NCBI RefSeq assembly: GCF_003351045.1 | Contig: NZ_QQZY01000001.1 | Location: 558,001 to 622,000 of the forward strand | Length of the DNA: 64,000 bases | Direction of reading: 5' to 3' | Source: Gaiella occulta | Lineage (GTDB): Bacteria; Actinomycetota; Thermoleophilia; Gaiellales; Gaiellaceae | Shown: one piece after another, positions 1 to 64,000 of the stretch | Position numbering within the stretch: the first letter of the stretch is position 1 | Layout: each line of letters begins with the position of its first letter | Notes under the pieces: generated by a model | The model's database searches: none | Told to the model about the DNA's origin: nothing | Seen by the model: the letters and a program-made list of their open reading frames with translations, nothing else | Position numbers and translations under genes: made by a program

Positions 1-768
1 GACGACGGGCGCCCGCGGGTCGAGCGCCGCGCCCGCGTGCGCGTAGTCGCCCTCCCGCACCTGCCAGTAGTGGAAGGCCGGCGCTGTCGAGCCGCCGCCG
101 ATCGACAGCTCCGCGGGCAGGCCGAGCAGCGCCCACAGGTCGCGGATCCACGGGCCGGGCGCGAGCACGACGGCTTCGCAGGCGATGGCGCCCGACGTCG
201 TCTCGACGTGCTCGACCGTGTCGCCGTGGAGGTCGAAGCCGGTCACCTCGACGCCCTCGTGGATGCGCACGCCCGCCGAGCGCGCGATGCCGGCGAGCGC
301 CGCGACCGTGGTGGCGGCGTCGGCCCAGCCGCTGCGTTGCTCGTGCAGCACGGCCGTGATGCCCTGCGCGCGCCAGTCGGGGAAGAGGCCGCGCATGTGT
401 GCCGCCGCCGCGTCGGGGCCGCGGGAGAGGCGCGAGGGGTAGCCGATCGCAGCGTGCTGCTGCGCGATGCGCTCGAGGTCGGCCGCCTGCGCCTCCGGCA
501 CGGCGGCGACGTAGCCGACCTGGCGGAAGCCGAACAGCTCCGGGTCGAGCTCGAAGATCTCCACCGACTGGCGCACGATCTCGTTGATCGCCGGCGAGAG
601 GTAGAAGTTCCGCACGATCCCGCCCGAGATGCCGGAGGCGCCGCCACCGACGCGGCCCTTGTCGAGCACGACGACGTCGGCGCCCGCCTCGGCGAGGTGG
701 GCGGCGGTCGAGAGGCCGTGCACGCCGGCCCCGACGACGACGAATCGCGCGGACGTGGGGAGAGTCAT
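1..768 (-). CDS. FAD-dependent oxidoreductase, DAO/sarcosine oxidase beta type (partial, C-terminus outside window)
   Basis: The 256 visible residues begin with a Rossmann dinucleotide-binding motif (VVVGAGVHGLSTAAHLAEAG, residues ~9-28) followed by a VGGGASG segment typical of the DAO family of flavin amine oxidases. The ATG at 768 has a GAAGGA ribosome site a few bases upstream. The gene reads out of the window, so the C-terminal substrate half is unseen. It lies 139 bases downstream of, and on the same strand as, the glutamate-synthase-like cluster, and it is a second homologue of the beta subunit encoded at 10504. I infer oxidation of a secondary or N-methylated amine. The exact substrate cannot be read from the sequence. 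Confidence 0.85.
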   Translation of the reverse strand, partial: MTLPTSARFVVVGAGVHGLSTAAHLAEAGADVVVLDKGRVGGGASGISGGIVRNFYLSPAINEIVRQSVEIFELDPELFGFRQVGYVAAVPEAQAADLERIAQQHAAIGYPSRLSRGPDAAAAHMRGLFPDWRAQGITAVLHEQRSGWADAATTVAALAGIARSAGVRIHEGVEVTGFDLHGDTVEHVETTSGAIACEAVVLAPGPWIRDLWALLGLPAELSIGGGSTAPAFHYWQVREGDYAHAGAALDPRAPVV

Positions 769-907
769 CGTTCCTTCGATCTGGTCGACCTGGGATCTGG
801 GTGGAGGGTTTCCGGCCGCGAAGCAGGCCGCTTCGGGGATCTGCCCGCCCGCGGGGCGGGACACGGCGGTCGGGATCTGCGAGCGCGGATCCCGCGCTAG
901 CGGAGAG
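769..907. other. Intergenic region with small hairpins and a triple GGGATCTG repeat
   Basis: Three exact copies of GGGATCTG lie at 792-799, 836-843 and 872-879. A 7-base inverted repeat (AGCGCGG at 882-888, CCGCGCT at 892-898) lies just after the stop codon of the 147-residue gene on the minus strand. A second GC stem lies around 844-860. The stems could terminate or attenuate the upstream operon before the flavoprotein gene, but neither is followed by a clear T run. Confidence 0.35.
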
Positions 908-1351
908 TCAGTGCAACGGCGCCTCCCAGCCTTCGAGCACGGGCGGCTTCCACTCGCTGCCGACCGTCCGCGACCCCGCGACCCAGGGCCCGAGCTCGGG
1001 CTGCGGGAACTTGCAGTGCGTCTCCTTCAGCCGGATGCCGTAGGAGTTGCCCGACTGCAGGTGCGTGATGAGCACCTTGCGCGCGATCTCGTTCTCCCGC
1101 CCTGCGGGGATCGGGAAGTAGATCTTCAGGAACGAGTTCGAGTAGCGGTCGAACACCGCCGGCGTGCCGTCCTCGGACAGCAGCTCCACGTCCTCGAGCC
1201 AGTTGATGTCGTCGCCCGGCGTCGCCGCGTCGAGATCGACGTCCTCGACGAGCGAGATGTCCTCCTGGTAGGGGAACCGGTGCCCGGAGAGGAACTCGGC
1301 GTCGATGCTCTTGATCTTCTCGGGCTCGGAATAGGCGAGGTGCTCACTCAC
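908..1351 (-). CDS. Uncharacterised 147-residue protein linked to the glutamate-synthase-like cluster
   Basis: The protein has 147 residues, no signal peptide, no membrane segment and no motif I recognise. It is rich in acidic residues in its first half, and its second half contains aromatic-rich stretches (SNSFLKIYFPIP, GPWVAGSRTVGSEWKPP). The GTG start at 1351 overlaps the last 8 bases of the MgsC-like gene, so translation is probably coupled and the product is likely used together with that enzyme. It may be an accessory subunit or an assembly factor for the synthase; this is inference from position only. Confidence 0.7.
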   Translation of the reverse strand: MSEHLAYSEPEKIKSIDAEFLSGHRFPYQEDISLVEDVDLDAATPGDDINWLEDVELLSEDGTPAVFDRYSNSFLKIYFPIPAGRENEIARKVLITHLQSGNSYGIRLKETHCKFPQPELGPWVAGSRTVGSEWKPPVLEGWEAPLH

Positions 1352-2780
1352 CGCTCATCACCTCCGCGTGTGCCGGCAGGTAGTCGACGGGATACTCGAG
1401 GTGCTTCTCGAGCAGGCGCTCGATCTTGGCGAGCGTCTTCTCCTCGCTGACGCCGGGGATCCAGCTCGTGCCGGCGAGCGGCACCTTCGCCATCGCGGCC
1501 GCCTCGACCGTGAGAGCGCACAGGTCCTCGGGCTCCAGCGAGTGGATGTTCGTCTTGCCGCAGGCGCGGGCGAGCATCTGCACCTCGAGCGTCAGCGTGT
1601 GCAGGAAGTTGTAGACCCGCTCCGCCGCGTCCTCGACCCGCAGGCGCTTGCGCAGCTCGGGGTCCTGCGTCGCCACCCCGACCGGGCAGCGGCCCGTGTG
1701 GCAGTGGTAGCAGTGGCCGGCGGGGACGCCGATCGTGCCCTCGTAGTCGGTGACCCCCGGGATCTCCTTGTTGCAGTTGAGCGCCATCAGCGCCGAGTGG
1801 CCGATAGCGACCGCCTTCGCGCCGAGCGCGAGCGCCTTGGCAACGTCGCCGCCGTTGCGGATGCCGCCCGCGACGACGAGGTCGATCTCGTCCGCGAGCC
1901 CGACGTCCTCGAGCGCGCGCCGCGCCTCGGGGATCGCCGCCATCAGCGGGATGCCCGTCTCCTCCGTGGCGACGTGCGGGCCCGCGCCCGTGCCGCCCTC
2001 GGCGCCGTCCAGGTAGATGATGTCCGGCCCGCACTTCGCCGCCATGCGCACGTCGTCGTACACGCGCGAGGCGCCGAGCTTGAGCTGGATCGGGATCTGG
2101 TAGTCGGTCGCCTCGCGGATCTCCTGGATCTTCAGCGACAGGTCGTCCGGCCCGAGCCAGTCGGGATGCCGCGCCGGCGAGCGCTGGTCGATGCCGGCCG
2201 GCAGCGAGCGCATCTCGGCCACCTGCTCGGTCACCTTCTGGCCCATCAGGTGGCCGCCGAGGCCGACCTTGCAGCCCTGCCCGATGAAGAACTCGCAGGC
2301 GTCGGCGAGCATCAGGTGGTGCGGGTTGAACCCGTACCGGCTCTGGATGAGCTGGTAGTACCACTTCGTCGAGTAGTCGCGCTCCGGCGGGATCATCCCG
2401 CCCTCGCCCGAGCACGTCGCCGTGCCCGCCATCGACGCGCCCTTGGCGAGCGCCATCTTCGCCTCGAGCGAAAGCGCGCCGAAGCTCATGCCCGTGATGT
2501 AGACGGGGATGTCGAGCTCGATCGGCTTCTTCGCGAAGCGGGCGCCGAGCACGGTCTTCGTCTCGCACTTCTCGCGGTAGCCCTCGATCACGAAGCGCGT
2601 GAGCGTGCCGGGCATGAACATGAGCTCGTCCCAGTGCGGGATCGGCTTGAACATCGAGAAGCCGCGCATGCGGTAGCGGCCGAGCTCGGCCTTCATGTGG
2701 ATGTCGTTCATCACCTCGGGGGTGAAGATGCGGCTGTGCCCGAGGATCGTCTTGTTCGTCGGTGCTGTCTCGTCGGCCAT
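1344..2780 (-). CDS. mgsC: FMN/iron-sulfur glutamate-synthase-like subunit (MgsC/GlxD type)
   Basis: The 478 residues match the FMN-binding synthase domain of glutamate synthase. The barrel is seen in the stretches YITGMSFGALSLEAKMALAKG (split around residues 94-114), YLDGAEGGTGAGP (256-268) and VVAGGIRNGGDVAKALALGA (302-321). Three cysteines at 357, 360 and 365 in HCYHCHTGRCP are the usual ligands of the 3Fe-4S cluster. The GATase and GXGXG domains that are fused in GltB are separate genes just upstream, the split seen in N-methylglutamate synthase (MgsABC) and in the rhizobial GlxBCD set. It is expected to form N-methylglutamate from the gamma-glutamylmethylamide made by the adjacent ligase. 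A glutamate synthase role for another amine cannot be excluded. Confidence 0.88.
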   Translation of the reverse strand: MADETAPTNKTILGHSRIFTPEVMNDIHMKAELGRYRMRGFSMFKPIPHWDELMFMPGTLTRFVIEGYREKCETKTVLGARFAKKPIELDIPVYITGMSFGALSLEAKMALAKGASMAGTATCSGEGGMIPPERDYSTKWYYQLIQSRYGFNPHHLMLADACEFFIGQGCKVGLGGHLMGQKVTEQVAEMRSLPAGIDQRSPARHPDWLGPDDLSLKIQEIREATDYQIPIQLKLGASRVYDDVRMAAKCGPDIIYLDGAEGGTGAGPHVATEETGIPLMAAIPEARRALEDVGLADEIDLVVAGGIRNGGDVAKALALGAKAVAIGHSALMALNCNKEIPGVTDYEGTIGVPAGHCYHCHTGRCPVGVATQDPELRKRLRVEDAAERVYNFLHTLTLEVQMLARACGKTNIHSLEPEDLCALTVEAAAMAKVPLAGTSWIPGVSEEKTLAKIERLLEKHLEYPVDYLPAHAEVMSGE

Positions 2781-2789
2781 GGGGCTCCC

Positions 2790-3581
2790 TTAGAGGACGA
2801 GCTTGCGCTCGGACGGCTCGAGGTTGTCGTAGTTGTAGAGCTTCTTGCCGCAGACGAACTTCTGCAGCTGCGGGGGGCCGCCGAGCCCGTAGATGCGGAA
2901 CTTCCGCTCCACGAACTCGGTGTCGGCGTCGGTCCACTCGCCGGGCACGCAGTCGATTCCGAGCGAGCGCACCTTGCCGCCCACGTAGATCGTCCCGTCG
3001 TACATCGAGTCGCCGAGCCCGTGCCCGACGTCTCCGCAGATGATCTGGCGGCCGCGTTGCATCATGAAGCCGTTCATCGACCCGGCCGAGCCGAGCACGA
3101 TGATCGTGCCGCCCTTCTGGTCGATGCCGCTGCGCGCGCCGACACGGCCCTTGACGACGAGGTCGCCGCCGCGCATCGCCGCACCCGTGAGCGAGCCGGC
3201 GTTGCCGTCGATGACGACGACGCCCGACATCATGTTCTCGCAGGCCGACCAGCCGACGCGGCCCTTGACGTGCACCTCTGGCCCGTCGATGATCCCGCAG
3301 CCGAAGTACCCGAGGCTGCCGTCGAACGTGATCTTGCAGCGGCTGAGGATGCCGACGCCGAGCGAATGCTTCGCGCCCGGGTTGCGCACGGTCACGTCGG
3401 TGACGCCCTGCTCGTAGATGAGCCAGCGCAGCTCCAGGTTGATCTGCCGCGTGCTGAGGTCGTGCGCGTCGAACTCGGCCGACGTGCCGGAGATCTCCGA
3501 CACCTTCGGGACGGCCGCGTCCGGCTCGGCGAGCCCGCGTGCGTCGTAGCTGATCGAGTGCTCGCCCGCTAGCGCTGCCAT
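2790..3581 (-). CDS. mgsB: GXGXG-domain glutamate-synthase-like subunit (MgsB/GlxC type)
   Basis: The 263 residues form the right-handed beta-helix found at the C-terminus of glutamate synthase large subunits. It is recognisable by repeated glycine turns such as GYFGCGIIDGPEVHVKGRVG, MSGVVVIDGNAGSLTGAAMRGG and GGTIIVLGSAGSMNG between residues ~75 and 205. It has no catalytic residues of its own and acts as the structural subunit linking the amidotransferase to the synthase. The start ATG at 3581 lies inside the last 13 bases of the MgsA gene, and the stop is 9 bases before MgsC, so the three subunits are co-translated. Confidence 0.87.
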   Translation of the reverse strand: MAALAGEHSISYDARGLAEPDAAVPKVSEISGTSAEFDAHDLSTRQINLELRWLIYEQGVTDVTVRNPGAKHSLGVGILSRCKITFDGSLGYFGCGIIDGPEVHVKGRVGWSACENMMSGVVVIDGNAGSLTGAAMRGGDLVVKGRVGARSGIDQKGGTIIVLGSAGSMNGFMMQRGRQIICGDVGHGLGDSMYDGTIYVGGKVRSLGIDCVPGEWTDADTEFVERKFRIYGLGGPPQLQKFVCGKKLYNYDNLEPSERKLVL

Positions 3582-4498
3582 ACCATGACCTCCCCTTCAT
3601 ACGGGTCGTACGTGTCGATCTCGCGGTCGATGACGGCGCGGATCGCGATCTCCTCGGAGGCGAGCGCCACCAGGTCGTCGGCTTCGTAGAGCACGAGCGG
3701 CTTGGCGGCCATCTCGTCCTTCGCCACGCCGAGCGCGTCCTTCGTCACGCAGATGTAGGTGAACACGCCGTCGAGCTCCTCGAGGCTATCCCGCATCGCG
3801 TCCTCCAGCGTGGCGCCCTCGCTCATCTTCTCCGCGAGGTACACGGCGATGATCTCCGAGTCGCACTCGGACTGGAAGCGGTGGCCCGAGCGCTCCAGGC
3901 GCCGCTTCCACTGGAAGTAGTTCGTGAGCTGGCCGTTGTGGACGACCGCGACGTCGGAGAACGGGTAGGCCCAGTACGGGTGCGCGCCCGAGATGTCGAC
4001 GTCGGACTCGGTCGCCATGCGGACGTGTCCAATCGCGTGCGTGCCCGTGAACGTGGCGAGCTCGTACTCGGAGGCCACCTGCTCGGCGTCGCCGAGATCC
4101 TTGACGATCTCGAGCGAATGGCCGAGCGAGAGCACCTCGGCGTCCGGCACGTCCTCGACGAAGTCGGCGAGCTTCTTCAGGTCGCCGTCGTAGGCGAGCG
4201 TGACGCGGAACGCGTACTCGGTCTCCTCCTCGAGCTCGTGCACCTTCGCGCCGAGCGCGTGCAAGCGCCGCTCGACCTCGGCCCGGTGGCGGCGCAGCCT
4301 GTCCTCGTACTCGAAGTCGCGCGGCGTGTTCGCGTCGGCGAGCTTGTAGCGCATGATCACGAGGTTCGACGGCTGCCCGTAGAGGGCGTAGCCGGTCGAG
4401 TCGGGCCCGCGATGCTTCATCGACTGGAGCATCCGCGTCATCTCCGTGCCGATCGGATGCTCACCGTCCTTGTAGATGATTCCGGCGATTCCGCACAT
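3569..4498 (-). CDS. mgsA: Class II glutamine amidotransferase subunit (MgsA/GlxB type)
   Basis: The 309 residues belong to the class II (Ntn) glutamine amidotransferases. The catalytic cysteine is residue 2 (MCGIAGIIY), exposed after methionine removal. GHVRMATES and NGQLTNY supply the expected arginine, asparagine and glycine of the glutaminase site. Family members release ammonia, or an amine from a gamma-glutamyl amide, and pass it to the synthase. In this cluster the natural substrate is probably gamma-glutamylmethylamide made by the ligase gene 19 bases upstream. The gene overlaps mgsB by 13 bases. Confidence 0.87.
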   Translation of the reverse strand: MCGIAGIIYKDGEHPIGTEMTRMLQSMKHRGPDSTGYALYGQPSNLVIMRYKLADANTPRDFEYEDRLRRHRAEVERRLHALGAKVHELEEETEYAFRVTLAYDGDLKKLADFVEDVPDAEVLSLGHSLEIVKDLGDAEQVASEYELATFTGTHAIGHVRMATESDVDISGAHPYWAYPFSDVAVVHNGQLTNYFQWKRRLERSGHRFQSECDSEIIAVYLAEKMSEGATLEDAMRDSLEELDGVFTYICVTKDALGVAKDEMAAKPLVLYEADDLVALASEEIAIRAVIDREIDTYDPYEGEVMVWQR

Positions 4499-4517
4499 TC
4501 AGCTCATCCTTTGCAGA

Positions 4518-5915
4518 TCAGGGCAGCACATCGAGGTACTCCTTGACGTCCCAGTCGGTGACGGTGGCGCAGTAGCGCTCCCACTCGTCGCGCTTGTAGT
4601 GCATGAACACGCGGTACATGTCGCCGGGCAGGGCCCTCTTGATCACCTCGTCGGCCTCGAGCGCGTCGAGCGCGTCTCCGAAGGTCATGGGGATCTTCTG
4701 CACCTGCTTGCCGGCCTCCATCGCAGCGTAGATGTTCCGCTCCTCCGGCTCGCCCGGATCGAGCTTGCGCTCGATCCCGTCCCACATCGCCATGATCAGC
4801 GCCGCCATCGACAGGTAGGGGTTCACGGCCGAGTCGACGGAGCGGTACTCGAAGCGGCCGGGGGCCGACACGCGCAGCGCCGTGGTGCGGTTCTGGAAGC
4901 CCCAGTCGGCGAACACGGGCGCCCAGAAGCCGGTGTCCCACAGGCGGCGGTAGGAGTTCACGGTCGACGCGGTGACGGCGGTGAGCGCGCCGAGATGCTC
5001 GAGGATGCCCCCGATCGCCCACAGGCCGATCTGGCTCGGCTTCTGCTGGTCGGCCGTCTCCGGCATGAACGCGTTCTCGTCACCGCGCCACAGCGAGATG
5101 TTGTGGTGGCAGCCGTTGGCCGAGACGCCCATGAACGGCTTGGGCATGAAGCACGGGAAGGCGCCGAGCTCGCGGCCCACCTGACGGCAGATCTGCCGGA
5201 ACGTGGAGAGGTTGTCGGCGGTCCGCTCTGCCCGGTCGAAGTTGAAGTTGAGCTCGATCTGGCCCGGCGCGTCCTCGTGGTCGCCCTGGATCATGTCGAG
5301 GCCCATCGCCTGGCCGTACTCGATCACCTTGTGGATGATCGGCTGCAGCTCCGAGAACTGGTCGATGTGGTAGCAGTAGGGCTTGGTGACGCCGTCGACG
5401 TCGGGCGTCCCGTCCTCTTTCAGCTTCAGCCACATCATCTCCGGCTCCGCGCCGGCGCGGAGGTGCAGGCCGGTGGACGCCTCGAACTGCGCCTGGATGC
5501 GCTTCAGGTTGCCGCGGCAGTCCGAGGTGAGGAACGCGGCGGGGTCCTCGCGCTCCTCGCGGTTGCGAAAGCAGGCGCACCAGACGCGCGCGACCTTGCC
5601 GTCCCAGGGCAGCGGCATGAACGTCTCGGGCTCGGGCAGGCCGACGAGCTCGGCCGCCTCGGGGCCGTAGCCGATGTAGTCGCCGTGGCGGTCGGTGAAG
5701 AGGTTGGCGGTGGCGCCGTAGACGAGCTGGAAGCCCTTCCGCGCCATGCTCTCCCAGTGCGCGGCGGGCACCCCCTTGCCCATGATGCGGCCGGTGACCG
5801 AGGGGAACTGGTAGTAGATGTAGGTGATGCCCTCGGCGTCTATACGCCGCCGCACCTCGGCGATCATCTCATCGCGGCCCTCCGCTGCGACGAAGCGGTC
5901 GAGATCGGTTGCCAC
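4518..5915 (-). CDS. gmaS: Glutamine synthetase family ligase, probable gamma-glutamylmethylamide synthetase
   Basis: The 465 residues are a GlnA-fold ligase of the GlnT/GmaS branch. EDAPGQIELNF and NGCHHNISLW correspond to the metal-binding and ATP/glutamate loops of glutamine synthetase. It would join glutamate to ammonia or, as the neighbours suggest, methylamine, using ATP. I chose the GTG at 5915 because a GAGGAGG site lies 5 bases upstream. A more upstream in-frame GTG at 5966 falls at or before the transcription start expected from the promoter at 5969-5998. It heads an operon with mgsA, mgsB, mgsC and the 147-residue gene. Plain glutamine synthetase activity remains possible. Confidence 0.85.
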   Translation of the reverse strand: MATDLDRFVAAEGRDEMIAEVRRRIDAEGITYIYYQFPSVTGRIMGKGVPAAHWESMARKGFQLVYGATANLFTDRHGDYIGYGPEAAELVGLPEPETFMPLPWDGKVARVWCACFRNREEREDPAAFLTSDCRGNLKRIQAQFEASTGLHLRAGAEPEMMWLKLKEDGTPDVDGVTKPYCYHIDQFSELQPIIHKVIEYGQAMGLDMIQGDHEDAPGQIELNFNFDRAERTADNLSTFRQICRQVGRELGAFPCFMPKPFMGVSANGCHHNISLWRGDENAFMPETADQQKPSQIGLWAIGGILEHLGALTAVTASTVNSYRRLWDTGFWAPVFADWGFQNRTTALRVSAPGRFEYRSVDSAVNPYLSMAALIMAMWDGIERKLDPGEPEERNIYAAMEAGKQVQKIPMTFGDALDALEADEVIKRALPGDMYRVFMHYKRDEWERYCATVTDWDVKEYLDVLP

Positions 5916-5968
5916 GCGCGCCTCCTCCTCGTTCGTGCCTGGTCGATGTCCCTGCGCTGCTGCCACCG

Positions 5969-5998
5969 TGTCTACGCGTCCGCCGGGGTCGATGTCAA
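5969..5998 (-). promoter_or_regulatory. Sigma-70-type promoter for the gmaS-mgsABC operon
   Basis: Reading the minus strand, a perfect -35 TTGACA (5998-5993) is followed after 18 bases by TAGACA (5974-5969). Transcription would start near 5962, giving a leader of about 47 bases with a strong Shine-Dalgarno site for the GTG at 5915. This is the closest match to a housekeeping consensus promoter that I noticed in the window. Confidence 0.75.
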
Positions 5999-6024
5999 GC
6001 CTGAATCGTCCTTAGCGCAACGCT

Positions 6025-6040
6025 ATTGCCGAGAACGGGA
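6025..6040 (+). promoter_or_regulatory. Candidate IclR-family operator, copy 1
   Basis: The sequence ATTGCCGAGAACGGGA upstream of the gmaS promoter agrees at 12 of 16 positions with ATTGCGTAGAACGAAA, found in inverted orientation at 6932-6947. Both lie in the only two control regions that flank the IclR gene. The shared core is ATTGCnnAGAACG. It sits about 30 bases upstream of the -35 box. Confidence 0.5.
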
Positions 6041-6113
6041 GACTATCGCATCGGTGAGATCTCGTCCGGCGTGCTCTCGTCCATAGTGGCCGGGAGCCAC
6101 GAAGCCGCTGCGC

Positions 6114-6899
6114 TCAGCGGATCGTGCCGGCCGGGATGCCGTCCCAGCCGAGTGCCTTCGAGATGCGGCCGGAGCACTGCAGCAGCAGCGGCAGCGCGCG
6201 CCGGGTCGCCGCCCGGTCGAAGCGGCTCGTCGGCCCCTGCAGCGCCACGATCGCGGCGAGGCCGCCGCCGGCGCCCCACACCGGCGCGGCGATCGCGCTC
6301 AGGCCGGGCTCGCGCTCCTCGATCGCCTCGGCGTAGCCCTGGGCGCGCACCCGCTCGATCTCGGCCGCGAGCGCGACGGGGTCGGTGATCGTCCGCGCCG
6401 TGAAGGCGGCGAGGCGGCCGCGCGGCAGCGGCACGTCGCCGAAGGCGAGCATCACCTTGCCGGCCGACGAGGCGTGGCCGACGCTGGGGCGGCCGAGGCG
6501 CGTGACGCCCTGCAGGTAGCGGTCGGTCGGCACGAAGTCGACCGTGATCGCGTCGCGGTCGCCCGGGATCGAGAGCGTGGCCGTCTCGCCGACCTGGTGC
6601 ACGAGCTCCTCGAGGTGGGGGCGTGCGAGATCGCGCAGGTCGAGCCGGCCGAGCACGGCGTTCGCGAGCCGGAGCACGCGCACGCCGAGCCGGTAGCGCC
6701 CGGTCGCCGCGACGTGCTCAACGAGGCCGACGCGCGTGAGCGTGCCGAGCTGGCGCGAGACGGTGCTGGGGCTGATGCCGGTGCGGCGCGCGACGTCGGT
6801 CGTGCCGAGCTCGCCGCCGTCCGCCAGGGCGTCGAGGATCTCGACGGCGCGGACGGTCGCCTCGACATCGCGTGCTGATGGTTGACCGGTACGGGGCAT
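6114..6899 (-). CDS. IclR-family transcriptional regulator of the methylated-amine cluster
   Basis: The 261 residues carry an N-terminal winged helix-turn-helix (TTDVARRTGISPSTVSRQLG, residues ~38-57) and the C-terminal IclR effector domain (FVPTDRYLQG, VGHASSAGKVMLAF, ERVRAQGYA). It lies between the two catabolic operons, divergent from the mgd genes and upstream of gmaS on the same strand. It is therefore the likely regulator of both, with a methylated amine or glutamyl derivative as effector. The ATG at 6899 lacks a clear ribosome site and may be leaderless, with an ACTTTA-like -10 close by. Confidence 0.88.
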   Translation of the reverse strand: MPRTGQPSARDVEATVRAVEILDALADGGELGTTDVARRTGISPSTVSRQLGTLTRVGLVEHVAATGRYRLGVRVLRLANAVLGRLDLRDLARPHLEELVHQVGETATLSIPGDRDAITVDFVPTDRYLQGVTRLGRPSVGHASSAGKVMLAFGDVPLPRGRLAAFTARTITDPVALAAEIERVRAQGYAEAIEEREPGLSAIAAPVWGAGGGLAAIVALQGPTSRFDRAATRRALPLLLQCSGRISKALGWDGIPAGTIR

Positions 6900-6931
6900 C
6901 GCGCTAAAGTCTTTCCACTGATAGCACGCAA

Positions 6932-6947
6932 TTTCGTTCTACGCAAT
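6932..6947 (-). promoter_or_regulatory. Candidate IclR-family operator, copy 2
   Basis: On the minus strand this reads ATTGCGTAGAACGAAA. It contains an imperfect palindrome with a 3-base spacer (TTGCGT and ACGAAA, 5 of 6 matching) and matches the motif at 6025-6040. It lies centrally in the 85-base divergent region between the regulator and mgdB, one of the few AT-richer patches of the locus. An ACGCAAT direct repeat at 6926 and 6941 overlaps it. Confidence 0.55.
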
Positions 6948-6984
6948 AACAGCGCACCCGCGCCGTACCGACTTCCACCGTTCG

Positions 6985-7242
6985 ATGTCGATGCTCGTCA
7001 CCTGTCCCAACTGTGGCCCGCGCGAGGTGCAGGAGCTTCGCTGCGCCGGCGAGGTGACGAAGCGGCCCAAGCAGACCCCGACCGTGCGCGAGCTCAACAC
7101 GTACATCTACTTCCGCGAGAACGTGTGGGGCACGCAGCGCGAGTGGTGGTTCTGCCGCACCTGCGAGGAATGGTTCCTCGCCGAGCGCGACACCTACGCG
7201 AATCGCGTCGACAGGACGTGGCACCCGGAGCCCGCTGCGTGA
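6985..7242 (+). CDS. mgdB: Sarcosine oxidase delta-type subunit (N-methylglutamate dehydrogenase small subunit)
   Basis: The 85 residues carry the SoxD signature CPNCGPR at residues 7-13 and a second CxxC (CRTC) near residue 57, which bind a structural zinc in this family. It is the smallest subunit of heterotetrameric sarcosine oxidases and of N-methylglutamate dehydrogenase. Two candidate ATGs (6985 and 6991) precede the family-typical MLVTCPNCG; I give the first. The stop overlaps the GTG of the alpha subunit (GTGA). In this cluster the delta gene comes first, unlike the usual beta-delta-alpha-gamma order. Confidence 0.9.
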   Translation: MSMLVTCPNCGPREVQELRCAGEVTKRPKQTPTVRELNTYIYFRENVWGTQREWWFCRTCEEWFLAERDTYANRVDRTWHPEPAA

Positions 7243-9896
7243 CCCGGCTTCCGCCGCAGCCGCACGAGCGCATCGACCGGGGCGCGCCGGTCACGTTCAC
7301 GTTCCACGGCAAGACGATCCAGGCGTTCGCCGGCGACACGATCGGCTCCGCGCTGTACGCGTCCGGCCGGCGCGTCTTCTCGCGCAGCTTCAAGTACCAC
7401 CGGCCGCGCGGCCTCGCCTGCTGCTCGGGCCACTGCGCCAACTGCCAGATGACGGTCGACGGCGTCCCGAGCGTGCGCGTCTGCGTGACGCCCGTCAGGC
7501 CGGGCGCCGTCGTCAAGGGCCAGAACTACGTCGGCTCGCTCGATCGCGACCTGATGCAGCTGACCGACAAGCTCGGCGGTCCGTTCACGCCGCCCGGCTT
7601 CTACTACAAGACCTTCATCCGCCCGCGCCGGCTGTGGCCGCTGTACGAGAAGGTGCTGCGCGGCGCCGCCGGCCTCGGGCCGCTCGATCCGAACGGCGCT
7701 CGCAGCGAGCGCGTCGAGGTCGAGAACCGGCACGTCGACGTCGTCGTCGTCGGCGGCGGCCAGGCGGGCATCGCGGCGGCGATCGAGGCCGCCGCCCGCG
7801 GCGAGTCGGCCGTCGTCGTCGACGAGGGCCCCGACGTCGGCGGCGCCCTGCTCGCCGACCGCGACGGCATCGGCCAGGCGGCGTCGCTGAAGCAGCAGGC
7901 GCTCGACGCGGGCGTCGAACTGCTCGCGCCCGCGATCGCGATCGGCCTCTTCGAGCAGGGCCTCGTCCCCGTCAGCTACGGGAACATGCTGCTCAAGTTC
8001 CGCGCGCGCCGCGTCGTCGTCGCCGCGGGCGTCGTCGAGCAGCCGCTCGTCTTCCCGGGCAACGACCTGATCGGCGTCATGCTCCCCGACGCCGTCCGGC
8101 GGCTCGTCAACTACTGGTCGATCAAGCCGGCCGAGCGGGCCGTCGTGCTGACGGCGGACGACCGCGGCCTGCAGGCCGCCGCCGACCTCGAGGCGGCCGG
8201 GGTCGAGCTCGTCAAGGTCGTCGACTTCCGCGAGGCGAAGCCGGGCAGCGTGGAGGCGCAGGGCAAGAGGGGTCGTGTGCGCCAGGTCGCGATCGACGGG
8301 CGCTGGCTCGACGCCGACATGATCGTGATGTCGGGCAGCCCGCAGCCGAACGTCAAGCTCCTCGCCCAGGCGGGCGCGCGCGTCGAGTTCGACGAGCGGC
8401 GCGGCATCTTCGTCCCCACCGACCTGCCGGAGCACGTCGAGGCCGTCGGCGCCGCCGCCGGCGACGTGGGAGCCCCCGCCGTCCCCGACCCGGTGCTCGG
8501 CCACCGCGGCGAGAAGTGCTTCGTCTGCTTCTGCGAGGACCAGACGACGAAGGACCTCAAGTACGCGATCGCCGAGGGCTTCGACTCGATCGAGCTCTCC
8601 AAGCGCTACACGACCGTGACGATGGGGCCCTGCCAGGGGCGGCTCTGCCACGTCAACTCGATCCGCGTCTACGCGAAGACGACCGGGCTCGACGAGAACA
8701 CGATCGGCACGACGACCGCGCGCCCCCCGTACACGCCCGTCTCGATGGGACTCGTCGCCGGCTATCCGCACGAGCCCGCCAGGCGCACCTCGCTGCACCA
8801 TCGCCACAAGGATCTGGGTGCGAGGATGATGTGGACGGGCGCCTGGCGCCGGCCGCACTCCTACGGGCCCGACGCGGGCGAGGAGGCGCAGAACGTGCAC
8901 CGCGGCGTCGGCCTGATCGACGTCTCCACGCTCGGGAAGATCCTCGTCAAGGGCCCCGAGGCCGGCGCGTTCCTCGACCGCGTCTACCCGAACCGCTTCT
9001 CCGACCTCGAGCCGGGGCGCATCCGCTACGGCGTGCTGACGACGGACTCGGGCCGGATCATGGACGACGGCACCGTGGCGCGTCTCGACGACGACACGTT
9101 CTACGTCACCACCACCTCGACCGGCGCCGACAGCGTGTACCAGTGGTTCACGTGGTGGAACGCGGTGTGGTTCATGGACGTGCAGCTCGTGCAGGTGACG
9201 GGCGCGCTCGCCGCGATCAACGTCGCCGGCCCGAACGCGCGCGCGCTCATGCAGCGCGTGAGCGACGCCGACATGTCCAACGAGGGCTTCGCCTACCTCG
9301 ACGCCCGGCACCTGCGCGTGGCGGGCGTGCCCAGTCTCGGCCTCCGCATCGGCTTCGTCGGCGAGCTCGGCTACGAGCTGCACCTGCCGAGCCCGCACGC
9401 AGAGCACGTGTGGGACGCGCTGCTCGAGCAGGGGGCCGACCTCGGCGCGGCCCCGTTCGGCCTCGAGCCGCAGCGCATCCTCCGCCTCGAGAAGGGCCAC
9501 GTGATCGTGAGCCAGGACACCGACTCCGAGTCGAACCTGCTCGAGGCGGCGATGCCGTGGATCGTCAAGGCCGACAAGCCGGACTTCGTCGGCAAGTGGG
9601 CGGTCGAGCAGGTCGCCGAGCGCGGCCTCCGCTGGATGCTCGTCGGCTTCGAGAGCCCCAGCGGGAAGATGCCGGTCGAGGGAGGGCAGGTGGTCGTCGA
9701 CGGCAGGTCGTGCGGACGCGTCACGAGCGTGCGCAGGAGCCTCGAGCTGAACAAGGTGATCGGGCTCGCCGTCGTCCCCGTCGACCTCGCCGTCGAGGGA
9801 GGGCGCTTCGACGTGCAGATCGACGGTCGCCCCGTGCCGATGACCGTGCACATGGGCGCGTTCTTCGATCCCGAGGGAACGAGGTTGAAGGCGTGA
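7239..9896 (+). CDS. mgdC: Sarcosine oxidase alpha-type subunit (N-methylglutamate dehydrogenase large subunit)
   Basis: The 885 residues have the full alpha-subunit architecture. An N-terminal ferredoxin-like domain carries cysteines at 61, 62, 66, 69 and 82. A Rossmann NAD/FAD domain (VVVVGGGQAGIAAAIEA, ~167-183) follows, then a BFD-like segment (VCFCED and MGPCQGRLC, ~424-475), then a GcvT-like aminomethyltransferase domain from ~530 that binds tetrahydrofolate and captures the methyl carbon as methylene-THF. The GTG at 7239 overlaps the previous stop. The intact cysteine sets suggest iron-sulfur clusters and an acceptor other than oxygen, supporting a dehydrogenase role. It is the central subunit of the MgdABCD complex. 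Confidence 0.9.
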   Translation: MTRLPPQPHERIDRGAPVTFTFHGKTIQAFAGDTIGSALYASGRRVFSRSFKYHRPRGLACCSGHCANCQMTVDGVPSVRVCVTPVRPGAVVKGQNYVGSLDRDLMQLTDKLGGPFTPPGFYYKTFIRPRRLWPLYEKVLRGAAGLGPLDPNGARSERVEVENRHVDVVVVGGGQAGIAAAIEAAARGESAVVVDEGPDVGGALLADRDGIGQAASLKQQALDAGVELLAPAIAIGLFEQGLVPVSYGNMLLKFRARRVVVAAGVVEQPLVFPGNDLIGVMLPDAVRRLVNYWSIKPAERAVVLTADDRGLQAAADLEAAGVELVKVVDFREAKPGSVEAQGKRGRVRQVAIDGRWLDADMIVMSGSPQPNVKLLAQAGARVEFDERRGIFVPTDLPEHVEAVGAAAGDVGAPAVPDPVLGHRGEKCFVCFCEDQTTKDLKYAIAEGFDSIELSKRYTTVTMGPCQGRLCHVNSIRVYAKTTGLDENTIGTTTARPPYTPVSMGLVAGYPHEPARRTSLHHRHKDLGARMMWTGAWRRPHSYGPDAGEEAQNVHRGVGLIDVSTLGKILVKGPEAGAFLDRVYPNRFSDLEPGRIRYGVLTTDSGRIMDDGTVARLDDDTFYVTTTSTGADSVYQWFTWWNAVWFMDVQLVQVTGALAAINVAGPNARALMQRVSDADMSNEGFAYLDARHLRVAGVPSLGLRIGFVGELGYELHLPSPHAEHVWDALLEQGADLGAAPFGLEPQRILRLEKGHVIVSQDTDSESNLLEAAMPWIVKADKPDFVGKWAVEQVAERGLRWMLVGFESPSGKMPVEGGQVVVDGRSCGRVTSVRRSLELNKVIGLAVVPVDLAVEGGRFDVQIDGRPVPMTVHMGAFFDPEGTRLKA

Positions 9897-10507
9897 GCAC
9901 GCTCGAGTTCATGTCGGTCGCGGCGGCCGCGGACGCGGGCGGCTTCCATCCGCTGGCGAAGTCGTCGCTCGAGCGCCGCGCCCGCGAGGCGGGGGCGACC
10001 TTCGAGGAGCGCGACGGCTGGCTCGTGCCCGTGTCGCTCCCCGGCGAGCAGGAGCACCTGGCGCATGTCGGGGTCGCGGACCTGTCGCACCTCGCGAAGC
10101 TCGAGGTGCGCCCTGCCGGCGAGCCCGTGGAGGGCGAGGGCGTCGTCTGGTATCGCATCTCGCCGAAGCGCGCGCTCGTGCTCTGCGCGCCGGCGCTCGC
10201 CTCCTCGCTGCGAGAGCGGCTCGCCGACCGCCTCGTCCTCGACGTCACCGGGGCGCTCGCGATCATCGCGGTCGCGGGCCCCGAGGCAGACACCGTGCTG
10301 CGCCGGATCACGCACCTGCACACGTTCCCGTCGGGCGGCGAGGTCGCGCACGTCAACGCCCACGTCCTGCGGCGCGGCAGCGGCTACTGGCTCGTGTTCG
10401 CGCACGAGCTCGGCCACTACCTGTGGGAGGTCGTCGTCGACCGCGCCGGGGCGCTCGGCGGCGGTCCCGTCGGCGTCGACGCGCTCGGGCAGGACGGTCA
10501 GGCGTGA
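9893..10507 (+). CDS. mgdD: Sarcosine oxidase gamma-type subunit
   Basis: The 204 residues resemble the SoxG family, a truncated GcvT-like fold that packs against the alpha subunit. Segments such as LAHVGVADLSHLAKLEVRP and VTGALAIIAVAGPEADTVLRRI are recognisable. The GTG at 9893 overlaps the alpha-subunit stop in a GTGA junction, and its own stop overlaps the next start in the same way, so the subunits are coupled. No independent catalytic motif is visible, as expected for this subunit. Confidence 0.88.
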   Translation: MSTLEFMSVAAAADAGGFHPLAKSSLERRAREAGATFEERDGWLVPVSLPGEQEHLAHVGVADLSHLAKLEVRPAGEPVEGEGVVWYRISPKRALVLCAPALASSLRERLADRLVLDVTGALAIIAVAGPEADTVLRRITHLHTFPSGGEVAHVNAHVLRRGSGYWLVFAHELGHYLWEVVVDRAGALGGGPVGVDALGQDGQA

Positions 10508-11718
10508 AGGACATCTTCTTCCGCAAGCAGGTGCTGAGGCGGCCCGGCCCGCTCAGGCGCCACTACGACGTCGTCATCGTCGGCGGCGGCTCGCACGGCC
10601 TCGCTACCGCCTACTACCTCGCCAAGAACCACGGCATCACCGACGTCTGCATCCTCGAGAAGAGCTACATCGGCTCCGGCGCCGCGGGCCGCAACACGAC
10701 GATCATCCGCGCGAACTACCGCACCCCCGAGGGTGCCGCCTTCTACAAGCAGAGCGTCGAGCTGTACGAGCACCTCTCGCAGGACCTCGACTTCAACCTC
10801 ATGTTCTCGCAGCACGGGCACTTCACGCTCGCGCACTCGGATCGCTCGCTCGTCGTGCAGAACGAGCGCGCCGAGGTGAACAAGCTGCTCGGCATCGACA
10901 GCCGCGTGATCGACAGGTACGAGGTGAAGAAGCTGTGCCCGCAGATCAACATCGGCGAGGACGTCACCTGGCCGATCCAGGGCGCCCTCTACCATCCGCC
11001 GGGCGGGATCATCCGCCACGACGCGGTCGTGTGGGGCTATGCGAAGCAGGTCGGCAGAGCCGGCATCGACATCCACCAGGGCGTCGAGGTGACCGGCTTC
11101 GACATCCGGGACGGCAGGGTGCACGGCGTCAAGACGAGCCAGGGCGACATCTCCTGCGGCACGGTGCTCTCCGCCACCGCCGGCTGGTCGAGCCCCGTCG
11201 CGAAGATGGCGAACCTGCCGCTGCCGATCGTGACGAGCATCCTGCAGGCGTTCGTGACCGAGCCGGTGAAGCCGTTCCTGGACAAGATCATCGTCTCGGC
11301 GCAGATGCACATCTACGTGTCGCAGACCGATCGCGGCGAGTTCCTCATCGGCGCCGAGGTGGAGCCGTACCCCACCTACTCGAACAAGGGCACGTTCCCC
11401 TTCATCGAGTACGCCACCCGGCACGTGCTCGAGCTGTTCCCGCAGCTCCACGCGACGAAGATCCTGCGGCACTGGACCGGCCTCTGCGACATGAGCCCCG
11501 ACTACAGCCCGATCATGGGGGTGACCGAGATCGACGGCTTCCTCGTCGACTGCGGCTGGGGCACGTACGGCTTCAAGGCCGCGCCGATCACGGGCGTGAC
11601 GCTGGCCGAGCTGATCGCGACCGGCAAGACGCCGGCGTTGATCGAGCCGTTCAAGCTGGAGCGCTTCTACACTGACACGATGGTTTCCGAGCTCGCCGCC
11701 GCCGCGGTGAGCCATTGA
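10504..11718 (+). CDS. mgdA: Sarcosine oxidase beta-type subunit (catalytic flavoprotein)
   Basis: The 404 residues start with an FAD-binding motif (VVIVGGGSHGLATAYYLAKNHG, split near residues 23-44) and IGSGAAGRNTTIIRANYRTPEG, characteristic of heterotetrameric sarcosine oxidase beta. The C-terminus has the conserved TGLCDMSPDYSPIMG and CGWGTYGFKAAPITG stretches of the FAD site. This subunit oxidises the N-methyl amino acid, here most likely N-methylglutamate. The GTG at 10504 overlaps the mgdD stop. The upstream homologue at 1-768 is a separate paralogue. Confidence 0.9.
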   Translation: MKDIFFRKQVLRRPGPLRRHYDVVIVGGGSHGLATAYYLAKNHGITDVCILEKSYIGSGAAGRNTTIIRANYRTPEGAAFYKQSVELYEHLSQDLDFNLMFSQHGHFTLAHSDRSLVVQNERAEVNKLLGIDSRVIDRYEVKKLCPQINIGEDVTWPIQGALYHPPGGIIRHDAVVWGYAKQVGRAGIDIHQGVEVTGFDIRDGRVHGVKTSQGDISCGTVLSATAGWSSPVAKMANLPLPIVTSILQAFVTEPVKPFLDKIIVSAQMHIYVSQTDRGEFLIGAEVEPYPTYSNKGTFPFIEYATRHVLELFPQLHATKILRHWTGLCDMSPDYSPIMGVTEIDGFLVDCGWGTYGFKAAPITGVTLAELIATGKTPALIEPFKLERFYTDTMVSELAAAAVSH

Positions 11719-11743
11719 CGACACGCCGAAAGGGTTGAATCAG

Positions 11744-13399
11744 ATGCTCTCGAGCCTCGAGATCGCGCAGGCGGCGACGCTGCGCCCCATCACCGACATC
11801 GCCGCGGACGCGGGGATCGAGCCCGACGAGCTCGAGCAGTACGGCCGCTTCAAGGGCAAGGTCGACCTCTCCCTCATCGACCGGCTCTCGAGCCGGCCGG
11901 ACGCGAAGCTGATCAACGTGACGGCGATCACGCCGACGCCCGCGGGCGAGGGCAAGACGACGACGTCGGTGTCGCTCACGCAGGGCCTCGGCGCGCTCGG
12001 CCACAAGCCGGTGCTGGCGCTGCGCGAGGCCTCGCTCGGGCCGGTCTTCGGTGTCAAGGGCGGCGCCGCCGGCGGCGGCTACGCGCAGGTGGTGCCGATG
12101 GAGGACCTCAACCTCCACTTCACCGGCGACCTGCACGCGATCACGGCGGCGAACAACCTGCTCAGCGCCATGATCGACGCCCACCTGCTGCACGGCAACA
12201 AGCTCGGCATCGACCCGATCACGATCTCGTGGCGCCGCTGCATGGACATGAACGACCGCTCCCTGCGCGACATCGTCACGGGCCTCGGCGGCAAGGTCAA
12301 CGGCTACCCGCGCCAGACCGGCTTCGACATCACGGCGGGAAGCGAGATCATGGCACTCGTCGCCGTCGCCCGCGACCTCGCCGACCTGCGCAAGCGCCTC
12401 GGCGCGATCACGGTCGGCCAGACGTACGAGGGCGAGCCGGTCACCGCCGAGCAGCTCCAGGCGGCGGGCTCGATGACCGTTCTGCTCAAGGAGGCGATCA
12501 AGCCGAACCTCGTGCAGACCCTCGAGGGCCAGCCCGCGTTCATCCACTGCGGCCCCTTCGCGAACATCGCCCACGGCAACAACTCGCTCGTCGCCGACCG
12601 CGTCGCGCTCAAGCTCGGCGACTACGTGATCACCGAGTCGGGCTTCGCCTCGGACATGGGGATGGAGAAGTTCTTCGACATCACCTGCCGGGTCGGCGAC
12701 CTGCGCCCGAGCGCGGTCGTGCTCGTCGCGACGGTGAAGGCGCTCAAGCACCACGGCGGGAACATCGACGGCGGCATGGCCGAGATCGAGGCGGGCGCCG
12801 CCAACATGGCGCGCCACATCGGCATCATCAACGGCTTCGGCCTGCAGGCCGTCGTCGGCGTCAACAAGTTCCCGACCGACACGCCCGAGGAGCTCGAGCT
12901 CGTACGCCGGCTGGCTGTCGAGCACGGCGCCTACGCCGCCGAGGTGAACACCGCGTTCGAGCACGGCGGCGAGGGCGCGATCGCGCTCTCCGAGGCCGTC
13001 GTCGCCGCCGCCGACGAGCCGAACGGGTTCACGTTCGCCTACCCCGCCGACGCGCCGATCGAGGAGAAGATCCGCTCGATCGTGCAGAAGGTCTACGGCG
13101 GCGACGACGTGCAGCTGCTGCCGGCGGCAAAGGAGAAGGCCGCCGCGTTCGAGAAGGCGGGCCTCGGCGAGCTGCCGATCTGCATGGCGAAGACGCACCT
13201 GTCGCTTTCGCACGACCCGACGCTGAAGAATGCGCCGACCGGCTTCACGGTCACGGTGCGCGACCTGCGGCCCTACACGGGCGCCGGCTGGATCGTGGCG
13301 CTGTGCGGCGACATGCAGACGATGCCGGGCCTCGGCGCGAAGCCCGCCGCGTTCGCGATCGACGTCGACGAGCACGGCAACACCGTGGGTCTGTTCTAA
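11744..13399 (+). CDS. fhs: Formate-tetrahydrofolate ligase
   Basis: The 551 residues contain the nucleotide loop TPTPAGEGKTTTSVSLTQGL near residue 67 and the family signature VFGVKGGAAGGGYAQVVPMED. The enzyme interconverts formate, ATP and THF with 10-formyl-THF. Placed directly after the N-methylglutamate dehydrogenase genes, it can take the C1 unit released as methylene-THF onward to formate with ATP recovery, or supply formyl-THF for biosynthesis. I chose the ATG at 11744, preceded by an AAAGGG site 9 bases away, over a TTG at 11735 with no spacing. The gene lies 25 bases after mgdA. Confidence 0.95.
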   Translation: MLSSLEIAQAATLRPITDIAADAGIEPDELEQYGRFKGKVDLSLIDRLSSRPDAKLINVTAITPTPAGEGKTTTSVSLTQGLGALGHKPVLALREASLGPVFGVKGGAAGGGYAQVVPMEDLNLHFTGDLHAITAANNLLSAMIDAHLLHGNKLGIDPITISWRRCMDMNDRSLRDIVTGLGGKVNGYPRQTGFDITAGSEIMALVAVARDLADLRKRLGAITVGQTYEGEPVTAEQLQAAGSMTVLLKEAIKPNLVQTLEGQPAFIHCGPFANIAHGNNSLVADRVALKLGDYVITESGFASDMGMEKFFDITCRVGDLRPSAVVLVATVKALKHHGGNIDGGMAEIEAGAANMARHIGIINGFGLQAVVGVNKFPTDTPEELELVRRLAVEHGAYAAEVNTAFEHGGEGAIALSEAVVAAADEPNGFTFAYPADAPIEEKIRSIVQKVYGGDDVQLLPAAKEKAAAFEKAGLGELPICMAKTHLSLSHDPTLKNAPTGFTVTVRDLRPYTGAGWIVALCGDMQTMPGLGAKPAAFAIDVDEHGNTVGLF

Positions 13400-13402
13400 G
13401 CT
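13397..13402 (+). promoter_or_regulatory. -10 element of leaderless greA
   Basis: TAAGCT ends 6 bases before the greA ATG at 13409, and its TAA is also the stop codon of fhs. No Shine-Dalgarno site lies between, so greA is probably transcribed from its start codon. Confidence 0.5.
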
Positions 13403-13408
13403 TCCCGC

Positions 13409-13861
13409 ATGAGCGACCTCGAAGGCCAGCAGCTGACGGCTGCCCAGCGCGCCGCGCTCGAGGCGGAGCTGGCCGACATGGAGGGGCCGCAGCGTGCCGC
13501 GGCCGTCGCGGCGATCGCGACGGCGCGGGAGTTCGGCGACCTCTCGGAGAACTTCGAGTACCACGCGGCGAAGAACGAGCAGGGTCTGCTCGAGGCGCGC
13601 ATCCGCAAGCTGCGGCATCGGCTCCACAACGCCGTCACCGTCGAGCACACCTCCACCGACACGGTGGGCGTCGGCTCGATCGTCGAGATCGAGGACGAGC
13701 AGGGAGAGAAGATGGAGATCGAGATCTCGAGCGTCGGCGGTGTCTCGCCCGACTCCCCGCTCGGCCGCGCCCTGATGGGGGCAACCGTCGGCACCGCCGT
13801 CGACGTGCCGGCGCCGCGCGGTGCGTGGCAGGCCACGATCGTCTCCATCCGCTCGTCCTGA
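13409..13861 (+). CDS. greA: Transcription elongation factor GreA
   Basis: The 150 residues have the GreA coiled-coil N-terminus with the acidic tip region (AREFGDLSENFEYHAAKNEQG, split near residues 36-56) and the FKBP-like C-terminal domain (VSPDSPLGRALMGATVGTAVDV). It enters the RNA polymerase secondary channel and stimulates transcript cleavage in paused complexes. It is close to the usual 155-160 residues. It has its own apparent leaderless promoter and is probably unrelated to the amine cluster upstream. Confidence 0.95.
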   Translation: MSDLEGQQLTAAQRAALEAELADMEGPQRAAAVAAIATAREFGDLSENFEYHAAKNEQGLLEARIRKLRHRLHNAVTVEHTSTDTVGVGSIVEIEDEQGEKMEIEISSVGGVSPDSPLGRALMGATVGTAVDVPAPRGAWQATIVSIRSS

Positions 13862-13863
13862 CG

Positions 13864-14646
13864 GTGCCTGCCGCGATCGTCACCGGAGCCGGCACGGGCA
13901 TCGGGCTCGCCGTCGCGCGCCGCCTTGCCGGGGCCGGCTACGGCCTCGTGCTCTCGGGGCGCCGGCCCGGGCCGCTGCAGGCGCTCGCGGCCGACCTCGG
14001 GGAGGGGGCGGTCGCCGTCCCCGGCGACGTCGGCGACCCGGAGCACGCCGGCGAGCTCGCCGCCGCCGCCCGCGAGGCGTTCGGCGGCCTCGACGCCGTC
14101 GTGCTCAACGCGGGCATCGGCGACTCCGCGCCGGCGGGCGCCGAGACGGTCGAGGGCTGGGAGCGAACGATCCGCACCAACCTGACGGGCGCCTTCCTCG
14201 TCGCGCGCGCCGCGCTGCCGCTGCTCGAGGAGCGGCGCGGCGCGATCGTCGCCGTCGCCTCGGTGAACGCCATGCGCGCGGGCCCCGGCTGGGCGTCCTA
14301 CTGCACGTCGAAGGCCGGCCTCGTCATGCTGTGCAAGACGATCGCCAACGACTACGGGCCGCGTGGCATCCGCGCGAACGCGGTCTGCCCGGGCTGGGTG
14401 CGGACGCCGATGGGCGACGCGGACATGGACGGCCTCGCCGAGCGCCTGGGGCTCGACCGCGACGGCGCCTATGCGCTCGCGCACGCGCACGTGCCGTTGC
14501 GGCGGCCGGCCGAGCCGGACGAGGTGGCGGCCGTCGTCGCCTTCCTGCTGTCGCAGGAGGCGTCCTACGTCAGCGGCGTCGAGCTGCCGGTCGACGGCGG
14601 CGCCACCGTCGTCGACGTGTCCGGCACGGCCTGGGTGACCGCGTGA
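13864..14646 (+). CDS. Short-chain dehydrogenase/reductase
   Basis: The 260 residues are a classical SDR: cofactor motif TGAGTGIG at 7-14, NAG at 82-84, and catalytic Ser133, Tyr146 and Lys150 (SYCTSK). The C-terminal PGWVRTPM loop is also standard. The substrate is not evident. The GTG at 13864 follows the greA stop by 2 bases, and the stop overlaps the aminotransferase start (GTGA). The pair therefore probably acts in one pathway, plausibly oxidising an alcohol to a carbonyl that is then transaminated, or the reverse. Confidence 0.88.
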   Translation: MPAAIVTGAGTGIGLAVARRLAGAGYGLVLSGRRPGPLQALAADLGEGAVAVPGDVGDPEHAGELAAAAREAFGGLDAVVLNAGIGDSAPAGAETVEGWERTIRTNLTGAFLVARAALPLLEERRGAIVAVASVNAMRAGPGWASYCTSKAGLVMLCKTIANDYGPRGIRANAVCPGWVRTPMGDADMDGLAERLGLDRDGAYALAHAHVPLRRPAEPDEVAAVVAFLLSQEASYVSGVELPVDGGATVVDVSGTAWVTA

Positions 14647-15992
14647 TCGCGCCCGGGCGGCTCGCCGAGCTGCAGGCGCGCGAGGAGGCGCGGTTTCGCG
14701 CCGAGCATCCCCGCTCGTGCGAGCTCGCGGGGCGGGCACGCGAGCACCTGCTCGCCGGCGTGCCGATGCACTGGATGGCGAAGTGGCCCGGCGGGTTCCC
14801 GCTGTTCGTGCGCGAGGCGTCTGGCAGCCGCTTCGTCGACGTGGACGGTCGCGAGTACGTGGACTTCTGCCTCGGCGACACCGGCGGCATGTCCGGTCAC
14901 GCCCCCGCGCCCACGCTGCGCGCGATCGACGAGCAGGCGCGGCGGGGCATCACGACGATGCTGCCGGGCGAGGACGCGCTGTGGGTCGGCGAGGAGCTCG
15001 CGCGCCGGTTTCGCCTGCCGAAGTGGCAGTTCGCGCTCACCGCCACCGACGCCAACCGGTTCTCGATCCGGCTCGCCCGCCACGTCAGCGGGCGGCCGTA
15101 CGTGCTCGTCTTCAACTGGTGCTACCACGGCACCGTCGACGAGACGTTCGCCACGCTCGCCGGCGGCGTCGTCGGGCCGCGGCGCGGCAACCTCGGGCCG
15201 CCGGTGAACCCGGCCGAGACGACGCGCGTGGTGGAGTTCAACGACGTGGAGGCGCTCGAGCGCGAGCTCGCCCATGGCGACGTGGCGCTCGTGCTCACCG
15301 AGCCGGCGCTCACCAACATCGGCATCGTCCATCCCGAGCCCGGGTTCCACGACGCGTTGCGCGAGCTGACGCGGGCGAGCGGCACGCTGCTCGCGATCGA
15401 CGAGACGCACACGATCTGCTGCGGGCCGGGCGGGTACACGGCCGCGCACGGGCTCGAGCCGGACATCCTCACGATCGGCAAGCCGATCGCCGGCGGCGTT
15501 CCCGCCGCCGCGTACGGCTTCTCGGCCGAGCTGGCCGAGCGGGTCGGCGCCGCGATCGAGCTGGAGGACGTCGACGTCGGCGGTGTCGGCGGCACGCTCG
15601 CCGGGAACGCGCTCTCGCTGGCGGCGATGCGCGCCACGCTCGGGGAGGTGCTGACGGAGGAGGCGTTCGCGCGCATGATCCCGCTCGCCGAGCGCTGGAC
15701 GTCCGGCGTCGAGGCGGGCATCGCCGAGGCCGGGCTGCCGTGGCACGTGACGCGGCTCGGCTGCCGGGCGGAGTACCTGTTCGGGCCCGACCGTCCGCGC
15801 AGCGGCAGCGAGGCGCACGCCGCGGGCGACTTCGCGCTCGAGCGCTACATGCACCTCCATGCGCTCAACCGGGGGATCCTGTTGACGCCGTTCCACAACA
15901 TGGCGCTGATGTCGCCCGCGACCACGGAGGCGGATGTCGACCTGCACACGGCGGTGTTCCACGACGCCGTGATCGAGCTCGCCGCCGGCTGA
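14643..15992 (+). CDS. Class III PLP-dependent aminotransferase
   Basis: The 449 residues belong to the class III (GSA-aminomutase-like) aminotransferases. The PLP site includes DETHTICCG, with aspartate contacting the pyridine nitrogen, and the Schiff-base lysine in TIGKPIAGGVP. The NWCYHGTVDETFA segment resembles glutamate-1-semialdehyde aminomutase relatives. It is not HemL, since it lies outside heme genes and is paired with an SDR by a 4-base overlap. The donor and acceptor are unknown; the location invites an amine or beta-amino-acid catabolic role. Confidence 0.87.
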   Translation: MIAPGRLAELQAREEARFRAEHPRSCELAGRAREHLLAGVPMHWMAKWPGGFPLFVREASGSRFVDVDGREYVDFCLGDTGGMSGHAPAPTLRAIDEQARRGITTMLPGEDALWVGEELARRFRLPKWQFALTATDANRFSIRLARHVSGRPYVLVFNWCYHGTVDETFATLAGGVVGPRRGNLGPPVNPAETTRVVEFNDVEALERELAHGDVALVLTEPALTNIGIVHPEPGFHDALRELTRASGTLLAIDETHTICCGPGGYTAAHGLEPDILTIGKPIAGGVPAAAYGFSAELAERVGAAIELEDVDVGGVGGTLAGNALSLAAMRATLGEVLTEEAFARMIPLAERWTSGVEAGIAEAGLPWHVTRLGCRAEYLFGPDRPRSGSEAHAAGDFALERYMHLHALNRGILLTPFHNMALMSPATTEADVDLHTAVFHDAVIELAAG

Positions 15993-16032
15993 CTCCTCTC
16001 CCGGCCGCTCACCTCGCCGCCGCTGCGCGCCG

Positions 16033-16038
16033 TATCGT
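16033..16038 (+). promoter_or_regulatory. -10 element of leaderless ligase gene
   Basis: TATCGT ends 6 bases before the ATG at 16045, with no ribosome-binding sequence between. Confidence 0.4.
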
Positions 16039-16044
16039 CAGGGC

Positions 16045-17901
16045 ATGGGGAGCAGAACCGTGCCCGGAGCCGCCGCGGCCGCGCTCGTCGTGGCGCTCGC
16101 CTTCCGCAGCGGCGGCTACTTCGCGTCGGAGTGGGGCCTCGTCGCGCTCGCGTTCGCGCTGGCGGCGATCACCGCACTCCTCGTCGCCGACGGCGTCGGG
16201 ACCAGCCGGCTCGACGCGCTCGTCCTCGCGGGGCTCGCCGCGCTCGGGCTCTGGCAGCTGCTCACGATCCTGTGGTCGACGGGTGCGGGCGTGCCCGTGC
16301 TCGAGGCGGAGCGGACGCTCGTCTATCTCTGCGCCGCGGCGGCGCTGCTCCTCTGCCTCACTCCCGCCCGCGTGCCGTCGCTCCTCGCCGGCGTCGTCGC
16401 GGGCATCACCGCCGTCGCCGTCTACGCGCTCGGCACGCGCCTGCTCCCGGGGACGATGGGGGGCGCGTACGACCCCTCGTCCGGCTACCAGCTCGCAAAG
16501 CCGATCGGCTACTGGAATGCTCTCGGCCTCCTTCTCGCCATGGGCAGCGTGCTCGCAGCAGGCCTCGCCCTGCACGGGTCGCGCGCTCGACGCGCGATCG
16601 CAGCCGCCGCCCTCGTCCCGCTCGTGGCCGCCCTCTCCTTCACCTTCAGTCGCGGGTCGGCGGCGGCGCTCGCCGTGGCGCTCGCCGTGCTCGTCGCGCT
16701 CGAGGGAGACCGCCTGCGGGCGGCGGTCGTGCTGTCGGCGCTCCTCGCCGCGCCTGCCGCCGGGGTGCTCCTCGCGTCCCGCGCGCAGGCGCTGACCGCC
16801 CCGGGGGCAACCCTCCAGGCGGCGCAGGCGCAGGGCCACCGGCTCGCATGGCAGCTCTTCGCGCTCGCACTCCTCGGCGCGGCGCTCGCCGCTCTCGCCG
16901 AGCCTCGCCTCCACCTCTCGGCGCGGACGCGCCGCGCGGTCGGCGCCGCAGCTCTGGTCGCCGTCCTCGCCGCCTCTATCGGAGGTCTCGTGCGGGCCGG
17001 CGGCGCCCTCGCGGTCGCCGAGCGCGTCCGCGACTCCTTCGTCGCGCAACCGCCGCCGACGGAGCGCGGGCTCGAGCGGCGCCTGCTCTCCGTGTCGGGC
17101 AACGGCAGGGCCGACTACTGGCGTGTCGCGCTGCGGATGGTCGCACGCGACCCGCTGCTCGGAGACGGCGCGGGCTCGTTCGCCGCGCGCTGGGCGCAGG
17201 AGCGGCCCGTCGAGAACGAGGCGCGCGACGCGCACAACCTCTACCTGGAGACGCTCGCGGAGCTGGGCCCGGTCGGGCTCGCCCTGCTCGCCGTCGTGCT
17301 CGCAGCGCCGCTTGCCGCGCTCCGCAGCTCCCCCCGCACACCACCCGCCGCGGCGGCCGCGGCCGCGTACGTCGCGTTTCTCGTCCATGCCGCCGTCGAC
17401 TGGGACTGGGAGGTGCCCGTGCTCGTCCTCGTCGCGCTTGCCTGCGGAGCGTCGCTGCTCGTGCTCGCTCCCCGCCCGTCGTTCCCGCTGACGGCGACGC
17501 GCAGGACGCTCGGCCTCGCCGTCGCGACGCTCGCGCTCGGCGCCGCGCTCGTCGCACACGTCGGCAACCAGGCGTCCGCCTCGGCGCTCGACGCGCTCGC
17601 GCGCGGCGACGCGGAGGCGGCCGCGACGGCGGCGCGCCGGGCACGAGCGTGGATGCCCTGGTCGCACGAGCCCCGGCAGCTGCTCGGCGAGGCGCAGATC
17701 GCGCGCAACGAGGATGCGGCCGCGGCGGGCAGCCTGCGCGCTGCCGCACGTCGCGACCCCGGCCAGTGGAGCGTCTGGTACGACCTCGCGCTTGCCGCGC
17801 GCGGCCCCGAACGGGTGAACGCGCTCACTCGCGCGAGGGAATTGAACCCGCTCAGCGTGGAGGTTTCCGGCCTCGCGGCCGACATCCGAACAGATCCCTA
17901 A
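16045..17901 (+). CDS. O-antigen ligase-like polytopic membrane protein with C-terminal repeat region
   Basis: The 618 residues have about a dozen hydrophobic segments and a large extracytoplasmic loop around residues 330-420. The loop contains DYWRVALRMVARDPLLGDGAGSFAARW and ARDAHNLYLETLAELGPVGL (each split here by description), the hallmark of the Wzy/WaaL O-antigen ligase family. The last ~110 residues are soluble and alanine-rich with TPR-like helices (LDALARGDAEAAATAARRAR, LGEAQIARNEDAAAAGSL). Such proteins join or polymerise lipid-linked glycans at the outer face of the membrane. It stands alone, without other capsule genes next to it. Confidence 0.8.
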   Translation: MGSRTVPGAAAAALVVALAFRSGGYFASEWGLVALAFALAAITALLVADGVGTSRLDALVLAGLAALGLWQLLTILWSTGAGVPVLEAERTLVYLCAAAALLLCLTPARVPSLLAGVVAGITAVAVYALGTRLLPGTMGGAYDPSSGYQLAKPIGYWNALGLLLAMGSVLAAGLALHGSRARRAIAAAALVPLVAALSFTFSRGSAAALAVALAVLVALEGDRLRAAVVLSALLAAPAAGVLLASRAQALTAPGATLQAAQAQGHRLAWQLFALALLGAALAALAEPRLHLSARTRRAVGAAALVAVLAASIGGLVRAGGALAVAERVRDSFVAQPPPTERGLERRLLSVSGNGRADYWRVALRMVARDPLLGDGAGSFAARWAQERPVENEARDAHNLYLETLAELGPVGLALLAVVLAAPLAALRSSPRTPPAAAAAAAYVAFLVHAAVDWDWEVPVLVLVALACGASLLVLAPRPSFPLTATRRTLGLAVATLALGAALVAHVGNQASASALDALARGDAEAAATAARRARAWMPWSHEPRQLLGEAQIARNEDAAAAGSLRAAARRDPGQWSVWYDLALAARGPERVNALTRARELNPLSVEVSGLAADIRTDP

Positions 17902-17977
17902 CGACTGCCACGCATGATGGCGGGGTCGCCCGGATGTCCGGGAGAGAACGCGTCAACGACGGTTGGAGGAACGACAC

Positions 17978-18427
17978 GTGACGAACTCGAGGGGGAGCCA
18001 CCGCCGCACGCGCATCGCATCGGCCGTCGCGGTCGCGGTCGTGGCCATCACCGCGTTTGCCTCACTCGGCGGCGCCGGGCTCGCGCAGAGCGCGATCGGG
18101 CTCACGCAGTACCAGTACGGCAAGAAGGCCACGATCTGCCACAAGGGCAAGAAGACGATCCGCGTCTCCGTGCGCGCCCTGCCCGCGCACAAGCGCCACG
18201 GTGACACGGAGGGCCCGTGCGTCGGCCGCGCCGGCAAGAAGCACGCAAAGCAGGAGAAGCGGGGCGAGCACAACGGCGCCAAGAAGCACGAGCAGGCCCG
18301 TGGAGCCTCCCAGGGCGCCGCCGTCGGCGGCCGCTCCGACGACCACGCCGGCAACGGCACGGGCAGCGGGAAGGGCAGCGGGAAGGGCAGCGGGAAGGGC
18401 AGCGGGAAGGGCAGCGGCACGTCGTAG
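17978..18427 (+). CDS. Small basic secreted protein with a Cys-framed HGDTEGPC motif and GSGK repeats
   Basis: The 149 residues begin with a signal peptide (basic NSRGSHRRTR, then a hydrophobic stretch to ~40). A segment follows with two cysteines, ATICHKGKKTIRVSV and then HKRHGDTEGPC, a short domain seen in many secreted bacterial proteins. The remainder is lysine-rich low complexity ending in five GSGK-like units encoded by a 12-base tandem repeat. The GTG at 17978 has a GGAGGA site 7 bases upstream. The function is unknown; the strong positive charge suggests binding to anionic wall polymers. Confidence 0.75.
   Translation: MTNSRGSHRRTRIASAVAVAVVAITAFASLGGAGLAQSAIGLTQYQYGKKATICHKGKKTIRVSVRALPAHKRHGDTEGPCVGRAGKKHAKQEKRGEHNGAKKHEQARGASQGAAVGGRSDDHAGNGTGSGKGSGKGSGKGSGKGSGTS
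18361..18420 (+). repeat. 12-base tandem repeat inside the basic secreted protein gene
   Basis: Four perfect copies of GGGCAGCGGGAA are followed by a fifth that differs at its end (GGGCAGCGGCAC). The unit keeps reading frame and encodes Gly-Ser-Gly-Lys, so copy-number change would only lengthen or shorten the basic tail. Confidence 0.95.
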
Positions 18428-18450
18428 CGCTCCTTCCACCCGGCAGGCGT

Positions 18451-18480
18451 CGAGGGCGTTCCGGCAGCGGGGCGCCCTCG
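18451..18480 (+). terminator. Possible terminator after the basic secreted protein gene
   Basis: An 8-base inverted repeat (CGAGGGCG at 18451-18458, CGCCCTCG at 18473-18480) with a 14-base loop lies 24 bases after the stop. No T run follows, so the call is weak. Confidence 0.3.
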
Positions 18481-18516
18481 GTCGTCTGCGGCAACGGTGC
18501 CGACAGGCGTCCGCAG

Positions 18517-18522
18517 TAGACT
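18517..18522 (+). promoter_or_regulatory. -10 element of leaderless thyX
   Basis: TAGACT ends 7 bases before the GTG at 18530, with no ribosome-binding sequence between. Confidence 0.5.
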
Positions 18523-18529
18523 CGGCTGC

Positions 18530-19252
18530 GTGCCCGGCCCCGAGCAGCCCGACCGCGAGCAGGTGACGGCGGAGGACGCGATCCGGGTGCTGGATCACGG
18601 CTTCGTCCGCCTCGACGACGCGATGGCCGACGATCTGTCGGTCGCGAACGCGGCCCGCGTCAGCTTCGCGCGGCGCAAGGAGGAGATGGACGACGCCGAC
18701 CGCGGCCTGATCGGCTTCCTCATGCGCGAGCGGCACGGGACGCCGTTCGAGCACAACGCCTTCCGCTTCCACGTCCGCTGCCCGATCTTCGTCGCCCGCG
18801 AGTGGTTTCGCCATCGTATCTCGAGCTTCAACGAGTTCAGCATGCGCTATGCGAAGGCGAGCGACGACTTCTACGTGCCGGCGCCCGAGGACGTGCGCAC
18901 GCAGGTGGGAAAGCCCGGCGCGTACACGTTCGAGCCCGTCGACGCCGAACTCGCCGAGCGCACCCGTGCCGAGCTGCGGGCGGTCTACGACGCCGCCTAC
19001 GCCGCCTACGAGCGGCTCGTCGAGGCGGGCGTCGCGCGCGAGCTCGCGCGGGCGGCGCTGCCGGTGGGCGCGTACACGGAGTTCTTCTGGACGGTGAACG
19101 CCCGCGCGTTGATGAACTTCATCTCGCTGAGGAACGCCGAGGCCGCCCAGCGCGAGATCAGGCTCTACGCGACGGCATGCGAGGCGCTGTTCGCGCGGCA
19201 CATGCCGGTCACGCACGCGGCGTTCGTCGCCAACGAGCGCCGCGCGCCGTAG
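18530..19252 (+). CDS. thyX: FAD-dependent thymidylate synthase ThyX
   Basis: The 240 residues contain the ThyX signature RHRISSFNEFSMRY (around residues 87-100), which positions FAD and dUMP. PVGAYTEFFWTVNARALMNFISLRNAEAAQREIR follows the usual family C-terminus (quoted in part only for identification of the FFWTVNARAL core). The enzyme methylates dUMP to dTMP with methylene-THF and reduced flavin, regenerating THF directly. Starting at GTG 18530 fits the -10 TAGACT and the family length. The gene is convergent with the anti-sigma gene. Confidence 0.95.
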   Translation: MPGPEQPDREQVTAEDAIRVLDHGFVRLDDAMADDLSVANAARVSFARRKEEMDDADRGLIGFLMRERHGTPFEHNAFRFHVRCPIFVAREWFRHRISSFNEFSMRYAKASDDFYVPAPEDVRTQVGKPGAYTFEPVDAELAERTRAELRAVYDAAYAAYERLVEAGVARELARAALPVGAYTEFFWTVNARALMNFISLRNAEAAQREIRLYATACEALFARHMPVTHAAFVANERRAP

Positions 19253-19259
19253 CCGGGCG

Positions 19260-19829
19260 CTACGTCGCCGACAGCACCGGTCGCCGCTCGCCGGAGCGCA
19301 CGACGACCCAGCCGTCGAACTGCTTCAGCCTGTACGGCGCGTTGAGCGGAACCTCGGTCGTGCCGCCCGAGACGGTGAAGGCGCCGCACGGCTCGGCGAG
19401 CCGCCCGCCGCGGGTGAGCCAGAGCTCGTAGGTGCGGCCGCCCGGAAGCGCCGGCAGGCCCGACACCTCGAGCGTCATCGGCCAGTTGCCGGCCGGGTCG
19501 GCGGCGAACACGGCAATCGACGCCACGGCGCCGCCCGGCCCGGTCATCGTGACGACCCGCACGGGTTTCCTCGCCCCCTCGTGACCGCCGATCGCGTACC
19601 CGGCCCCGAACAGCGCCAGGGCGAGCGCCGCCGCCGCCACGAGCGCGGCGGAGCGGTGGCGGCGCGGCAACGGGATGATGCGCGCCGGCGGCTCCCGCGG
19701 CGCCTGTGCGAGCCACGGCGGCAGCTCCGGTGTCGCTCCCGCCGCGAGCAGCATGTCGTGCGCGCGCTGCAGGCGGGCGCGCTCGTCCTCGGGCAGCCCG
19801 TCGCCGACGAGCTCGCTCAGGTCGGGCAC
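19260..19829 (-). CDS. Anti-sigma factor with a single membrane span (RskA-like)
   Basis: The protein has 189 residues. The N-terminal ~55 residues are cytoplasmic, followed by a transmembrane helix (ALVAAAALALALFGAGYAIGG) and an extracytoplasmic domain of the anti-sigma-K/RskA type ending VVRSGERRPVLSAT, which includes the typical YELWLTRGG and PAGNWPMTLEVSGLP elements. It would bind and inhibit the sigma factor encoded immediately upstream. The GTG at 19829 has a GGGGAGG site 10 bases upstream. A GTG at 19838 that overlaps the sigma stop is the alternative start. Confidence 0.85.
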   Translation of the reverse strand: MPDLSELVGDGLPEDERARLQRAHDMLLAAGATPELPPWLAQAPREPPARIIPLPRRHRSAALVAAAALALALFGAGYAIGGHEGARKPVRVVTMTGPGGAVASIAVFAADPAGNWPMTLEVSGLPALPGGRTYELWLTRGGRLAEPCGAFTVSGGTTEVPLNAPYRLKQFDGWVVVRSGERRPVLSAT

Positions 19830-19834
19830 GCGGC

Positions 19835-20452
19835 TCACACCTCCCCTTCGAGCTCGTCCGCCAGCCGGGCGAGCGCCGCGCGGGTGCGCGTCTTCACCGT
19901 GCCGAGCGGGATCCGCAGGAACGAGGCGACCTCGCTCTGCGACAGGCCGGAGAAGTAGGCGAGCTCGATCAGCTGCCGCTCGTGCTCCGGCAGCGTCGCG
20001 AGGGCGCGGTGCACGCGCCACGCGATCCACGCCGCCTCCGCGCTCGCGCCGGGATCGGGGCCCTTGGAGGGGATCTCCGGCGGCTCCGCCACGGTCGGGT
20101 CGGGCCGGCGCCGCAGGCCGTCCACGATCGCGTTGCGCGCGACGGCGTACAGCCACGGGGCGCCGCCCCCGCGCGTGCGGTCGAAGCTGCCGGCCGAGCG
20201 CCACACGGCCGCGAACGCCTCCTGCGTGGCGTCTTCGGCGCGTCCGCGGTCGCCGAGGCGTCGCAGGGCGAGGCCGAGCACGGCGCGGGCATAGCGCCGG
20301 TAGAGCTCCTCGAACGCGTCGCGGTCGCGGCCTGCGACACGCTCGATCAGCGTCGCGTCGGTGGCGTCCGCGTCGCTCACCTGCCGCATGCTCGCCGCTC
20401 GCGCGCGCTGCGGCAAGCGGGCGGCGGAAGCGAGGCGCAGCACGACGTCCAT
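19835..20452 (-). CDS. ECF-type RNA polymerase sigma factor (SigK-like)
   Basis: The 205 residues carry sigma region 2 (DAFEELYRRYARAVLGLALR, DATQEAFAAVW) and region 4 (LPEHERQLIELAYFSGLSQSEVASFLRIPLGTVKTR, quoted in pieces). This is a typical extracytoplasmic-function sigma factor, partnered with the anti-sigma factor that overlaps or abuts its 3' end. The ATG at 20452 lies 10 bases after the stop of the upstream SDR gene, whose TAGGA doubles as a ribosome site. The three genes form one operon. The target stimulus is unknown. Confidence 0.9.
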   Translation of the reverse strand: MDVVLRLASAARLPQRARAASMRQVSDADATDATLIERVAGRDRDAFEELYRRYARAVLGLALRRLGDRGRAEDATQEAFAAVWRSAGSFDRTRGGGAPWLYAVARNAIVDGLRRRPDPTVAEPPEIPSKGPDPGASAEAAWIAWRVHRALATLPEHERQLIELAYFSGLSQSEVASFLRIPLGTVKTRTRAALARLADELEGEV

Positions 20453-20461
20453 CCACCGGTC

Positions 20462-21121
20462 CTACGCATCGGCGACGGAGGTGGTTTGCAGCAGCCGGCC
20501 GCCGTCGACGACGAGGCTCGCGCCCGTGACGAACGACGCGCCGGCGAGGAACACGACCGCCCCGGCCACGTCGTCCGCGGCGCCGACGCGGCCGAGCACC
20601 GTCTCCCGCGCCCGCCGCTCCTCCTGGCCGTGCTCGACGGCGACGGGGCCCGGCGCCACTCCGACCACCCGCACCTCGGGTGCCAGCGCCCGTGCGAGCA
20701 CGCGCGTCAGCATCGCCTGCGCCGCCTTCGCCGCGCAGTGGGCGGCAAAGGACGGCCACGGCTGGTATGCGGCCACGTCCTCGATCATGACGACGACCCC
20801 GCGCGAGGAGCGCAGGTGCGGTGCCGCCGCCTGGGTGACGAAGAAGCTGCCCTTCGCGGTCGCGCCGAAGGCGTCGTCGAACTCGGCCTCGCTCACGCTC
20901 TCGAACGGGCGCGGCACGAACCCTCCCGCGGCCGCGTTGACGAGCAGGTCGAGCCCGCCCAACTCGGCGAGCGCGTGCTCCACGAGCGAGCGCGCGCCCG
21001 CCGCGGAGCGCAGGTCCCCCGCCGCCGATCCGGCGGCGACCACCTGCCAGCCCTCCGCGCGCAGCCGCGCGGCGATCGCCGCGCCGAGCTTGCCGGTGCC
21101 ACCGCTGACGAGCGCGCGCAT
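20462..21121 (-). CDS. SDR-family protein, pteridine-reductase-like, lacking the catalytic tyrosine
   Basis: The 219 residues have the SDR cofactor loop SGGTGKLG (6-13), the NAAAGG motif (62-67) and C-terminal VVGVAPGPV and FVTGASLVVDGG. The catalytic tetrad is changed: the usual YxxxK is HCAAK (His128, Lys132) and the serine region reads VVVMIEDVAAYQPWP, with Asp115 in the place used by pteridine reductases. It may reduce a pterin-like substrate by another mechanism, or act as a non-catalytic binding protein. It is first in an operon with the ECF sigma and anti-sigma genes. Confidence 0.8.
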   Translation of the reverse strand: MRALVSGGTGKLGAAIAARLRAEGWQVVAAGSAAGDLRSAAGARSLVEHALAELGGLDLLVNAAAGGFVPRPFESVSEAEFDDAFGATAKGSFFVTQAAAPHLRSSRGVVVMIEDVAAYQPWPSFAAHCAAKAAQAMLTRVLARALAPEVRVVGVAPGPVAVEHGQEERRARETVLGRVGAADDVAGAVVFLAGASFVTGASLVVDGGRLLQTTSVADA

Positions 21122-21145
21122 GGAGGTGCGGCGGGAAGGCCGTGG

Positions 21146-21179
21146 CGGAGGGGGCGAGGCCGGAGCCCCGCCCCCTCCG
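21146..21179 (-). terminator. Terminator hairpin after the superoxide dismutase gene
   Basis: A perfect 11-base stem (CGGAGGGGGCG at 21146-21156 and CGCCCCCTCCG at 21169-21179) with a 12-base loop lies 7 bases past the stop codon of the minus-strand dismutase gene and before the SDR start. There is no clear T run, as is common at this GC content. Confidence 0.65.
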
Positions 21180-21186
21180 AAGCCCC

Positions 21187-21798
21187 TCAGCCGGCGCGCG
21201 CCGCCTCGAAGAGGGCGCCGACGGCGTTCCAGTCGACGACGTCCCAGATCTTCTCGAGGTACTCGGGCCGGCGGTTCTGGTAGCGGAGGTAGTACGCGTG
21301 CTCCCACACGTCGATGCCGAAGAGCGGCGTCTTCCCCTCCATGATCGGCGAGTCCTGGTTCGGCGTCGACATCACGGCGAGGCCGGTGCCGTCCCACACG
21401 AGCCACGACCAGCCGGAGCCGAAGCGCTTGATGCCGGCGTCGATCATCTGCTGCTTGAGGACGTCGAAGGCGCCGAACGTCGCCTGCACGGCCTCGCCGA
21501 GCGCTCCGCTCGGCTCGCCGCCGCCGTCGGGGCCGAGGGTCGACCAGAACAGCGAGTGATTCGCGTGGCCGCCGCCGTTGTTGCGCACGGCGGTGCGCTT
21601 GTCCTCGGGGAGGATGTCGAGATTGGCGAGCACCGCCTCGATCGGCCGGCCCATCCACTCGGTGCCGTCGAGTGCGGCGTTGAGGTTCGTCACGTAGGCG
21701 GCGTGATGCTTGCCGTGATGGATCTCCATCGTCTGCGCGTCGATGCTGCGCTCGAGGGCGTCGTACGCGTAGGGCAGGTCGGGCAGATCGTAGGCCAT
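21187..21798 (-). CDS. sodA: Superoxide dismutase, Fe/Mn family (Mn-type residues)
   Basis: The 203 residues match canonical Mn/Fe superoxide dismutase throughout, starting [15 protein letters not shown]. Metal ligands are His27, His81, Asp163 ([11 protein letters not shown]) and His167. Gln148 in TPNQDSP occupies the position usual for manganese enzymes. It converts superoxide to peroxide and oxygen in the cytoplasm. The ATG at 21798 has AAGGAGA 7 bases upstream. It is divergent, over 83 bases, from a second member of the same family. Confidence 0.95.
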
Positions 21799-21881
21799 GT
21801 GCGTCTCTCCTTGGTTCGATTCGTGTGCTCCCCCCAAGGATATGCTCCCGCCCGTCCCGTCGAGTTGGAGGTTCCGTCCGC

Positions 21882-22493
21882 ATGTCGAACGTCGTCGAGA
21901 TCACTCCCCGCGAGCTGAAGCCCGCTCTGCTCGAGCTCGACGGGATCTCCCGCGCCTCGATCGAGGCGCACCACCGCCTCTACAAGGGCTACGTGAGCAA
22001 GCGCAACGAGATCCTCGGCCTGCTCGAGAGCGCCGACCGCGCGTCTGCGAACCAGGTCTACTCCGAGCTGCGGGCCCTGAAGGTCGACCTCGCGTTCGCG
22101 CTCGGGGGCATCAAGAACCACGAGGTCTACTTCGCGCACCTCGGCGGCGCCGGCGGCGAACCGACGGGGGCGATCGGCGCGCTCATCCGGCGTGACTTCG
22201 GCTCGGCCGAGGCGTGGCGCAGCGATCTCCGGGCGACGGGCATGGCCGCCCGCGGCTGGGCGTGGACGATCTACGACTGGGACGAGCAGCGGCTCTTCAA
22301 CGCGATCGGCGACGCCCAGAACACGTACCCGATCTGGAACGCGACGCCGCTCGTGGCGCTGGACGTGTACGAGCACGCCTACTTCCTCGACTACCAGACC
22401 GACCGCGGCTCCTACATCGACGCGTTCTTCGCGAACCTCGACTGGGGCGTGATCAACGGCTGGATCGATCTCTACGGCATCCCCCGGGCGTAG
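21882..22493 (+). CDS. Divergent Fe/Mn superoxide dismutase family protein
   Basis: The 203 residues align with the dismutase fold but are far from the neighbouring sodA product. Likely metal ligands are present: His30 or His31 in [13 protein letters not shown], His80 (KNHEVYF), Asp161 and His165 ([11 protein letters not shown]). The second-sphere region is altered, with HHRLYKGYV in place of the usual HHSKHHAAYV, one residue shorter. It may be an iron dismutase of a separate branch or a protein with different activity. A GGAGG site lies 11 bases before the ATG. Its stop codon overlaps the -10 of plsY. Confidence 0.85.
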
Positions 22494-22496
22494 GCT
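22491..22496 (+). promoter_or_regulatory. -10 element of leaderless plsY
   Basis: TAGGCT, whose TAG is the stop codon of the preceding dismutase-family gene, ends 6 bases before the GTG at 22503. Confidence 0.5.
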
Positions 22497-22502
22497 GCGG
22501 AC

Positions 22503-23114
22503 GTGGTCACCGACGCGGTCATCGTCGTCGTCGGCTACCTCGTCGGGTCGATCCCGTTCGGGGTCGTCGTCGTGCGGCTCGCGCGCGGCGAGGACATCCG
22601 CGCTCACGGCAGCGGCAACATCGGCGCGTCGAACGTCTGGCGCACGTACGGGAGGTCGCTCGGCATTCCCGTTGCGCTGCTCGACGTCGTCAAGGGGCTC
22701 GTGCCGGCCCTCGTCGGGCTCGAGGTCGGCGGAGAATGGGTGGGCGTGCTCGCGGGCGCCGCCGCGATGGCGGGACACGCACGTCCCGTCTGGCTGCGCT
22801 TCGCCAAGGGCGGGAAGATGGTGGCGACCGCCGGCGGCGTCAGCTTCGCGCTCGCGCCCGTCGCGGCGGCGCTGTGCCTGCTCGTCTGGGTCGCGACGTT
22901 CGCCCTCTTCCGCTACGCATCGCTGGCGTCGCTCGTGACGGCGGTCGCGCTCCCCGCTCTTTCACTGCTCCTCGGCGAGCCGTGGCCCACGGTCGCGCTC
23001 GCGCTCGCGGCATGTGCCGGTGTCATCGTCCTGCACCGGGAGAACATCCGCCGGCTGCTCGACGGCAGCGAATCGCGGTTCTCGCGCAGCCGCAGGCCGA
23101 CGGCGAGCGCGTGA
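22503..23114 (+). CDS. plsY: Acyl-phosphate:glycerol-3-phosphate acyltransferase PlsY
   Basis: The 203 residues are a polytopic membrane protein with the three PlsY motifs: SGNIGASNVWR (residues ~37-47), KGGKMVAT (~101-108) and HRENIRRLL near the C-terminus. It transfers an acyl group from acyl-phosphate to glycerol-3-phosphate, the first step of phospholipid synthesis. The start is GTG at 22503, probably leaderless. The stop overlaps the GTG of the next, secreted-protein gene. Confidence 0.93.
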   Translation: MVTDAVIVVVGYLVGSIPFGVVVVRLARGEDIRAHGSGNIGASNVWRTYGRSLGIPVALLDVVKGLVPALVGLEVGGEWVGVLAGAAAMAGHARPVWLRFAKGGKMVATAGGVSFALAPVAAALCLLVWVATFALFRYASLASLVTAVALPALSLLLGEPWPTVALALAACAGVIVLHRENIRRLLDGSESRFSRSRRPTASA

Positions 23115-24376
23115 CGAGCGCCCGCCGCGCGCTGCTCCTCCCCGTCCTGGCGCTGGCCACGCTGTGGGCGCTCGCGGGCGCGCCGGGCGCGGCGGCGGCA
23201 CCGTGGTGCGGCACGACGTCGACGGCGGATCGGCCCGCCACCGTCGCCGGCCACCAGATCCGCGTCGTCTACGCGACGGCCGCGAACGGCGCCGACCGCA
23301 GCGCCGAGTGGGCGCCGCGGATCAGCGCCGACGTCGACCAGATCGAGACGTGGTGGCAGTCGCAGGACAGCTCGCGCACGCCGCGCTTCGACCGGGCGTC
23401 CTTCCCGTGCGGGGCGCAGGCGGACATCCGCCTGCTCGTCCTGCCCGTCGAGGAGGCGGCGTTGCTCGACGGCGCCTCGACCTTCGACGCCGTCGAGGCG
23501 GCGGCGGCGACGCTCGGCGGCAGCCCCGACGACGTCAAGGTGCTCGTCTACCTCGACGTGCCGGCCGCCGACGCCAACCTGTGCGGTCAGGGGGGCGGGT
23601 CGTTCACGGGGGCCGGACTGGCGATCGTCTACGTGCGGGCGTGCGCCGGCGTCTCCGCGGCGCCCGTCGCCGCCCACGAGCTGCTGCATGCGTTCGGCGC
23701 CCTGCCCGCGTCCGGCCCGCCGCATGCGTGCCCCGGCGACGACGGGCATCCGTGCGACTCGAGCGGCGACATCCTCTACCCGTACGCGCAGCCCGCCGAC
23801 CTGTCGGCGTTCGCGCTCGACGTGGGGCGGGACGACTACTACGCCCACGGCGGCACGTGGGTCGACATGCGGGACTCGAAGTGGCTGCGCCATCTCGACG
23901 CGCAGGTGCCCGTGGTGCTGGTGGTCCGCGGCGGCGGCTCGGTCGCGAGCGCCGTGCCGGGGATCGCCTGCGGCGCCTCGTGCACGACGAGCTGGGACGA
24001 CGGCTCGGCGCTGGCGCTGACGGCGACCCCCGCTGCCGGGCAGCGGTTCGTCCGCTGGGGCGGGGTATGCACGGGCGGCGGGCCCTGCTTCGCGACCCTG
24101 TCCGGTGCGACGTCGGTGACGGCCCTGTTCGCGCCGCCCACCTACCGGCTCAGCGTCGCCGTCTCCGGCAGAGGTCGCGTGGTCGCCGCCCGCGTGTCGT
24201 GCCCCGCGCGCTGCGCCGCCCCGGAGCCGTCCTACGCCGCGCTCGAGGTGCGCGCGCTGGCAGCGGCCGGATGGCGGTTCGCGCGCTGGAGCGGGGCATG
24301 CGCGGGTCAGCGGCCCCGGTGCCGCGTGCCCATGTCCGCCGACACGGTCGCGCGGGCGCTGTTCGTCAGGCGGTGA
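23111..24376 (+). CDS. Secreted HExxH putative metalloprotein with two C-terminal InlB-like repeat domains
   Basis: The 421 residues begin with a signal peptide (LLLPVLALATLWALAGAPGAAAA). A central domain carries AAHELLHAFGALP near residue 189, an HExxH zinc-protease motif with a downstream His-rich loop (HACPGDDGHPC). The last ~140 residues are two bacterial repeat modules with paired cysteines (IACGASCTTSWDDGSALALTATPAAG and VSCPARCAAPEPSY), which usually sit on surface proteins. Proteolysis is plausible but unproven, since the third zinc ligand cannot be assigned. The 3' end overlaps the convergent folE2 by 11 bases. Confidence 0.78.
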   Translation: MTSARRALLLPVLALATLWALAGAPGAAAAPWCGTTSTADRPATVAGHQIRVVYATAANGADRSAEWAPRISADVDQIETWWQSQDSSRTPRFDRASFPCGAQADIRLLVLPVEEAALLDGASTFDAVEAAAATLGGSPDDVKVLVYLDVPAADANLCGQGGGSFTGAGLAIVYVRACAGVSAAPVAAHELLHAFGALPASGPPHACPGDDGHPCDSSGDILYPYAQPADLSAFALDVGRDDYYAHGGTWVDMRDSKWLRHLDAQVPVVLVVRGGGSVASAVPGIACGASCTTSWDDGSALALTATPAAGQRFVRWGGVCTGGGPCFATLSGATSVTALFAPPTYRLSVAVSGRGRVVAARVSCPARCAAPEPSYAALEVRALAAAGWRFARWSGACAGQRPRCRVPMSADTVARALFVRR

Positions 24377-25334
24377 GCCACGCCGCGAGCGTCGTCTGGC
24401 GCCCGCCGTCTCCACGCTCGAGCTCTCCGCGCAGCTCGCCGACCGTGCCCCAGCGCTCGGCGAGCACGTCGTGATCGTGGATCGTCTCCAGGTTCACCTG
24501 GCGCGACAGAACGAAGTCGCCGTCGTCGAGCCCGGGCACCCGGTCGAGCAGGCCCTTCAGCGCCACGCGCACGGAATCCTCGACGAACCGCGGCTGCAGG
24601 TGCGCGTGCTCGACGACGAACAGCTCGTCGGGCCTCTTCAGCAGCTCGAACACCGGGGCGCTCATCGACGCCTCGACGAGCTGGACGAGCGTCTCCGCGT
24701 CGACGTGCTGCTTCGTGCCGACGAGCAGCGTGCCCCGACCGCGCTGGTTGTGCGTCGCGATCGGCACGAGCTGCAGGATGCGCTCGATGTCGCCCGTGTC
24801 GAAGCCCGCCTCCTGCAGGCGCTCGGCTGCGCGCCCGGCGACGAGGCCCTGGGCGCAGGGGCATGCGTTGATGCCCGTCGCCTCGACCCCGACGACGTGG
24901 CGCGATCCCTGTGCGGTCGCGGCCGCGATCCCGATCAGCGAGACCATCTCCTGCGTCGGCAGCCCGGTCACCGGCGTCGTGCGGCGCATCGGCCAGCGGG
25001 CCGTGATGCGCACCTCGGCCCGCAGCGCGCCCTGGCGCTCGACGATGCGGCGGGCGATCAGCTCCGCCAGCTCCTCGACGATGCCCGCCTCGCCGAACAC
25101 GGCCTCGTCGATCGCCTCGTCGAACAGCTCGGGGAAGCGCGACATGTGCACGCCCTTCTGCTCGCGCCCGAGGTCGACGGTGCACTCGACGTCGGCGGCC
25201 ATCATCGTCTCCGCGTCGCCGCGGCGGATCTTGATCGCCTTGTGGACGCCCGTCACGCCCGCGCGCGAGAGGGCGAGCTCGACGGGTGGCGCCGACGCCT
25301 GCATGTCGTCGACGAGATGCGGGAGCTCCGCCAT
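24366..25334 (-). CDS. folE2: GTP cyclohydrolase I type IB (FolE2)
   Basis: The 322 residues match the FolE2/GCYH-IB family: GVTGVHKAI near the N-terminus, the cysteine motif GINACPCAQ that binds the catalytic metal, THNQRG, and a long C-terminal half ending RQVNLETIHDHDV. It opens GTP to dihydroneopterin triphosphate for folate synthesis and can work with metals other than zinc. The ATG at 25334 is preceded by a -10-like TACGTT 7 bases away and no ribosome site, so it is probably leaderless. Confidence 0.93.
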   Translation of the reverse strand: MAELPHLVDDMQASAPPVELALSRAGVTGVHKAIKIRRGDAETMMAADVECTVDLGREQKGVHMSRFPELFDEAIDEAVFGEAGIVEELAELIARRIVERQGALRAEVRITARWPMRRTTPVTGLPTQEMVSLIGIAAATAQGSRHVVGVEATGINACPCAQGLVAGRAAERLQEAGFDTGDIERILQLVPIATHNQRGRGTLLVGTKQHVDAETLVQLVEASMSAPVFELLKRPDELFVVEHAHLQPRFVEDSVRVALKGLLDRVPGLDDGDFVLSRQVNLETIHDHDVLAERWGTVGELRGELERGDGGRQTTLAAWLTA

Positions 25335-25341
25335 GCGGGGG

Positions 25342-25347
25342 AACGTA
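25342..25347 (-). promoter_or_regulatory. -10 element of leaderless folE2
   Basis: On the minus strand TACGTT ends 7 bases before the ATG at 25334. Confidence 0.45.
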
Positions 25348-25373
25348 GCATCGACCCGCCGGGGCGCCGCGGC

Positions 25374-25407
25374 GTTCAGGCGATCGTCAGGCGCGGCCGC
25401 GCAGGAT
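25374..25407 (+). promoter_or_regulatory. Tandem 11-base box and -10, upstream of the flippase-like gene
   Basis: GTTCAGGCGAT (25374-25384) is followed directly by CGTCAGGCGCG (25385-25395). After 6 bases comes the -10-like CAGGAT (25402-25407). The spacing is the same as at 26442, 40511 and 42804. Confidence 0.65.
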
Positions 25408-25413
25408 GCGGCC

Positions 25414-25485
25414 GTGGACACGAGCGGACCGATCCGTCCGGCGGCGGCAGGTCACGCGCCTGCGCTGGGCGCGCGGCCGGACTGA
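25414..25485 (+). CDS. Leaderless mini-ORF (23 codons) ahead of the flippase-like gene
   Basis: A GTG 6 bases after the -10 at 25402-25407 opens a 23-codon frame (MDTSGPIRPAAAGHAPALG then ARPD) ending 12 bases before the GTG of the membrane protein at 25498. It occupies the position of a leaderless gene start and may deliver ribosomes to the downstream gene. The peptide has no similarity to the other mini-ORFs, so its sequence may not matter. Confidence 0.35.
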   Translation: MDTSGPIRPAAAGHAPALGARPD

Positions 25486-25497
25486 CGCGGGGGCGAC

Positions 25498-26430
25498 GTG
25501 CACACACTTCCCGCTCTCGTGTCCGGCGTGGCGCACACGCTCGCCGGCGCGTCGCTCGGCGCCCTCGCCGTCGCGCTCGTGCTCCATCTCGCCAAGATCA
25601 CGGCCGAGGCCCGGTCGTGGCACGCCATCGTCAGCCACGCGTATCCCGATCGCGACGTGCGGTTCCGTACCACGCTCGGCGCGTTCGCGGGCGCCGTCGG
25701 CGCGAACGCGGTGCTGCCGGCGCGCGTGGGTGAAGCCCTGCGTCTCGGCATCGTGCGCAGGCGCGTGCCGGGCTCGAGCGTCGCCACGATCGCGTCGACG
25801 ATCGTGCTCGAGACGGCGATCGAGCTCGTGTTCGGGCTCGCCGTGATCGCCGCCGTGCTCGGCGCGGGCCGCTCGCTCGGCCCGATCGCCGCTCCCACGG
25901 CGCTCGTCGCGGCGCACCCCGCCGTCCTGGCGGTGGCCGGCGCCGTCACCGTCCTGCTCGCCGGCGCCGCGTTCCTGGGGCGGCGCCGCCTCCGTCGCGC
26001 GGCGGCCGGCATGGCGCGCGGGATGTCGATCGTGCGCTCGCCGCGCCGCTTCTTCCGCGGCGTCGTCGTGTGGAAGCTCGTCGCATGGGGGCTGCGGCTC
26101 GCGGCCGTGTACTGGTTCCTGACGGCGTTCCACCTCGGTGCAGGGCTGTGGGCGGTGCTCCTCGTGGTCGCGGCTCAGAACCTCGCGGCGCTGCTGCCGC
26201 TGGCGCCGGGCGGCGCGGGCACGCAGCAGGCCGCACTCGCCTTCGCCCTCGCCGGAACGGCGAGCGTCGCGGCCGCCGTCGGGCTCGGCATCGGCATGCA
26301 GGCGTCGACGGCGCTCGTCGACCTCGCCGTCGGCACCGTCGCCGTCGCGCTCGTGTCGTCGCGGTCCGACGTCCGCGGCGCCCTGCGTCCGGCGGCGCGC
26401 CGCCGGCCGGCGCTCGCGCCCACCCCGTAG
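25498..26430 (+). CDS. LPG-synthase-TM-type (flippase-like) integral membrane protein
   Basis: The 310 residues have about eight hydrophobic helices and match the lysylphosphatidylglycerol synthase transmembrane-region family (UPF0104). Typical stretches are GAFAGAVGANAVLPARVGEALRL, SVATIASTIVLETAIEL and LLPLAPGGAGTQQAALA. In MprF this region flips aminoacylated lipids. Stand-alone members are widespread and mostly uncharacterised, often beside glycosyltransferases. It is preceded by the tandem-repeat box and the mini-ORF, like the MprF-like operon at 36-40 kb. Confidence 0.8.
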   Translation: MHTLPALVSGVAHTLAGASLGALAVALVLHLAKITAEARSWHAIVSHAYPDRDVRFRTTLGAFAGAVGANAVLPARVGEALRLGIVRRRVPGSSVATIASTIVLETAIELVFGLAVIAAVLGAGRSLGPIAAPTALVAAHPAVLAVAGAVTVLLAGAAFLGRRRLRRAAAGMARGMSIVRSPRRFFRGVVVWKLVAWGLRLAAVYWFLTAFHLGAGLWAVLLVVAAQNLAALLPLAPGGAGTQQAALAFALAGTASVAAAVGLGIGMQASTALVDLAVGTVAVALVSSRSDVRGALRPAARRRPALAPTP

Positions 26431-26441
26431 CGTCCTCGCGC

Positions 26442-26475
26442 GTTCAGGCGCCCGTCAGGCGCGGCGCCCTACGGT
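26442..26475 (+). promoter_or_regulatory. Tandem 11-base box and -10 of the secreted protein/ABC/two-component operon
   Basis: GTTCAGGCGCC (26442-26452) and CGTCAGGCGCG (26453-26463) are followed after 6 bases by TACGGT (26470-26475). The ATG at 26482 follows after another 6 bases, so the gene is leaderless. Confidence 0.7.
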
Positions 26476-26481
26476 CGCAGC

Positions 26482-27036
26482 ATGCACACCATTCGACGCA
26501 CCCCGCTCGTCGCCGTGCTCGCCGCGGCCACCCTTCTCGCCGCCGCACCCGTCGCCGCCCACGCAGAAGCCGGGCCGCCCGGTGACATCCCCGACAACCA
26601 GGCGTACGTCACCTTCCGCGGCGCCGGCTACTCGCTCAAGGTGCCGGAGGGCTGGCGGCGGACGCAGAAGGCGTCTCAGGTGAGCTTCGCCGACAAGTAC
26701 AACTCGATCGGCGTCACCGTCTCGAAGGAGGCCAGACGCCCCACCGTCGCCTCCGTCACGAGGGTCGATCTCGCGAAGCTGCGGGCGACGGTGAAGGGCT
26801 TCGCCCAGCCGAAGGTCACGAGCGTGAAGCGCCCGGCCGGGACGGCGATCCTCGTCACCTACCGCGCTCGTAGCCAGGCGAACGTCGTGACGGGGAAGAC
26901 GGTGACCAACGACGTCGAGCGCTACACGTTCTGGCGGGCCGGGAAGCTCGCCGTGCTCTCGCTCCAGGCTCCCAGGGGGTCGGACAACGTCGACCCGTGG
27001 AAGATCGTCACCGACTCGTTCACGTGGACGCGATGA
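26482..27036 (+). CDS. Secreted PsbP-like protein heading an ABC transporter/two-component operon
   Basis: The 184 residues start with a signal peptide (RTPLVAVLAAATLLAAAPVAAHAEA). The mature part begins with a region resembling the PsbP/DUF1795 fold (YVTFRGAGYSLKVPEGWRR, VSFADKYNSIGVTVSKE). It ends VDPWKIVTDSFTW, as such domains do. It is probably anchored or free outside the membrane and may sense or present a ligand to the FtsX-type transporter. The stop overlaps the ATG of the first ATPase (ATGA). Confidence 0.75.
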   Translation: MHTIRRTPLVAVLAAATLLAAAPVAAHAEAGPPGDIPDNQAYVTFRGAGYSLKVPEGWRRTQKASQVSFADKYNSIGVTVSKEARRPTVASVTRVDLAKLRATVKGFAQPKVTSVKRPAGTAILVTYRARSQANVVTGKTVTNDVERYTFWRAGKLAVLSLQAPRGSDNVDPWKIVTDSFTWTR

Positions 27037-27695
27037 CCGCGGCTCTCGACGCGCGAGATCTCTACCGCTTCTACCACGCGGGCGACGACGAGACGCTGGC
27101 GCTACGCGGTGTGTCGCTCCAGGTCGACGGTGGAGAAATCGTGGCGATCACGGGCCCGTCGGGCTCGGGCAAGTCGACGCTGCTCGCGTGCCTGGCCGGT
27201 CTCGACGAGCCCGACGGCGGCATGGTGCGTATCGCCGGGACGCCGCTCTCGCGGCGCCCGGAGCAGGAGCGCACGCGTCTCCGGGCCCGCTCGATCGGGA
27301 TGCTGTTCCAGAGCGTCAACCTGATCCAGCACCTGACGGTGACCGCCAACGTCCTGCTGGCGCAGCGTCTCGCCGGCAAGCAGGACGCTCGCCGCGCCGA
27401 GGCGCTTCTCGAGAGCGTGGGGCTGTCGGCGCGTGCGCACGCGTATCCGCCGACGTTGAGCGGCGGCGAGAGCGCGCGCGCCGGTCTCGCGGTGGCTCTC
27501 GCCAACGACCCCCCCGTGCTGCTCGCCGACGAGCCCACGGGGGAGATCGACGGAGAGACCTCGCGGCAGGTGATAGGACTCCTGCAGCGGCGCGCCCGTG
27601 AGGGTGGCGCCGTCGTCGTCGTCACGCACAACGAGGCGGTCGCCGCCGCCGCAGGCCGCGTCGTGCGACTCGTCGACGGACGGGTGGCGGCATGA
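27033..27695 (+). CDS. ABC transporter ATP-binding protein 1 (MacB/LolD type)
   Basis: The 220 residues contain Walker A GPSGSGKST, Q-loop FQSVNL, signature LSGGESARAGLA, Walker B VLLADEPTGEID and switch THNE, so it is a complete ATPase. The signature reads LSGGE instead of LSGGQ. With the second ATPase and the 888-residue permease it forms a MacB/LolCDE-like transporter that probably works on lipids, peptides or wall components instead of small solutes. Both junctions are 4-base ATGA overlaps. Confidence 0.92.
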   Translation: MTAALDARDLYRFYHAGDDETLALRGVSLQVDGGEIVAITGPSGSGKSTLLACLAGLDEPDGGMVRIAGTPLSRRPEQERTRLRARSIGMLFQSVNLIQHLTVTANVLLAQRLAGKQDARRAEALLESVGLSARAHAYPPTLSGGESARAGLAVALANDPPVLLADEPTGEIDGETSRQVIGLLQRRAREGGAVVVVTHNEAVAAAAGRVVRLVDGRVAA

Positions 27696-28354
27696 CCGCG
27701 CTCGTCTCCTGCCGCGAGGTGTCCCGCACGTACGGCAGAGGCGACGCGGCGACGGTCGCGCTGCGCCCGACCGTCTGTGACGTCGAGCCCGGAGCGCGCA
27801 TCGCCGTGACCGGCCCGTCCGGGTCGGGCAAGAGCACGCTCTTGCACCTGATGGCCGGCCTCGAAGACCCCTCCGGCGGAACCGTCTCGTGGCCTGGGAT
27901 CGGGTCGCGCTCCGAGCTCCGTCCCGGCCCGCTCGCGATGATCTTCCAGGGCCCGAGCCTGTTGCCGCCGCTCAGCGTGATCGAGAACGTCGCGCTCCCG
28001 CGCCAGCTCGCCGGCGCGCCGAGCGACGAGGCGCTGGAGGAGGCGCGCGCCGCGCTGGCGCGGCTCGAGCTCTCCGAGCTCGCCGACAAGCTGCCGGAGG
28101 AGATCTCGGGCGGGCAGGCGCAGCGCGTGGCCGTGGCACGCGTGCTCGCGTCGCGGCCGCTGCTGATCCTGGCGGACGAGCCGACGAGCCAGCTCGACCG
28201 CGGCAACGGGGCGCACGTGATCGACGTGCTGCTCGAGGCCGCCGACGCCGCGGCCGCGGCGCTCGTGATCGCGACCCATGACCACACCATCGCCGACCGC
28301 TTCGCGACACGCTGGACCGTCGCCGACGGCGTCGTGATCACGGATCGGAGCTAG
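27692..28354 (+). CDS. ABC transporter ATP-binding protein 2 (MacB/LolD type)
   Basis: The 220 residues contain Walker A GPSGSGKST, Q-loop FQGPSL, signature ISGGQAQRVAVA, Walker B LLILADEPTSQLD and THDHT. It is the same length as ATPase 1 but clearly diverged from it, so the transporter probably uses an ATPase heterodimer. The ATG overlaps the previous stop, and the permease starts 3 bases after its own stop. Confidence 0.92.
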   Translation: MTALVSCREVSRTYGRGDAATVALRPTVCDVEPGARIAVTGPSGSGKSTLLHLMAGLEDPSGGTVSWPGIGSRSELRPGPLAMIFQGPSLLPPLSVIENVALPRQLAGAPSDEALEEARAALARLELSELADKLPEEISGGQAQRVAVARVLASRPLLILADEPTSQLDRGNGAHVIDVLLEAADAAAAALVIATHDHTIADRFATRWTVADGVVITDRS

Positions 28355-28357
28355 ATC

Positions 28358-31024
28358 GTGCTGCCGCTGAGCTGGGTTCGCGGCCTTCTCGCGCGTCGCA
28401 AGGGGCGTCTCGTCGCCACCGCTGCCGGCGTCGCGGTGGCTGTCGCCCTGCTCGCCTCGATCGGGGCGTTCCTGTCGGGCACGAGCGCGGCGATGACCGA
28501 GCGCGCGATCTCCCGCGTCCCGCTCGACTGGCAGGTGGAAGGGCAGACCGGGGCCGACCCCGCGCAGCTCCTGCGCGGGGTGAAGAGCTTCCCGCCGGTG
28601 ACGACGGCGCTGCCCGTCGGCTACGCCGCCGCGGCCGGCTACAGCGCCGTCTCGCACGGTGCCGCGACGAGCGCGGGCCCCGGCTTCGTGCTCGGAATCC
28701 CGAGCGCCTACCGTGCCGTCTACCCGGACGAGATCACGCAGCTGATCGGTGCCGAGCATGGTGTCCTCATCGCGCAGCAGCTTGCCGCGAACCTGGGCGT
28801 CGGGCTCGGAGACGCGGTCACGATCCAGCGGGCCGGGCTGCCGAGCGTGCGCGTGCGCGTCGACGGGGTGATCGACATGCCCGCGGCCGACGCCCTCTTC
28901 CAGACGGTCGGCGCGCCCCCCGGCGCCAGGCAGCCGCCGCCGCCCGACAACGTGCTGTTCCTGCCGCTCGAGCGCTGGCACGCGCTGTTCGACCCGCTCG
29001 CCGCCGTTCGCCCGGATCTCGTCCGCACCCAGATCCACGCGAACATCGACCATGCGGGGCTGCCGCGCGACCCCACGAGCGCGTACGTCCGCGTCGGCGG
29101 GCTCGGACGCAACCTCGAGACGCAGCTCCAGGGCACGGGCCTCGTCGGCAACAACCTCGCGGATGCGCTCTCGAAGGCGCGCTCGGACAGCCTCTACGCG
29201 CGCATCGTGTTCCTCTTCCTCGGCCTGCCGGGCGCGATCCTCGCGGGTCTCGTGACGGCGTCCGTCGCGGGTGCGGGCGCCGATCGCCGCCGCCGCGAGC
29301 AGGCGCTGCTGCGCACCCGGGGGGCAACCGCGCGCGACCTTCTTCGCCTCGCCCTCTCCGAGACCATGCTCGTCGCCCTCGTCGGCGGCGCGCTCGGGCT
29401 CGTCGGCGCCTTCGCGATCGGCAAGCTCGCGTTCGGGTCGAACGGCTTCGGTGCGACCACGCGCGACTCGATCGTGTGGAGCGTGGGAGCGATCCTGGCC
29501 GGGGTGCTCGTCTCGGCGGCGGCGATCGCGCTGCCGGCGTGGCGCGATGCGCGCTCCCTCACGGTCAGCGCCGCGCGCCGCGTCGTCGGCCGCGCCCGGT
29601 CGCCGCTGTGGGCGCGGCTCTGGATCGACGTGCTCGCGCTCGCCGGCTCCGCGTTCGTCTTCTGGCGCACGGGCAGCAACGGCTACAAGCTCGTGCTCGC
29701 GGTCGAGGGCACGCCGCAGGTCTCGGTCGACTACTACTCGTTCCTCGCCCCGATCCTCCTCTGGATCGGCATCGGGCTGCTCAGCTGGCGGCTCGCGGAC
29801 CTGTTCCTGCGGCGGGGCGGCGGCCTGCTGCGGCGGCTCGTGAGCCCGCTGTCCGGGAGCCTCGCCCGTACGGTGGCGGCGACGATGACGCGCCAGCGCA
29901 GGCAACTCGCCGGCGCCCTCACGCTCGTCGCGCTGACGGTGGCGTTCGCCGCCTCGACCGCCGCGTTCAACGCCACCTACAAGCAGCAGGCCGAGGTCGA
30001 CGCGCGGCTCAGCAAGGGCGCCGACGTCGTCGTCACCGAATCGCCGGGCGTCCGCGTCGGCCCTGCGGCGGCGGCGCGGTTCGCAGGCATCCCCGGTGTC
30101 AAGGTCGTCGAGCCGTTGCAACATCGCTTCGCCTACATCGGCGCCGACCTGCAGGATCTCTACGGCGTCAACCCGGCGACGATCGTCGGGAACGGGCGCT
30201 TGCAGGACTCGTTCTTCCGCGGCGGCACGGCGAAGGAGCTGTTCGCGCGGCTCGCCGCGAAGCCCGACGCGATCCTCGTCAGCCAGGAAGCCGCCACCGA
30301 CTACCAGCTCAGGCCCGGCGACCGGGTCAACCTGCGCATCCAGGACGGGCGCACGAAGAAGTCGATCCCGGTGCCGTTCACCTACGCTGGCGTCGCGCTG
30401 GAGTTCCCGTCGGCGCCGAGCGACAGCTTCTTCGTCGCGAACGCGAGCTACGTCGCGAAGGCCACGGGCTCGAACGCCGTCGGAACCTTCCTCATCCAGA
30501 CGGGCGACACGCCGCCCGACCAGGTTGCCAGGCGCGTCGCCGCGCAGGTCGGCACGAGCGCGCTCGTGAGCGACATCACGAGCAAGCGGCGCAAGATCGC
30601 CGGCAGCATCACGTCCGTGGAGCTCGCCGGGCTCACGCGCGTCGAGCTCGGCTTCGCGCTCGTGCTCGCCGCGGCGGCGACCGGGCTCCTGCTCTGGCTC
30701 GGGCTCGCCGAGCGCCGCCGCACGTTCGCGATCGCGCAGGCGCTCGGCGCGAGCCAGCGCCAGCTCGGCAGCTTCATCTGGAGCGAGACCGCCTACGTCA
30801 CCCTCGGCGGGCTCATCCTCGGCGCGGCGGGTGCCGCCGCGCTCGCGGTCATGCTCGTGAAGGTGCTCACCGGCGTCTTCGACCCTCCGCCGACCGGCCT
30901 CGCCGTCCCGTGGGGCTACCTGATCGGCGTCGCCGCGGTCGCGCTCGCCGCCGTGGCGGCGGCCGGAGCGGCGGCGATCCGCTCCGTCCGCAGGCCCGCC
31001 GTCTCCGTCCTGCGCGACCTGTGA
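28358..31024 (+). CDS. FtsX/MacB-type ABC transporter permease
   Basis: The 888 residues have an N-terminal membrane helix (VATAAGVAVAVALLASIGAFLSG), a large periplasmic-type domain, and a first FtsX module around residues 285-400 (IVFLFLGLPGAILAGLVTASVAG, LSETMLVALVGGALGLVGAFAIG). A second module follows near the C-terminus (LVLAAAATGLLLWLGLAERRRTFAIAQALGAS). This duplicated layout is that of permeases that act on extracytoplasmic proteins, peptides or lipids. The operon continues into a two-component system, a pairing common for envelope-stress or antimicrobial-response exporters. Confidence 0.88.
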   Translation: MLPLSWVRGLLARRKGRLVATAAGVAVAVALLASIGAFLSGTSAAMTERAISRVPLDWQVEGQTGADPAQLLRGVKSFPPVTTALPVGYAAAAGYSAVSHGAATSAGPGFVLGIPSAYRAVYPDEITQLIGAEHGVLIAQQLAANLGVGLGDAVTIQRAGLPSVRVRVDGVIDMPAADALFQTVGAPPGARQPPPPDNVLFLPLERWHALFDPLAAVRPDLVRTQIHANIDHAGLPRDPTSAYVRVGGLGRNLETQLQGTGLVGNNLADALSKARSDSLYARIVFLFLGLPGAILAGLVTASVAGAGADRRRREQALLRTRGATARDLLRLALSETMLVALVGGALGLVGAFAIGKLAFGSNGFGATTRDSIVWSVGAILAGVLVSAAAIALPAWRDARSLTVSAARRVVGRARSPLWARLWIDVLALAGSAFVFWRTGSNGYKLVLAVEGTPQVSVDYYSFLAPILLWIGIGLLSWRLADLFLRRGGGLLRRLVSPLSGSLARTVAATMTRQRRQLAGALTLVALTVAFAASTAAFNATYKQQAEVDARLSKGADVVVTESPGVRVGPAAAARFAGIPGVKVVEPLQHRFAYIGADLQDLYGVNPATIVGNGRLQDSFFRGGTAKELFARLAAKPDAILVSQEAATDYQLRPGDRVNLRIQDGRTKKSIPVPFTYAGVALEFPSAPSDSFFVANASYVAKATGSNAVGTFLIQTGDTPPDQVARRVAAQVGTSALVSDITSKRRKIAGSITSVELAGLTRVELGFALVLAAAATGLLLWLGLAERRRTFAIAQALGASQRQLGSFIWSETAYVTLGGLILGAAGAAALAVMLVKVLTGVFDPPPTGLAVPWGYLIGVAAVALAAVAAAGAAAIRSVRRPAVSVLRDL

Positions 31025-31098
31025 CGGGAGGGCAGGCGCCGGCGATGCACCCGCTGGCGGCACCCGAGGCGTCGTCGCAGCGCGATACTGCCCGGGAC

Positions 31099-31767
31099 GT
31101 GATCGACCCTCACGTGATCGTGCTCGAGGACGACGCCGAGCTCCGCGTGCTGTTGACGCGGGGCCTGCGCGAGGAAGGCTTCACCGTCACGGCCGTGGGA
31201 AGCGCCGCCGAGCTGCTCGCACGGCTCCCTCCCGAAGGGCTCTCCGCGCTGGTCGTCGACATCGGGCTCCCCGACGCGGACGGCCGGGATGTGGTGCAGG
31301 CGCTGCGCGCGCAGGGATCCGCGGCGCCGGTCATCTTCCTCACGGCCCGCGACGCGCTGCCCGACCGGCTCTCCGGATTCGCCGCCGGCGGCGACGACTA
31401 CCTGACGAAGCCGTTCGCATTCGCGGAGCTCGTCGCACGGCTGCGCGCGCTGATGAGGAGAGGCGGCGCCGACCTCTCGCTCGAGGTCGGCGGGCTGCGG
31501 CTCGACCCCGGCACCCACGCGGTTTCCTGTGGCGGCGGGACGGCCGAGCTGACGCCGACGGAGTTCCGCATCCTCGCCCGCCTGGCCTCCACGCCGGGAG
31601 ACGCGGTGCGACGCCGGCAGCTCGTCGAGGCTGCCTGGCCGCACGGGGCGATCGTCCACGACAACACCCTCGACGTGTACATCGCACGTCTGCGGCGCAA
31701 GCTGGCGGCGCTTCCCGCTGCGCCCGAGATCGCGACGGTGCACGGAGTCGGCTACTCGTTGCGATGA
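31099..31767 (+). CDS. OmpR-family response regulator 1
   Basis: The 222 residues comprise a receiver domain (VIVLEDDAELR, phosphoacceptor in VVDIGLPDADG, conserved lysine in YLTKPFAF) and a winged-helix DNA-binding domain (LTPTEFRILARLASTPGDAV, TLDVYIARLRRKL, VHGVGYSLR). I chose GTG 31099, which gives the usual distance to the first acidic pair and lies 9 bases after a GATACT -10-like sequence. A GTG at 31021 overlapping the permease stop would add 26 residues. It is co-transcribed with its kinase and probably regulates the transporter operon. Confidence 0.88.
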   Translation: MIDPHVIVLEDDAELRVLLTRGLREEGFTVTAVGSAAELLARLPPEGLSALVVDIGLPDADGRDVVQALRAQGSAAPVIFLTARDALPDRLSGFAAGGDDYLTKPFAFAELVARLRALMRRGGADLSLEVGGLRLDPGTHAVSCGGGTAELTPTEFRILARLASTPGDAVRRRQLVEAAWPHGAIVHDNTLDVYIARLRRKLAALPAAPEIATVHGVGYSLR

Positions 31768-33110
31768 GGCCGCGGCTCCGCCTCGGTGTCCGAACGCGCC
31801 TGCTCCTCGCCGTGGTCGGCGCCGTCGCGCTCGCTCTCGCGATCGGCGTGGCGGCGTTCAACCTGCTGCTCGGCCAGCGCCTCTCGGACAGCGCGATCGC
31901 GCTCGCGAAGGCGCAGGCCGTGGCGGAGATCTCCTCGCTCAAGGTGGTCGACGGCAAGCTCGTCGTGCCCGAGGGGCCGGACGAAGGAGCGGCGCTCGGG
32001 AGCCCCGTGTGGGTGTTCGCCGGCACGACGGCGATCGAGACGCCGCGCATCGCCCACTCGATCACGGCCGCCGCTGCCTCGCTCGCCGGGGGGCCGGAGC
32101 GGGCGCTGCGCGTGAACGAGACGATGCGGCTGTACGCGCTTCCCGTCCTCCAGCAGGGAAAGCGGGTCGGCACGGTCGTCGCCGGCGTCCCGCTCCATCC
32201 CTACGACGAGACGGAGACGATCGCGCTCGTCGGCTCGGTGGCCCTGGCGGTCGCGCTGCTCGCCGCCGTGACCGTGCTGACGCGCTGGATCCTCGGCAGG
32301 GCGCTGCTCCCCGTCTCCCTGATGACGAAGGACGCGGCGGCATGGAGCGACCACGATCTCGACCGGCGCTTCGGCCTCGGTGAGCCGTACGACGAGCTCA
32401 CGCGGCTCGCCTGCACGCTCGACGCGCTGCTCGAGCGTCTCGCGGCGAGCCTCCGGCACGAGCAGCGCTTCACGGCGGAGCTCTCCCACGAGCTGCGGAC
32501 GCCGCTCGCGAAGATCGCCGCCGAGACGGAGCTGGCCCTGCGCCGGGAGCGCAGCGGCGACGACTACCGCGCCAGCCTCGAGGCGGTGCGCCGCAGCGCC
32601 GAGCAGATGACACGCACGGTCGAGGCGCTCGTGTCCGCAGCCCGGCAGGATGCCGGCCTGACGCGGACGACGAGCGATGCCCGCGACGGCGTCCGTGCCG
32701 CGGTCGCCTCCGTGCAGGACGGCGCCGACGCCGGCGGTGTCCGCATCACGCTCGCGCTCCCGGACGCTCCCGTCCGCGTCGCGATCGAGGACGGGTTGGT
32801 CGAGCGCATCATCCAGCCCCTGCTCGACAACGCCGTCCGCTACGGCCGCAGCTCCGTCTCGGTCGAGGTGCTGCGCAACGGCGCCACCGTGCTGGTCAGC
32901 GTCGTCGACGACGGGGACGGCGTCGGCGCGGACGAGCGCGAGCGCATCTTCGAGCCGGGCGTGCGCGGATCGGCGGCCGCAGCCGAGCCGGGCGGGGCCG
33001 GGCTCGGCCTGGCTCTCGCGCAGCGTCTCGCGCGCAGTGCCGGGGGCGAGATCAGCGCCGAGCACGACGGCGCCGGAGGCCGCTTCGTCGTGCGGCTGCC
33101 GGTCGCCTGA
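31764..33110 (+). CDS. Sensor histidine kinase 1
   Basis: The 448 residues have two membrane helices (LLLAVVGAVALALAIGVAAFNLLLG and LVGSVALAVALLAAVTVLT) that bound a small external sensor domain of ~140 residues. A HAMP-like linker, the HisKA box ELSHELRTPLAKI and an ATPase domain with LLDNAVRYG, DDGDGVGADERERIFEPG and GGAGLGLALAQRLA follow. It is a complete kinase for the adjacent regulator, joined by an ATGA overlap. The stimulus is probably an envelope condition, since the operon encodes an FtsX-type exporter. Confidence 0.9.
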   Translation: MRPRLRLGVRTRLLLAVVGAVALALAIGVAAFNLLLGQRLSDSAIALAKAQAVAEISSLKVVDGKLVVPEGPDEGAALGSPVWVFAGTTAIETPRIAHSITAAAASLAGGPERALRVNETMRLYALPVLQQGKRVGTVVAGVPLHPYDETETIALVGSVALAVALLAAVTVLTRWILGRALLPVSLMTKDAAAWSDHDLDRRFGLGEPYDELTRLACTLDALLERLAASLRHEQRFTAELSHELRTPLAKIAAETELALRRERSGDDYRASLEAVRRSAEQMTRTVEALVSAARQDAGLTRTTSDARDGVRAAVASVQDGADAGGVRITLALPDAPVRVAIEDGLVERIIQPLLDNAVRYGRSSVSVEVLRNGATVLVSVVDDGDGVGADERERIFEPGVRGSAAAAEPGGAGLGLALAQRLARSAGGEISAEHDGAGGRFVVRLPVA

Positions 33111-33131
33111 CCTCTCCCCGGCGACAGCTCG

Positions 33132-33347
33132 CTACGGTGGCGACGACACGCCGGCGCCGGTGCGTCGCGAGAGGCGGCGCAGCGACCACGCGAGCAGGCA
33201 CGGCACTGCCACGGGGAGCACCCACCAGGCCGGGATACCGCCCGCCGACAGCCCTGCGGTAACCGCCAGGGCGGCGGCGACGCCCAGCGCGAGCCCCGGA
33301 TCGTCCCCGACGACGAACTCGACGATGGAGCGCAACAGGCGGCTCAC
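33132..33347 (-). CDS. Small membrane protein (71 residues)
   Basis: The protein has two hydrophobic segments (LALGVAAALAVTAGLSAGG and WWVLPVAVPCLLAWSL) and basic ends. I do not recognise the family. The GTG at 33347 overlaps the stop of the upstream ExxE membrane protein in a GTGA junction, so the two are produced together and may form a complex. Confidence 0.65.
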   Translation of the reverse strand: MSRLLRSIVEFVVGDDPGLALGVAAALAVTAGLSAGGIPAWWVLPVAVPCLLAWSLRRLSRRTGAGVSSPP

Positions 33348-34090
33348 GGGAGGGCCTCGGCCCGCGAGGCGCCGCCCGGCGCCCGCAACGCGCGCACCAT
33401 CAGGGCCGACCAGCCGAGCGTCACGGCGATGAGCGCGATCAGGGCGATGTCGCCGCCCGGCCAGTCGGCGCCCGCTCCCTCCGCCGACCAGAAGACGCCG
33501 AAGGAGGTGAGCAAGATGCCGACGGTGAACTTGAGCGCGTTCTCCGGCACGCGGCTCAGCGGAGCCCTGAGAGCGAGCCCGGTCACGCCGACGACGACGA
33601 GCGCGACGGCCGCTCCGCCGGCGGCGAGCGCCGTCTTGCCCTGAGCGGTGCCGAGCGTCAGGACGATGAACGCCACCTCGAGCCCTTCGAGGAGCACCGA
33701 CTTGAACGACAGCACCAGCGAGTACCAGTCGGTGGCCGCGGCGCGGCCCGCGGCGCGAGCACGTGCCGTCTCGGCGGCGAACACGGCGACCTCGTCGTGG
33801 AGGGCCTTGCGACCTGCGGCCCTGAGGATCGCCTTGCGCAGCCACTGCAGGCCGAACAGGAGGAGGAGAGAGCCCACGACGAGCCGCAGTGCGCCGATCG
33901 GGATCCCGGCCAGGGCGGGCCCCAGCGCCGCGACGATCACCGAGAGCAGGACGAGCGCGGCAGCCGAGCCCACGAGCGGCCAGCGCCAGCCCCTGGTCGT
34001 CCCGAGCGCGAGCACGATCGTCATCGCCTCGACCATCTCGACCGCGCTCGCGAGTGCTGCGCCGGCGACGAGGAAGAGGTCGCTCGTCAT
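33344..34090 (-). CDS. Integral membrane protein with two ExxE repeats (COG4280/FTR1-like)
   Basis: The 248 residues have six or seven hydrophobic helices. Two related segments, VEMVEAMTIVLALGTTRG near residue 15 and LLEGLEVAFIVLTLGTAQG near residue 117, each carry an ExxE motif in a helix. The second recalls the REGLE motif of FTR1 iron permeases and of GDT1-type cation transporters. Metal transport is a reasonable guess but not established. The ATG at 34090 overlaps the stop of an 8-codon leaderless mini-ORF, and a tandem-repeat box lies upstream. Confidence 0.7.
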   Translation of the reverse strand: MTSDLFLVAGAALASAVEMVEAMTIVLALGTTRGWRWPLVGSAAALVLLSVIVAALGPALAGIPIGALRLVVGSLLLLFGLQWLRKAILRAAGRKALHDEVAVFAAETARARAAGRAAATDWYSLVLSFKSVLLEGLEVAFIVLTLGTAQGKTALAAGGAAVALVVVGVTGLALRAPLSRVPENALKFTVGILLTSFGVFWSAEGAGADWPGGDIALIALIAVTLGWSALMVRALRAPGGASRAEALP

Positions 34091-34113
34091 GTCTGGACAC
34101 GACCGCCGGGCAC
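34087..34113 (-). CDS. Leaderless mini-ORF (8 codons) ahead of the ExxE membrane protein gene
   Basis: A GTG 6 bases after the -10 TACGCT opens MPGGRVQT, and its TGA stop overlaps the ATG at 34090 (ATGA). There is no ribosome site for the main gene, so ribosomes loading on the leaderless GTG could re-initiate at the overlap. Confidence 0.4.
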   Translation of the reverse strand: MPGGRVQT

Positions 34114-34119
34114 CCGCCG

Positions 34120-34154
34120 AGCGTACCCGTCGGCGACCTGAACGGAACCTGAAC
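34120..34154 (-). promoter_or_regulatory. Tandem 11-base box and -10 of the ExxE membrane protein operon
   Basis: On the minus strand GTTCAGGTTCC (34154-34144) and GTTCAGGTCGC (34143-34133) form the cleanest repeat pair in the window. After 7 bases comes TACGCT (34125-34120). Confidence 0.7.
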
Positions 34155-34267
34155 ACGTGTGCCGAGGGCGATACCTCCCGGTCGCACGGCGGCTACGGTG
34201 GAGGCGCAGGCCTGATGTCCCGCGTACCCGCGGCGAACGAGCCTCGAGACGACCGGGAGATCTCCGC

Positions 34268-34879
34268 ATGGACTACCGCCTCTATCACGCCGTCAACGAG
34301 TTCGTCGCCGCGCACTCCTGGATCGGGCGCGTTGCCGCAAGCGTCGAGTCGTGGGCGATTCCGCTGTTTGCGATCGCGACGCTCGCCCTCTGGCTCGGCT
34401 CGCGGCCGGGCACCGCGCGGAAGTGGAAGCTGGCGTGCACCTCGGCCCTCGCCTCCGCAGGGCTTGCGCTCCTTTTCAACCAGCTCGTCGCGCAGGTCTG
34501 GTTCCGGGATCGACCGTTCGCCTCCCACCCCGACGCGGCCGTGTGGGGGAGCCGCTCGGGCGACCCCTCGTTCCCGAGCGACCATGCGAGCGCCGCGTTC
34601 GCGATCGCCGTCGCGGTGCTGCTGTTCGACCGCGCCGTCGGCTCGCTCTTCCTCGCGGCCGCGGTGGCCGTCTCGGTGGGGCGAGTCCTCACGGGCGTGC
34701 ACTACCCGGCCGACGTGGTCGCGGCCGCGCTCGTCGGGACCGCATGCGCGGCCGTCGTCGTGCGCGCCGGGCGTCCTCTCGCGGTGCGGATCGTGAGCGT
34801 CGTCGAGCGCGTGACCGACCCGATCGTGCAGCCGCTATGGCTCGCTCTCGGCCGGGACGGCCGCGGAGACCGCGGCTAG
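34268..34879 (+). CDS. PAP2-superfamily phosphatase (undecaprenyl-diphosphatase-like)
   Basis: The 203 residues have five or six membrane helices and the three PAP2 motifs: RDRP in VWFRDRPFAS, PSDHAS in FPSDHASAAF, and GRVLTGVHYPADV. These form the catalytic site of lipid phosphatases such as BcrC, which recycle undecaprenyl pyrophosphate for wall synthesis. The ATG at 34268 has a GGGAGA site 8 bases upstream. It ends exactly one base before the convergent esterase gene. Confidence 0.9.
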   Translation: MDYRLYHAVNEFVAAHSWIGRVAASVESWAIPLFAIATLALWLGSRPGTARKWKLACTSALASAGLALLFNQLVAQVWFRDRPFASHPDAAVWGSRSGDPSFPSDHASAAFAIAVAVLLFDRAVGSLFLAAAVAVSVGRVLTGVHYPADVVAAALVGTACAAVVVRAGRPLAVRIVSVVERVTDPIVQPLWLALGRDGRGDRG

Positions 34880-35881
34880 TCACGGTCGCCCGGGCAGGAG
34901 AGCCGGCCGCGAGAGATCGGGAGGAGTCGACGCCGGGGTCGTAGCGGCGGCGCCGTCGACGGCGGGTGCCAGCGCCGCAAGCGCGCGCCCCAGCCATTCG
35001 CCCGCGCGGGCAGACCACAGGGCCTGGTCGTGCCCGCCGCCGTAGAGCCGGAACATGTGCGGCACGCGGGCGGCGCGCAACTCCGCGTCGAGGAGGACGT
35101 TGTCACGCCGGAAGCGCGAGTCCCGCCTCCCGACGTAGAAGCCGAGGAGCAGCGGTCGGCGAGCGGCGGAGCGGCGGAGCGTTCCGACGAGCGCGTGGGC
35201 GCTCGCGCGGGCGTTCGCGGCCGGCGATCCGAGGTCGAGGACGCTGGTGCCGTCCGGGTCGGTGGGTCGGTGGTAGCCGCTCCACGACTCGATCACCGAG
35301 AAGGTGTCCAGATGGTGGAGTCCGATCAGCATGGCGCCGTAGCCGCCGGCGGAGATGCCGACGAGCGCGCGTCCGCGCCGATTCGGGATCGTCCTGAAGT
35401 GGCGGTCGACGTAGGCGGGGATTTCGCGTGCGATCGCCGTCTCCCAGTTGCGTCCCTCGCCCCAGTCGATGTACTCGGGATCGGAGTCGCCGTCGCGGGC
35501 GGCCTGCGGGGCGACGACGATGGCACGCCCCCCGACCTGCTCCAGCGCCCTGCGGACGAACCCGATGTCGCGGAAGGCGGATGCGGAAGCGGGGAGCCCG
35601 TGCAGGAAGTAGATGACCGGATAGCGCCCGCCGCCGTCGTAGCCGGGAGGGAGGGAGACGGCGAACCGGAGCGTCATCCCGAGCGCATGCGAGCGAAGCG
35701 TCCGTTCCCTGATCGCCAGGTCGGCTTCGCGGCCGCGCGCGTCGCGCACCAGTGTCGCCGCGGCCGCGAGAGCCGCGGCGACCACGATGGCTGCGAGCAC
35801 GGCGGCGCGGCCGGCGCGCCCCCGTGAGATCGCTTCGCGATCGCGGGCGAGGGCGCCTGGTCGACGCGGAGTGCGGGTCAC
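34880..35881 (-). CDS. Alpha/beta-hydrolase esterase of the antigen-85/esterase D type (second of the MprF operon)
   Basis: The 333 residues start with a membrane anchor or signal (AAVLAAIVVAAALAAAATLV). The esterase fold follows: VSLPPGYDGGGRYPVIYFLHG, the nucleophile elbow GISAGGYGAM, an aspartate region and the catalytic histidine in GGGHDQALW. The active site faces outside the membrane. It is the last gene of an operon with an MprF-like enzyme and resembles the esterase that opens that operon. Hydrolysis of aminoacylated lipids is an attractive but unproven role. Confidence 0.82.
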   Translation of the reverse strand: MTRTPRRPGALARDREAISRGRAGRAAVLAAIVVAAALAAAATLVRDARGREADLAIRERTLRSHALGMTLRFAVSLPPGYDGGGRYPVIYFLHGLPASASAFRDIGFVRRALEQVGGRAIVVAPQAARDGDSDPEYIDWGEGRNWETAIAREIPAYVDRHFRTIPNRRGRALVGISAGGYGAMLIGLHHLDTFSVIESWSGYHRPTDPDGTSVLDLGSPAANARASAHALVGTLRRSAARRPLLLGFYVGRRDSRFRRDNVLLDAELRAARVPHMFRLYGGGHDQALWSARAGEWLGRALAALAPAVDGAAATTPASTPPDLSRPALLPGRP

Positions 35882-36789
35882 GCCGGCGGTGACCCGAGCT
35901 CGCCCCGCAGCACCCCGAGCATGCTCTGCTGCGCTGCGCGGATCCCCGGGGCCGTCTCCCCGGGTGTCGAGCCGCCGCGCGCGAGCACGGCCGCGCCCGC
36001 GATCACCGCGGCGAAGGAGAGCAGACGGAGCGCACCGAGCAGTCCGGCGGGCAGCGGCTCGTGGTAGACGATCAGCCCGGCGAGGATGGGCAGCGCGTTC
36101 GTGAACAGCGTCGCCACGCCGGCCGTCGCGAGTGCCCCGCCGCGCTGGAAGCCGAGCTGGAGCGCGACGAAGGCGAGCCCGTGGCAGGCGAGCAGCGCCG
36201 GGACGAAGAGGAGCCACGGGCCTCCCGCGACGGCCGCCTTGGTGCCGACGTCGCCTGCCGCGTAGAGAACGCCGGCCGCGATGCCGAGGCCGGCGCCTGC
36301 GGCGAGCCGGCGGGTCGCCGGGCTCGCGGCGAGCGCCGCGGCGGCGAGCGAGAGCGCCATCCAGGCGGCGACGACGAGCCAGGAGCCGTGGCCGCCGCTC
36401 TTGCGCTCGCCCGCGAGCGAGACCCCGAGCAGCGCCAGCCCCGCCGTGGCGACGCCGACGCCGGCCCATTCACGGCGCGCGAGAGGCGTTGCGGTCGTCT
36501 TCCACACGAGCAGCGCGAGCAGGCCGATGCCGCCCGCCGACGCCGCCTGGACGAGCGAGAGCGGCGCCAGCGCGAGCGCGGCGACGTACAGCACCCAGCC
36601 GCCGATACCGGCGAGGAAGCCGGCCAGCCAGCGCAGGCTCGTGAAGAGCGAGCGCAGCGAGAGCAGCGGGCGGCGAAGCGAGAGCGGCGGCAGCCGCGCC
36701 GTCTCACCGTGCTGGGCGAGGTAGCCCCAGTTGAGCGCCGCGGCCGAGGCGAACGCGAGCACGAGCCCGGCGGCGAGCGTCGCCGTCAT
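35878..36789 (-). CDS. DMT/EamA-like membrane transporter
   Basis: The 303 residues have about nine or ten hydrophobic helices arranged as two halves, as in the drug/metabolite transporter superfamily (first helix LAAGLVLAFASAAALNWGYLAQHG; second half with AAGVLYAAGDVGTKAAVAGG and LFTNALPILAGLIVYHEPLP, whose YHEPLP end is typical). The substrate is unknown. Both ends overlap neighbours by 4 bases, so it is part of the MprF-like operon and may move lipid or amino-acid precursors. Confidence 0.78.
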   Translation of the reverse strand: MTATLAAGLVLAFASAAALNWGYLAQHGETARLPPLSLRRPLLSLRSLFTSLRWLAGFLAGIGGWVLYVAALALAPLSLVQAASAGGIGLLALLVWKTTATPLARREWAGVGVATAGLALLGVSLAGERKSGGHGSWLVVAAWMALSLAAAALAASPATRRLAAGAGLGIAAGVLYAAGDVGTKAAVAGGPWLLFVPALLACHGLAFVALQLGFQRGGALATAGVATLFTNALPILAGLIVYHEPLPAGLLGALRLLSFAAVIAGAAVLARGGSTPGETAPGIRAAQQSMLGVLRGELGSPPA

Positions 36790-38888
36790 CTCCGCTGCCG
36801 TCCGCTGAGCGGCAGGTACGCCTCCGCCGCGAGCGCGGCGAGTCCGACGCGTGGCAGGTCGCGACGGTGCTCGTAGACGACGAAGCGCCGCTCCCAGCCC
36901 GGAAGGAACTTGCGGTTGAAGAGGAGCAGGTTGTCGAGCTGGAAGTGGCCCTTGAGCGCGAGCAGGGCGCGGCGCTGCACCTGCTGCACGCGCGACAGCT
37001 CGGCTTCGGGCGCGAGCAGCGCCGCAAACGGGGCGAAGTTGAGCGACACGCGCTCGAAGCCGTGCTCCCGCGCCCAGGCGATCGCCTCGCAGACGAGCCA
37101 CTCGTTGAACCCGTTCGGCGTCGTCCGCAGCCGCGGCATCGACGAGAGCGACAGCGCGGAGCCCGCCCGCGACACCGCGAAGTGGAGGAAGCCCGCGGGC
37201 GTGCCGTCGGCGGCGCGCCCGATCACGAACACCGCCTCCTCGTCCTCGAGCCGGAAGAGCGCGTCGATCGCCATCACGAAGCCCTTCTCGGGCTGGTCGC
37301 CGCGCCAGGCGCGGGCGATCGCCTCCAGCTCGGCTCGCAGCGCGTCCCCGATCGCGCGCGGGCGCAAAACGTCGACCCGGTAGCCGGCCGCCTTCAGCCG
37401 GGTGACCGACTGGCGCACCTTCCGGATCTGCCGGCCCTCGAGCGAGAACGAGGCCGTGTCGACGACGGCCTCGTCCCCGTGGTAGAGGGACTGGAGGCCG
37501 TGGGCGCGGTAGAGATCGAGCCAGGTCTCGGAGGCGCCGAGTATGGCGATGCGCCAGTCGCGCGCGTGGGCGAAGGCGATGAAGCGGCTGACGAGACCGT
37601 CGAGCGCCGCCGCCGCGCCCACGGGGTCGCCCGCGACGATGGCGACGCCGCCAACGACCGTGTAGGCCAGGAACGCGCGCTCCTCGTCGTCGAAGAAGTA
37701 CGACTTGTCGGCGCGCAGCGCGAACGGCGCGAGCGTGTCCGCCCCCCATTCGGCGACGAGGCGGCGGGCCAGCTCGCGCTCCCGCGCATCCTGGCGCAGG
37801 CGATAGCGCCACGGCGCAAGCCAGCCGAGCAGGACGATCGCCGCCGCCGTCAAGCCGAGGCCGAGGATGGAGAGCGGGAACCACTGGCCGAAGGTGCCGG
37901 ACAGGTGCGCGGAGCCGCGCAGCCTGAGGCCGAGCAGCGCCGCGGTCGTCTCGCGCAGGGCAAAGCCGGCGGAGAACGGCTGGTCGGCGGTGAGCCGGTT
38001 CACCCACAGTGCCGCGGCGCCGTATCCGTAGATCAGGGCCGCGAACAGGAGTGTGCGGGCCACGATGCGGGTGTCCGCGCCGGGATCCCCGCGCACGTGG
38101 AAGTCCTGCCGGCGTGCGACGAGCGCGAGCGCGACGAGGGCGCTCGCCGCCGCGCCGTAGTGGGCGCCGTGCACGAGGTGCAGGATCGCCGAGCCGCCGA
38201 GGAGGAGCACTGCGAGCTGCCAGGCGCGGCGCTTGCGCCGCGCCAGCCCGCGCGCGATCACCAGCAGCCCGAGCCCGACCGGCGCCACGAGCAGGGCGCC
38301 GACCCCCGGCACGGGGAGGGGCGCCAGCTGCTCGACCAGCGACGACTCGTACTCCGGGAAGATCGCGACGAACATGTCGAACGCACCCGCGAGCGCGACG
38401 AGCGCAGCCAGCGTGAACGGCGCCAGCTCCCCCTCCCCGTCGCGCCCACCCCGGCGCCCGAGCAGCGCGCCGCCGAGACCCGCCAGGCCCGCCGGCAGGT
38501 AGACGGCCGGCAGGCGCGCCGCGGCGTGGAACGCGTCGAGCGCCGGCACCTGGCGGACGACGAGCAGCGACACGCCCGTCGTCAGGTACGCGAACGATCC
38601 GGCGCCGAGCGCGAGCAGGAGCGCCGCCGTCAGGCGCCTGGCGCGCACGAGCCGTGCGAGCAGCCCGAGCAGCAGCGCGGCCGCCGACCAGACCGCGACG
38701 AAGACGAGCAGCGGTACGGCCGAGCGCCGCGACAGCTCGTCGAGCGGGAGAGCGTCCGGCAGCGGCGGCCCCGGCACCGGTCCGCTCGGCTGGACCAGGT
38801 ACAGCCAGCCCGAGGCGGCGGCGGCGACGACGAGCCCGGTGAGAACCGCGCCTGCGAGAGCCGCTCCGCGCGCGGCGCGCCTAGCCAC
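36786..38888 (-). CDS. MprF-like phosphatidylglycerol aminoacyltransferase
   Basis: The 700 residues have an N-terminal half with about ten membrane helices and a cytosolic C-terminal half of the DUF2156/LPG-synthase type (FALRADKSYFFDDEERAFLAY, GDPVGAAAALDGLV, GDEAVVDTASFSLEGRQIRKVRQS, LKGHFQLDNLLLFNRKFLPGWERRF, quoted in part). Such enzymes move lysine or alanine from tRNA to phosphatidylglycerol, lowering negative charge and raising resistance to cationic peptides. The GTG at 38888 has GAGGAGG 7 bases upstream and overlaps the stop of the upstream esterase by 8 bases. The amino acid used is unknown. Confidence 0.88.
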   Translation of the reverse strand: MARRAARGAALAGAVLTGLVVAAAASGWLYLVQPSGPVPGPPLPDALPLDELSRRSAVPLLVFVAVWSAAALLLGLLARLVRARRLTAALLLALGAGSFAYLTTGVSLLVVRQVPALDAFHAAARLPAVYLPAGLAGLGGALLGRRGGRDGEGELAPFTLAALVALAGAFDMFVAIFPEYESSLVEQLAPLPVPGVGALLVAPVGLGLLVIARGLARRKRRAWQLAVLLLGGSAILHLVHGAHYGAAASALVALALVARRQDFHVRGDPGADTRIVARTLLFAALIYGYGAAALWVNRLTADQPFSAGFALRETTAALLGLRLRGSAHLSGTFGQWFPLSILGLGLTAAAIVLLGWLAPWRYRLRQDARERELARRLVAEWGADTLAPFALRADKSYFFDDEERAFLAYTVVGGVAIVAGDPVGAAAALDGLVSRFIAFAHARDWRIAILGASETWLDLYRAHGLQSLYHGDEAVVDTASFSLEGRQIRKVRQSVTRLKAAGYRVDVLRPRAIGDALRAELEAIARAWRGDQPEKGFVMAIDALFRLEDEEAVFVIGRAADGTPAGFLHFAVSRAGSALSLSSMPRLRTTPNGFNEWLVCEAIAWAREHGFERVSLNFAPFAALLAPEAELSRVQQVQRRALLALKGHFQLDNLLLFNRKFLPGWERRFVVYEHRRDLPRVGLAALAAEAYLPLSGRQRR

Positions 38889-39849
38889 GGGCAAGCCTCC
38901 TCGATGCTGCCAGGAAGGCGAGCGATGCGTTGCCGCGCCACAGCGACCAGTTGTGCCCGCCGGAGACGAGGAAGAAGCGGTGGGGGATGCGGGCGCGGGC
39001 GAGCGCGGAGGCGAACGCGGCGTTCTGCACGCGCAGCTTGTCGCGGCGACCCGAGTAGAACCACACGAAGGTGTGCGCGCGGCGCAGCGCGGCGGCGCGT
39101 CCCGGGAGCTCGAGCAGCGGGCTGTTGTGGGCGAGCCGCCGCGGGTCGGTGCCGAAGATCGAACGCGCCCTGTCGGCGAGCATGTAGCCGGACCAGCTCT
39201 CGAGCACGCGGAAGCGGCCGGGGTGGTGGAGGCCGATGTTGACGGCTCCGTAGCCTCCCTCGGAGAGACCGCCGAGCGCGCGTCCGCCGCCGCTTCGCAC
39301 CGTCCGGTAGCGGGCGTCGATCGCGCGCACGAGGTCGCGGGCGACGAACGTCTCCCAGCCCTCGCCGGCTCTCACGCCGTTTGCCCATTCCTTGTCGGTG
39401 AACGTGCCGGTCGAGCCGAACGGCATCACGAGGATGAGCGGCCGGGCCTTCCTCTTCGCGAGCAGGATGTCCTCGACGACGCCGAGGCGCACGGTCTGCA
39501 GGAACGCGGCCGGGCGTCCGGGAAAGCCGTGCAGGAGGTAGAAGACCGGGTAGCGCGTGGCCGCATGCCGCGCGTAGCCCGGCGGCAGGTAGACGATCAC
39601 CGTCTGCCGTCTGCCTCCGAGCGCGGGGCTCGCGACCGCGATCGTCTGCGTCGTTCCGGCCCGGTCGACGAAGGCGGGGTCCTTCGGCGGCGGATAGCCC
39701 CGGTACAGCCAGTAGTTGTCGAGGTAGCGCACGAGGCCGAGCAGCCCCGGTGCGACGAATGCGGCGGCGGCGACCGCGAGCAGCGCCGCGCGCAGAGCCC
39801 GCGGGCGCCGCTTCCGGGAGGGCGTGCGGTCGACCGCCTGCCCGCTCAC
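38881..39849 (-). CDS. Alpha/beta-hydrolase esterase of the antigen-85/esterase D type (first of the MprF operon)
   Basis: The 322 residues have a basic N-terminus and a membrane anchor (ALRAALLAVAAAAFVAPGLLGLV). The hydrolase domain follows: VIVYLPPGYARHAATRYPVFYLLHG (start and end of the first strand region), nucleophile GGLSEGGYGAV and catalytic histidine in SGGHNWSLWRG. It resembles the esterase at 34880. The GTG at 39849 overlaps the stop of a 22-codon leaderless mini-ORF. An outward-facing lipid or sugar-ester hydrolase is likely. Confidence 0.82.
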   Translation of the reverse strand: MSGQAVDRTPSRKRRPRALRAALLAVAAAAFVAPGLLGLVRYLDNYWLYRGYPPPKDPAFVDRAGTTQTIAVASPALGGRRQTVIVYLPPGYARHAATRYPVFYLLHGFPGRPAAFLQTVRLGVVEDILLAKRKARPLILVMPFGSTGTFTDKEWANGVRAGEGWETFVARDLVRAIDARYRTVRSGGGRALGGLSEGGYGAVNIGLHHPGRFRVLESWSGYMLADRARSIFGTDPRRLAHNSPLLELPGRAAALRRAHTFVWFYSGRRDKLRVQNAAFASALARARIPHRFFLVSGGHNWSLWRGNASLAFLAASRRLARG

Positions 39850-39914
39850 CCGGCGGTCGCGGGACGGCGGCCGGGCGCGCGGACGGGCCGCGAGTGGACA
39901 GTTTCGCTTCTCAC
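39846..39914 (-). CDS. Leaderless mini-ORF (22 codons) ahead of the esterase/MprF operon
   Basis: A GTG 9 bases after the -10 CACGCT opens a 22-codon frame (MRSETVHSRPVRAPGRR then PATAG). Its TGA overlaps the GTG of the esterase at 39849 (GTGA). No ribosome site precedes the esterase start, so coupling from the mini-ORF would explain its translation. Confidence 0.4.
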   Translation of the reverse strand: MRSETVHSRPVRAPGRRPATAG

Positions 39915-39923
39915 CGTCGTCGC

Positions 39924-39957
39924 AGCGTGACGTGGTCTGCCTGAATCGCTCCTGAAC
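39924..39957 (-). promoter_or_regulatory. Tandem 11-base box and -10 of the esterase/MprF operon
   Basis: On the minus strand GTTCAGGAGCG (39957-39947) and ATTCAGGCAGA (39946-39936) are followed after 6 bases by CACGCT (39929-39924). Confidence 0.65.
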
Positions 39958-39990
39958 GGCCGCTGCCGTCTCCCGGCAGACGGTCGCGAA

Positions 39991-40029
39991 ACGGCGTGCG
40001 GCCCCGGAACCGCCGGGGCCGCACGCCGT
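39991..40029 (-). terminator. Strong hairpin terminator after the acidic secreted protein gene
   Basis: A perfect 17-base stem (ACGGCGTGCGGCCCCGG at 39991-40007 and its complement at 40013-40029) with a 5-base loop lies 21 bases past the stop of the minus-strand gene at 40051. A short TTT follows on that strand. It also isolates the esterase operon promoter. Confidence 0.85.
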
Positions 40030-40050
40030 TGCTCGCGCTGTCCGGGCCCG

Positions 40051-40413
40051 CTACTCCTGCCCCTCGAACTGGTGGTCGGCGTTCGGGTTGCCGGGCTCGT
40101 CGGCGTGGCCGCCGGGACCGTCGTTGCCCGCGACCTCGCTGCCGGACTCGGCCTGCTCCGAGCCCGAGCTCTGCTCGCTGCCGGCCTGCTCGCTGCCGGC
40201 CTGCTCGGTCGCGTCGTCCTTGCCGCTCTGGTCCTGGATCGAGTCGGTGTCGGCGGCGCTCGCGCCGCCGTTCGACTCGGCGCTCGCCTGCGTCGTCGCC
40301 GGCGTGACCGGGTTCGGCGTTCCCTGGCCGGCGGATGCCAGCGCTGCTCCGCCGAGCGCGAGTGCGGCGAGCGCCGCGAATCCCGCGATGATCTTGGTGA
40401 GCTTGTTGCGCAT
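40051..40413 (-). CDS. Small acidic secreted protein
   Basis: The 120 residues start with a signal peptide (NKLTKIIAGFAALAALALGGAALASAG). The mature part is highly acidic low complexity with EQAGS-type repeats (two 15-base DNA units at 40171-40200) and no cysteine. I chose ATG 40413 because GAAGGAG lies 6 bases upstream; the ATG at 40419 directly abuts that site. Family and function are unknown. A TCTCAT-class tandem box and a -10 (TACGTT) lie upstream, and a strong terminator follows. Confidence 0.75.
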   Translation of the reverse strand: MRNKLTKIIAGFAALAALALGGAALASAGQGTPNPVTPATTQASAESNGGASAADTDSIQDQSGKDDATEQAGSEQAGSEQSSGSEQAESGSEVAGNDGPGGHADEPGNPNADHQFEGQE

Positions 40414-40456
40414 CGTCATCTCCTTCGTGTCGGGGTCTGATCTGCGATGCGCCCTG

Positions 40457-40489
40457 AACGTAGAAGACGGTCGTGAGACGGAGATGAAA
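40457..40489 (-). promoter_or_regulatory. TCTCAT-class tandem box and -10 of the acidic secreted protein gene
   Basis: On the minus strand TTTCATCTCCG (40489-40479) and TCTCACGACCG (40478-40468) are followed after 5 bases by TACGTT (40462-40457). The leader of about 35 bases ends in the GAAGGAG ribosome site. Confidence 0.55.
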
Positions 40490-40510
40490 CGCGTCCCCGC
40501 CGTCCGCGGC

Positions 40511-40544
40511 GTTCAGGTGCTTGTCAGATGCGCCCGAGTAGCGT
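40511..40544 (+). promoter_or_regulatory. Tandem 11-base box and -10 upstream of the Kelch/YVTN gene
   Basis: GTTCAGGTGCT (40511-40521) and TGTCAGATGCG (40522-40532) are followed after 6 bases by TAGCGT (40539-40544). It is divergent from the box at 40468-40489, with only 21 bases between the two boxes. Confidence 0.65.
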
Positions 40545-40552
40545 CGTGTGCG

Positions 40553-40627
40553 ATGCGGGATCGAACCTCGACCGAGCGAGCGGATGCGGCGGCCTGTGCA
40601 GGCGGGGCGCCGGCGGCCGTGCGGTGA
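40553..40627 (+). CDS. Leaderless mini-ORF (24 codons) ahead of the Kelch/YVTN gene
   Basis: An ATG 8 bases after the -10 TAGCGT opens a 24-codon frame (MRDRTSTERADAAACAGG then APAAVR) whose TGA overlaps the GTG at 40624 (GTGA). The main gene lacks a ribosome site of its own. Confidence 0.4.
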   Translation: MRDRTSTERADAAACAGGAPAAVR

Positions 40628-42753
40628 CCTCGCATCCCGTTGCCCGCCGGGCCGCGTCGCGGCGGCGCCGTTCCCTGCGCCGGCTCGCGCTGGCCGCAGC
40701 CCTCGGCGTCGTGTCCCTTCTCGTCGTGGGCCTCGCGATCGAAGGCCGATCTCGCACGCCGCGAGCTCCGTCTGCGGCCGGTTTCCCGCGTCGACCGGCT
40801 CCCGCGAGCGGCGCCGGTGCCGCGGTCGGCGCCTTGCGGGCGAGCGGCGGCGCCCTGGTCCTGCGGAGCGAGCCGCTCGCTGTCCTGGGCAGCCCTCTCC
40901 AGGATGCTGCCGGAGCGGCCGCGGGCGCCGTCCCGGTCGTCGCCGGCGGGCTCACCGCCGCGGACGCCTCGACCGACGCGGTGATCGCGATCGCCCGCTC
41001 CGGACCGCGCGTCGTGGGCCGGCTGCCCGGAGCCCGCCACGATGCGGCCGCCGTCGCGCTCGGCGGCCGCGTGTATCTCTTCGGCGGCGGCAACGGCGTC
41101 GCCCAGATCGACGAGATCGTCCGCGTCGCTCCCGGGCACCCGTCGTCGACGACCGTCGTGGGACGGCTTCCGGCCCCGAGCTCGGACAGCGCGGCGGCGG
41201 CGCTGGCGGGAACGGCATACGTCGTGGGCGGGTACACCGGGCGAGCGTGGCTGGACACGATCGTCGCCTGGCGACCGGGGCGCCCTGCGCGCGTCGTCGC
41301 GCACCTCCCGACCGCGCTGCGCTACGCGGCGGTGTCGGCCGCCGGCGGCCGGGTCGTCATCGCGGGCGGCTCCGTGCCCACGGGCGCCGCCAGCCGTGCC
41401 GTCTACACGTTCGATCCCGCGACCGGCAGGATCGCGAAGGCGGAGGCGCTCCCGGCCGCCACCACGCACGCGGCCGCTGCCTCGCTCGCAGGGCTCGCCT
41501 TCGTCATCGGAGGGCGGGGCAGCAGCGCCGGTACTGCCAGCGACCGCATCGTCTCCGTCGACGCCGTGAGCGGCAGGGTGCGCGGCGCAGGCCGCCTCCC
41601 GCGCGCGCTCTCCGACCTCACCGCCGTCTCCTTGCCCGGCCGCATCGTCGTCGCCGGGGGCAGGAGCGGCACAGGCGCCGTGACCGACGTGCTCGCGCTG
41701 TCGGTCGCCGCAGGCTCGCGGCCGGCCGGCGCGGCGGCGGGCCGCGCGGAGGGGGCCGCGGCCGGCGTCTACGCACACACGGGCCGATCGATGTTGAGTG
41801 CCGTGACGCGCCGGATGCCTGCCCGCATCTACGTCCCGAACAGCCTCGCCAACACGGTCGACGTGATCGACCCGCAGACGTTCCGCATCGTGCGCCATTT
41901 CGCGGTCGGCGCGCTACCGCAACACGTCACGCCCGCATGGGACATGAAGACGCTGTACGTCCTCGACGACGCCGGCAACAGCCTGACGCCGATCGACCCC
42001 CGCACCTCCCGTCCCGGCAAGCCCATCCCCGTCACCGATCCGTACAACATGTACTTCACGCCCGACGGGAGGTACGCGATCGTCGTCGCCGAGCGGAACG
42101 CGCGCCTCGACTTCCGCGACCCGCACACCTTCCGGCTTCGCCACTCCCTCGCCGTGCCGTGCAGGGGGGTCGACCACATGGACTTCTCGGCCGACGGCCG
42201 CTACCTGCTCGCGAGCTGCGAGTTCTCCGGCGAGATGGTCGAGGTCGACGTGCGGCGGCAGCGCGTCGTCGGCACGCTCGCGCTCGGCGACGGCAGCGGC
42301 AAGCCCCAGGACGTGAAGCTGTCGCCCGACGGCACGATCTTCTACGTCGCCGACGCGCGCGCCGGCGGCGTGTGGGAGGTGTCGGGCGCGCCGCTGCGGA
42401 CGCTCGGATTCCTGCCGACCGGCCGGGGTGCCCACGGCCTCTACCCGAGCCGGGACGCGCGCTTCCTCTATGTCTCCAACCGGGACGCGGGCAGCGTCTC
42501 CGTCGTCGACTTCGCCTCGCGCAGGGTCGTCGCGACCTGGCGCATCAGCGGCGGCAGCCCGGACATGGGCGGCGTGTCCGCCGACGGGAGCGTCTTGTGG
42601 CTCTCGGGGCGCTACGACGGCGAGATCTACGCGATCGCCACCCGTACCGGTCGGCTGCTCCGGCGCATCAGGGTCGGAGCCGGGCCGCACGGCGTCTCCG
42701 TATGGCCCCAGCCCGGCCGCTTCTCGCTCGGGCACACCGGGATCACGCGATGA
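40624..42753 (+). CDS. Membrane-anchored double beta-propeller protein (Kelch plus YVTN repeats)
   Basis: The 709 residues have a basic N-terminus and one membrane helix (RLALAAALGVVSLLVVGLAI) as anchor. Residues ~85-390 are Kelch-type blades (GGRVYLFGGGNGVAQIDEI, GTAYVVGGYTGRAWLDTI, GRVVIAGGSVPTGAASR, GRIVVAGGRSGTGAVTDV). Residues ~415-700 are YVTN/cytochrome-cd1-like blades (IYVPNSLANTVDVIDPQTF, FLYVSNRDAGSVSVVDFASR). Both would lie outside the membrane. The fusion suggests a binding or scaffold role. No enzyme residues are evident. The GTG start is coupled to the mini-ORF. Confidence 0.82.
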   Translation: MTSHPVARRAASRRRRSLRRLALAAALGVVSLLVVGLAIEGRSRTPRAPSAAGFPRRPAPASGAGAAVGALRASGGALVLRSEPLAVLGSPLQDAAGAAAGAVPVVAGGLTAADASTDAVIAIARSGPRVVGRLPGARHDAAAVALGGRVYLFGGGNGVAQIDEIVRVAPGHPSSTTVVGRLPAPSSDSAAAALAGTAYVVGGYTGRAWLDTIVAWRPGRPARVVAHLPTALRYAAVSAAGGRVVIAGGSVPTGAASRAVYTFDPATGRIAKAEALPAATTHAAAASLAGLAFVIGGRGSSAGTASDRIVSVDAVSGRVRGAGRLPRALSDLTAVSLPGRIVVAGGRSGTGAVTDVLALSVAAGSRPAGAAAGRAEGAAAGVYAHTGRSMLSAVTRRMPARIYVPNSLANTVDVIDPQTFRIVRHFAVGALPQHVTPAWDMKTLYVLDDAGNSLTPIDPRTSRPGKPIPVTDPYNMYFTPDGRYAIVVAERNARLDFRDPHTFRLRHSLAVPCRGVDHMDFSADGRYLLASCEFSGEMVEVDVRRQRVVGTLALGDGSGKPQDVKLSPDGTIFYVADARAGGVWEVSGAPLRTLGFLPTGRGAHGLYPSRDARFLYVSNRDAGSVSVVDFASRRVVATWRISGGSPDMGGVSADGSVLWLSGRYDGEIYAIATRTGRLLRRIRVGAGPHGVSVWPQPGRFSLGHTGITR

Positions 42754-42803
42754 CGCGTCCGCGCGCGTGGCGCCGGCGGCTGTCCGGGCCGGCCCTGACC
42801 CGC

Positions 42804-42837
42804 GTTCAGGCGACGGTCAGATCGGCGCACCTACGGT
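42804..42837 (+). promoter_or_regulatory. Tandem 11-base box and -10 of the glycosyltransferase/deacetylase operon
   Basis: GTTCAGGCGAC (42804-42814) and GGTCAGATCGG (42815-42825) are followed after 6 bases by TACGGT (42832-42837). The ATG at 42845 follows 7 bases later, leaderless. Confidence 0.7.
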
Positions 42838-42844
42838 CGGCTGC

Positions 42845-44029
42845 ATGAAGATCGCGATCGTCAGCGACTACTACTACCCGCAGCTCGGCGGGATCACCGA
42901 GCACGTCCACGGCCAGGCGACGGAGCTCACGCGGCGGGGACACGAGGTCACCGTGATCACGCCCCGCCTCGCCGTCACCCCGCGGACGGTCGACGGGGAC
43001 GACCTGCCTGCGCGTGCATTCGAGGTGGTGAACGCCGGCACGGCGTTCCCGTTCTACGTCAACGGCTCGGAGACGCTCGTGACGCTGGGCGCGGGGCTGC
43101 CGTACGCGCTCGAGCGGCTGTTCCGGCAGCGGCCCTTCGACGTCCTGCACGTGCACAACCCGTTCGGGTGGATGCTGCCGCTGACCGCGATCAGAAGGTC
43201 GCGCGCCCCCGTCACCGTCGGCACCTTCCACAGCGTCGTCCCGGGCGGCTACCGCCTGCTGCGGGCGTCGAGCAGGCCGCTGCGCCGCGTGTTCCGCCGC
43301 CTCGACGCGAGCATCAGCGTCTCGGACGCCGTGATCGAATCGATGCAGCCGCACTTCCCCGAGATCGCCTTCACGACGATCCCGAACGGGATCGACACCG
43401 CCTTCTTCTCGCCGGACGCCGAGCCGATCGCCGCGCTCGCGCAGAAGCGGACGATCGTGTTCGTGGGCCGCTTCGACCCGCGCAACGGCGTCAAGCACAT
43501 GATCGGCGCCTTCAGCGAGCTGCGTCGGGCGCGCGACGACGTGCAGCTCGTCGTCGTCGGCGACGGCCCGCTGCGCCCGCTCGTCGAGCGGATGGTGCCG
43601 GACGGGCTGCGTGGCGAGGTGATCTTCGCCGGACGCGTGAACCGCCTCCGGCCCCGGTATCTGGCGAGCGCCGAGATCCTCTGCACCCCGTGCAGCCTCG
43701 CCTCGTTCGGGATGGTCGTGCTCGAGGGGATGAGCGCGGGGCTCCCGGTCGTCGCGAGCCGCCTGCCCGGCTTCGAGCTCGTGATGCGCGACGGCGTCGA
43801 CGGTGTCATGGTCGACCGCGCCGACGACGAGGCGGGATTCGCGGCGGCGCTCGGGATGCTGCTCGACGACCCGGCTCTCGCCGCCCGCATGGGGGCGGCC
43901 GGCCGCGCGCGTGCGCTCGCGTCCTTCTCCTGGCAGCTCGTCGCCGAGCGCCTCGAGGGCCTGTACGAGGGTCTCCTGGAAGGCGAGGCCGAGCGCGTGC
44001 CCGCGGCTCCCGTGCCGGTCGCGGCCTGA
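42845..44029 (+). CDS. Family 4 glycosyltransferase
   Basis: The 394 residues have the GT-B fold of family GT4: N-terminal glycine-rich loop (YYYPQLGGITEHVHGQATEL), the domain-linking TIPNGIDTAFF, VGRFDPRNGVKHMIGAF, and the nucleotide-sugar site with the E(x7)E-type motif near SLASFGMVVLEGMSAGLPVVAS. The layout resembles phosphatidylinositol mannosyltransferases. It acts at the inner membrane face to build a glycolipid or wall glycan. It is followed after 4 bases by a polysaccharide deacetylase. Confidence 0.9.
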   Translation: MKIAIVSDYYYPQLGGITEHVHGQATELTRRGHEVTVITPRLAVTPRTVDGDDLPARAFEVVNAGTAFPFYVNGSETLVTLGAGLPYALERLFRQRPFDVLHVHNPFGWMLPLTAIRRSRAPVTVGTFHSVVPGGYRLLRASSRPLRRVFRRLDASISVSDAVIESMQPHFPEIAFTTIPNGIDTAFFSPDAEPIAALAQKRTIVFVGRFDPRNGVKHMIGAFSELRRARDDVQLVVVGDGPLRPLVERMVPDGLRGEVIFAGRVNRLRPRYLASAEILCTPCSLASFGMVVLEGMSAGLPVVASRLPGFELVMRDGVDGVMVDRADDEAGFAAALGMLLDDPALAARMGAAGRARALASFSWQLVAERLEGLYEGLLEGEAERVPAAPVPVAA

Positions 44030-44033
44030 CACG

Positions 44034-44822
44034 GTGGACAAGCGACAGACGTGGGCCGGGTGTGGCGCCGTCGCGGCCGGGATCGTCGCGGCCGGCGCGG
44101 CGCTCGACGCGGCCCGGGCTCGCCGCGGACGGGCGTCGCTCGCGGCGGCGGCGCTCGCAGGGGCCTACCTCGGCGGCACGTTCAGCGAGCGCTCGTCCCT
44201 CTTCGGCCGTGTTGCGCGGATGCGCCGCGACGCGGGCCTGTTCGCCCTCACCTTCGACGACGGCCCCGACCCGCGCTTCACGCCGCGCATCAGCCGCATC
44301 CTGGCCGACCGCGGGCACCGGGCGACGTTCTTCGTTCTCGGCCGCGCCGTCGAGCAGTACCCGGAGCTCGCCTGCGCCCTCCTCGACGACGGCCACGAGC
44401 TCGCAAGCCACGGAGACGACCATCGGCTTCTCGCATTCGCGCCGCCGCGCGAGGTGCGCCGCCAGCTGGCACGAACGGAGCACGCGGTCCGTGCCGCGAC
44501 CGGGTCACCGCCGGCGCGGCTCTTCCGGGCCCCGCACGGGGTGCGCAGCCCGTGGCTCGTGCGCACCGTGCAGCGGCGGGGATACCAGGTCTGCGCCTGG
44601 GACGGCGCGGTCTTCGACACCTCGCGGCCGGGCTCGCAGGTCATCGCCGGCCGCGTCGTCGATCTCCTCGCTCCCGGCGCCGTCATCCTCCTCCACGACG
44701 GCGACGGGTCTGGCGGCGGCGCCTCGAGAGAGCAGACGGTCGCGGCGCTTCCCTCGATCCTCGATCGCGCCGAGCGGGCGGGACTGCGCTCGGTGTGCGT
44801 GAGCGAGCTCGCCGACCGCTGA
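44034..44822 (+). CDS. Polysaccharide deacetylase (NodB/CE4 family)
   Basis: The 262 residues have an N-terminal hydrophobic region and the CE4 motifs: LTFDDGPDP with Asp75/Asp76, the metal pair His126 and His130 in SHGDDHRLL, RAPHG and LLHDGDG. It removes acetyl groups from N-acetylglucosamine polymers or a glycolipid, using a divalent metal. It shares the operon with the GT4 gene, so it may modify that product. The start is GTG at 44034. Confidence 0.9.
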   Translation: MDKRQTWAGCGAVAAGIVAAGAALDAARARRGRASLAAAALAGAYLGGTFSERSSLFGRVARMRRDAGLFALTFDDGPDPRFTPRISRILADRGHRATFFVLGRAVEQYPELACALLDDGHELASHGDDHRLLAFAPPREVRRQLARTEHAVRAATGSPPARLFRAPHGVRSPWLVRTVQRRGYQVCAWDGAVFDTSRPGSQVIAGRVVDLLAPGAVILLHDGDGSGGGASREQTVAALPSILDRAERAGLRSVCVSELADR

Positions 44823-44846
44823 CGGGGTGCCGGCCGATGCCCGCGT

Positions 44847-45866
44847 TCACGGAAGAGCGCCCGCAGGGGGCTCCTCGCTCAGCTCGATGAGATGGAGGCG
44901 GACGAGCGCGAGGGGCAGCCTGGCGGTATCATGGAACTCCCTGCTGTGCGCCCACGCGCCGACGTACTGGGTCACGGGGGCGCGCGGACGTGCGCGCTCG
45001 ATCGCGCGGAAGAGGCGCCCCGACTCGTCCTTCTGGCCCGTCACGATCCGATCGCGCGTGCTCCACCAGATCTGCAGCGGCACGCCCGAGCGCGCGATAT
45101 CCGCCGCCCACGAGGAAGGGCTTCGTTCCGCGTAGGCGCGCGGCACGCTCCACGGCGTCCCCCCGATCTCCTCGCGCGCGAGCCGCTGCAGCCGGACGCC
45201 TCCGGGCAGCCGCGCGAAGGCGCGATAGCGCGCCGCCATGTCGGTGGCCGAGTCGAGCGCTACCGCTCCGGCGAGGAGCGTCGGGTGGCGGGCGACGAGC
45301 AGGAGGGTCTCCTGGCCCCCCATGCTGCTGCCCACCGCGTAGATCCGCTTGCGGTCGATGCGCAGCCACGGGAGCGCGCTCGAGAGGATGCTCGGCATGC
45401 GGGCGAGATCGTCGATCTGCCCCTTCCAGCCCCACGAGTAGAGGACGAGCCGGCGCCCCTGCCCCTCCGGGCTGACGAGCGCGAACGGGCCGAAGGCGGG
45501 CAGCGAGCGCCAGAAGCGCAGGTTGGCGACCGCGGAGACGCCGCGGCCGTGGGGTGAGATGACGAGCGGGATCGGCGGGTGCCTGCGTGGTCCGTACCAG
45601 CGTGGGAGCACGACGTACGCGGTGCGGCGCGCGCCGTCGTCGGCGACGTAGGGGATCGCGAGGCGGCGCACGAGGCCCGCCCTGTCTGCGAGGAGGTCCT
45701 CGTACGAGCGGCGGAACGTCGATAGGTGGCCCCGCTCGTCGATCGCGTGGAGCGGCGGCCGCCGAGGAGCCGCCGAGCCGCCGCCGCGATGAGCCGCGCC
45801 GACCGCCAGCGCGGCCGCGGCGGCAGCGGCGACCGTGGCTATGCCGACGAGCCACCGTTTGCTCAT
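44847..45866 (-). CDS. Secreted or anchored alpha/beta hydrolase (acyl-peptidase/esterase-like)
   Basis: The 339 residues have an N-terminal signal or anchor (WLVGIATVAAAAAAALAVGA) and a hydrolase domain with IPLVISPHGRGVS, a nucleophile elbow VGSSMGGQETLL, an aspartate in WWSTRDRI and a C-terminal histidine region (HSREFHD). It is the third gene of a three-gene operon, 16 bases after the M23 peptidase gene. The substrate is unknown. Confidence 0.8.
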   Translation of the reverse strand: MSKRWLVGIATVAAAAAAALAVGAAHRGGGSAAPRRPPLHAIDERGHLSTFRRSYEDLLADRAGLVRRLAIPYVADDGARRTAYVVLPRWYGPRRHPPIPLVISPHGRGVSAVANLRFWRSLPAFGPFALVSPEGQGRRLVLYSWGWKGQIDDLARMPSILSSALPWLRIDRKRIYAVGSSMGGQETLLLVARHPTLLAGAVALDSATDMAARYRAFARLPGGVRLQRLAREEIGGTPWSVPRAYAERSPSSWAADIARSGVPLQIWWSTRDRIVTGQKDESGRLFRAIERARPRAPVTQYVGAWAHSREFHDTARLPLALVRLHLIELSEEPPAGALP

Positions 45867-45882
45867 CGGGTGCCGCCTGCGG

Positions 45883-47040
45883 TCAATTCGCGACGACCAC
45901 CCGTTGACGGCGCTCGCCGACGTTTCCCGCGAGGTCGGATGCGCGGACGACGACGACGTAGGCGCCGTTCGGGCCGCGACGCGTGTCCCAGAACTCCTGG
46001 CGGAAGCGCGACAGGGGCCGGAACCAGTAGCGGCCGCTGCAGTCGGGCGCAGGCGGTGGGCCGACGCATTCGCTCACCGAGGAGTACTCGCGTGTGCCGG
46101 GGGCGTAGTGGACGAGGTACGGCGCCTGCGGGAGCTGATCGGACTGGAAGCTGGTGCGGCGCACGACGACGCGGCCGCTCGCGGCGTTGCGGATCTCGAT
46201 CGAGACGCGGTACGGATGATGGAGCGCGGCCCATGACGGATTCGCGGCGAGGAAGCCCAGGAACGACTGCGGATCGCCGATACGGGCGCGCACCTCGATG
46301 GATCCGTGCAGCCGCGAGGGCAGGAGCGCGGTCGACGAATCCGGCTGCGCGAGATCGACGGTCGGGTTCCACGGGGTCTGGGGCGGCGTCCGGAAGCGCA
46401 GCTCCTGCACGACGGGTGCCAACGTGTCGGCGAGCGGGACGAGCTTGCCGCCGCGATGGAGTGGGTTCACCCACACGCGTACGCCCCGGTAGATCTGCCA
46501 CTCGGACACGTGCACGTGCCACTCGCCCGCGCACGTCCAGCCGATCTGCTGCCGTGCGCGAACGCGTTGCCCGACGTGGACGGTCGGCGATGTGTGCCAG
46601 TAGGCGAAGTGGCCGATGTCGAGGCGCCGGTTGCCACACGTTCGCTTCGGGTCGTTCACGGGCTCGCTGACGACGCCGGACTCGAGTGCGTACACGCGGT
46701 GAGAGAGACCGGGTGGCGCACCGGGATCGGGGTGCCTGTCGTCGACGTTGACGTCGACCCCGAAGTGGTATCCGCCGAGCCCGTCGTTGTCTGCCCCGCG
46801 TGGATCGAGGAACGAGCCGCGTATCGGATGCTGCGCTCGGGTGGGCCGCACGGGCCAGCCACGGCCCGTGTCGTTGTATCGGTACGCGAATCCCGGCGGC
46901 AGCGCGCCCGGCAGGGCTCCGTAGACCGGTCCGTTCGGCGTGGGTGCCGCGGCAGGCTCTGCGTGGAGTGGTGCAGAGGCGACCAGAGTCGCAGCCATGG
47001 CGGCGCCGGCAACCCACCGGCCACGCGGGCGGCCACTCAT
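45883..47040 (-). CDS. Secreted M23/LytM-like peptidase
   Basis: The 385 residues have a signal peptide (WVAGAAMAATLVASAPLHA). The LytM zinc site is visible as HFGVD (~92-96), a middle histidine in YWHTSPTVHVGQRV and the HVH pair (~173). M23 peptidases cut peptidoglycan cross-bridges, and some act as activators. The C-terminal ~200 residues are an Ig-like or concanavalin-like region ending VVVVRASDLAGNVGERRQRVVV. The ATG overlaps the stop of the upstream hydrolase gene (ATGA). Confidence 0.82.
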   Translation of the reverse strand: MSGRPRGRWVAGAAMAATLVASAPLHAEPAAAPTPNGPVYGALPGALPPGFAYRYNDTGRGWPVRPTRAQHPIRGSFLDPRGADNDGLGGYHFGVDVNVDDRHPDPGAPPGLSHRVYALESGVVSEPVNDPKRTCGNRRLDIGHFAYWHTSPTVHVGQRVRARQQIGWTCAGEWHVHVSEWQIYRGVRVWVNPLHRGGKLVPLADTLAPVVQELRFRTPPQTPWNPTVDLAQPDSSTALLPSRLHGSIEVRARIGDPQSFLGFLAANPSWAALHHPYRVSIEIRNAASGRVVVRRTSFQSDQLPQAPYLVHYAPGTREYSSVSECVGPPPAPDCSGRYWFRPLSRFRQEFWDTRRGPNGAYVVVVRASDLAGNVGERRQRVVVAN

Positions 47041-47909
47041 GAGCAAACCGCATTCTTCGGTATCGCGCCGTTCGGCGTGAAGGTCACCTTCGTGCCGACG
47101 GTTGCGCCCAGGACGAGGCGTGATCCGTAGCGCCAGAACGTGGCGCCGTGCCGGCTCCTTGTCACCCAGCCGTCGACCGGTCGCCCTGCTCTGCGGGCGA
47201 CGGCCGCGAGCGGAGCGGCGTTCGCCGTTGCGTCGCACGTCGCTCCACGGAACTCTCTCCGCTCGCCGTCCGCCACGCTCCAGACGACGACGAGCTTGGT
47301 CCCGTCGCGAACGAGCCGTGCGAGGCCGTCGACGTTCGGGCTGCGCCGGGCCAGCGCCGCCGGCGTGCCACCGGTCTCGCGGTCGATCTCGCGCGCGGTC
47401 TCGTGGCCGGCAGGCAGGTGCGCCCGGCGTGCGGCGAGATCGAGATACGAGTCGACGACGACGACGAGGTCGGGGCGCAGCTCCGGGTGGCGTGCCGCGA
47501 GCACGGCGACGCCGTAGCCCGAGTAGGAGACGCCGGCGAAAACGAGCATCCCGCCGATCCTGCGGTGGACGGCGGCGACGCGGGCGGCGAGCTCGTCCAG
47601 GTAGGCGGCGTTCCCCCAGTCGAGCCACCGGAGGTGACGGAGCTTGCGCCCTCTGTACCCGTCTTTCGCGTAGCCGCCGCACACGAGAGCGAGCCGGGCG
47701 CGTCGCGCGAGCGGCCGAGCCTGCTCGCAGTACGGCCACCCGCCGCTCGTGACGAGGACGCCCCTGGGCGAGCGGACAGAAGAGATCGTCACGATCGCCG
47801 ACCGTGGCACGGCCGCCCGGGCCACAGCGGCGAACCCTCCGAGCATCGTCAGCGCCAGCAGGAGTCCGACCGGGGCGCGCGCGACCCGGGACGTGCACGA
47901 CCTCAGCAT
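47037..47909 (-). CDS. Secreted alpha/beta hydrolase-fold protein
   Basis: The 290 residues have a clear signal peptide (APVGLLLALTMLGGFAAVARA). The hydrolase fold is suggested by VLVTSGGWPYC, the elbow-like FAGVSYSGYGVAVLAARHP and VVVWSVADGE. It has cysteines that could pair outside the cell. The ATG at 47909 is 7 bases after a weak CAAGAT -10. A GTTCAGG-class box lies further upstream, at an atypical distance. It opens the operon with the M23 peptidase. Confidence 0.72.
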   Translation of the reverse strand: MLRSCTSRVARAPVGLLLALTMLGGFAAVARAAVPRSAIVTISSVRSPRGVLVTSGGWPYCEQARPLARRARLALVCGGYAKDGYRGRKLRHLRWLDWGNAAYLDELAARVAAVHRRIGGMLVFAGVSYSGYGVAVLAARHPELRPDLVVVVDSYLDLAARRAHLPAGHETAREIDRETGGTPAALARRSPNVDGLARLVRDGTKLVVVWSVADGERREFRGATCDATANAAPLAAVARRAGRPVDGWVTRSRHGATFWRYGSRLVLGATVGTKVTFTPNGAIPKNAVCS

Positions 47910-47938
47910 CGTCGTGATCTTGAAGGTGCCGGCGCCGA

Positions 47939-47960
47939 CGCGCCTGAACACGACATGAAC
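47939..47960 (-). promoter_or_regulatory. GTTCAGG-class tandem box with atypical spacing
   Basis: On the minus strand GTTCATGTCGT (47960-47950) and GTTCAGGCGCG (47949-47939) match the box consensus. The nearest plausible -10 (CAAGAT, 47922-47917) is 16 bases away instead of 5-7. Confidence 0.45.
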
Positions 47961-47986
47961 GGGCCTTCGCTGATACGACACCATGC

Positions 47987-49225
47987 GTGGCAATCGGCAC
48001 CGGCGCGCTCGGCAACGCGACAGCACGCAGTGCGTCGGCTCGCCCGGCGCTCGTGCCGGCGCTCGGGACGGCGGTCCTCGCGCTCGTCGCTACCGCGATC
48101 GGGACGGCCGCCCCCGGGCCGGGGATGTCGCCGGGAGGCCGGGTCTTCCTCGCGGCGCTCGCTGCGGCCTTCGCCGCCTACGCCTGCGCCGCCCTGCTGC
48201 TCGAGAGCCGCCGCGCGCGGCTGTCGATCGTTCTCGCGCTCGGGGTCGCGATCCAGCTCGTGCCCCTCGCCGGGCCGCTGCTCCTCTCCGCGGACGTTCG
48301 CAGCTACGCCGCGTACGGGCGCATCGACGAGGCGCTCGGCGGCAATCCCTACGCGGACAGACCCGCTGCTTTCGCATCGGATCCGGTCGTGGCGGCCGTT
48401 GCGGGCGGGTGGCGAGAGACGCCTTCCGTCTACGGGCCCGTCTTCGCCGGGCTCGCACGTGCCGTTGCCCGTGTGGCCGGCGACGATCCCGCGGCCGCGG
48501 CACGTCTCTACCGCTTCATCGCCGCGGCGTCCGTGCTCGCGCTGATGGGTCTGGCGGCGGCCGTCTCCAGCCGTCCCGATCGCGCCGCCGCGTTCGTGGG
48601 CTGGAATCCGCTCCTCGCCGTCCACTTCGCCGGAGGGGGGCACAACGACGCCACGATGATGGTGCTCGTCCTCGCGGGGCTCGCCGTGACCAGCCGTGGA
48701 CGCCCCCGGCTGGGAGCGCTCCTGTGGGCGGGCGCCGCGGCGATAAAGTGGATCCCGGCGCCTCTCTACGCTCTCTCGGCCCTGGCGGCGCGGCGGCGCG
48801 GAGAGCCGTCGGGGCTCGCCGCCTTCGCCGCGACGGCGGTCGTGCTGGCGTTCGCCGCCACGTGGCGCTACGGCCTCGACTGGGTTCGCGTGGTCGCTCC
48901 GCTTGCGCGGGCGGCGGAGGCGCAGACCCACTACAGCCTCGCGCGGCGGCTCCATCAGGTCGGCATCCCCTCGGCGCCGGCGGCCGTCCTCGTGGCGGCG
49001 GCCGCGGTCGCGGTCGCCGTCGCCCTCGTCCGCTCGGTGCTCGCGGGCCGGGCGAGTCTCGGCCTCGCGGCGTGTGTGGTCGTGGCGGCGAACCCGTGGC
49101 TCCTGCCGTGGTACGCGGTCTGGCCCGTCGCGCTCGGCGCGATCGAGTCGGACCGCGCGTCGCGCTTCGCCGCGCTGGCGATCGTCGCGTACCTGCTGCC
49201 CGCCCGCGTCGTGATCTGGGCCTGA
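47987..49225 (+). CDS. Polytopic GT87-like (DUF2029) mannosyltransferase-type membrane protein
   Basis: The 412 residues have about ten membrane helices and the early loop LSADVRSYAAYGRIDEALGGNPYA, with an acidic pair typical of polyprenol-phosphate-sugar-dependent GT-C enzymes. VGWNPLLAVHFAGGGHNDATMM and IKWIPAPLYAL are standard for the DUF2029 alpha-mannosyltransferase group. It probably adds a sugar to a lipid-linked or wall glycan on the outer face. The start at GTG 47987 is chosen by frame; no ribosome site is visible. Confidence 0.8.
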   Translation: MAIGTGALGNATARSASARPALVPALGTAVLALVATAIGTAAPGPGMSPGGRVFLAALAAAFAAYACAALLLESRRARLSIVLALGVAIQLVPLAGPLLLSADVRSYAAYGRIDEALGGNPYADRPAAFASDPVVAAVAGGWRETPSVYGPVFAGLARAVARVAGDDPAAAARLYRFIAAASVLALMGLAAAVSSRPDRAAAFVGWNPLLAVHFAGGGHNDATMMVLVLAGLAVTSRGRPRLGALLWAGAAAIKWIPAPLYALSALAARRRGEPSGLAAFAATAVVLAFAATWRYGLDWVRVVAPLARAAEAQTHYSLARRLHQVGIPSAPAAVLVAAAAVAVAVALVRSVLAGRASLGLAACVVVAANPWLLPWYAVWPVALGAIESDRASRFAALAIVAYLLPARVVIWA

Positions 49226-49273
49226 ACGCGGCATGAGCGGCGGTGGACGGATCGCCCACGAGCTGCCGGGATC

Positions 49274-49306
49274 TCTCATCCTGTTCTCATGGAGGATGGC
49301 GATGGT
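49274..49306 (+). promoter_or_regulatory. TCTCAT-class tandem box and -10 of response regulator 2
   Basis: TCTCATCCTGT (49274-49284) and TCTCATGGAGG (49285-49295) are followed after 5 bases by GATGGT (49301-49306) and, 6 bases later, the ATG at 49313. The regulator may control its own promoter. Confidence 0.55.
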
Positions 49307-49312
49307 GAACGC

Positions 49313-49999
49313 ATGAGAGCCCTGATCGTCGAAGACGACGTGAAAATGGCCGGATTGATCAGGCGCGGCCTGCTCGAGGAGGGATATGCGGCGGACGTGG
49401 CCGCGAGGGGTGAGGACGCGATCTGGATGGCGAGTGCCACCGAGTACGACGCGATCGTGCTCGACGTCATGCTGCCGGGCATCGACGGCTTCGAGGTCTG
49501 CCGCCGTCTCCGTCAGGCCGGCGTGTGGTCGCCCGTTCTGATGCTCACCGCACGGGACGCCGTCGAGGACAGGATCGCCGGCCTCGACACGGGCGCGGAC
49601 GACTACCTCACGAAGCCGTTCGCGTTCGCCGAGTTGCTCGCCCGCCTGCGGGCGCTCGCGCGGAGAGGGCCCGTCGAGCAGCCGCCCGTGATCGAGGTCG
49701 GTGACCTCAGGCTCGATCCTCGATCGCACCAGGTATGGCGCGGGGAGAAGGAGATCGACCTGTCGCAGAAGGAGTTCGCGCTGCTCGAGATACTGATGCG
49801 CCGGCCCGGCCAGGTGGTGTCTCGCTTCGACCTGCTCGAGCACGCGTGGGACTACAGCTACGAGAACCGCTCGAACATCATCGACGTCTACGTCCGCTAC
49901 CTGCGCGAGAAGATCGACCGGCCCTTCCGCGTGCGATCGATCGAGACGGTTCGCGGCGCGGGCTACCGGCTGCGCGCCGACGGCGGGCGCAGCGCCTGA
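49313..49999 (+). CDS. OmpR-family response regulator 2 (MprA/TcrA-like)
   Basis: The 228 residues start directly at the receiver domain (MRALIVEDD), with the phosphoacceptor in VLDVMLPGIDGFEV and lysine in YLTKPFAF. The C-terminal winged helix (LSQKEFALLEILMRRPGQVVS, NIIDVYVRYLREKI, SIETVRGAGYRL) is of the OmpR/PhoB type. The kinase gene begins 3 bases after its stop. It is the best candidate to bind the tandem 11-base boxes in this window, since one precedes its own gene. Confidence 0.92.
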   Translation: MRALIVEDDVKMAGLIRRGLLEEGYAADVAARGEDAIWMASATEYDAIVLDVMLPGIDGFEVCRRLRQAGVWSPVLMLTARDAVEDRIAGLDTGADDYLTKPFAFAELLARLRALARRGPVEQPPVIEVGDLRLDPRSHQVWRGEKEIDLSQKEFALLEILMRRPGQVVSRFDLLEHAWDYSYENRSNIIDVYVRYLREKIDRPFRVRSIETVRGAGYRLRADGGRSA

Positions 50000-50001
50000 G
50001 C

Positions 50002-51393
50002 ATGAGAGCGCTGTCTCGCCTGCCGATCAGGCTGCGCCTCACGCTGGCGTTCGCCGTCGTGATGGCGATCGTCCTCACCGCGACCGGCCTCTTCGTCTAC
50101 GTGCGCCTCCGCTCCGCGCTCGATCAGGCGCTCGACGCGAGCCTGCGATCGCGTGCCGACGATGTCGCCGCCCTCGTCCTGCAGTCGGACTCGGGCCTGC
50201 GTGAGGGCGACGTCGCCCCGCTGTCCGACCAGGGCGAGCGATTCGCGCAGGTCGTCGATCGACAGGGGCGCATCGTCGATGCGACGCGCAGGCTCGGAGG
50301 TACCCCGTTGCTGACCCCTGCCCAGCGCGCGCGCGCGCAGGCGCGACCGTCGCTCTTCGACATCGGCCCACGCGGACCTGTCGACAGCCCCTCGCGACTG
50401 CTGGCAACGCCGATCACGGCGCAGGATCGGCGCCTCGTCGTCATCGTGGGAGCCTCGTTGGAGGCGCGGGACGAGGCTCTCCGTGGGCTCGTGCGCCAGT
50501 TCGTGATCGGTGGGCCGGTCGCGCTCCTGCTGGCGTCGCTCGCCGGCTACGGGATCGCGGCCGCCGCGCTCGCTCCCGTCGAGTCGATGCGGTCGCGCGC
50601 GTCGCTCATCTCCGGCTCCGATCCGTCGGCGCGGCTGCCCGTGCCCGCCTCGGACGACGAGATCCGGCGTCTCGGAGAGACGCTGAACGCCATGCTCGAG
50701 CGCCTCGAGCAGACCATCCGGCGTGAGCGCACGTTCGTCGCCGACGCGAGCCACGAGCTGCGCACCCCGCTCGCGTCGCTGAAGACCGAGCTCGAGCTCG
50801 CCCTGCGGCGCACGCGCAGCGCCGACGAGATGCACGCGGCGCTGCACTCGGCGGCGGACGAGACGGACAGGCTGTGGCAGCTCGCAGAGGACATGCTGGT
50901 GCTGGCACGCTCGGATGACGGGCGCCTCCCGCTGCGCGTCCAGGCGGTGGACGCGGCCGACGTGCTCGAGGGCGTCGCGGCCCGGTTCGCGGACAGGGCC
51001 GCGCTCGCCGGGCGCACGGTCAGCGTCGACTCCCCTCGCCTCGCCGTCCGCGCCGACCCGTTGCGGCTCGAGCAGGCGCTCGGCAACCTGGTCGACAACG
51101 CGCTGCGCCACGGGCGCGGCACCGTGCGCCTGGCCGCGCGGCGCGTCGAGGATGCCGTCGAGCTGCACGTCGGCGACGACGGCCCCGGATTTCCGGCGGC
51201 CTATCTCCCGCGTGCGTTCGAGCGCTTCAGCCGGGCCAGCGAGGCGCGCGAGCGGGGCGGTGCCGGCCTCGGCCTCGCCATCGTGGAGGTCGTCGCGCGC
51301 GCGCACGGCGGAACCGCGCACGCGACCAACAACCCGCTCGGTGGCGCCGACGTCTGGATCGCGATTCCCGGCGACCGCGGCGTGACCGCGTGA
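50002..51393 (+). CDS. Sensor histidine kinase 2 (MprB-like)
   Basis: The 463 residues have two membrane helices (LTLAFAVVMAIVLTATGLFVYV and IGGPVALLLASLAGYGIAAAAL) enclosing an external sensor of ~130 residues. HAMP, HisKA box DASHELRTPLASL, LVDNALRHG, DDGPGFP and GGAGLGLAIVEVVARAHGG follow. It is a complete kinase for the adjacent regulator. Its stop overlaps the GTG of the next membrane protein gene. Confidence 0.92.
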   Translation: MRALSRLPIRLRLTLAFAVVMAIVLTATGLFVYVRLRSALDQALDASLRSRADDVAALVLQSDSGLREGDVAPLSDQGERFAQVVDRQGRIVDATRRLGGTPLLTPAQRARAQARPSLFDIGPRGPVDSPSRLLATPITAQDRRLVVIVGASLEARDEALRGLVRQFVIGGPVALLLASLAGYGIAAAALAPVESMRSRASLISGSDPSARLPVPASDDEIRRLGETLNAMLERLEQTIRRERTFVADASHELRTPLASLKTELELALRRTRSADEMHAALHSAADETDRLWQLAEDMLVLARSDDGRLPLRVQAVDAADVLEGVAARFADRAALAGRTVSVDSPRLAVRADPLRLEQALGNLVDNALRHGRGTVRLAARRVEDAVELHVGDDGPGFPAAYLPRAFERFSRASEARERGGAGLGLAIVEVVARAHGGTAHATNNPLGGADVWIAIPGDRGVTA

Positions 51394-52391
51394 ACGACAG
51401 GTCCCGAAGACCCGAGGCGCCGCGTTCGGCGCGGACGGGCCTTGCCGACGCCGCTGTCGTGTGGGCCGTCATGCTCGCGGTCGGCGTCGAGGTGCTCGTG
51501 ACGTACACGCGCATCCCCGTGCGCGAGCTCTACCACGTCCGCAGCGGCGGGATCGCGGCAGGCGCGGGGCGGACGCTCGCGTTCGTGGGCTTCCCCGTCG
51601 GGCTCGCCGCCGCTGCCATCCTCGCGATCGTCGCAGACCGGGCCGGCCGCAGGGCGACGGCGTTCGCCGCCGCCGCGGGCGCGGCGCTGGCCGTCGCGAT
51701 CGTCTGGCCGGGCGCCCTCGACGAGAGCGGGCTCGACACGCCCCCGGCGAGGGCGCTCGCGGCGCTCGGAGTGGCGCTGACGCTCGGGCTGACGATCGTC
51801 GCCGCCGCGCGCGGAGGGCTCGGGCCGCTCGGGCGCGAGCCGGGAGACAGGGTGCGCCTGGCCGGCGCGGCGGCGCTCGTCGTCGTCGCCCTGCCGTGGC
51901 TGGCGGCCGATCTCGGCCTCGCGCTCGACCGCGTGCCGGTGCTCGGCTGGATCTTCCAGACCGATGTCCTCGCGCGGCAGCCGGGTCGGCCGGGCCTCCA
52001 TCCGGCGGTGCACGACGGCCATCACCACGGCATGGACGGCGTCCTGCTGGCGCTTTCCGCCCTTCTGCTGTCGCGGGCCGTCCCGCACCTGCGGCACCGG
52101 CGGCTCAGGGCCTGCCTCGGCGTGTATCTCGCCTTCCTGCTCGTCTACGGGACCGCGAACGCCGTCCAGGACGCATGGCTCGAGCAGGTCGTGAAGCGCG
52201 GCTGGTCGACGACGGAGCTGCCGATGATGCTCGTGCCCTCGGCACGGCCCGCCTGGATCGTCATCGTCGTGCTCACCTCCGCCGTGGTCGCCGCAGGCTC
52301 GCGCCTGCCTGCGTCAGCGCCGTCCGCGGCACGGCTATCGTCTGCGGACTGCGTGCCGCCGCGTGGACGACGCTCCTCATCTCACCTGTGA
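51390..52391 (+). CDS. Polytopic membrane protein with a histidine-rich loop, function unknown
   Basis: The 333 residues have about eight hydrophobic helices and a loop HPAVHDGHHHGMDG near residue 210 that could bind a metal. I do not recognise the family. The GTG at 51390 overlaps the histidine kinase stop, so it belongs to the two-component operon and may be an auxiliary sensor or a target. Confidence 0.7.
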   Translation: MNDRSRRPEAPRSARTGLADAAVVWAVMLAVGVEVLVTYTRIPVRELYHVRSGGIAAGAGRTLAFVGFPVGLAAAAILAIVADRAGRRATAFAAAAGAALAVAIVWPGALDESGLDTPPARALAALGVALTLGLTIVAAARGGLGPLGREPGDRVRLAGAAALVVVALPWLAADLGLALDRVPVLGWIFQTDVLARQPGRPGLHPAVHDGHHHGMDGVLLALSALLLSRAVPHLRHRRLRACLGVYLAFLLVYGTANAVQDAWLEQVVKRGWSTTELPMMLVPSARPAWIVIVVLTSAVVAAGSRLPASAPSAARLSSADCVPPRGRRSSSHL

Positions 52392-52407
52392 TCCGGATTT
52401 GACGCCG

Positions 52408-53967
52408 GTGGTGGACGCTCGCGGGCGCTCCTGGCCTCCGATGCTCGTCGCGGTCACGGTCGCGGCGGCAGCCCTCCTGCTGGCGCCGGCGGCGCGGTCG
52501 TCGCGTGTGGCCGTCGTCGTCGTGCCGCCCGCCGCCGTCTCGTCCCACGCGGCCGGCGGCGCGGTCGGGCTCCTCGTGCCGGCTGCGGGCGCAACAGTCA
52601 CCCGTGCGGGTGCCGTGCGGTCGCTCGTCACGGGGCGCAGCTTCTCGTCGTTCGCGGGTGATACCGGCGAAGCGCCGCGTATCCGCCTGTCGTCAGCGCC
52701 GAGCGAGGTCACGATCTACGTCTCGCTCCCTCCGCCCGGACGGCACCACAACGTCGTTCGCTATCCGCTGGCGATCGTCGGGGGCGGTTACCGCGGCATC
52801 CTGGTCTCGCGCTCGACCCGTATCGACGGGCTCGTGTCGATCGCCGACATCGCGCCGACGGCGCTCGCCCTCGCGCGCGGCACTCCGCCGCCGATCGCAT
52901 TCCGGATGTCGGGGACGGCTGCCGAGGTCGCCGCCCTCGACCGCCGCATGACGCGCGCGCACGATTCCCGCGGGCCGGCGACGGTGGCGCTGGCCATGGT
53001 GCTCGGTGCCCTGGCGGCGGCGGCGATCGTCACCCGCTCGCCTGCGATCTCGCGGGCGGCGCTCCTCGCGGCGCCGGCGGCGATCTCCGTCGCGCTCCTG
53101 CTCTCCTTCGCGGCTGTCCGGGCTCCGGCGGCGGTGGGGCTGCTCATCGCCGCGGGCGGCGGGGCGGCGGCGCTTGCAGGCGCCTGCTCGGAGCGTCTCT
53201 TCGCACCGCTGATCGCGCTCTTCCTCGCCGCCTTCCTCGCGCTGCTGGCGTCGGCGCCCGAGACGAACGCGCTCGCCGCGATCGGCCCGCATCCCGACGG
53301 CGGCGTGCGGTTCTACGGTGTCACGAACCAGGTCGAGACGCTCCTGCTGGCCCCCGCGCTCGCGGCTGCCGCGGTATCGCGACGATGGTTCGTCTGCATC
53401 GGCCTGCTCGGGCTCGTGACCGTCGGCTGGAGCCGTGCGGGCGCCGACGGCGGCGGCGTCCTCGTCCTTCTCGCGGCGCTGGCGGTGCCCGCGACGCGGC
53501 AGCGCCGAACGTCCGTGAGCGGCGCTCGCGTCGCCCTCGCGGCGGTCGCCGGAGGCGCCGCGGCGGCCGCCCTCGTCGCCGTCGATGCGCTGTCTGGTGG
53601 ATCGAGCCACGTCACGCGTGCCCTCGCCGCCGGCCCATCGACGCTGCTGGACGACTTCTGGCGGCGCTTGCACGTGACGTGGGGCGGCGCTACGGCCTCC
53701 TGGCACGCGGCGCTCCTCTGCGCGCTCGGGATCGCGGCGCTCGCCGTGCTCGCCACCCGGTCTCCGCTCTCGGCGCCGGTGGCCGCCGTCGTCGCGGGTC
53801 TTGCCGTCTCGCTCGTCGTCAACGATTCGCCGGTCGACGAGCTCGTGTGGGGCGCGCTCGGCTGCGCCGCTCTCTGGGCCCATGAGAGATCGTGCCGCCC
53901 TACGTCGCGCAGCTGCGGACGGGACGTCCGGCGAGCGTCGCCAGCGCCGGTGCCGCGCCGAGCATGA
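52408..53967 (+). CDS. Polytopic membrane protein with an N-terminal extracytoplasmic domain, function unknown
   Basis: The 519 residues start with an anchor helix (MLVAVTVAAAALLLAPAA). An external region of ~140 residues contains YPLAIVGGGYRGILVSRSTRIDGLVSIADIAPTALAL (shown in part), which resembles the end of alkaline-phosphatase-fold domains. About nine helices follow. The start is uncertain: GTG 52408, TTG 52399 and GTG 52363 are all in frame. Its last 68 bases overlap the convergent gene ending at 53900. It may be a truncated relative of phosphodiesterase-linked membrane proteins. Confidence 0.65.
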   Translation: MVDARGRSWPPMLVAVTVAAAALLLAPAARSSRVAVVVVPPAAVSSHAAGGAVGLLVPAAGATVTRAGAVRSLVTGRSFSSFAGDTGEAPRIRLSSAPSEVTIYVSLPPPGRHHNVVRYPLAIVGGGYRGILVSRSTRIDGLVSIADIAPTALALARGTPPPIAFRMSGTAAEVAALDRRMTRAHDSRGPATVALAMVLGALAAAAIVTRSPAISRAALLAAPAAISVALLLSFAAVRAPAAVGLLIAAGGGAAALAGACSERLFAPLIALFLAAFLALLASAPETNALAAIGPHPDGGVRFYGVTNQVETLLLAPALAAAAVSRRWFVCIGLLGLVTVGWSRAGADGGGVLVLLAALAVPATRQRRTSVSGARVALAAVAGGAAAAALVAVDALSGGSSHVTRALAAGPSTLLDDFWRRLHVTWGGATASWHAALLCALGIAALAVLATRSPLSAPVAAVVAGLAVSLVVNDSPVDELVWGALGCAALWAHERSCRPTSRSCGRDVRRASPAPVPRRA

Positions 53968-55528
53968 AGCGCATCGTGACGGTGCCGGCGCGCGGCGCGT
54001 CGAGAACGGTCATCCCGTCGCTCCCGCGCTCGATGCAGCCGCGCGAGACACGCCAGTACGGCGACCAGCTCGTCGCGATGCGGTAGCGGCCGCGGCGGCC
54101 CACCGAAAAGGTCAGGCGCGTGTGGTCGAAGCGGAGAACGTGCGCGGCGCCGGGCCCGGTGACGAGCTCCCGCGGCGACGGGACGGCGTACACGGTGATG
54201 TGGGCGGAGCGGAAGACCGGGCGCAGGCCCGAGCGGCCGCCGGCAAGGAGCCGTGCCTCGCCCTTGGCGCTGTAGTCGAGCGGAGCGTCGGGCAGAACGA
54301 CGTAGCGGACGGCCATCCGCCGCAGCCAGCCGACGTAGGAGCGGGGCCCGAGCTCGTCGTCGTAGAGCACGCTGTTGCGCGGGAAGTCCTCCTGCCGGAA
54401 CCAGCCGCGGGTGATGGGGATGCCCGCCGCGGGGAGGTAGGCGGCTGCCCAGTGCCCGGCCGTGTCGACGACCTCGACGCGGTACGACGGATCGAGGTTC
54501 GTCTGGAGGAAGGCGACGGCAGGAGTCCAGTAGCGGGCATCCGCGGCGGGGTCGGAAGCTCCCTTGGCGTAGCTTGCCGCCAGCGGCGCGACGTTCCACG
54601 ACAGCGCGAGCACGAAGGCGACGGCAGCGAGCGGGAAGGGACGCCAGCGGCGCAGAGACAGCGTGAGGATCGCAAGCGGGACGGCGGCAAATCGAAGGCG
54701 GGCGATGTTCTCGCCCAGGCTCGACGGGACGAGGAAGGCCGCGATCAGGACGGGCAGGTAGACCACGTAGATCCAGCGCAGGACGCGAGCCGCGGGCACG
54801 CGCCAGGTCAGAGCCATGCCGAGGAGGCAGAAGGCGCAGGCAGCGGCGAGCTCCTCGATCGAGAACGGGAAGCGACCGCCTCCCGGGAACACGCGCCAGA
54901 GGACGAGCTCGACGACCCCGATCGCGGAGACGGTGACGGCGGGAAGGACGAGGTCGTCGCGCTTGGGCGCCCGCGCGAGCGCGACGGCCGCGAGCAGCAC
55001 GACGAGCAGGATGAACGCCACCGGGCTCGCGGCGAAGCAGAGGGCGGTGAGCAGGGCGAACCGCACCCGGGCGCGCGACTGCAGCGACCACAGGGCGAGC
55101 AGGGCGAGCGCGGCGCCGAGCGCGAAGGGGAACGCCCCCGACAGCACGACGCCCGCCCAGACCACTGCGAACGACCGGTTCGACCAGCGGGATGCAGGGC
55201 CCCATTCCCGTGCCGCGACGACCGTGAAGGCGAGAGCCGCCGTGGCGATGCTCGCCACCGCGAGGAGGCGGATCCCGAGCAGCGCGGCGGCGGGGTAGTA
55301 GAGAAGGCTGTAGGTGACGAAGCTGTAGCGCCCCTCGTACCAGAAGTTGTTCCAGAGCTCGAAGCCGTGCTTCTGGTAGAGCGCGGCCTGATACACGTGC
55401 GCGGCGACGTCGCTTCCGGGTGGCCCGAGCCAGGCGAGGGCCGCCGCCACCGCCGCGGCGAGCCCGGATGCGACGAGCGCTTCGCGCGCGAGCGGATGCG
55501 TGCTGGCTGGGGGTGCGAGGGATGTCAT
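53900..55528 (-). CDS. Polytopic GT-C-like membrane protein, function unknown
   Basis: The 542 residues have about ten helices in the first ~370 residues, with an early loop (AHVYQAALYQKHGFELWNNFWYEGRYSF, partly shown) of the sort that carries catalytic acids in membrane glycosyltransferases. A soluble C-terminal domain of ~170 residues follows. It is probably an outer-face sugar or lipid transferase. The ATG at 55528 has no clear ribosome site. The 3' end is antisense to the end of the previous gene over 68 bases. Confidence 0.72.
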   Translation of the reverse strand: MTSLAPPASTHPLAREALVASGLAAAVAAALAWLGPPGSDVAAHVYQAALYQKHGFELWNNFWYEGRYSFVTYSLLYYPAAALLGIRLLAVASIATAALAFTVVAAREWGPASRWSNRSFAVVWAGVVLSGAFPFALGAALALLALWSLQSRARVRFALLTALCFAASPVAFILLVVLLAAVALARAPKRDDLVLPAVTVSAIGVVELVLWRVFPGGGRFPFSIEELAAACAFCLLGMALTWRVPAARVLRWIYVVYLPVLIAAFLVPSSLGENIARLRFAAVPLAILTLSLRRWRPFPLAAVAFVLALSWNVAPLAASYAKGASDPAADARYWTPAVAFLQTNLDPSYRVEVVDTAGHWAAAYLPAAGIPITRGWFRQEDFPRNSVLYDDELGPRSYVGWLRRMAVRYVVLPDAPLDYSAKGEARLLAGGRSGLRPVFRSAHITVYAVPSPRELVTGPGAAHVLRFDHTRLTFSVGRRGRYRIATSWSPYWRVSRGCIERGSDGMTVLDAPRAGTVTMRFMLGAAPALATLAGRPVRSCAT

Positions 55529-55608
55529 CGACGCTGCCGGCGACTGCTGCAGGCTCGTTGCTCGCGGGCCTGCCCAGGCGATGGTAGTGCGTCTTGCATC
55601 GCGCGGCA

Positions 55609-56436
55609 CTAGCGCAGGAGCCGTGACAGCCGCCGGTCCTTCAGCTCCCTGCCTCCGGTCTGGCAGGTCGGACAGTAGGTGATCGTGTGCTCCTCGAAGT
55701 CGACCCGGCGCAGCGTGTCGTCGCCGCGCGGGCAGGCCTCGCCGAAGCGGCCGTGCACCCGGTAGACGTCGGCGTCGCCCTTGCCCGTCAGGCGCAGCGC
55801 GAGCGCGCGCTCGAGGTCGTCGTCGATCGCCGCTGCGAGCCGCGCCACCTCCTCGTGCGACAGGTCGACGGAGAGCTTGAAGGGGGAAAGCCGGGCCAGC
55901 CAGAGGATCTCGTTCGCGTGGGCGCGGCCGATCCCGGCGAGCGCGCGCTGGTCGCGCAGCAGCGGGTGCAGCTGCCGGCGCTCGCGCCGCAGCACGGCGC
56001 CGAGACGCCCGGCGCCGATGCCGAGCGCGTCCGGCCCGAGGTGCGCGAGCTCCGCCTCGAGCCCGGCGCCTGTGAGCAGCCACACCCCCGCCCGCTTCTT
56101 CTTACCCGCCTCGGTGAGCACGAGCTCGCCTCCGTCGGCGAAGCGCAGCCGGAAGGCCGGCGTCTTCGGCGTCTTCGCGCCGGGTGGGTGATAGCGCAGC
56201 CGCCCGGCGCTCATCAGGTGGACGCGGAGCCAGAGCGCTCCGTCCTCGCTCGGGAAGAGCAGATTCTTGCCGCGCCGCTGCGCCCCGCGCAGCCGCCGGC
56301 CTGCGAGCGCGGCGAGCGGAGGGTCGAATGTCTTCAGCGTCGCGACGTGTGCGGGCCCCGCCCTCTCGACGGGCGCGCGTGCGACGAGCGGGTCGAGCTC
56401 CCGCACCCACGCTTCCACTTCCGGCAGCTCCGGCAT
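55609..56436 (-). CDS. Formamidopyrimidine-DNA glycosylase family protein (Fpg/Nei-like)
   Basis: The 275 residues have the catalytic N-terminus PELPEVEAW (Pro and Glu after Met), the H2TH region (LAGIGRAHANEILWLARLSP) and a C-terminal zinc-finger-like end. The finger has Cys235, Cys255 and Cys258, but the second ligand position holds Gly238 (CPRGDD in place of CPxC). The usual RTTY-like loop reads HTITYCPTCQ. It excises oxidised bases and nicks the strand. It is divergent from the asparaginase gene over 20 bases. Confidence 0.88.
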   Translation of the reverse strand: MPELPEVEAWVRELDPLVARAPVERAGPAHVATLKTFDPPLAALAGRRLRGAQRRGKNLLFPSEDGALWLRVHLMSAGRLRYHPPGAKTPKTPAFRLRFADGGELVLTEAGKKKRAGVWLLTGAGLEAELAHLGPDALGIGAGRLGAVLRRERRQLHPLLRDQRALAGIGRAHANEILWLARLSPFKLSVDLSHEEVARLAAAIDDDLERALALRLTGKGDADVYRVHGRFGEACPRGDDTLRRVDFEEHTITYCPTCQTGGRELKDRRLSRLLR

Positions 56437-56442
56437 CGGACG

Positions 56443-56448
56443 TAGTCT
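56443..56448 (+). promoter_or_regulatory. -10 element of leaderless asparaginase gene
   Basis: TAGTCT ends 8 bases before the ATG at 56457 and lies in the 20-base space shared with the divergent glycosylase gene. Confidence 0.45.
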
Positions 56449-56456
56449 CCCTGCGA

Positions 56457-57335
56457 ATGGCCGACCCGATCAGCGTAGTGGCCACGCGCGGCGACGTCGT
56501 CGAGGCCCGCCATCGCGTGCACGCCGTGGCCGTCCGGAACGGGCAGGTCGTGGCGTCGGCGGGCGACCCGCACCTGCTGACGTTCCTGCGCTCGTCCGCG
56601 AAGCCGATCCAGGCGCTGCCGCTCGTCCGCGCCCGGCCCGACCTGGACGATGCCGAGATCGCTATCGCCTGCGCCTCGCACCTCGCGCGGCCCGAGCAGC
56701 TCGCGGCGGTGCGCCGCCTGCTCGCCGCCGCTCCCGCCGCGGAGGACGAGCTCGAGACCGGGCCCGAGCCGACGCCGATCGAGCACAACTGCTCTGGCAA
56801 GCACGCGGGCTTCCTCGCGCTCTGCCGCGCCCGCGACTGGCCGAGCGCGGGGTACCGCCTGCCCGCTCATCCGCTGCAGCGGGCGCTGCTGGAGGAGGTC
56901 GCCGCCGCGGCGCAGGTCGACCCGGCGTCGATCCCGACGGGCACCGACGGCTGCGGCGTCGTCACCTTCGCGTTGCCGCTCGACCGCTGCGCCCATCTGT
57001 TCTCGCGGCTTCCGCAGCTGGACGGGGGCGAGCGCGTGATACGCGCGATGCGGGCACACCCTGCGCTGCTGCGGGGCCCCGGCGCCGCCGACGCGATGGT
57101 GATCTCGTCCCTCGACGGATGGGTCGCAAAGGGCGGGGCGGAGGGGCTCTTCTGCGCGGCCTCCGCGGACGGCCTCGGGGTGGCGCTGAAGGTGGAGGAC
57201 GGCGCCTTCCGGGCGATCCGGCCGGCGCTCGCCGCGTTCCTCGCGCGGCTTGGTGTCGACAGCGGCGACATCGGCGTCGTCAGTCTCGAGAACAGCCACG
57301 GGGAGCGGGTGGGGGGCCTCGAGACACGTTCCTGA
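56457..57335 (+). CDS. L-asparaginase II family protein
   Basis: The 292 residues match the bacterial asparaginase II family distinct from the E. coli AnsB fold: FLRSSAKPIQALPLV near residue 43, CASHLARPEQ, EHNCSGKHAGFLALC near residue 102, and GTDGCGVVTFALPL. It hydrolyses asparagine to aspartate and ammonia in the cytosol. No signal peptide is visible. The ATG at 56457 is probably leaderless. Confidence 0.9.
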   Translation: MADPISVVATRGDVVEARHRVHAVAVRNGQVVASAGDPHLLTFLRSSAKPIQALPLVRARPDLDDAEIAIACASHLARPEQLAAVRRLLAAAPAAEDELETGPEPTPIEHNCSGKHAGFLALCRARDWPSAGYRLPAHPLQRALLEEVAAAAQVDPASIPTGTDGCGVVTFALPLDRCAHLFSRLPQLDGGERVIRAMRAHPALLRGPGAADAMVISSLDGWVAKGGAEGLFCAASADGLGVALKVEDGAFRAIRPALAAFLARLGVDSGDIGVVSLENSHGERVGGLETRS

Positions 57336-57343
57336 GATCCGTG

Positions 57344-57372
57344 TTCACAAAGGCCGATGTCGCGTATAGGAT
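57344..57372 (+). promoter_or_regulatory. Promoter of the primary sigma factor gene
   Basis: TTCACA (57344-57349) and TAGGAT (57367-57372) are separated by 17 bases. The leader of about 100 bases holds a small GGCCGG/CCGGCC hairpin (57393-57414) and a GAGGAGA site 11 bases before the ATG. Unlike many neighbours, this gene is led. Confidence 0.6.
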
Positions 57373-57479
57373 TCGGCGCCTGCAAGGGGTTGGGCCGGTC
57401 AGGGGAGTCCGGCCTCAGGGTTCATACGCACGGTTCGCAGGGCAGTCTTCGTCAACCTACGAGGAGAAAGCCGAGGTCC

Positions 57480-58577
57480 ATGCTCTCCGTCGAGATCGCT
57501 CTTCCAGACGTCGAGGAACTCCACAAGCTCGTCGAGCAGGGGCAGGAGAAGGGGTTCCTCACCTACGACGAGATCGTCAGCGCCGTCGAGGACGTGGAGC
57601 TGACGAAGGAGCAGTTGGAGGACTTCACGACCTATCTGATCGACCACTCGATCGAGCTCGTCGAGGGCGAGCAGCACAAGCGTCTGCCGCACGAGCCCGC
57701 GCCGGTGGAGGACGAGAAGGCGACCGCGCCGAAGCTCGACCTCACGGTCGAGCCGTCGCTCGACTCGCTGCGGCTCTACCTGCGTGAGATCGGCAAGGTG
57801 CCGCTGCTCACCGCCGACCAGGAGGTCTCGCTCGCGAAGCGGATCGAGCGCGGCGACATGGCCGCCAAGCAGCACATGACCGAGGCCAACCTGCGCCTCG
57901 TCGTGTCGATCGCCAAGGGCTATCTCGGCCGCGGGCTGTCGTTCCTCGATCTCATCCAGGAGGGCTCGCTGGGGCTCATCCGCGCCGTCGAGAAGTTCGA
58001 CTACCGCAAGGGGTACAAGTTCTCCACCTACGCGACCTGGTGGATCCGGCAGGCGGTGACCCGTGCGATCGCCGACAAGGCGCGCACGATCCGCATCCCG
58101 GTGCACATGGTCGAGAAGCTGAACAAGGTCGTGCACATCGAGCGGCAGCTCGTCCAGCGCCTCGGCCGCGAGCCGAAGCCGGAGGAGATCGCCGAGGAGC
58201 TCGACATGACGACGGACGAGGTGCGCGAGATCCTGCGCATGGCGCAGCTGCCGGTCTCGCTCGAGAAGCCGATCGGCGAGGAGGAGGACTCCTCGCTCGG
58301 CGACTTCGTGCCGGACGAGCAGGCCGAGTCGCCGTTCGACACGGCGTCGTTGTCGCTGCGGCGGGAGGACATCGAGCTGGCGCTCGCGTCGCTGCCCGAG
58401 CGGGAGCGGAAGGTGATCGAGCTCCGCTTCGGCCTCTGCGGCACGCAGCCGTGCACGCTCGAGGAGGTGGGCCGTGCCTTCGGCGTCACGCGCGAGCGCA
58501 TCCGGCAGATCGAGAACAACACGCTCAAGAAGCTCGAAGGCCTGCCCGAGGCGCAGGCGCTGCGGGACTGCATGTAG
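57480..58577 (+). CDS. rpoD: Primary RNA polymerase sigma factor (RpoD/SigA)
   Basis: The 365 residues contain a short region 1.1 ([25 protein letters not shown]), region 1.2 ([22 protein letters not shown]), region 2 with [26 protein letters not shown] and [14 protein letters not shown], region 3, and region 4 ending [19 protein letters not shown]. It directs polymerase to housekeeping promoters. The insertion between regions 1.2 and 2 seen in proteobacterial RpoD is absent. A terminator follows. Confidence 0.96.
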
Positions 58578-58594
58578 CGATCGGGTGCGGCGCC

Positions 58595-58621
58595 GGGGTG
58601 TCTCCGCCGGAGAGACACCCC
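58595..58621 (+). terminator. Terminator hairpin after rpoD
   Basis: GGGGTGTCTC (58595-58604) and GAGACACCCC (58612-58621) form a 10-base perfect stem with a 7-base loop, 18 bases after the stop. It lies between convergent genes and could serve both. Confidence 0.75.
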
Positions 58622-58655
58622 CGTCCCGGCCTCGCATCCGCGCCGTCCGCCCCGC

Positions 58656-59441
58656 TCAAGCAGGCAGGAAGCCCCGCTCGCGCAGCACGGTGAGGCCCAT
58701 CTGCCGGACCTCGCTCGCGAGGGCGGCGACGTCGGCGTCGAGCGGCGCGAAGGTGGTCGCGTCGAGCCAGACGAGCCGCTCGCCGATCTGCCCGACGAGC
58801 ACGCGCGCGTCGGCGCCGTTCGTGCCGGGAATCGCGGCGATCGCCTCGCGGAGGGCGTCACGGGCCTCGTCGATCGGCGTTCCGAGCGTGACGGGGAACT
58901 GGGCGCCGATCGCCCGGCGCGGGTCGCGGATCGTGCGATTGACGATCGTCGTGCTCGTCAGCTGGCTGTTGGGGATGAACACGCGCCGGGCCTCGTCGGT
59001 GACGAGCGTCGTGTAGATCAGGTTGATCTCCTCCACGAACCCGGTCTGGTCGACGACCGTGACGCGGTCGCCGAGGCGCAACGGCTGCGTGAACGCGACG
59101 AGCATGCCCGAGCCGAGGTTGGAGAGCGGCGTGTTGAAGGCGAGGCCCGCGAAGACGGCGAGCACGGCGCTCGAGGCGAGCAGCGCCTTGCCGATCTGCG
59201 CGGTCGCGTCGTAGAGCGTGAGAACGTTCCAGATCGCGATCGCGGCGGCGACCGCCACGATCATCCGCTGCAGGAAGCCGTAGGTCGTCCGCCGTCTCGA
59301 GGCGCCGCCGGGGTCGCGGGTGGCGAGGCGGCGCTCGTAGCGCGCGAAGGCATGCCCGAGCGTCCAGCGCACGGCGAGCACGAGGGCGAGGCCGACGGCG
59401 CCGGTCGTCAGCGCCTGCACGGTGCGGTGGGAGAGATCCAT
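58656..59441 (-). CDS. MscS-family mechanosensitive channel
   Basis: The 261 residues have two or three membrane helices and the MscS pore-lining and beta domain: LLASSAVLAVFAGLAFNTPLSNLGSGMLV, then FTQPLRLGDRVTVVDQTGFVEEINLIYTTL and VFIPNSQLTSTTIVNRT (quoted in part). It opens under membrane tension to release solutes during osmotic downshock. It is a short member without extra domains. Confidence 0.9.
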   Translation of the reverse strand: MDLSHRTVQALTTGAVGLALVLAVRWTLGHAFARYERRLATRDPGGASRRRTTYGFLQRMIVAVAAAIAIWNVLTLYDATAQIGKALLASSAVLAVFAGLAFNTPLSNLGSGMLVAFTQPLRLGDRVTVVDQTGFVEEINLIYTTLVTDEARRVFIPNSQLTSTTIVNRTIRDPRRAIGAQFPVTLGTPIDEARDALREAIAAIPGTNGADARVLVGQIGERLVWLDATTFAPLDADVAALASEVRQMGLTVLRERGFLPA

Positions 59442-59499
59442 TCCCCGCCTGTTTCGGCGGTCACGCGCGCGTGCCTTCCCCGCGGGCGCGAGGAAGGCG

Positions 59500-59988
59500 T
59501 CATTCGGCGACGGGCGCGCTCTCGAGCTCGAACGCGTCGTGCAGGGCGCGCACGGCGGCGGGGATCTCGCCGCGGGCGATCATGCAGGAGATCTTGATCG
59601 GCGACGTCGAGATCATCTGCAGGTTGATGCCGTTCTCGGCGAGGGTGCGGAACATCCTCGCGGCGACGCCGGGATGCGAGCGCATGCCGGCGCCGATCAG
59701 CGACACCTTGCCGAGGTCGTGGTTCTCCTCGACGGCGAACGGGCCGAGCTCGGCCCGCGTGCTCTCGAGCGCGCCGCGCGTGGCCGGCACGTCCTCCGCC
59801 GGCACAGAGAACGACATCTCCGCGTTGCCGTGCACGACGTTCTGGATGATCGTGTCGACGTTCACCTGGGCTGCCGCCACGACGTCGAAGATCATCGCCG
59901 CCACGCCGGGGCGGTCGGGGATGCCGGTGAGCGTGAACACGACGTCGTTCTCCGAGTGCGTCACGGCCGAAACGATCGGCTGTTCCAT
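59500..59988 (-). CDS. lysC: Aspartate kinase beta subunit from an internal start
   Basis: At ATG 59988 (codon 248 of lysC) a strong GAAGGAG site lies exactly 5 bases upstream, inside the coding sequence. The product would be 162 residues, covering just the ACT regulatory domains, beginning [15 protein letters not shown]. Overlapping alpha and beta subunits of this kind are established for lysC of Corynebacterium and Bacillus. Confidence 0.75.
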
Positions 59989-60729
59989 CTCGTCTCCTTC
60001 CTGGACCCATGTCCCCTCCTCGTCCGAGAAGGTCGAGCGTGCGTGGATGCGGACACCGTGGTTGCGGGCGAGCTCCACCGCGCGGAGCATCAGCACCTTC
60101 GCGCCGGAGGCGGACATCTCGAGCATCTCCTCGTAGGAGATCGCCGGCAGCTTGCGCGCGCCCGGGACGATGCGCGGATCGGCGGTGAACACGCCGGGCA
60201 CGTCGGAGTAGATCTCGCAGGCGGCGCCGAGGGCGGCCGCGAGCGCGACCGCGGTCGCGTCGGTGCCGCCGCGACCGAGCGTCGTCACGTCCATCGTCTC
60301 GCGCGAGAAGCCCTGGAAGCCGGCGACGAGGACGATCTTGCCGCCGTCGAGCGCCTCACGGACGCGTTCGGCGCGGATCTCGCGGATCTTCGCCTTCGTG
60401 TGCACGCTGTCGGTGAGGATCCCTGCCTGCGACCCGGTCAGCGACACCGCTTCCTGGCCGAGATCGTGAATCGCCATCGCGACGAGCGCGCAGGCGATGC
60501 GCTCCCCGGTGGAGAGGAGCATGTCGAGCTCGCGGCCGTCCGGGTGCGGCGACACCTGGTGGGCGAGATCGATGAGGCCGTCGGTCGTCCTCCCCATCGC
60601 CGACACGGTGCCGACGACGCGCAACCCGCGCTCCCTGGCCGCGACCAGGCGCTGCGCGACGTGCTTCACCTTCTCTGGATCGGCGACCGAGGAGCCGCCG
60701 AACTTCATCACGACGGTGTCGAAGTCCAC
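59500..60729 (-). CDS. lysC: Aspartate kinase (alpha form)
   Basis: The 409 residues have the N-terminal KFGGSSVA kinase motif, [24 protein letters not shown], and two C-terminal ACT domains ([20 protein letters not shown] and [32 protein letters not shown], shown in part). It phosphorylates aspartate, the first step to lysine, methionine and threonine. The GTG at 60729 is 6 bases after TAGGCT and probably leaderless. An internal start at 59988 would yield the separate beta subunit. Confidence 0.95.
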
Positions 60730-60735
60730 CCTCCG

Positions 60736-60741
60736 AGCCTA
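60736..60741 (-). promoter_or_regulatory. -10 element of leaderless lysC
   Basis: On the minus strand TAGGCT ends 6 bases before the GTG at 60729. Confidence 0.45.
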
Positions 60742-60778
60742 CCCGCCGGGTGGCCTTGTCTTCGACAGAAGGATCACC

Positions 60779-61459
60779 TCACACGAAGTCCGTGAGGCCG
60801 TTGCGGCGGTAGCGGCGGGCGTAGGCGGGAACGGGGATCCCCGGCCGCAGCAGAGGATCGGGGACCGGCGCGAGCGCCTTCGTCGCGAGCGGGATCACGC
60901 CGGCCCACACGGCGAGCTCCGCGTCGGGCGACGCGCCGTCGTCGGGCGGGCCGCTGCGCACCTTCGCCGACGCCTCGTCGAGCGGGAGCGACAGCACCCC
61001 CGTCGCCCTCAGCTCCTTCCGCGTCGGCCGGCGTGCGTCCGCCCAGCGGCCGGGCAGCAGCTTCTCGGTGAACGCCTGCAGGACGGCGTTCTTCTCGTCG
61101 GCGTCGACCACGGGGGCGGCGGTGCCGAGCACGACGACGGAGCGGTAGTTGATCGAGTGCTCGAACACGGAGCGTGCGAGCACGATGCCGTCCACGAGCG
61201 TGACCGTGGCGCAGGCGGGGATGCCCTCCGAGACGGCGCGCACGGTGCGGCTCGCCGCCGAGCCGTGGACGTAGAGCCGGTCACCGATCCGCGCGTGCAA
61301 GGTCGGGATCACGAACGGCTGCCCGTGCCGCTCGAAGCCGAGGTGGCAGACGAGCGCGGCGTCGAGGATCTCGTCGATCGTGGCGCGGTCGTAGCGCGCG
61401 TTCTCGTGTACGCGGCGCACGCGGGTGCGGCCCGAGGGGGCGGGGTGCGGCCGGGCCAT
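60779..61459 (-). CDS. FMN-binding PPOX-fold protein (pyridoxamine 5'-phosphate oxidase family)
   Basis: The 226 residues start with RRVHENARYDRATIDEILDAALVCHLGF and continue with FVIPTLHARIGDRLYVHGSAASR, typical of the flavin-nucleotide-binding (Nim/PPOX-like) group. LVDGIVLARSVFEHSINYRSVVVLG follows as in that family. It probably binds FMN and reduces a small substrate, but it is not the vitamin B6 enzyme. The ATG at 61459 is 7 bases after TAGGCT. It is divergent from the GMC oxidoreductase gene. Confidence 0.85.
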   Translation of the reverse strand: MARPHPAPSGRTRVRRVHENARYDRATIDEILDAALVCHLGFERHGQPFVIPTLHARIGDRLYVHGSAASRTVRAVSEGIPACATVTLVDGIVLARSVFEHSINYRSVVVLGTAAPVVDADEKNAVLQAFTEKLLPGRWADARRPTRKELRATGVLSLPLDEASAKVRSGPPDDGASPDAELAVWAGVIPLATKALAPVPDPLLRPGIPVPAYARRYRRNGLTDFV

Positions 61460-61466
61460 CGGGGAA

Positions 61467-61472
61467 AGCCTA
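61467..61472 (-). promoter_or_regulatory. -10 element of leaderless PPOX-fold gene
   Basis: On the minus strand TAGGCT ends 7 bases before the ATG at 61459. The same hexamer is used by lysC and plsY. Confidence 0.45.
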
Positions 61473-61519
61473 CGCGGGTCGGAGGGCGGACGTCGTCGGC
61501 ATGCAGCCGCCGCGGCGGG

Positions 61520-61525
61520 GATACT
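61520..61525 (+). promoter_or_regulatory. -10 element of leaderless GMC oxidoreductase gene
   Basis: GATACT ends 7 bases before the ATG at 61533. Confidence 0.45.
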
Positions 61526-61532
61526 CCCGTCG

Positions 61533-63035
61533 ATGAGCACGCTCGAATGCGACGTCGCCGTGGTCGGCGCGGGATCCGGGGGGTGCGTCGTCGCCGGCCG
61601 CCTCGCCGCGGTGGGCGTCGACGTGCTCCTCCTCGAGGCGGGCCCCGACTACGGGCCGCAGGAGAGCGGCCGCTGGCCCGCCGACCTGCTCGACGGCGGC
61701 GCCCTCGTCACCTCGCACGACTGGGGCTACGCGAGCGGAGACCTGCCGGGTCGCGATCCGATCGCGTTCCCGCGCGCCCGTGTCGTCGGTGGCTGCTCGT
61801 CGCACAACGGCTGCATCGTCGCCGTCGGCTGTCCCGACGACTACGACGCCTGGGCCGCCCTGGCGGGCGAGGAGGCATGGAGCGCCGACGCGCTGCGGCC
61901 GTTGTTCGCCCGCGCTCTCGAGCGGCTGCGCGTGAGGCACTACAGGGAGGACGAGGTCGGGCCGTTCCATCGCGCGTGCCTCGATGCCGCGGCCGCGCTC
62001 GGGCTTCCCCGCGCGGACGACCTGGACGACCTCGACGGCGGCGTCGGCTTCGGGCTCGAGCCGGTCAACATCGAGGGCGGCGTGCGCGTCAACGCGGCGT
62101 TCGCGTACCTCGACCCGGTGCGCGGGCGCCCGCGGCTGCGCATCCTCGACGAGACGCTGTGCGACCGGCTCGTCGACCTCGGCGACGAGGTGGAGCTGCA
62201 TGCCCGCAGGCATGGGGAGGAGGTGCGCGTGCGCGCCGGCCGCGTCGTGCTGGCCGCGGGCACCTACGGGTCGCCCGCGATCCTGCTGCGCTCGGGCGTC
62301 GGCGACCCCGGCGCCTTGCGAGCGCTCGGCATCGAGCCGACGCTCGCGCTGCCGGGCGTGGGCCGCAATCTCCACGACCATCCGGTCGTCGAGCTCGAGT
62401 TCGCCGGCTCCGATGCCCTGCGCGCGGCGCTGCGCGCGTCGGCTGCCGTGCGCTTCACGCCCGAGGAGCAGTCGCTCGGCAAGCTGCGCTCGAGCCGCGC
62501 CGCCGGCCTCTTCGACCTGCACGTGATGCCGGTCGCCGCCCACGAGCACAGCCTGCTCGCGGGACGCATGCTGCTGGCCGTCGGCGTCATGGAAGTGCGC
62601 TCGCGCGGGCGGCTGACGCTGACGAGCGCCGACCCGGAAGCGCTGCCCCGTCTCGAGCACGGCTACCTCTCCGACGCGGAGGGAGCCGACCTCGCGGTGC
62701 TCGTCGAGGGGATCGAGCGCGTGCGCGAGCTCGCGGCGACCGAGCCGCTGCGCTCGCTGCTTCGCGACGAGATCGCCCCCGGGCCCGCCGCCGACCTGCG
62801 CGAGGTCGTGCCGCGCGTCGTCGGCCACTACTACCATCCGGTCGGCACCTGCGCGATGGGCGCGGACGGCGACCCGCTCGCCGTCTGCGATGGCCGCGGG
62901 TGCGTGCGCGGCCTCGAGCGCGTCTCCGTGGCCGACTGCTCGCTGATGCCGGCGGCGCCGCGCGCGAACACGAACGTGCCGGCGGTCGTCGTCGGCGAGC
63001 GTGTCGCGCAGGCGCTGCTCTCTGCCCCGGCGTAG
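61533..63035 (+). CDS. GMC-family FAD-dependent oxidoreductase
   Basis: The 500 residues have the N-terminal FAD motif VVGAGSGGCVVAGRLA, the ARVVGGCSSHNGC loop, and the C-terminal active site HYYHPVGTCAMG with ANTNVPAVVVGE, where a His and an Asn replace the His-His pair of some members. GMC enzymes oxidise alcohols, such as choline or sugars, to carbonyls. The neighbouring xylose isomerase gene hints at a sugar or polyol substrate, but that is weak. Confidence 0.9.
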   Translation: MSTLECDVAVVGAGSGGCVVAGRLAAVGVDVLLLEAGPDYGPQESGRWPADLLDGGALVTSHDWGYASGDLPGRDPIAFPRARVVGGCSSHNGCIVAVGCPDDYDAWAALAGEEAWSADALRPLFARALERLRVRHYREDEVGPFHRACLDAAAALGLPRADDLDDLDGGVGFGLEPVNIEGGVRVNAAFAYLDPVRGRPRLRILDETLCDRLVDLGDEVELHARRHGEEVRVRAGRVVLAAGTYGSPAILLRSGVGDPGALRALGIEPTLALPGVGRNLHDHPVVELEFAGSDALRAALRASAAVRFTPEEQSLGKLRSSRAAGLFDLHVMPVAAHEHSLLAGRMLLAVGVMEVRSRGRLTLTSADPEALPRLEHGYLSDAEGADLAVLVEGIERVRELAATEPLRSLLRDEIAPGPAADLREVVPRVVGHYYHPVGTCAMGADGDPLAVCDGRGCVRGLERVSVADCSLMPAAPRANTNVPAVVVGERVAQALLSAPA

Positions 63036-63077
63036 ACTCGAGCTCGTCGGCCTGTCCCCCGATCCAGGAGCCCGCCC

Positions 63078-64000
63078 ATGAGCTACGAGCCACGTCCCGA
63101 GCACCGCTTCTCCTTCGGCCTGTGGACGGTCGGGAACGTGGGGCGCGACCCGTTCGGCGAGCCGACGCGCGCGCCGCTCGACCCCTGCGACAGCGTTCGC
63201 AAGCTGGGCGAGCTCGGCGCCTACGGTGTCAGCCTGCACGACAACGACCTCGTGCCCCTCGGCGCCGCGGCGGACGAGCGCGACAGGATCGTGGCGCGCT
63301 TCCGCCGGGCGCTCGACGAGAGCGGCGTGCGCGTGACGATGGCGACGACGAACCTGTTCACGCACCCCGTCTTCAAGGACGGCGCCTTCACGTCGAACGA
63401 CCCGGGCGTGCGCCGCTTCGCGATCCAGAAGGCGATGCGCTCGATCGACCTCGGGGCCGAGCTGGGAGCACCCGTGTACGTGTTCTGGGGCGGCCGCGAG
63501 GGCACCGAGTCCGGGGCGGCGAAGTCGGCGATCGACGCGCTCGAGCGCTACCGCGAGGCGATCAACTTCCTCTGCGGCTACGTGCGCGACCAGGGCTACC
63601 CGTTGCGCTTCGCGCTCGAGCCGAAGCCGAACGAGCCGCGCGGTGACGTGTTCCTCGCCACGGTCGGTCATGCGCTCGCGTTCATCGAGCAACTCGACTA
63701 CCCGGAGATGGTGGGCGTCAATCCGGAGGTGGCGCACGAGACGATGGCGGGGCTCAACTTCTGCCACGCGGTCGCCCAGGCGCTGTGGGTGGGCAAGCTG
63801 TTCCACATCGACCTCAACGCGCAGCGGATCGGGCGCTACGACCAGGATCTCCGCTTCGGCCAGGAGGACGTCAAGGAGGCGTTCCTGCTCGTGCGGCTGC
63901 TCGAGGAGTCGGGCTACGAAGGGCCGCGTCACTTCGACGCGCACGCGCTGCGCATGGAGGACGCCGACGGCGTGTGGGACTTCGCCGCGGGTTGCATGCG
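63078..64000 (+). CDS. xylA: Xylose isomerase (partial, C-terminus outside window)
   Basis: The 307 visible residues match the short actinobacterial class I xylose isomerase (about 385-390 residues in full). Visible sites include [26 protein letters not shown] with metal-binding acids, and [21 protein letters not shown]. It interconverts xylose with xylulose and glucose with fructose using two divalent metals. The ATG at 63078 has AGGAG 7 bases upstream, so unlike its neighbour it is led. Confidence 0.95.

Follow-up and report, generated by a model that had tools for sequence, protein, structure and literature searches.

An MprF-like synthase without a flippase domain in a conserved actinobacterial cassette with a DMT-like membrane protein and exported esterases

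Do an aminoacyl-lipid synthase, a small membrane protein and two exported esterases that overlap end to end in Gaiella occulta belong to one pathway, and which step might each perform? The four genes lie on one strand at positions 34880-39849 of a 64,000-nucleotide stretch of contig NZ_QQZY01000001.1 (hereafter the window), in the order EstA, MprF-like synthase, DMT-like protein, EstB:

38881-39849, minus strand: EstA, a membrane-anchored PF00756 serine esterase/acyltransferase, predicted to be exported, with the triad S196 D270 H299, the elbow GLSEGG and a CE1-like fold
36786-38888, minus strand: MprF-like synthase of aminoacyl-lipids with roughly 10 TM segments and a PF09924 domain predicted to be cytosolic, without PF03706 and without LysRS
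35878-36789, minus strand: DMT/SMR-like membrane protein, proposed as an aminoacyl-lipid flippase, in the operon slot that PF03706 takes in f21 genomes
34880-35881, minus strand: EstB, a PF00756 esterase predicted to be exported, EstA paralogue with the elbow GISAGG and an intact triad

Coupling of an aminoacyl-lipid synthase to an esterase is already known in Actinobacteria (pesT/alaDAGS, lysX/Rv1639c and sco3397/sco3396). What is new here is the DMT-like third gene and second esterase in the cassette, a synthase without PF03706, and esterase fusions. None of the paper titles listed for DMT/EamA proteins with MprF, or for MprF in Gaiellales/Thermoleophilia, points to such a cassette.

Gene order, its conservation and the tandem box

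A codon check at each junction put the EstA/MprF overlap at 8 bp from the GTG start (38888), or at 14 bp from a TTG (38894), and the MprF/DMT and DMT/EstB overlaps at 4 bp each, confirming the same-strand run with short overlaps that a preliminary description of this DNA had reported. Its further claim, that the genes work as a unit, holds in the form of a conserved cassette, as the order and overlaps recur in many genomes. Across 31 loci, a set that partly duplicates other genomes (for instance L154 = L036, L155 = L037, L160 = L039 and L172 = L041, judged to be the same contigs from their length and content), EstA stands immediately 5' of MprF in 25 of the 25 in which its position could be assessed (not so in L161, L165, L175, L176, L181 and L184), and a DMT gene immediately 3' in 28 of 29 (L178 and L182 could not be assessed). 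The 4-bp MprF/DMT overlap is retained in 27 of 28 loci; in L167 the gene for a third esterase paralogue, Est3, stands in the place of DMT, and in L159/L040 the DMT gene is broken across two frames. EstA-MprF-DMT is a conserved cassette, and chance adjacency of its genes is ruled out by this recurrence. In relatives the esterases of a cassette are two or three in number and paralogous, and some form fusions with the DMT protein or with one another; Est3 has a degenerate triad and is fused to the DMT-like protein or to EstB.

The association also extends beyond these loci. EstA at E<=1e-160 is found in exactly 8 of 81 relatives, the same 8 that hold this MprF, and a search of 296 genomes from across the phylum placed each of the nine best EstA matches other than its own (E<=2.3e-37) in an MprF locus, neighbours being sought within 1.5 kb. 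A survey of PF09924 genes (leaving out gene G140, with match G151 below the cut-off) found a PF00756 gene as the immediate neighbour of 14 of the 38 genes examined (14 of 30 genomes), and none anywhere in the stretch examined for the other 24. On a 60-row tree the esterase-adjacent label requires 6 changes, of which no fewer than 5 are forced, which indicates that the esterase-synthase pairing was gained or lost several times.

The preliminary description also placed the operon under the control of a 'tandem box', presumably TTCAGG-N5-TTCAGG at 39940-39956. This site, its counterparts in the window and the regulatory and other genes near them are as follows:

39940-39956, minus strand: tandem box TTCAGGAGCGATTCAGG, about 90 bp 5' of the estA start
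34137-34153, minus strand: second exact tandem box TTCAGGTTCCGTTCAGG, between an OFeT_1-like permease gene and the PAP2 gene
34157-34879, plus strand: PAP2-family phosphatase gene, convergent with estB
25375-25391, plus strand: variant box TTCAGGCGATCGTCAGG, 5' of a PF03706 gene
26443-26459, plus strand: variant box TTCAGGCGCCCGTCAGG, 5' of a run of exported-protein, ABC and two-component genes
40512-40528, plus strand: variant box TTCAGGTGCTTGTCAGA, 5' of a beta-propeller gene
42805-42821, plus strand: variant box TTCAGGCGACGGTCAGA, 23 bp ahead of the ATG (42845) of a GT4 glycosyltransferase
31024-31767, plus strand: OmpR-type response regulator, its true start slightly downstream of 31024
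31764-33110, plus strand: histidine kinase, candidate partner of the response regulator

Searched through 3.03 Mb, the motif as it stands at 39940 recurs exactly at a single further position, 34137, and at one mismatch or fewer it gives 5 matches in the window against 0.06 expected. For the relaxed pattern TTCAGGN5KTCAGR, 6 of 7 exact genome matches fall within 17.4 kb, a clustering that is partly circular because the pattern was drawn from sites in the same window. The tandem box is real and clustered around the adjacent two-component system, which may control the cassette. The regulatory claim thus stands in part: the box lies 5' of the operon and recurs near the two-component system, but TTCAGGN5TTCAGG with up to two mismatches was not found 5' of estA in L036-L042 and L047. 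Control by the box would therefore be lineage-specific at most, and conserved regulation through it was set aside. L040 does have a two-mismatch box site at 8308, beside estB and the estA start.

The synthase and a candidate flippase

The 702-aa synthase matches PF09924 over the entire profile (positions 1-298 of 298; E 7.3e-65; 219.4 bits against a cut-off of 27.5), which bears out its preliminary assignment to the aminoacyl-lipid kind, and it aligns to the solved LysPG synthase 4v36. Its roughly 10 TM segments have basic residues that favour an N-in/C-in topology, predicting a cytosolic catalytic domain; extracytoplasmic exceptions such as LysX2 exist (PMC8974105), but the charge distribution disfavours an arrangement of that type here. 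LysX identity is ruled out by the absence of a lysyl-tRNA synthetase domain and by a score of 262 bits with the LysX model against a cut-off of 742, and canonical bifunctional MprF identity by the absence of a Pfam profile match to the PF03706 flippase subdomain.

Because the synthase is without this subdomain, a separate flipping step would fall to either the DMT-like protein or a PF03706 protein. Five PF03706 genes in the genome could serve as flippases, one of them in the same box group as the cassette:

25498-26430, plus strand: stand-alone PF03706 (LPG_synthase_TM) protein, a possible alternative flippase

The preliminary label of 'DMT transporter' for the third gene is weak as a sequence assignment and gains support from the predicted fold. 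Scores lie under the curated cut-offs (NCBIfam DMT_1 20.8 bits against 50; TMEM234 15.1 against 30.1), and sub-threshold Pfam matches across the family are to TMEM234 in 13 of 26 members, NIPA in 12 of 26 and EamA in 1 of 26. An alignment profile searched against solved structures returned NIPA2 at E 0.66 and one unrelated chain only, and Foldseek gave no significant match for the model (pLDDT 90.6). The top VIA-align rows for this model are SMR and DMT-fold transporters at Z 10.8-8.2, and LicB scores Z 10.6, all under the tool's safe level for helical bundles.

It is gene position that suggests a flippase. In four f21 genomes (L077-L080) the third cassette gene is PF03706 rather than DMT; the DMT protein thus fills the slot of a separate PF03706 protein in other actinobacterial cassettes and may be a replacement flippase, which, to our knowledge, would be a DMT-family type not known before for aminoacyl-lipids. 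We think it possible, if somewhat unlikely, that the protein is instead an amino-acid or metabolite transporter, for example for re-uptake of amino acid released by the esterases. The DMT fold would accommodate this, as it includes the amino-acid exporter YddG and the choline importer LicB (passages of PMC9574504, through its references), and in genomes that lack EstA, DMT homologues also occur on their own, away from lipid genes. Against such a transporter stand the exchange with the MprF flippase family in the f21 genomes and three loci in which the DMT-like protein is fused to a domain resembling an exported esterase, and the same passages of PMC9574504 give the SMR relatives ArnE/ArnF as reported glycolipid flippases. 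The gene context of the stand-alone homologues L204-L211 is uninformative, L209 excepted. In L209 the DMT gene overlaps what reads by eye as a DedA-like gene, and an MprF homologue lies about 0.7 kb away.

The exported esterases

EstA and EstB match PF00756 (E 1.8e-23 and 1.1e-24), and within this genome each is the other's best relative, an EstA search at E<=1e-5 yielding those two places only. The N-terminal anchor and GxSxGG elbow noted earlier were found on both: a single hydrophobic segment, preceded by a basic stretch, is predicted at each N-terminus, and GLSEGG in EstA and GISAGG in EstB belong to complete Ser/Asp/His triads, with the extracytoplasmic location being a prediction. All 33 complete EstA rows and all 25 EstB rows keep the triad intact, some genomes being present twice.

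Among solved structures, EstA is closest in both sequence and fold to feruloyl and other CE1 esterases rather than to acyltransferases, which leaves room for a carbohydrate-ester substrate. With a mean pLDDT of only 69.9, the EstA model reaches TM 0.55-0.57 (query-normalised) with Ag85 structures and 0.60-0.67 with the top feruloyl esterases; a mycolyltransferase (Ag85) identity is not favoured. The closeness to CE1 feruloyl/acetyl-xylan esterases would suit a reading in which the substrates are unrelated esters of the envelope (of carbohydrates, glycolipids or acyl-lipids) and the operon only groups envelope-remodelling genes under one stress regulator. So would the make-up of the box group, which also takes in an ABC transporter, a GT4 glycosyltransferase and a PAP2 phosphatase. 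We consider this reading improbable, in that the EstA subfamily tracks the synthase across Actinomycetota classes, in varied orientations, and no full-strength EstA is found in the 73 relatives without this synthase.

The preliminary description had instead envisaged a possible cycle of charge and discharge. In such a cycle the synthase would load lipids with an amino acid that the two exported esterases then hydrolyse off again, in the manner of AhyD of Enterococcus or PA0919 of Pseudomonas. Dedicated aminoacyl-PG hydrolases do exist in other bacteria (passages of PMC10580965, through its references). The cassette likewise ties exported serine hydrolases with intact triads genetically to a synthase, but two or three paralogues per cassette would be redundant as plain hydrolases. 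PF06057, which we take to be the domain of VirJ/AcvB/PA0919-type aaPG hydrolases, is absent from both esterases, which at E<=0.1 match only PF00756, apart from a sub-threshold Chlorophyllase match in EstB. In the nearest gene-order precedent, pesT/alaDAGS of C. glutamicum, the upstream esterase PesT is reportedly needed to form Ala-PG (work by Smith in 2015), and by this precedent the upstream esterase would be a transferase forming Ala-PG, not a discharging hydrolase. Passages of PMC10580965 restate the transferase idea, and in M. marinum, according to passages of PMC12637418, disrupting the esterase-domain gene 3' of lysX left lysyl-DAG unchanged. On these grounds the cycle is not borne out, and we regard it as unlikely; for EstB by itself, a role as a hydrolase is possible.

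A possible relay and its relation to known systems

Our preferred reading, which we hold to have about an even chance, is that the cassette performs lipid aminoacylation of the actinobacterial PesT/AlaDAGS kind, comprising synthesis, outward flipping and re-routing or removal by an esterase; its substrates, the flipping, transfer as against hydrolysis, and control by the two-component system are what we infer. Working on the cytosolic side, the catalytic domain of the MprF-like protein would transfer an aminoacyl group from tRNA onto a lipid of the membrane, be it diacylglycerol, PG or a glycolipid. The product would reach the outer leaflet through the DMT-like protein or, alternatively, through the box group's stand-alone PF03706 protein. 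EstA, anchored outside, would then use its serine to pick up the aminoacyl group from the lipid and hand it on, either by transesterification to another acceptor, PG for example, or to water. EstB shares the fold family and triad and would draw on the same pool with a different specificity, in the simplest case as a hydrolytic off-switch. More tentatively, we propose a modular outer-leaflet relay, from a flippase-less MprF to a DMT-family flippase that would present the lipid directly to the membrane-anchored EstA as transesterase and EstB as hydrolase, with Est3 in relatives, by which one inner-leaflet product might be spread over several outer-leaflet acceptors.

If true, the proposal would mean that synthesis, flipping and post-flip chemistry are split into single genes, so that every step can be tested separately. 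It would add a third route outward for aminoacylated lipids, besides MprF's own flippase domain and the detached PF03706 protein, and would provide a genetic handle on the role of the esterases accompanying actinobacterial MprF/LysX proteins. The pairing repeated across the phylum suggests the mycobacterial LysX-associated esterase as a candidate aminoacyl transferase, not only a lysyl-DAG hydrolase.

Several known systems share parts of this arrangement. AhyD (Enterococcus) and PA0919 (Pseudomonas) resemble it by description, as hydrolases coupled to an aaPG synthase. The undecaprenyl-phosphate-aminoarabinose flippase ArnE/ArnF, also of SMR/DMT-type fold, is reported to carry a lipid with an amine group outward as part of a pathway that modifies charge; the DMT-like protein is a single 303-aa chain, and the likeness is by fold type. 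Canonical bifunctional MprF (R. tropici, S. aureus) has a PF09924 synthase domain preceded by a TM region as well; the PF03706 region that forms flippase Subdomain 1 in R. tropici MprF (passages of PMC8131360) is absent here.

In S. coelicolor, the PF00756 esterase sco3396 (Pfam Esterase) is numbered beside sco3397 (mprF) and has a common envelope-stress regulator with it, both being class I sigma-E targets (passages of PMC6767563), but there the promoters are separate, control is by sigma-E, and no DMT gene is described. Mycobacterial Rv1639c, with a putative esterase domain, lies directly 3' of lysX (passages of PMC9504009), a further case of a membrane protein with a PF00756 domain coming after an aaDAG synthase, and the three f33 loci L118-L120, taken as mycobacterial, have this same order; unlike here, LysX is fused to LysRS, and its esterase is downstream, larger and distant from EstA. 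Finally, C. glutamicum pesT-alaDAGS pairs a putative esterase gene, located 5', with an actinobacterial MprF homologue (passages of PMC10580965), and the same arrangement, an esterase gene directly 5' of the synthase gene, is present here with an 8-bp overlap, in a cassette whose synthase has four extra N-terminal TM segments and to which a DMT-like third gene and a second esterase (a third in some relatives) have been added.

Gene layout and conservation of the cassette

The four cassette genes are all encoded on the minus strand and span 34880-39849, with successive overlaps (EstA/synthase, synthase/DMT, DMT/EstB) of 8, 4 and 4 bp that bear out the overlapping four-gene arrangement of the preliminary description:

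38881-39849, minus strand: EstA, 322 aa, GTG start at 39849
36786-38888, minus strand: MprF-like synthase, GTG start at 38888 (alternative TTG at 38894)
35878-36789, minus strand: DMT-like protein, ATG start at 36789
34880-35881, minus strand: EstB, GTG start at 35881

Pfam matched PF00756 to both EstA and EstB, and PF09924 along the full length of the synthase. The synthase has about 10 transmembrane (TM) segments, four N-terminal ones that are particular to this clade, followed by the six found ahead of the synthase domain in canonical MprF; charge bias predicts that its catalytic domain lies inside. PF03706 was not present in the window synthase by Pfam, a difference from Rhizobium tropici MprF, in which residues 24-325 are flippase Subdomain 1 (PMC8131360); we read the PF03706 region as that subdomain. 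Synthase residues 1-145 (38888-38450) form a conserved four-TM region with LPLDE and RQ motifs, to which no Pfam family was matched. The same genome encodes a second MprF homologue (G000:C1:376034-377689), about 40% identical, with no esterase neighbour within the 14 kb examined.

Of 81 relatives searched, 8 genomes, the window's own among them, carry this long synthase (61-74% identity). Those 8 and no others have EstA at E<=1e-160. All 8 also encode the DMT-like protein, in G035 across two frames; further matches to it are weaker or unlinked. Scanning named genomes yielded 31 loci, mostly from metagenome-assembled Thermoleophilia or unplaced Actinobacteria, with one titled Acidimicrobiaceae and one Acidobacteriota. 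Among assessable named loci, the gene directly upstream is EstA in 25 of 25 and the gene directly downstream is DMT in 28 of 29; 27 of 28 retain the 4-bp overlap between MprF and DMT. EstB falls inside the fetched stretch in 18 of the 31, in many cases upstream of EstA and on the other strand; the window's order, with EstB immediately after DMT, recurs in loci L168 and L170.

Esterase paralogues and the third cassette protein

Several loci carry a third paralogue, Est3, which is joined in frame to the DMT-like C-terminus in three of them (L155 10076-11806, L157 10019-11770, L181 864-2585; PF00756 in the L155 fusion was confirmed by Pfam on L037, from the same contig). Directly after the DMT gene, L168 (10960-12633) and L170 (8559-10229) encode EstB and Est3 as one polypeptide of about 557 aa. 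These fusions physically tie DMT and the esterases. Counting rows that include same-contig duplicates, the Ser, Asp, His triad is kept in all 33 complete EstA rows and all 25 EstB rows. In Est3 (13/13) Ser is retained, the Asp position is occupied by His and the catalytic His is missing. In nearly all EstA, the catalytic Ser is immediately followed by Glu (GLSEGG; residue 197, 39261-39259), where EstB has Ala; speculatively, Glu197 might lie near the substrate amino group.

Sequence matches behind the DMT label are weak. The structural model (mean pLDDT 90.6) has SMR and DMT-fold transporters as its top structural rows, including Gdx-Clo (Z 10.8 over 103 residues), LicB (Z 10.6 over 159) and entry 5i20, which we take to be YddG (Z 8.2 over 174). 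The tool cautions that a Z under about 13 may reflect no more than a generic helical bundle, and a Foldseek search with the model gave no significant match, so the DMT assignment is likely, not secure. Another family supplies four genomes (L077-L080, two of them checked by Pfam) in which EstA and the synthase are followed by PF03706, so the third position alternates between DMT and PF03706, and this alternation is the main argument for our proposal that the DMT-like protein is a flippase. ArnE/ArnF, SMR-family proteins with a fold related to DMT, are reported to be glycolipid flippases (PMC9574504). A counter-argument is that PF03706 is encoded five times in the genome, once (25498-26430) within the box group.

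The 25498-26430 gene, which shares its box group with the MprF operon, encodes LPG_synthase_TM (PF03706) as a stand-alone protein. In L209 (3678-7814), a second DMT-family gene shares 4 bp with a DedA-looking gene (named by eye), and an MprF homologue that is not of the cassette type lies about 0.7 kb away.

The tandem box

Across the 3.03 Mb of the genome the motif TTCAGG-N5-TTCAGG has two sites, one at 34137 and the other, at 39940, ahead of estA. A relaxed pattern, TTCAGGN5KTCAGR, has seven exact genome matches, six within 17.4 kb (25375-42821) around the OmpR-type two-component system at 31024-33110, a clustering that is partly circular because the pattern was fitted to these window sites. 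Sites lie upstream of:

the PF03706 gene
an exported-protein/ABC/two-component run
an OFeT_1-like permease (and a PAP2 gene, other strand)
the estA operon
a beta-propeller gene
a GT4 glycosyltransferase

In the tested relatives, the region ahead of estA yielded no such box. We infer that the boxes are bound by the adjacent two-component regulator. At 26443 and 42805 the box is followed by CTACGGTCG, a few bases ahead of an ATG, which suggests activator boxes near the -35 of leaderless or short-leader promoters.

Proposed mechanism and known esterase-synthase pairs

Gene content, order, co-occurrence and active-site integrity are observed; the chemistry is inferred throughout. The best-supported mechanism is one in which the synthase would make aminoacyl-lipid on the inner side, DMT or a PF03706 protein would flip it, EstA would carry out transfer in the outer leaflet, and EstB would perform removal or a second transfer. 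The gene observation behind the charge and discharge cycle for membrane lipids put forward earlier stands; the cycle itself is one of two options still in play, and for the upstream esterase the closest precedent points to transfer.

Leaving out its own matches, the nine top-scoring hits of an EstA profile in 296 genomes from the phylum (E<=2.3e-37) all fall within MprF loci, as do, within 1.5 kb, 2 of the 11 weaker matches listed down to 1e-20 (L065, L074). PF09924 scored above cut-off in 30 of 149 surveyed genomes; a PF00756 gene is the immediate neighbour of 14 of the 38 PF09924 genes examined with flanks (in 14 genomes, in several orientations), and the flanking stretches examined for the other 24 hold none. 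In a synthase tree of 60 rows, the clade holding the window's cassette is fully supported, and the esterase-adjacent label requires 6 changes, at least 5 of them forced. Together, the profile matches, survey and tree changes point to a pairing that is old or recurrent across Actinomycetota.

Smith et al. reportedly found in 2015 that Ala-PG formation in Corynebacterium glutamicum requires a putative esterase encoded upstream. AlaDAGS of that species is described in PMC10580965. The class I targets of sigma-E include sco3396 (Pfam Esterase) and sco3397 (mprF) (PMC6767563), and lysX is immediately followed by Rv1639c, which has a putative esterase domain (PMC9504009). Given these precedents, the general idea of a synthase coupled to an esterase is already known, and the esterase reaction could run in either direction. 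In three loci (L118, L119, L120), LysX-size synthases of about 1100-1170 aa are immediately followed by a large PF00756 membrane protein, an arrangement like that of mycobacterial lysX-Rv1639c.
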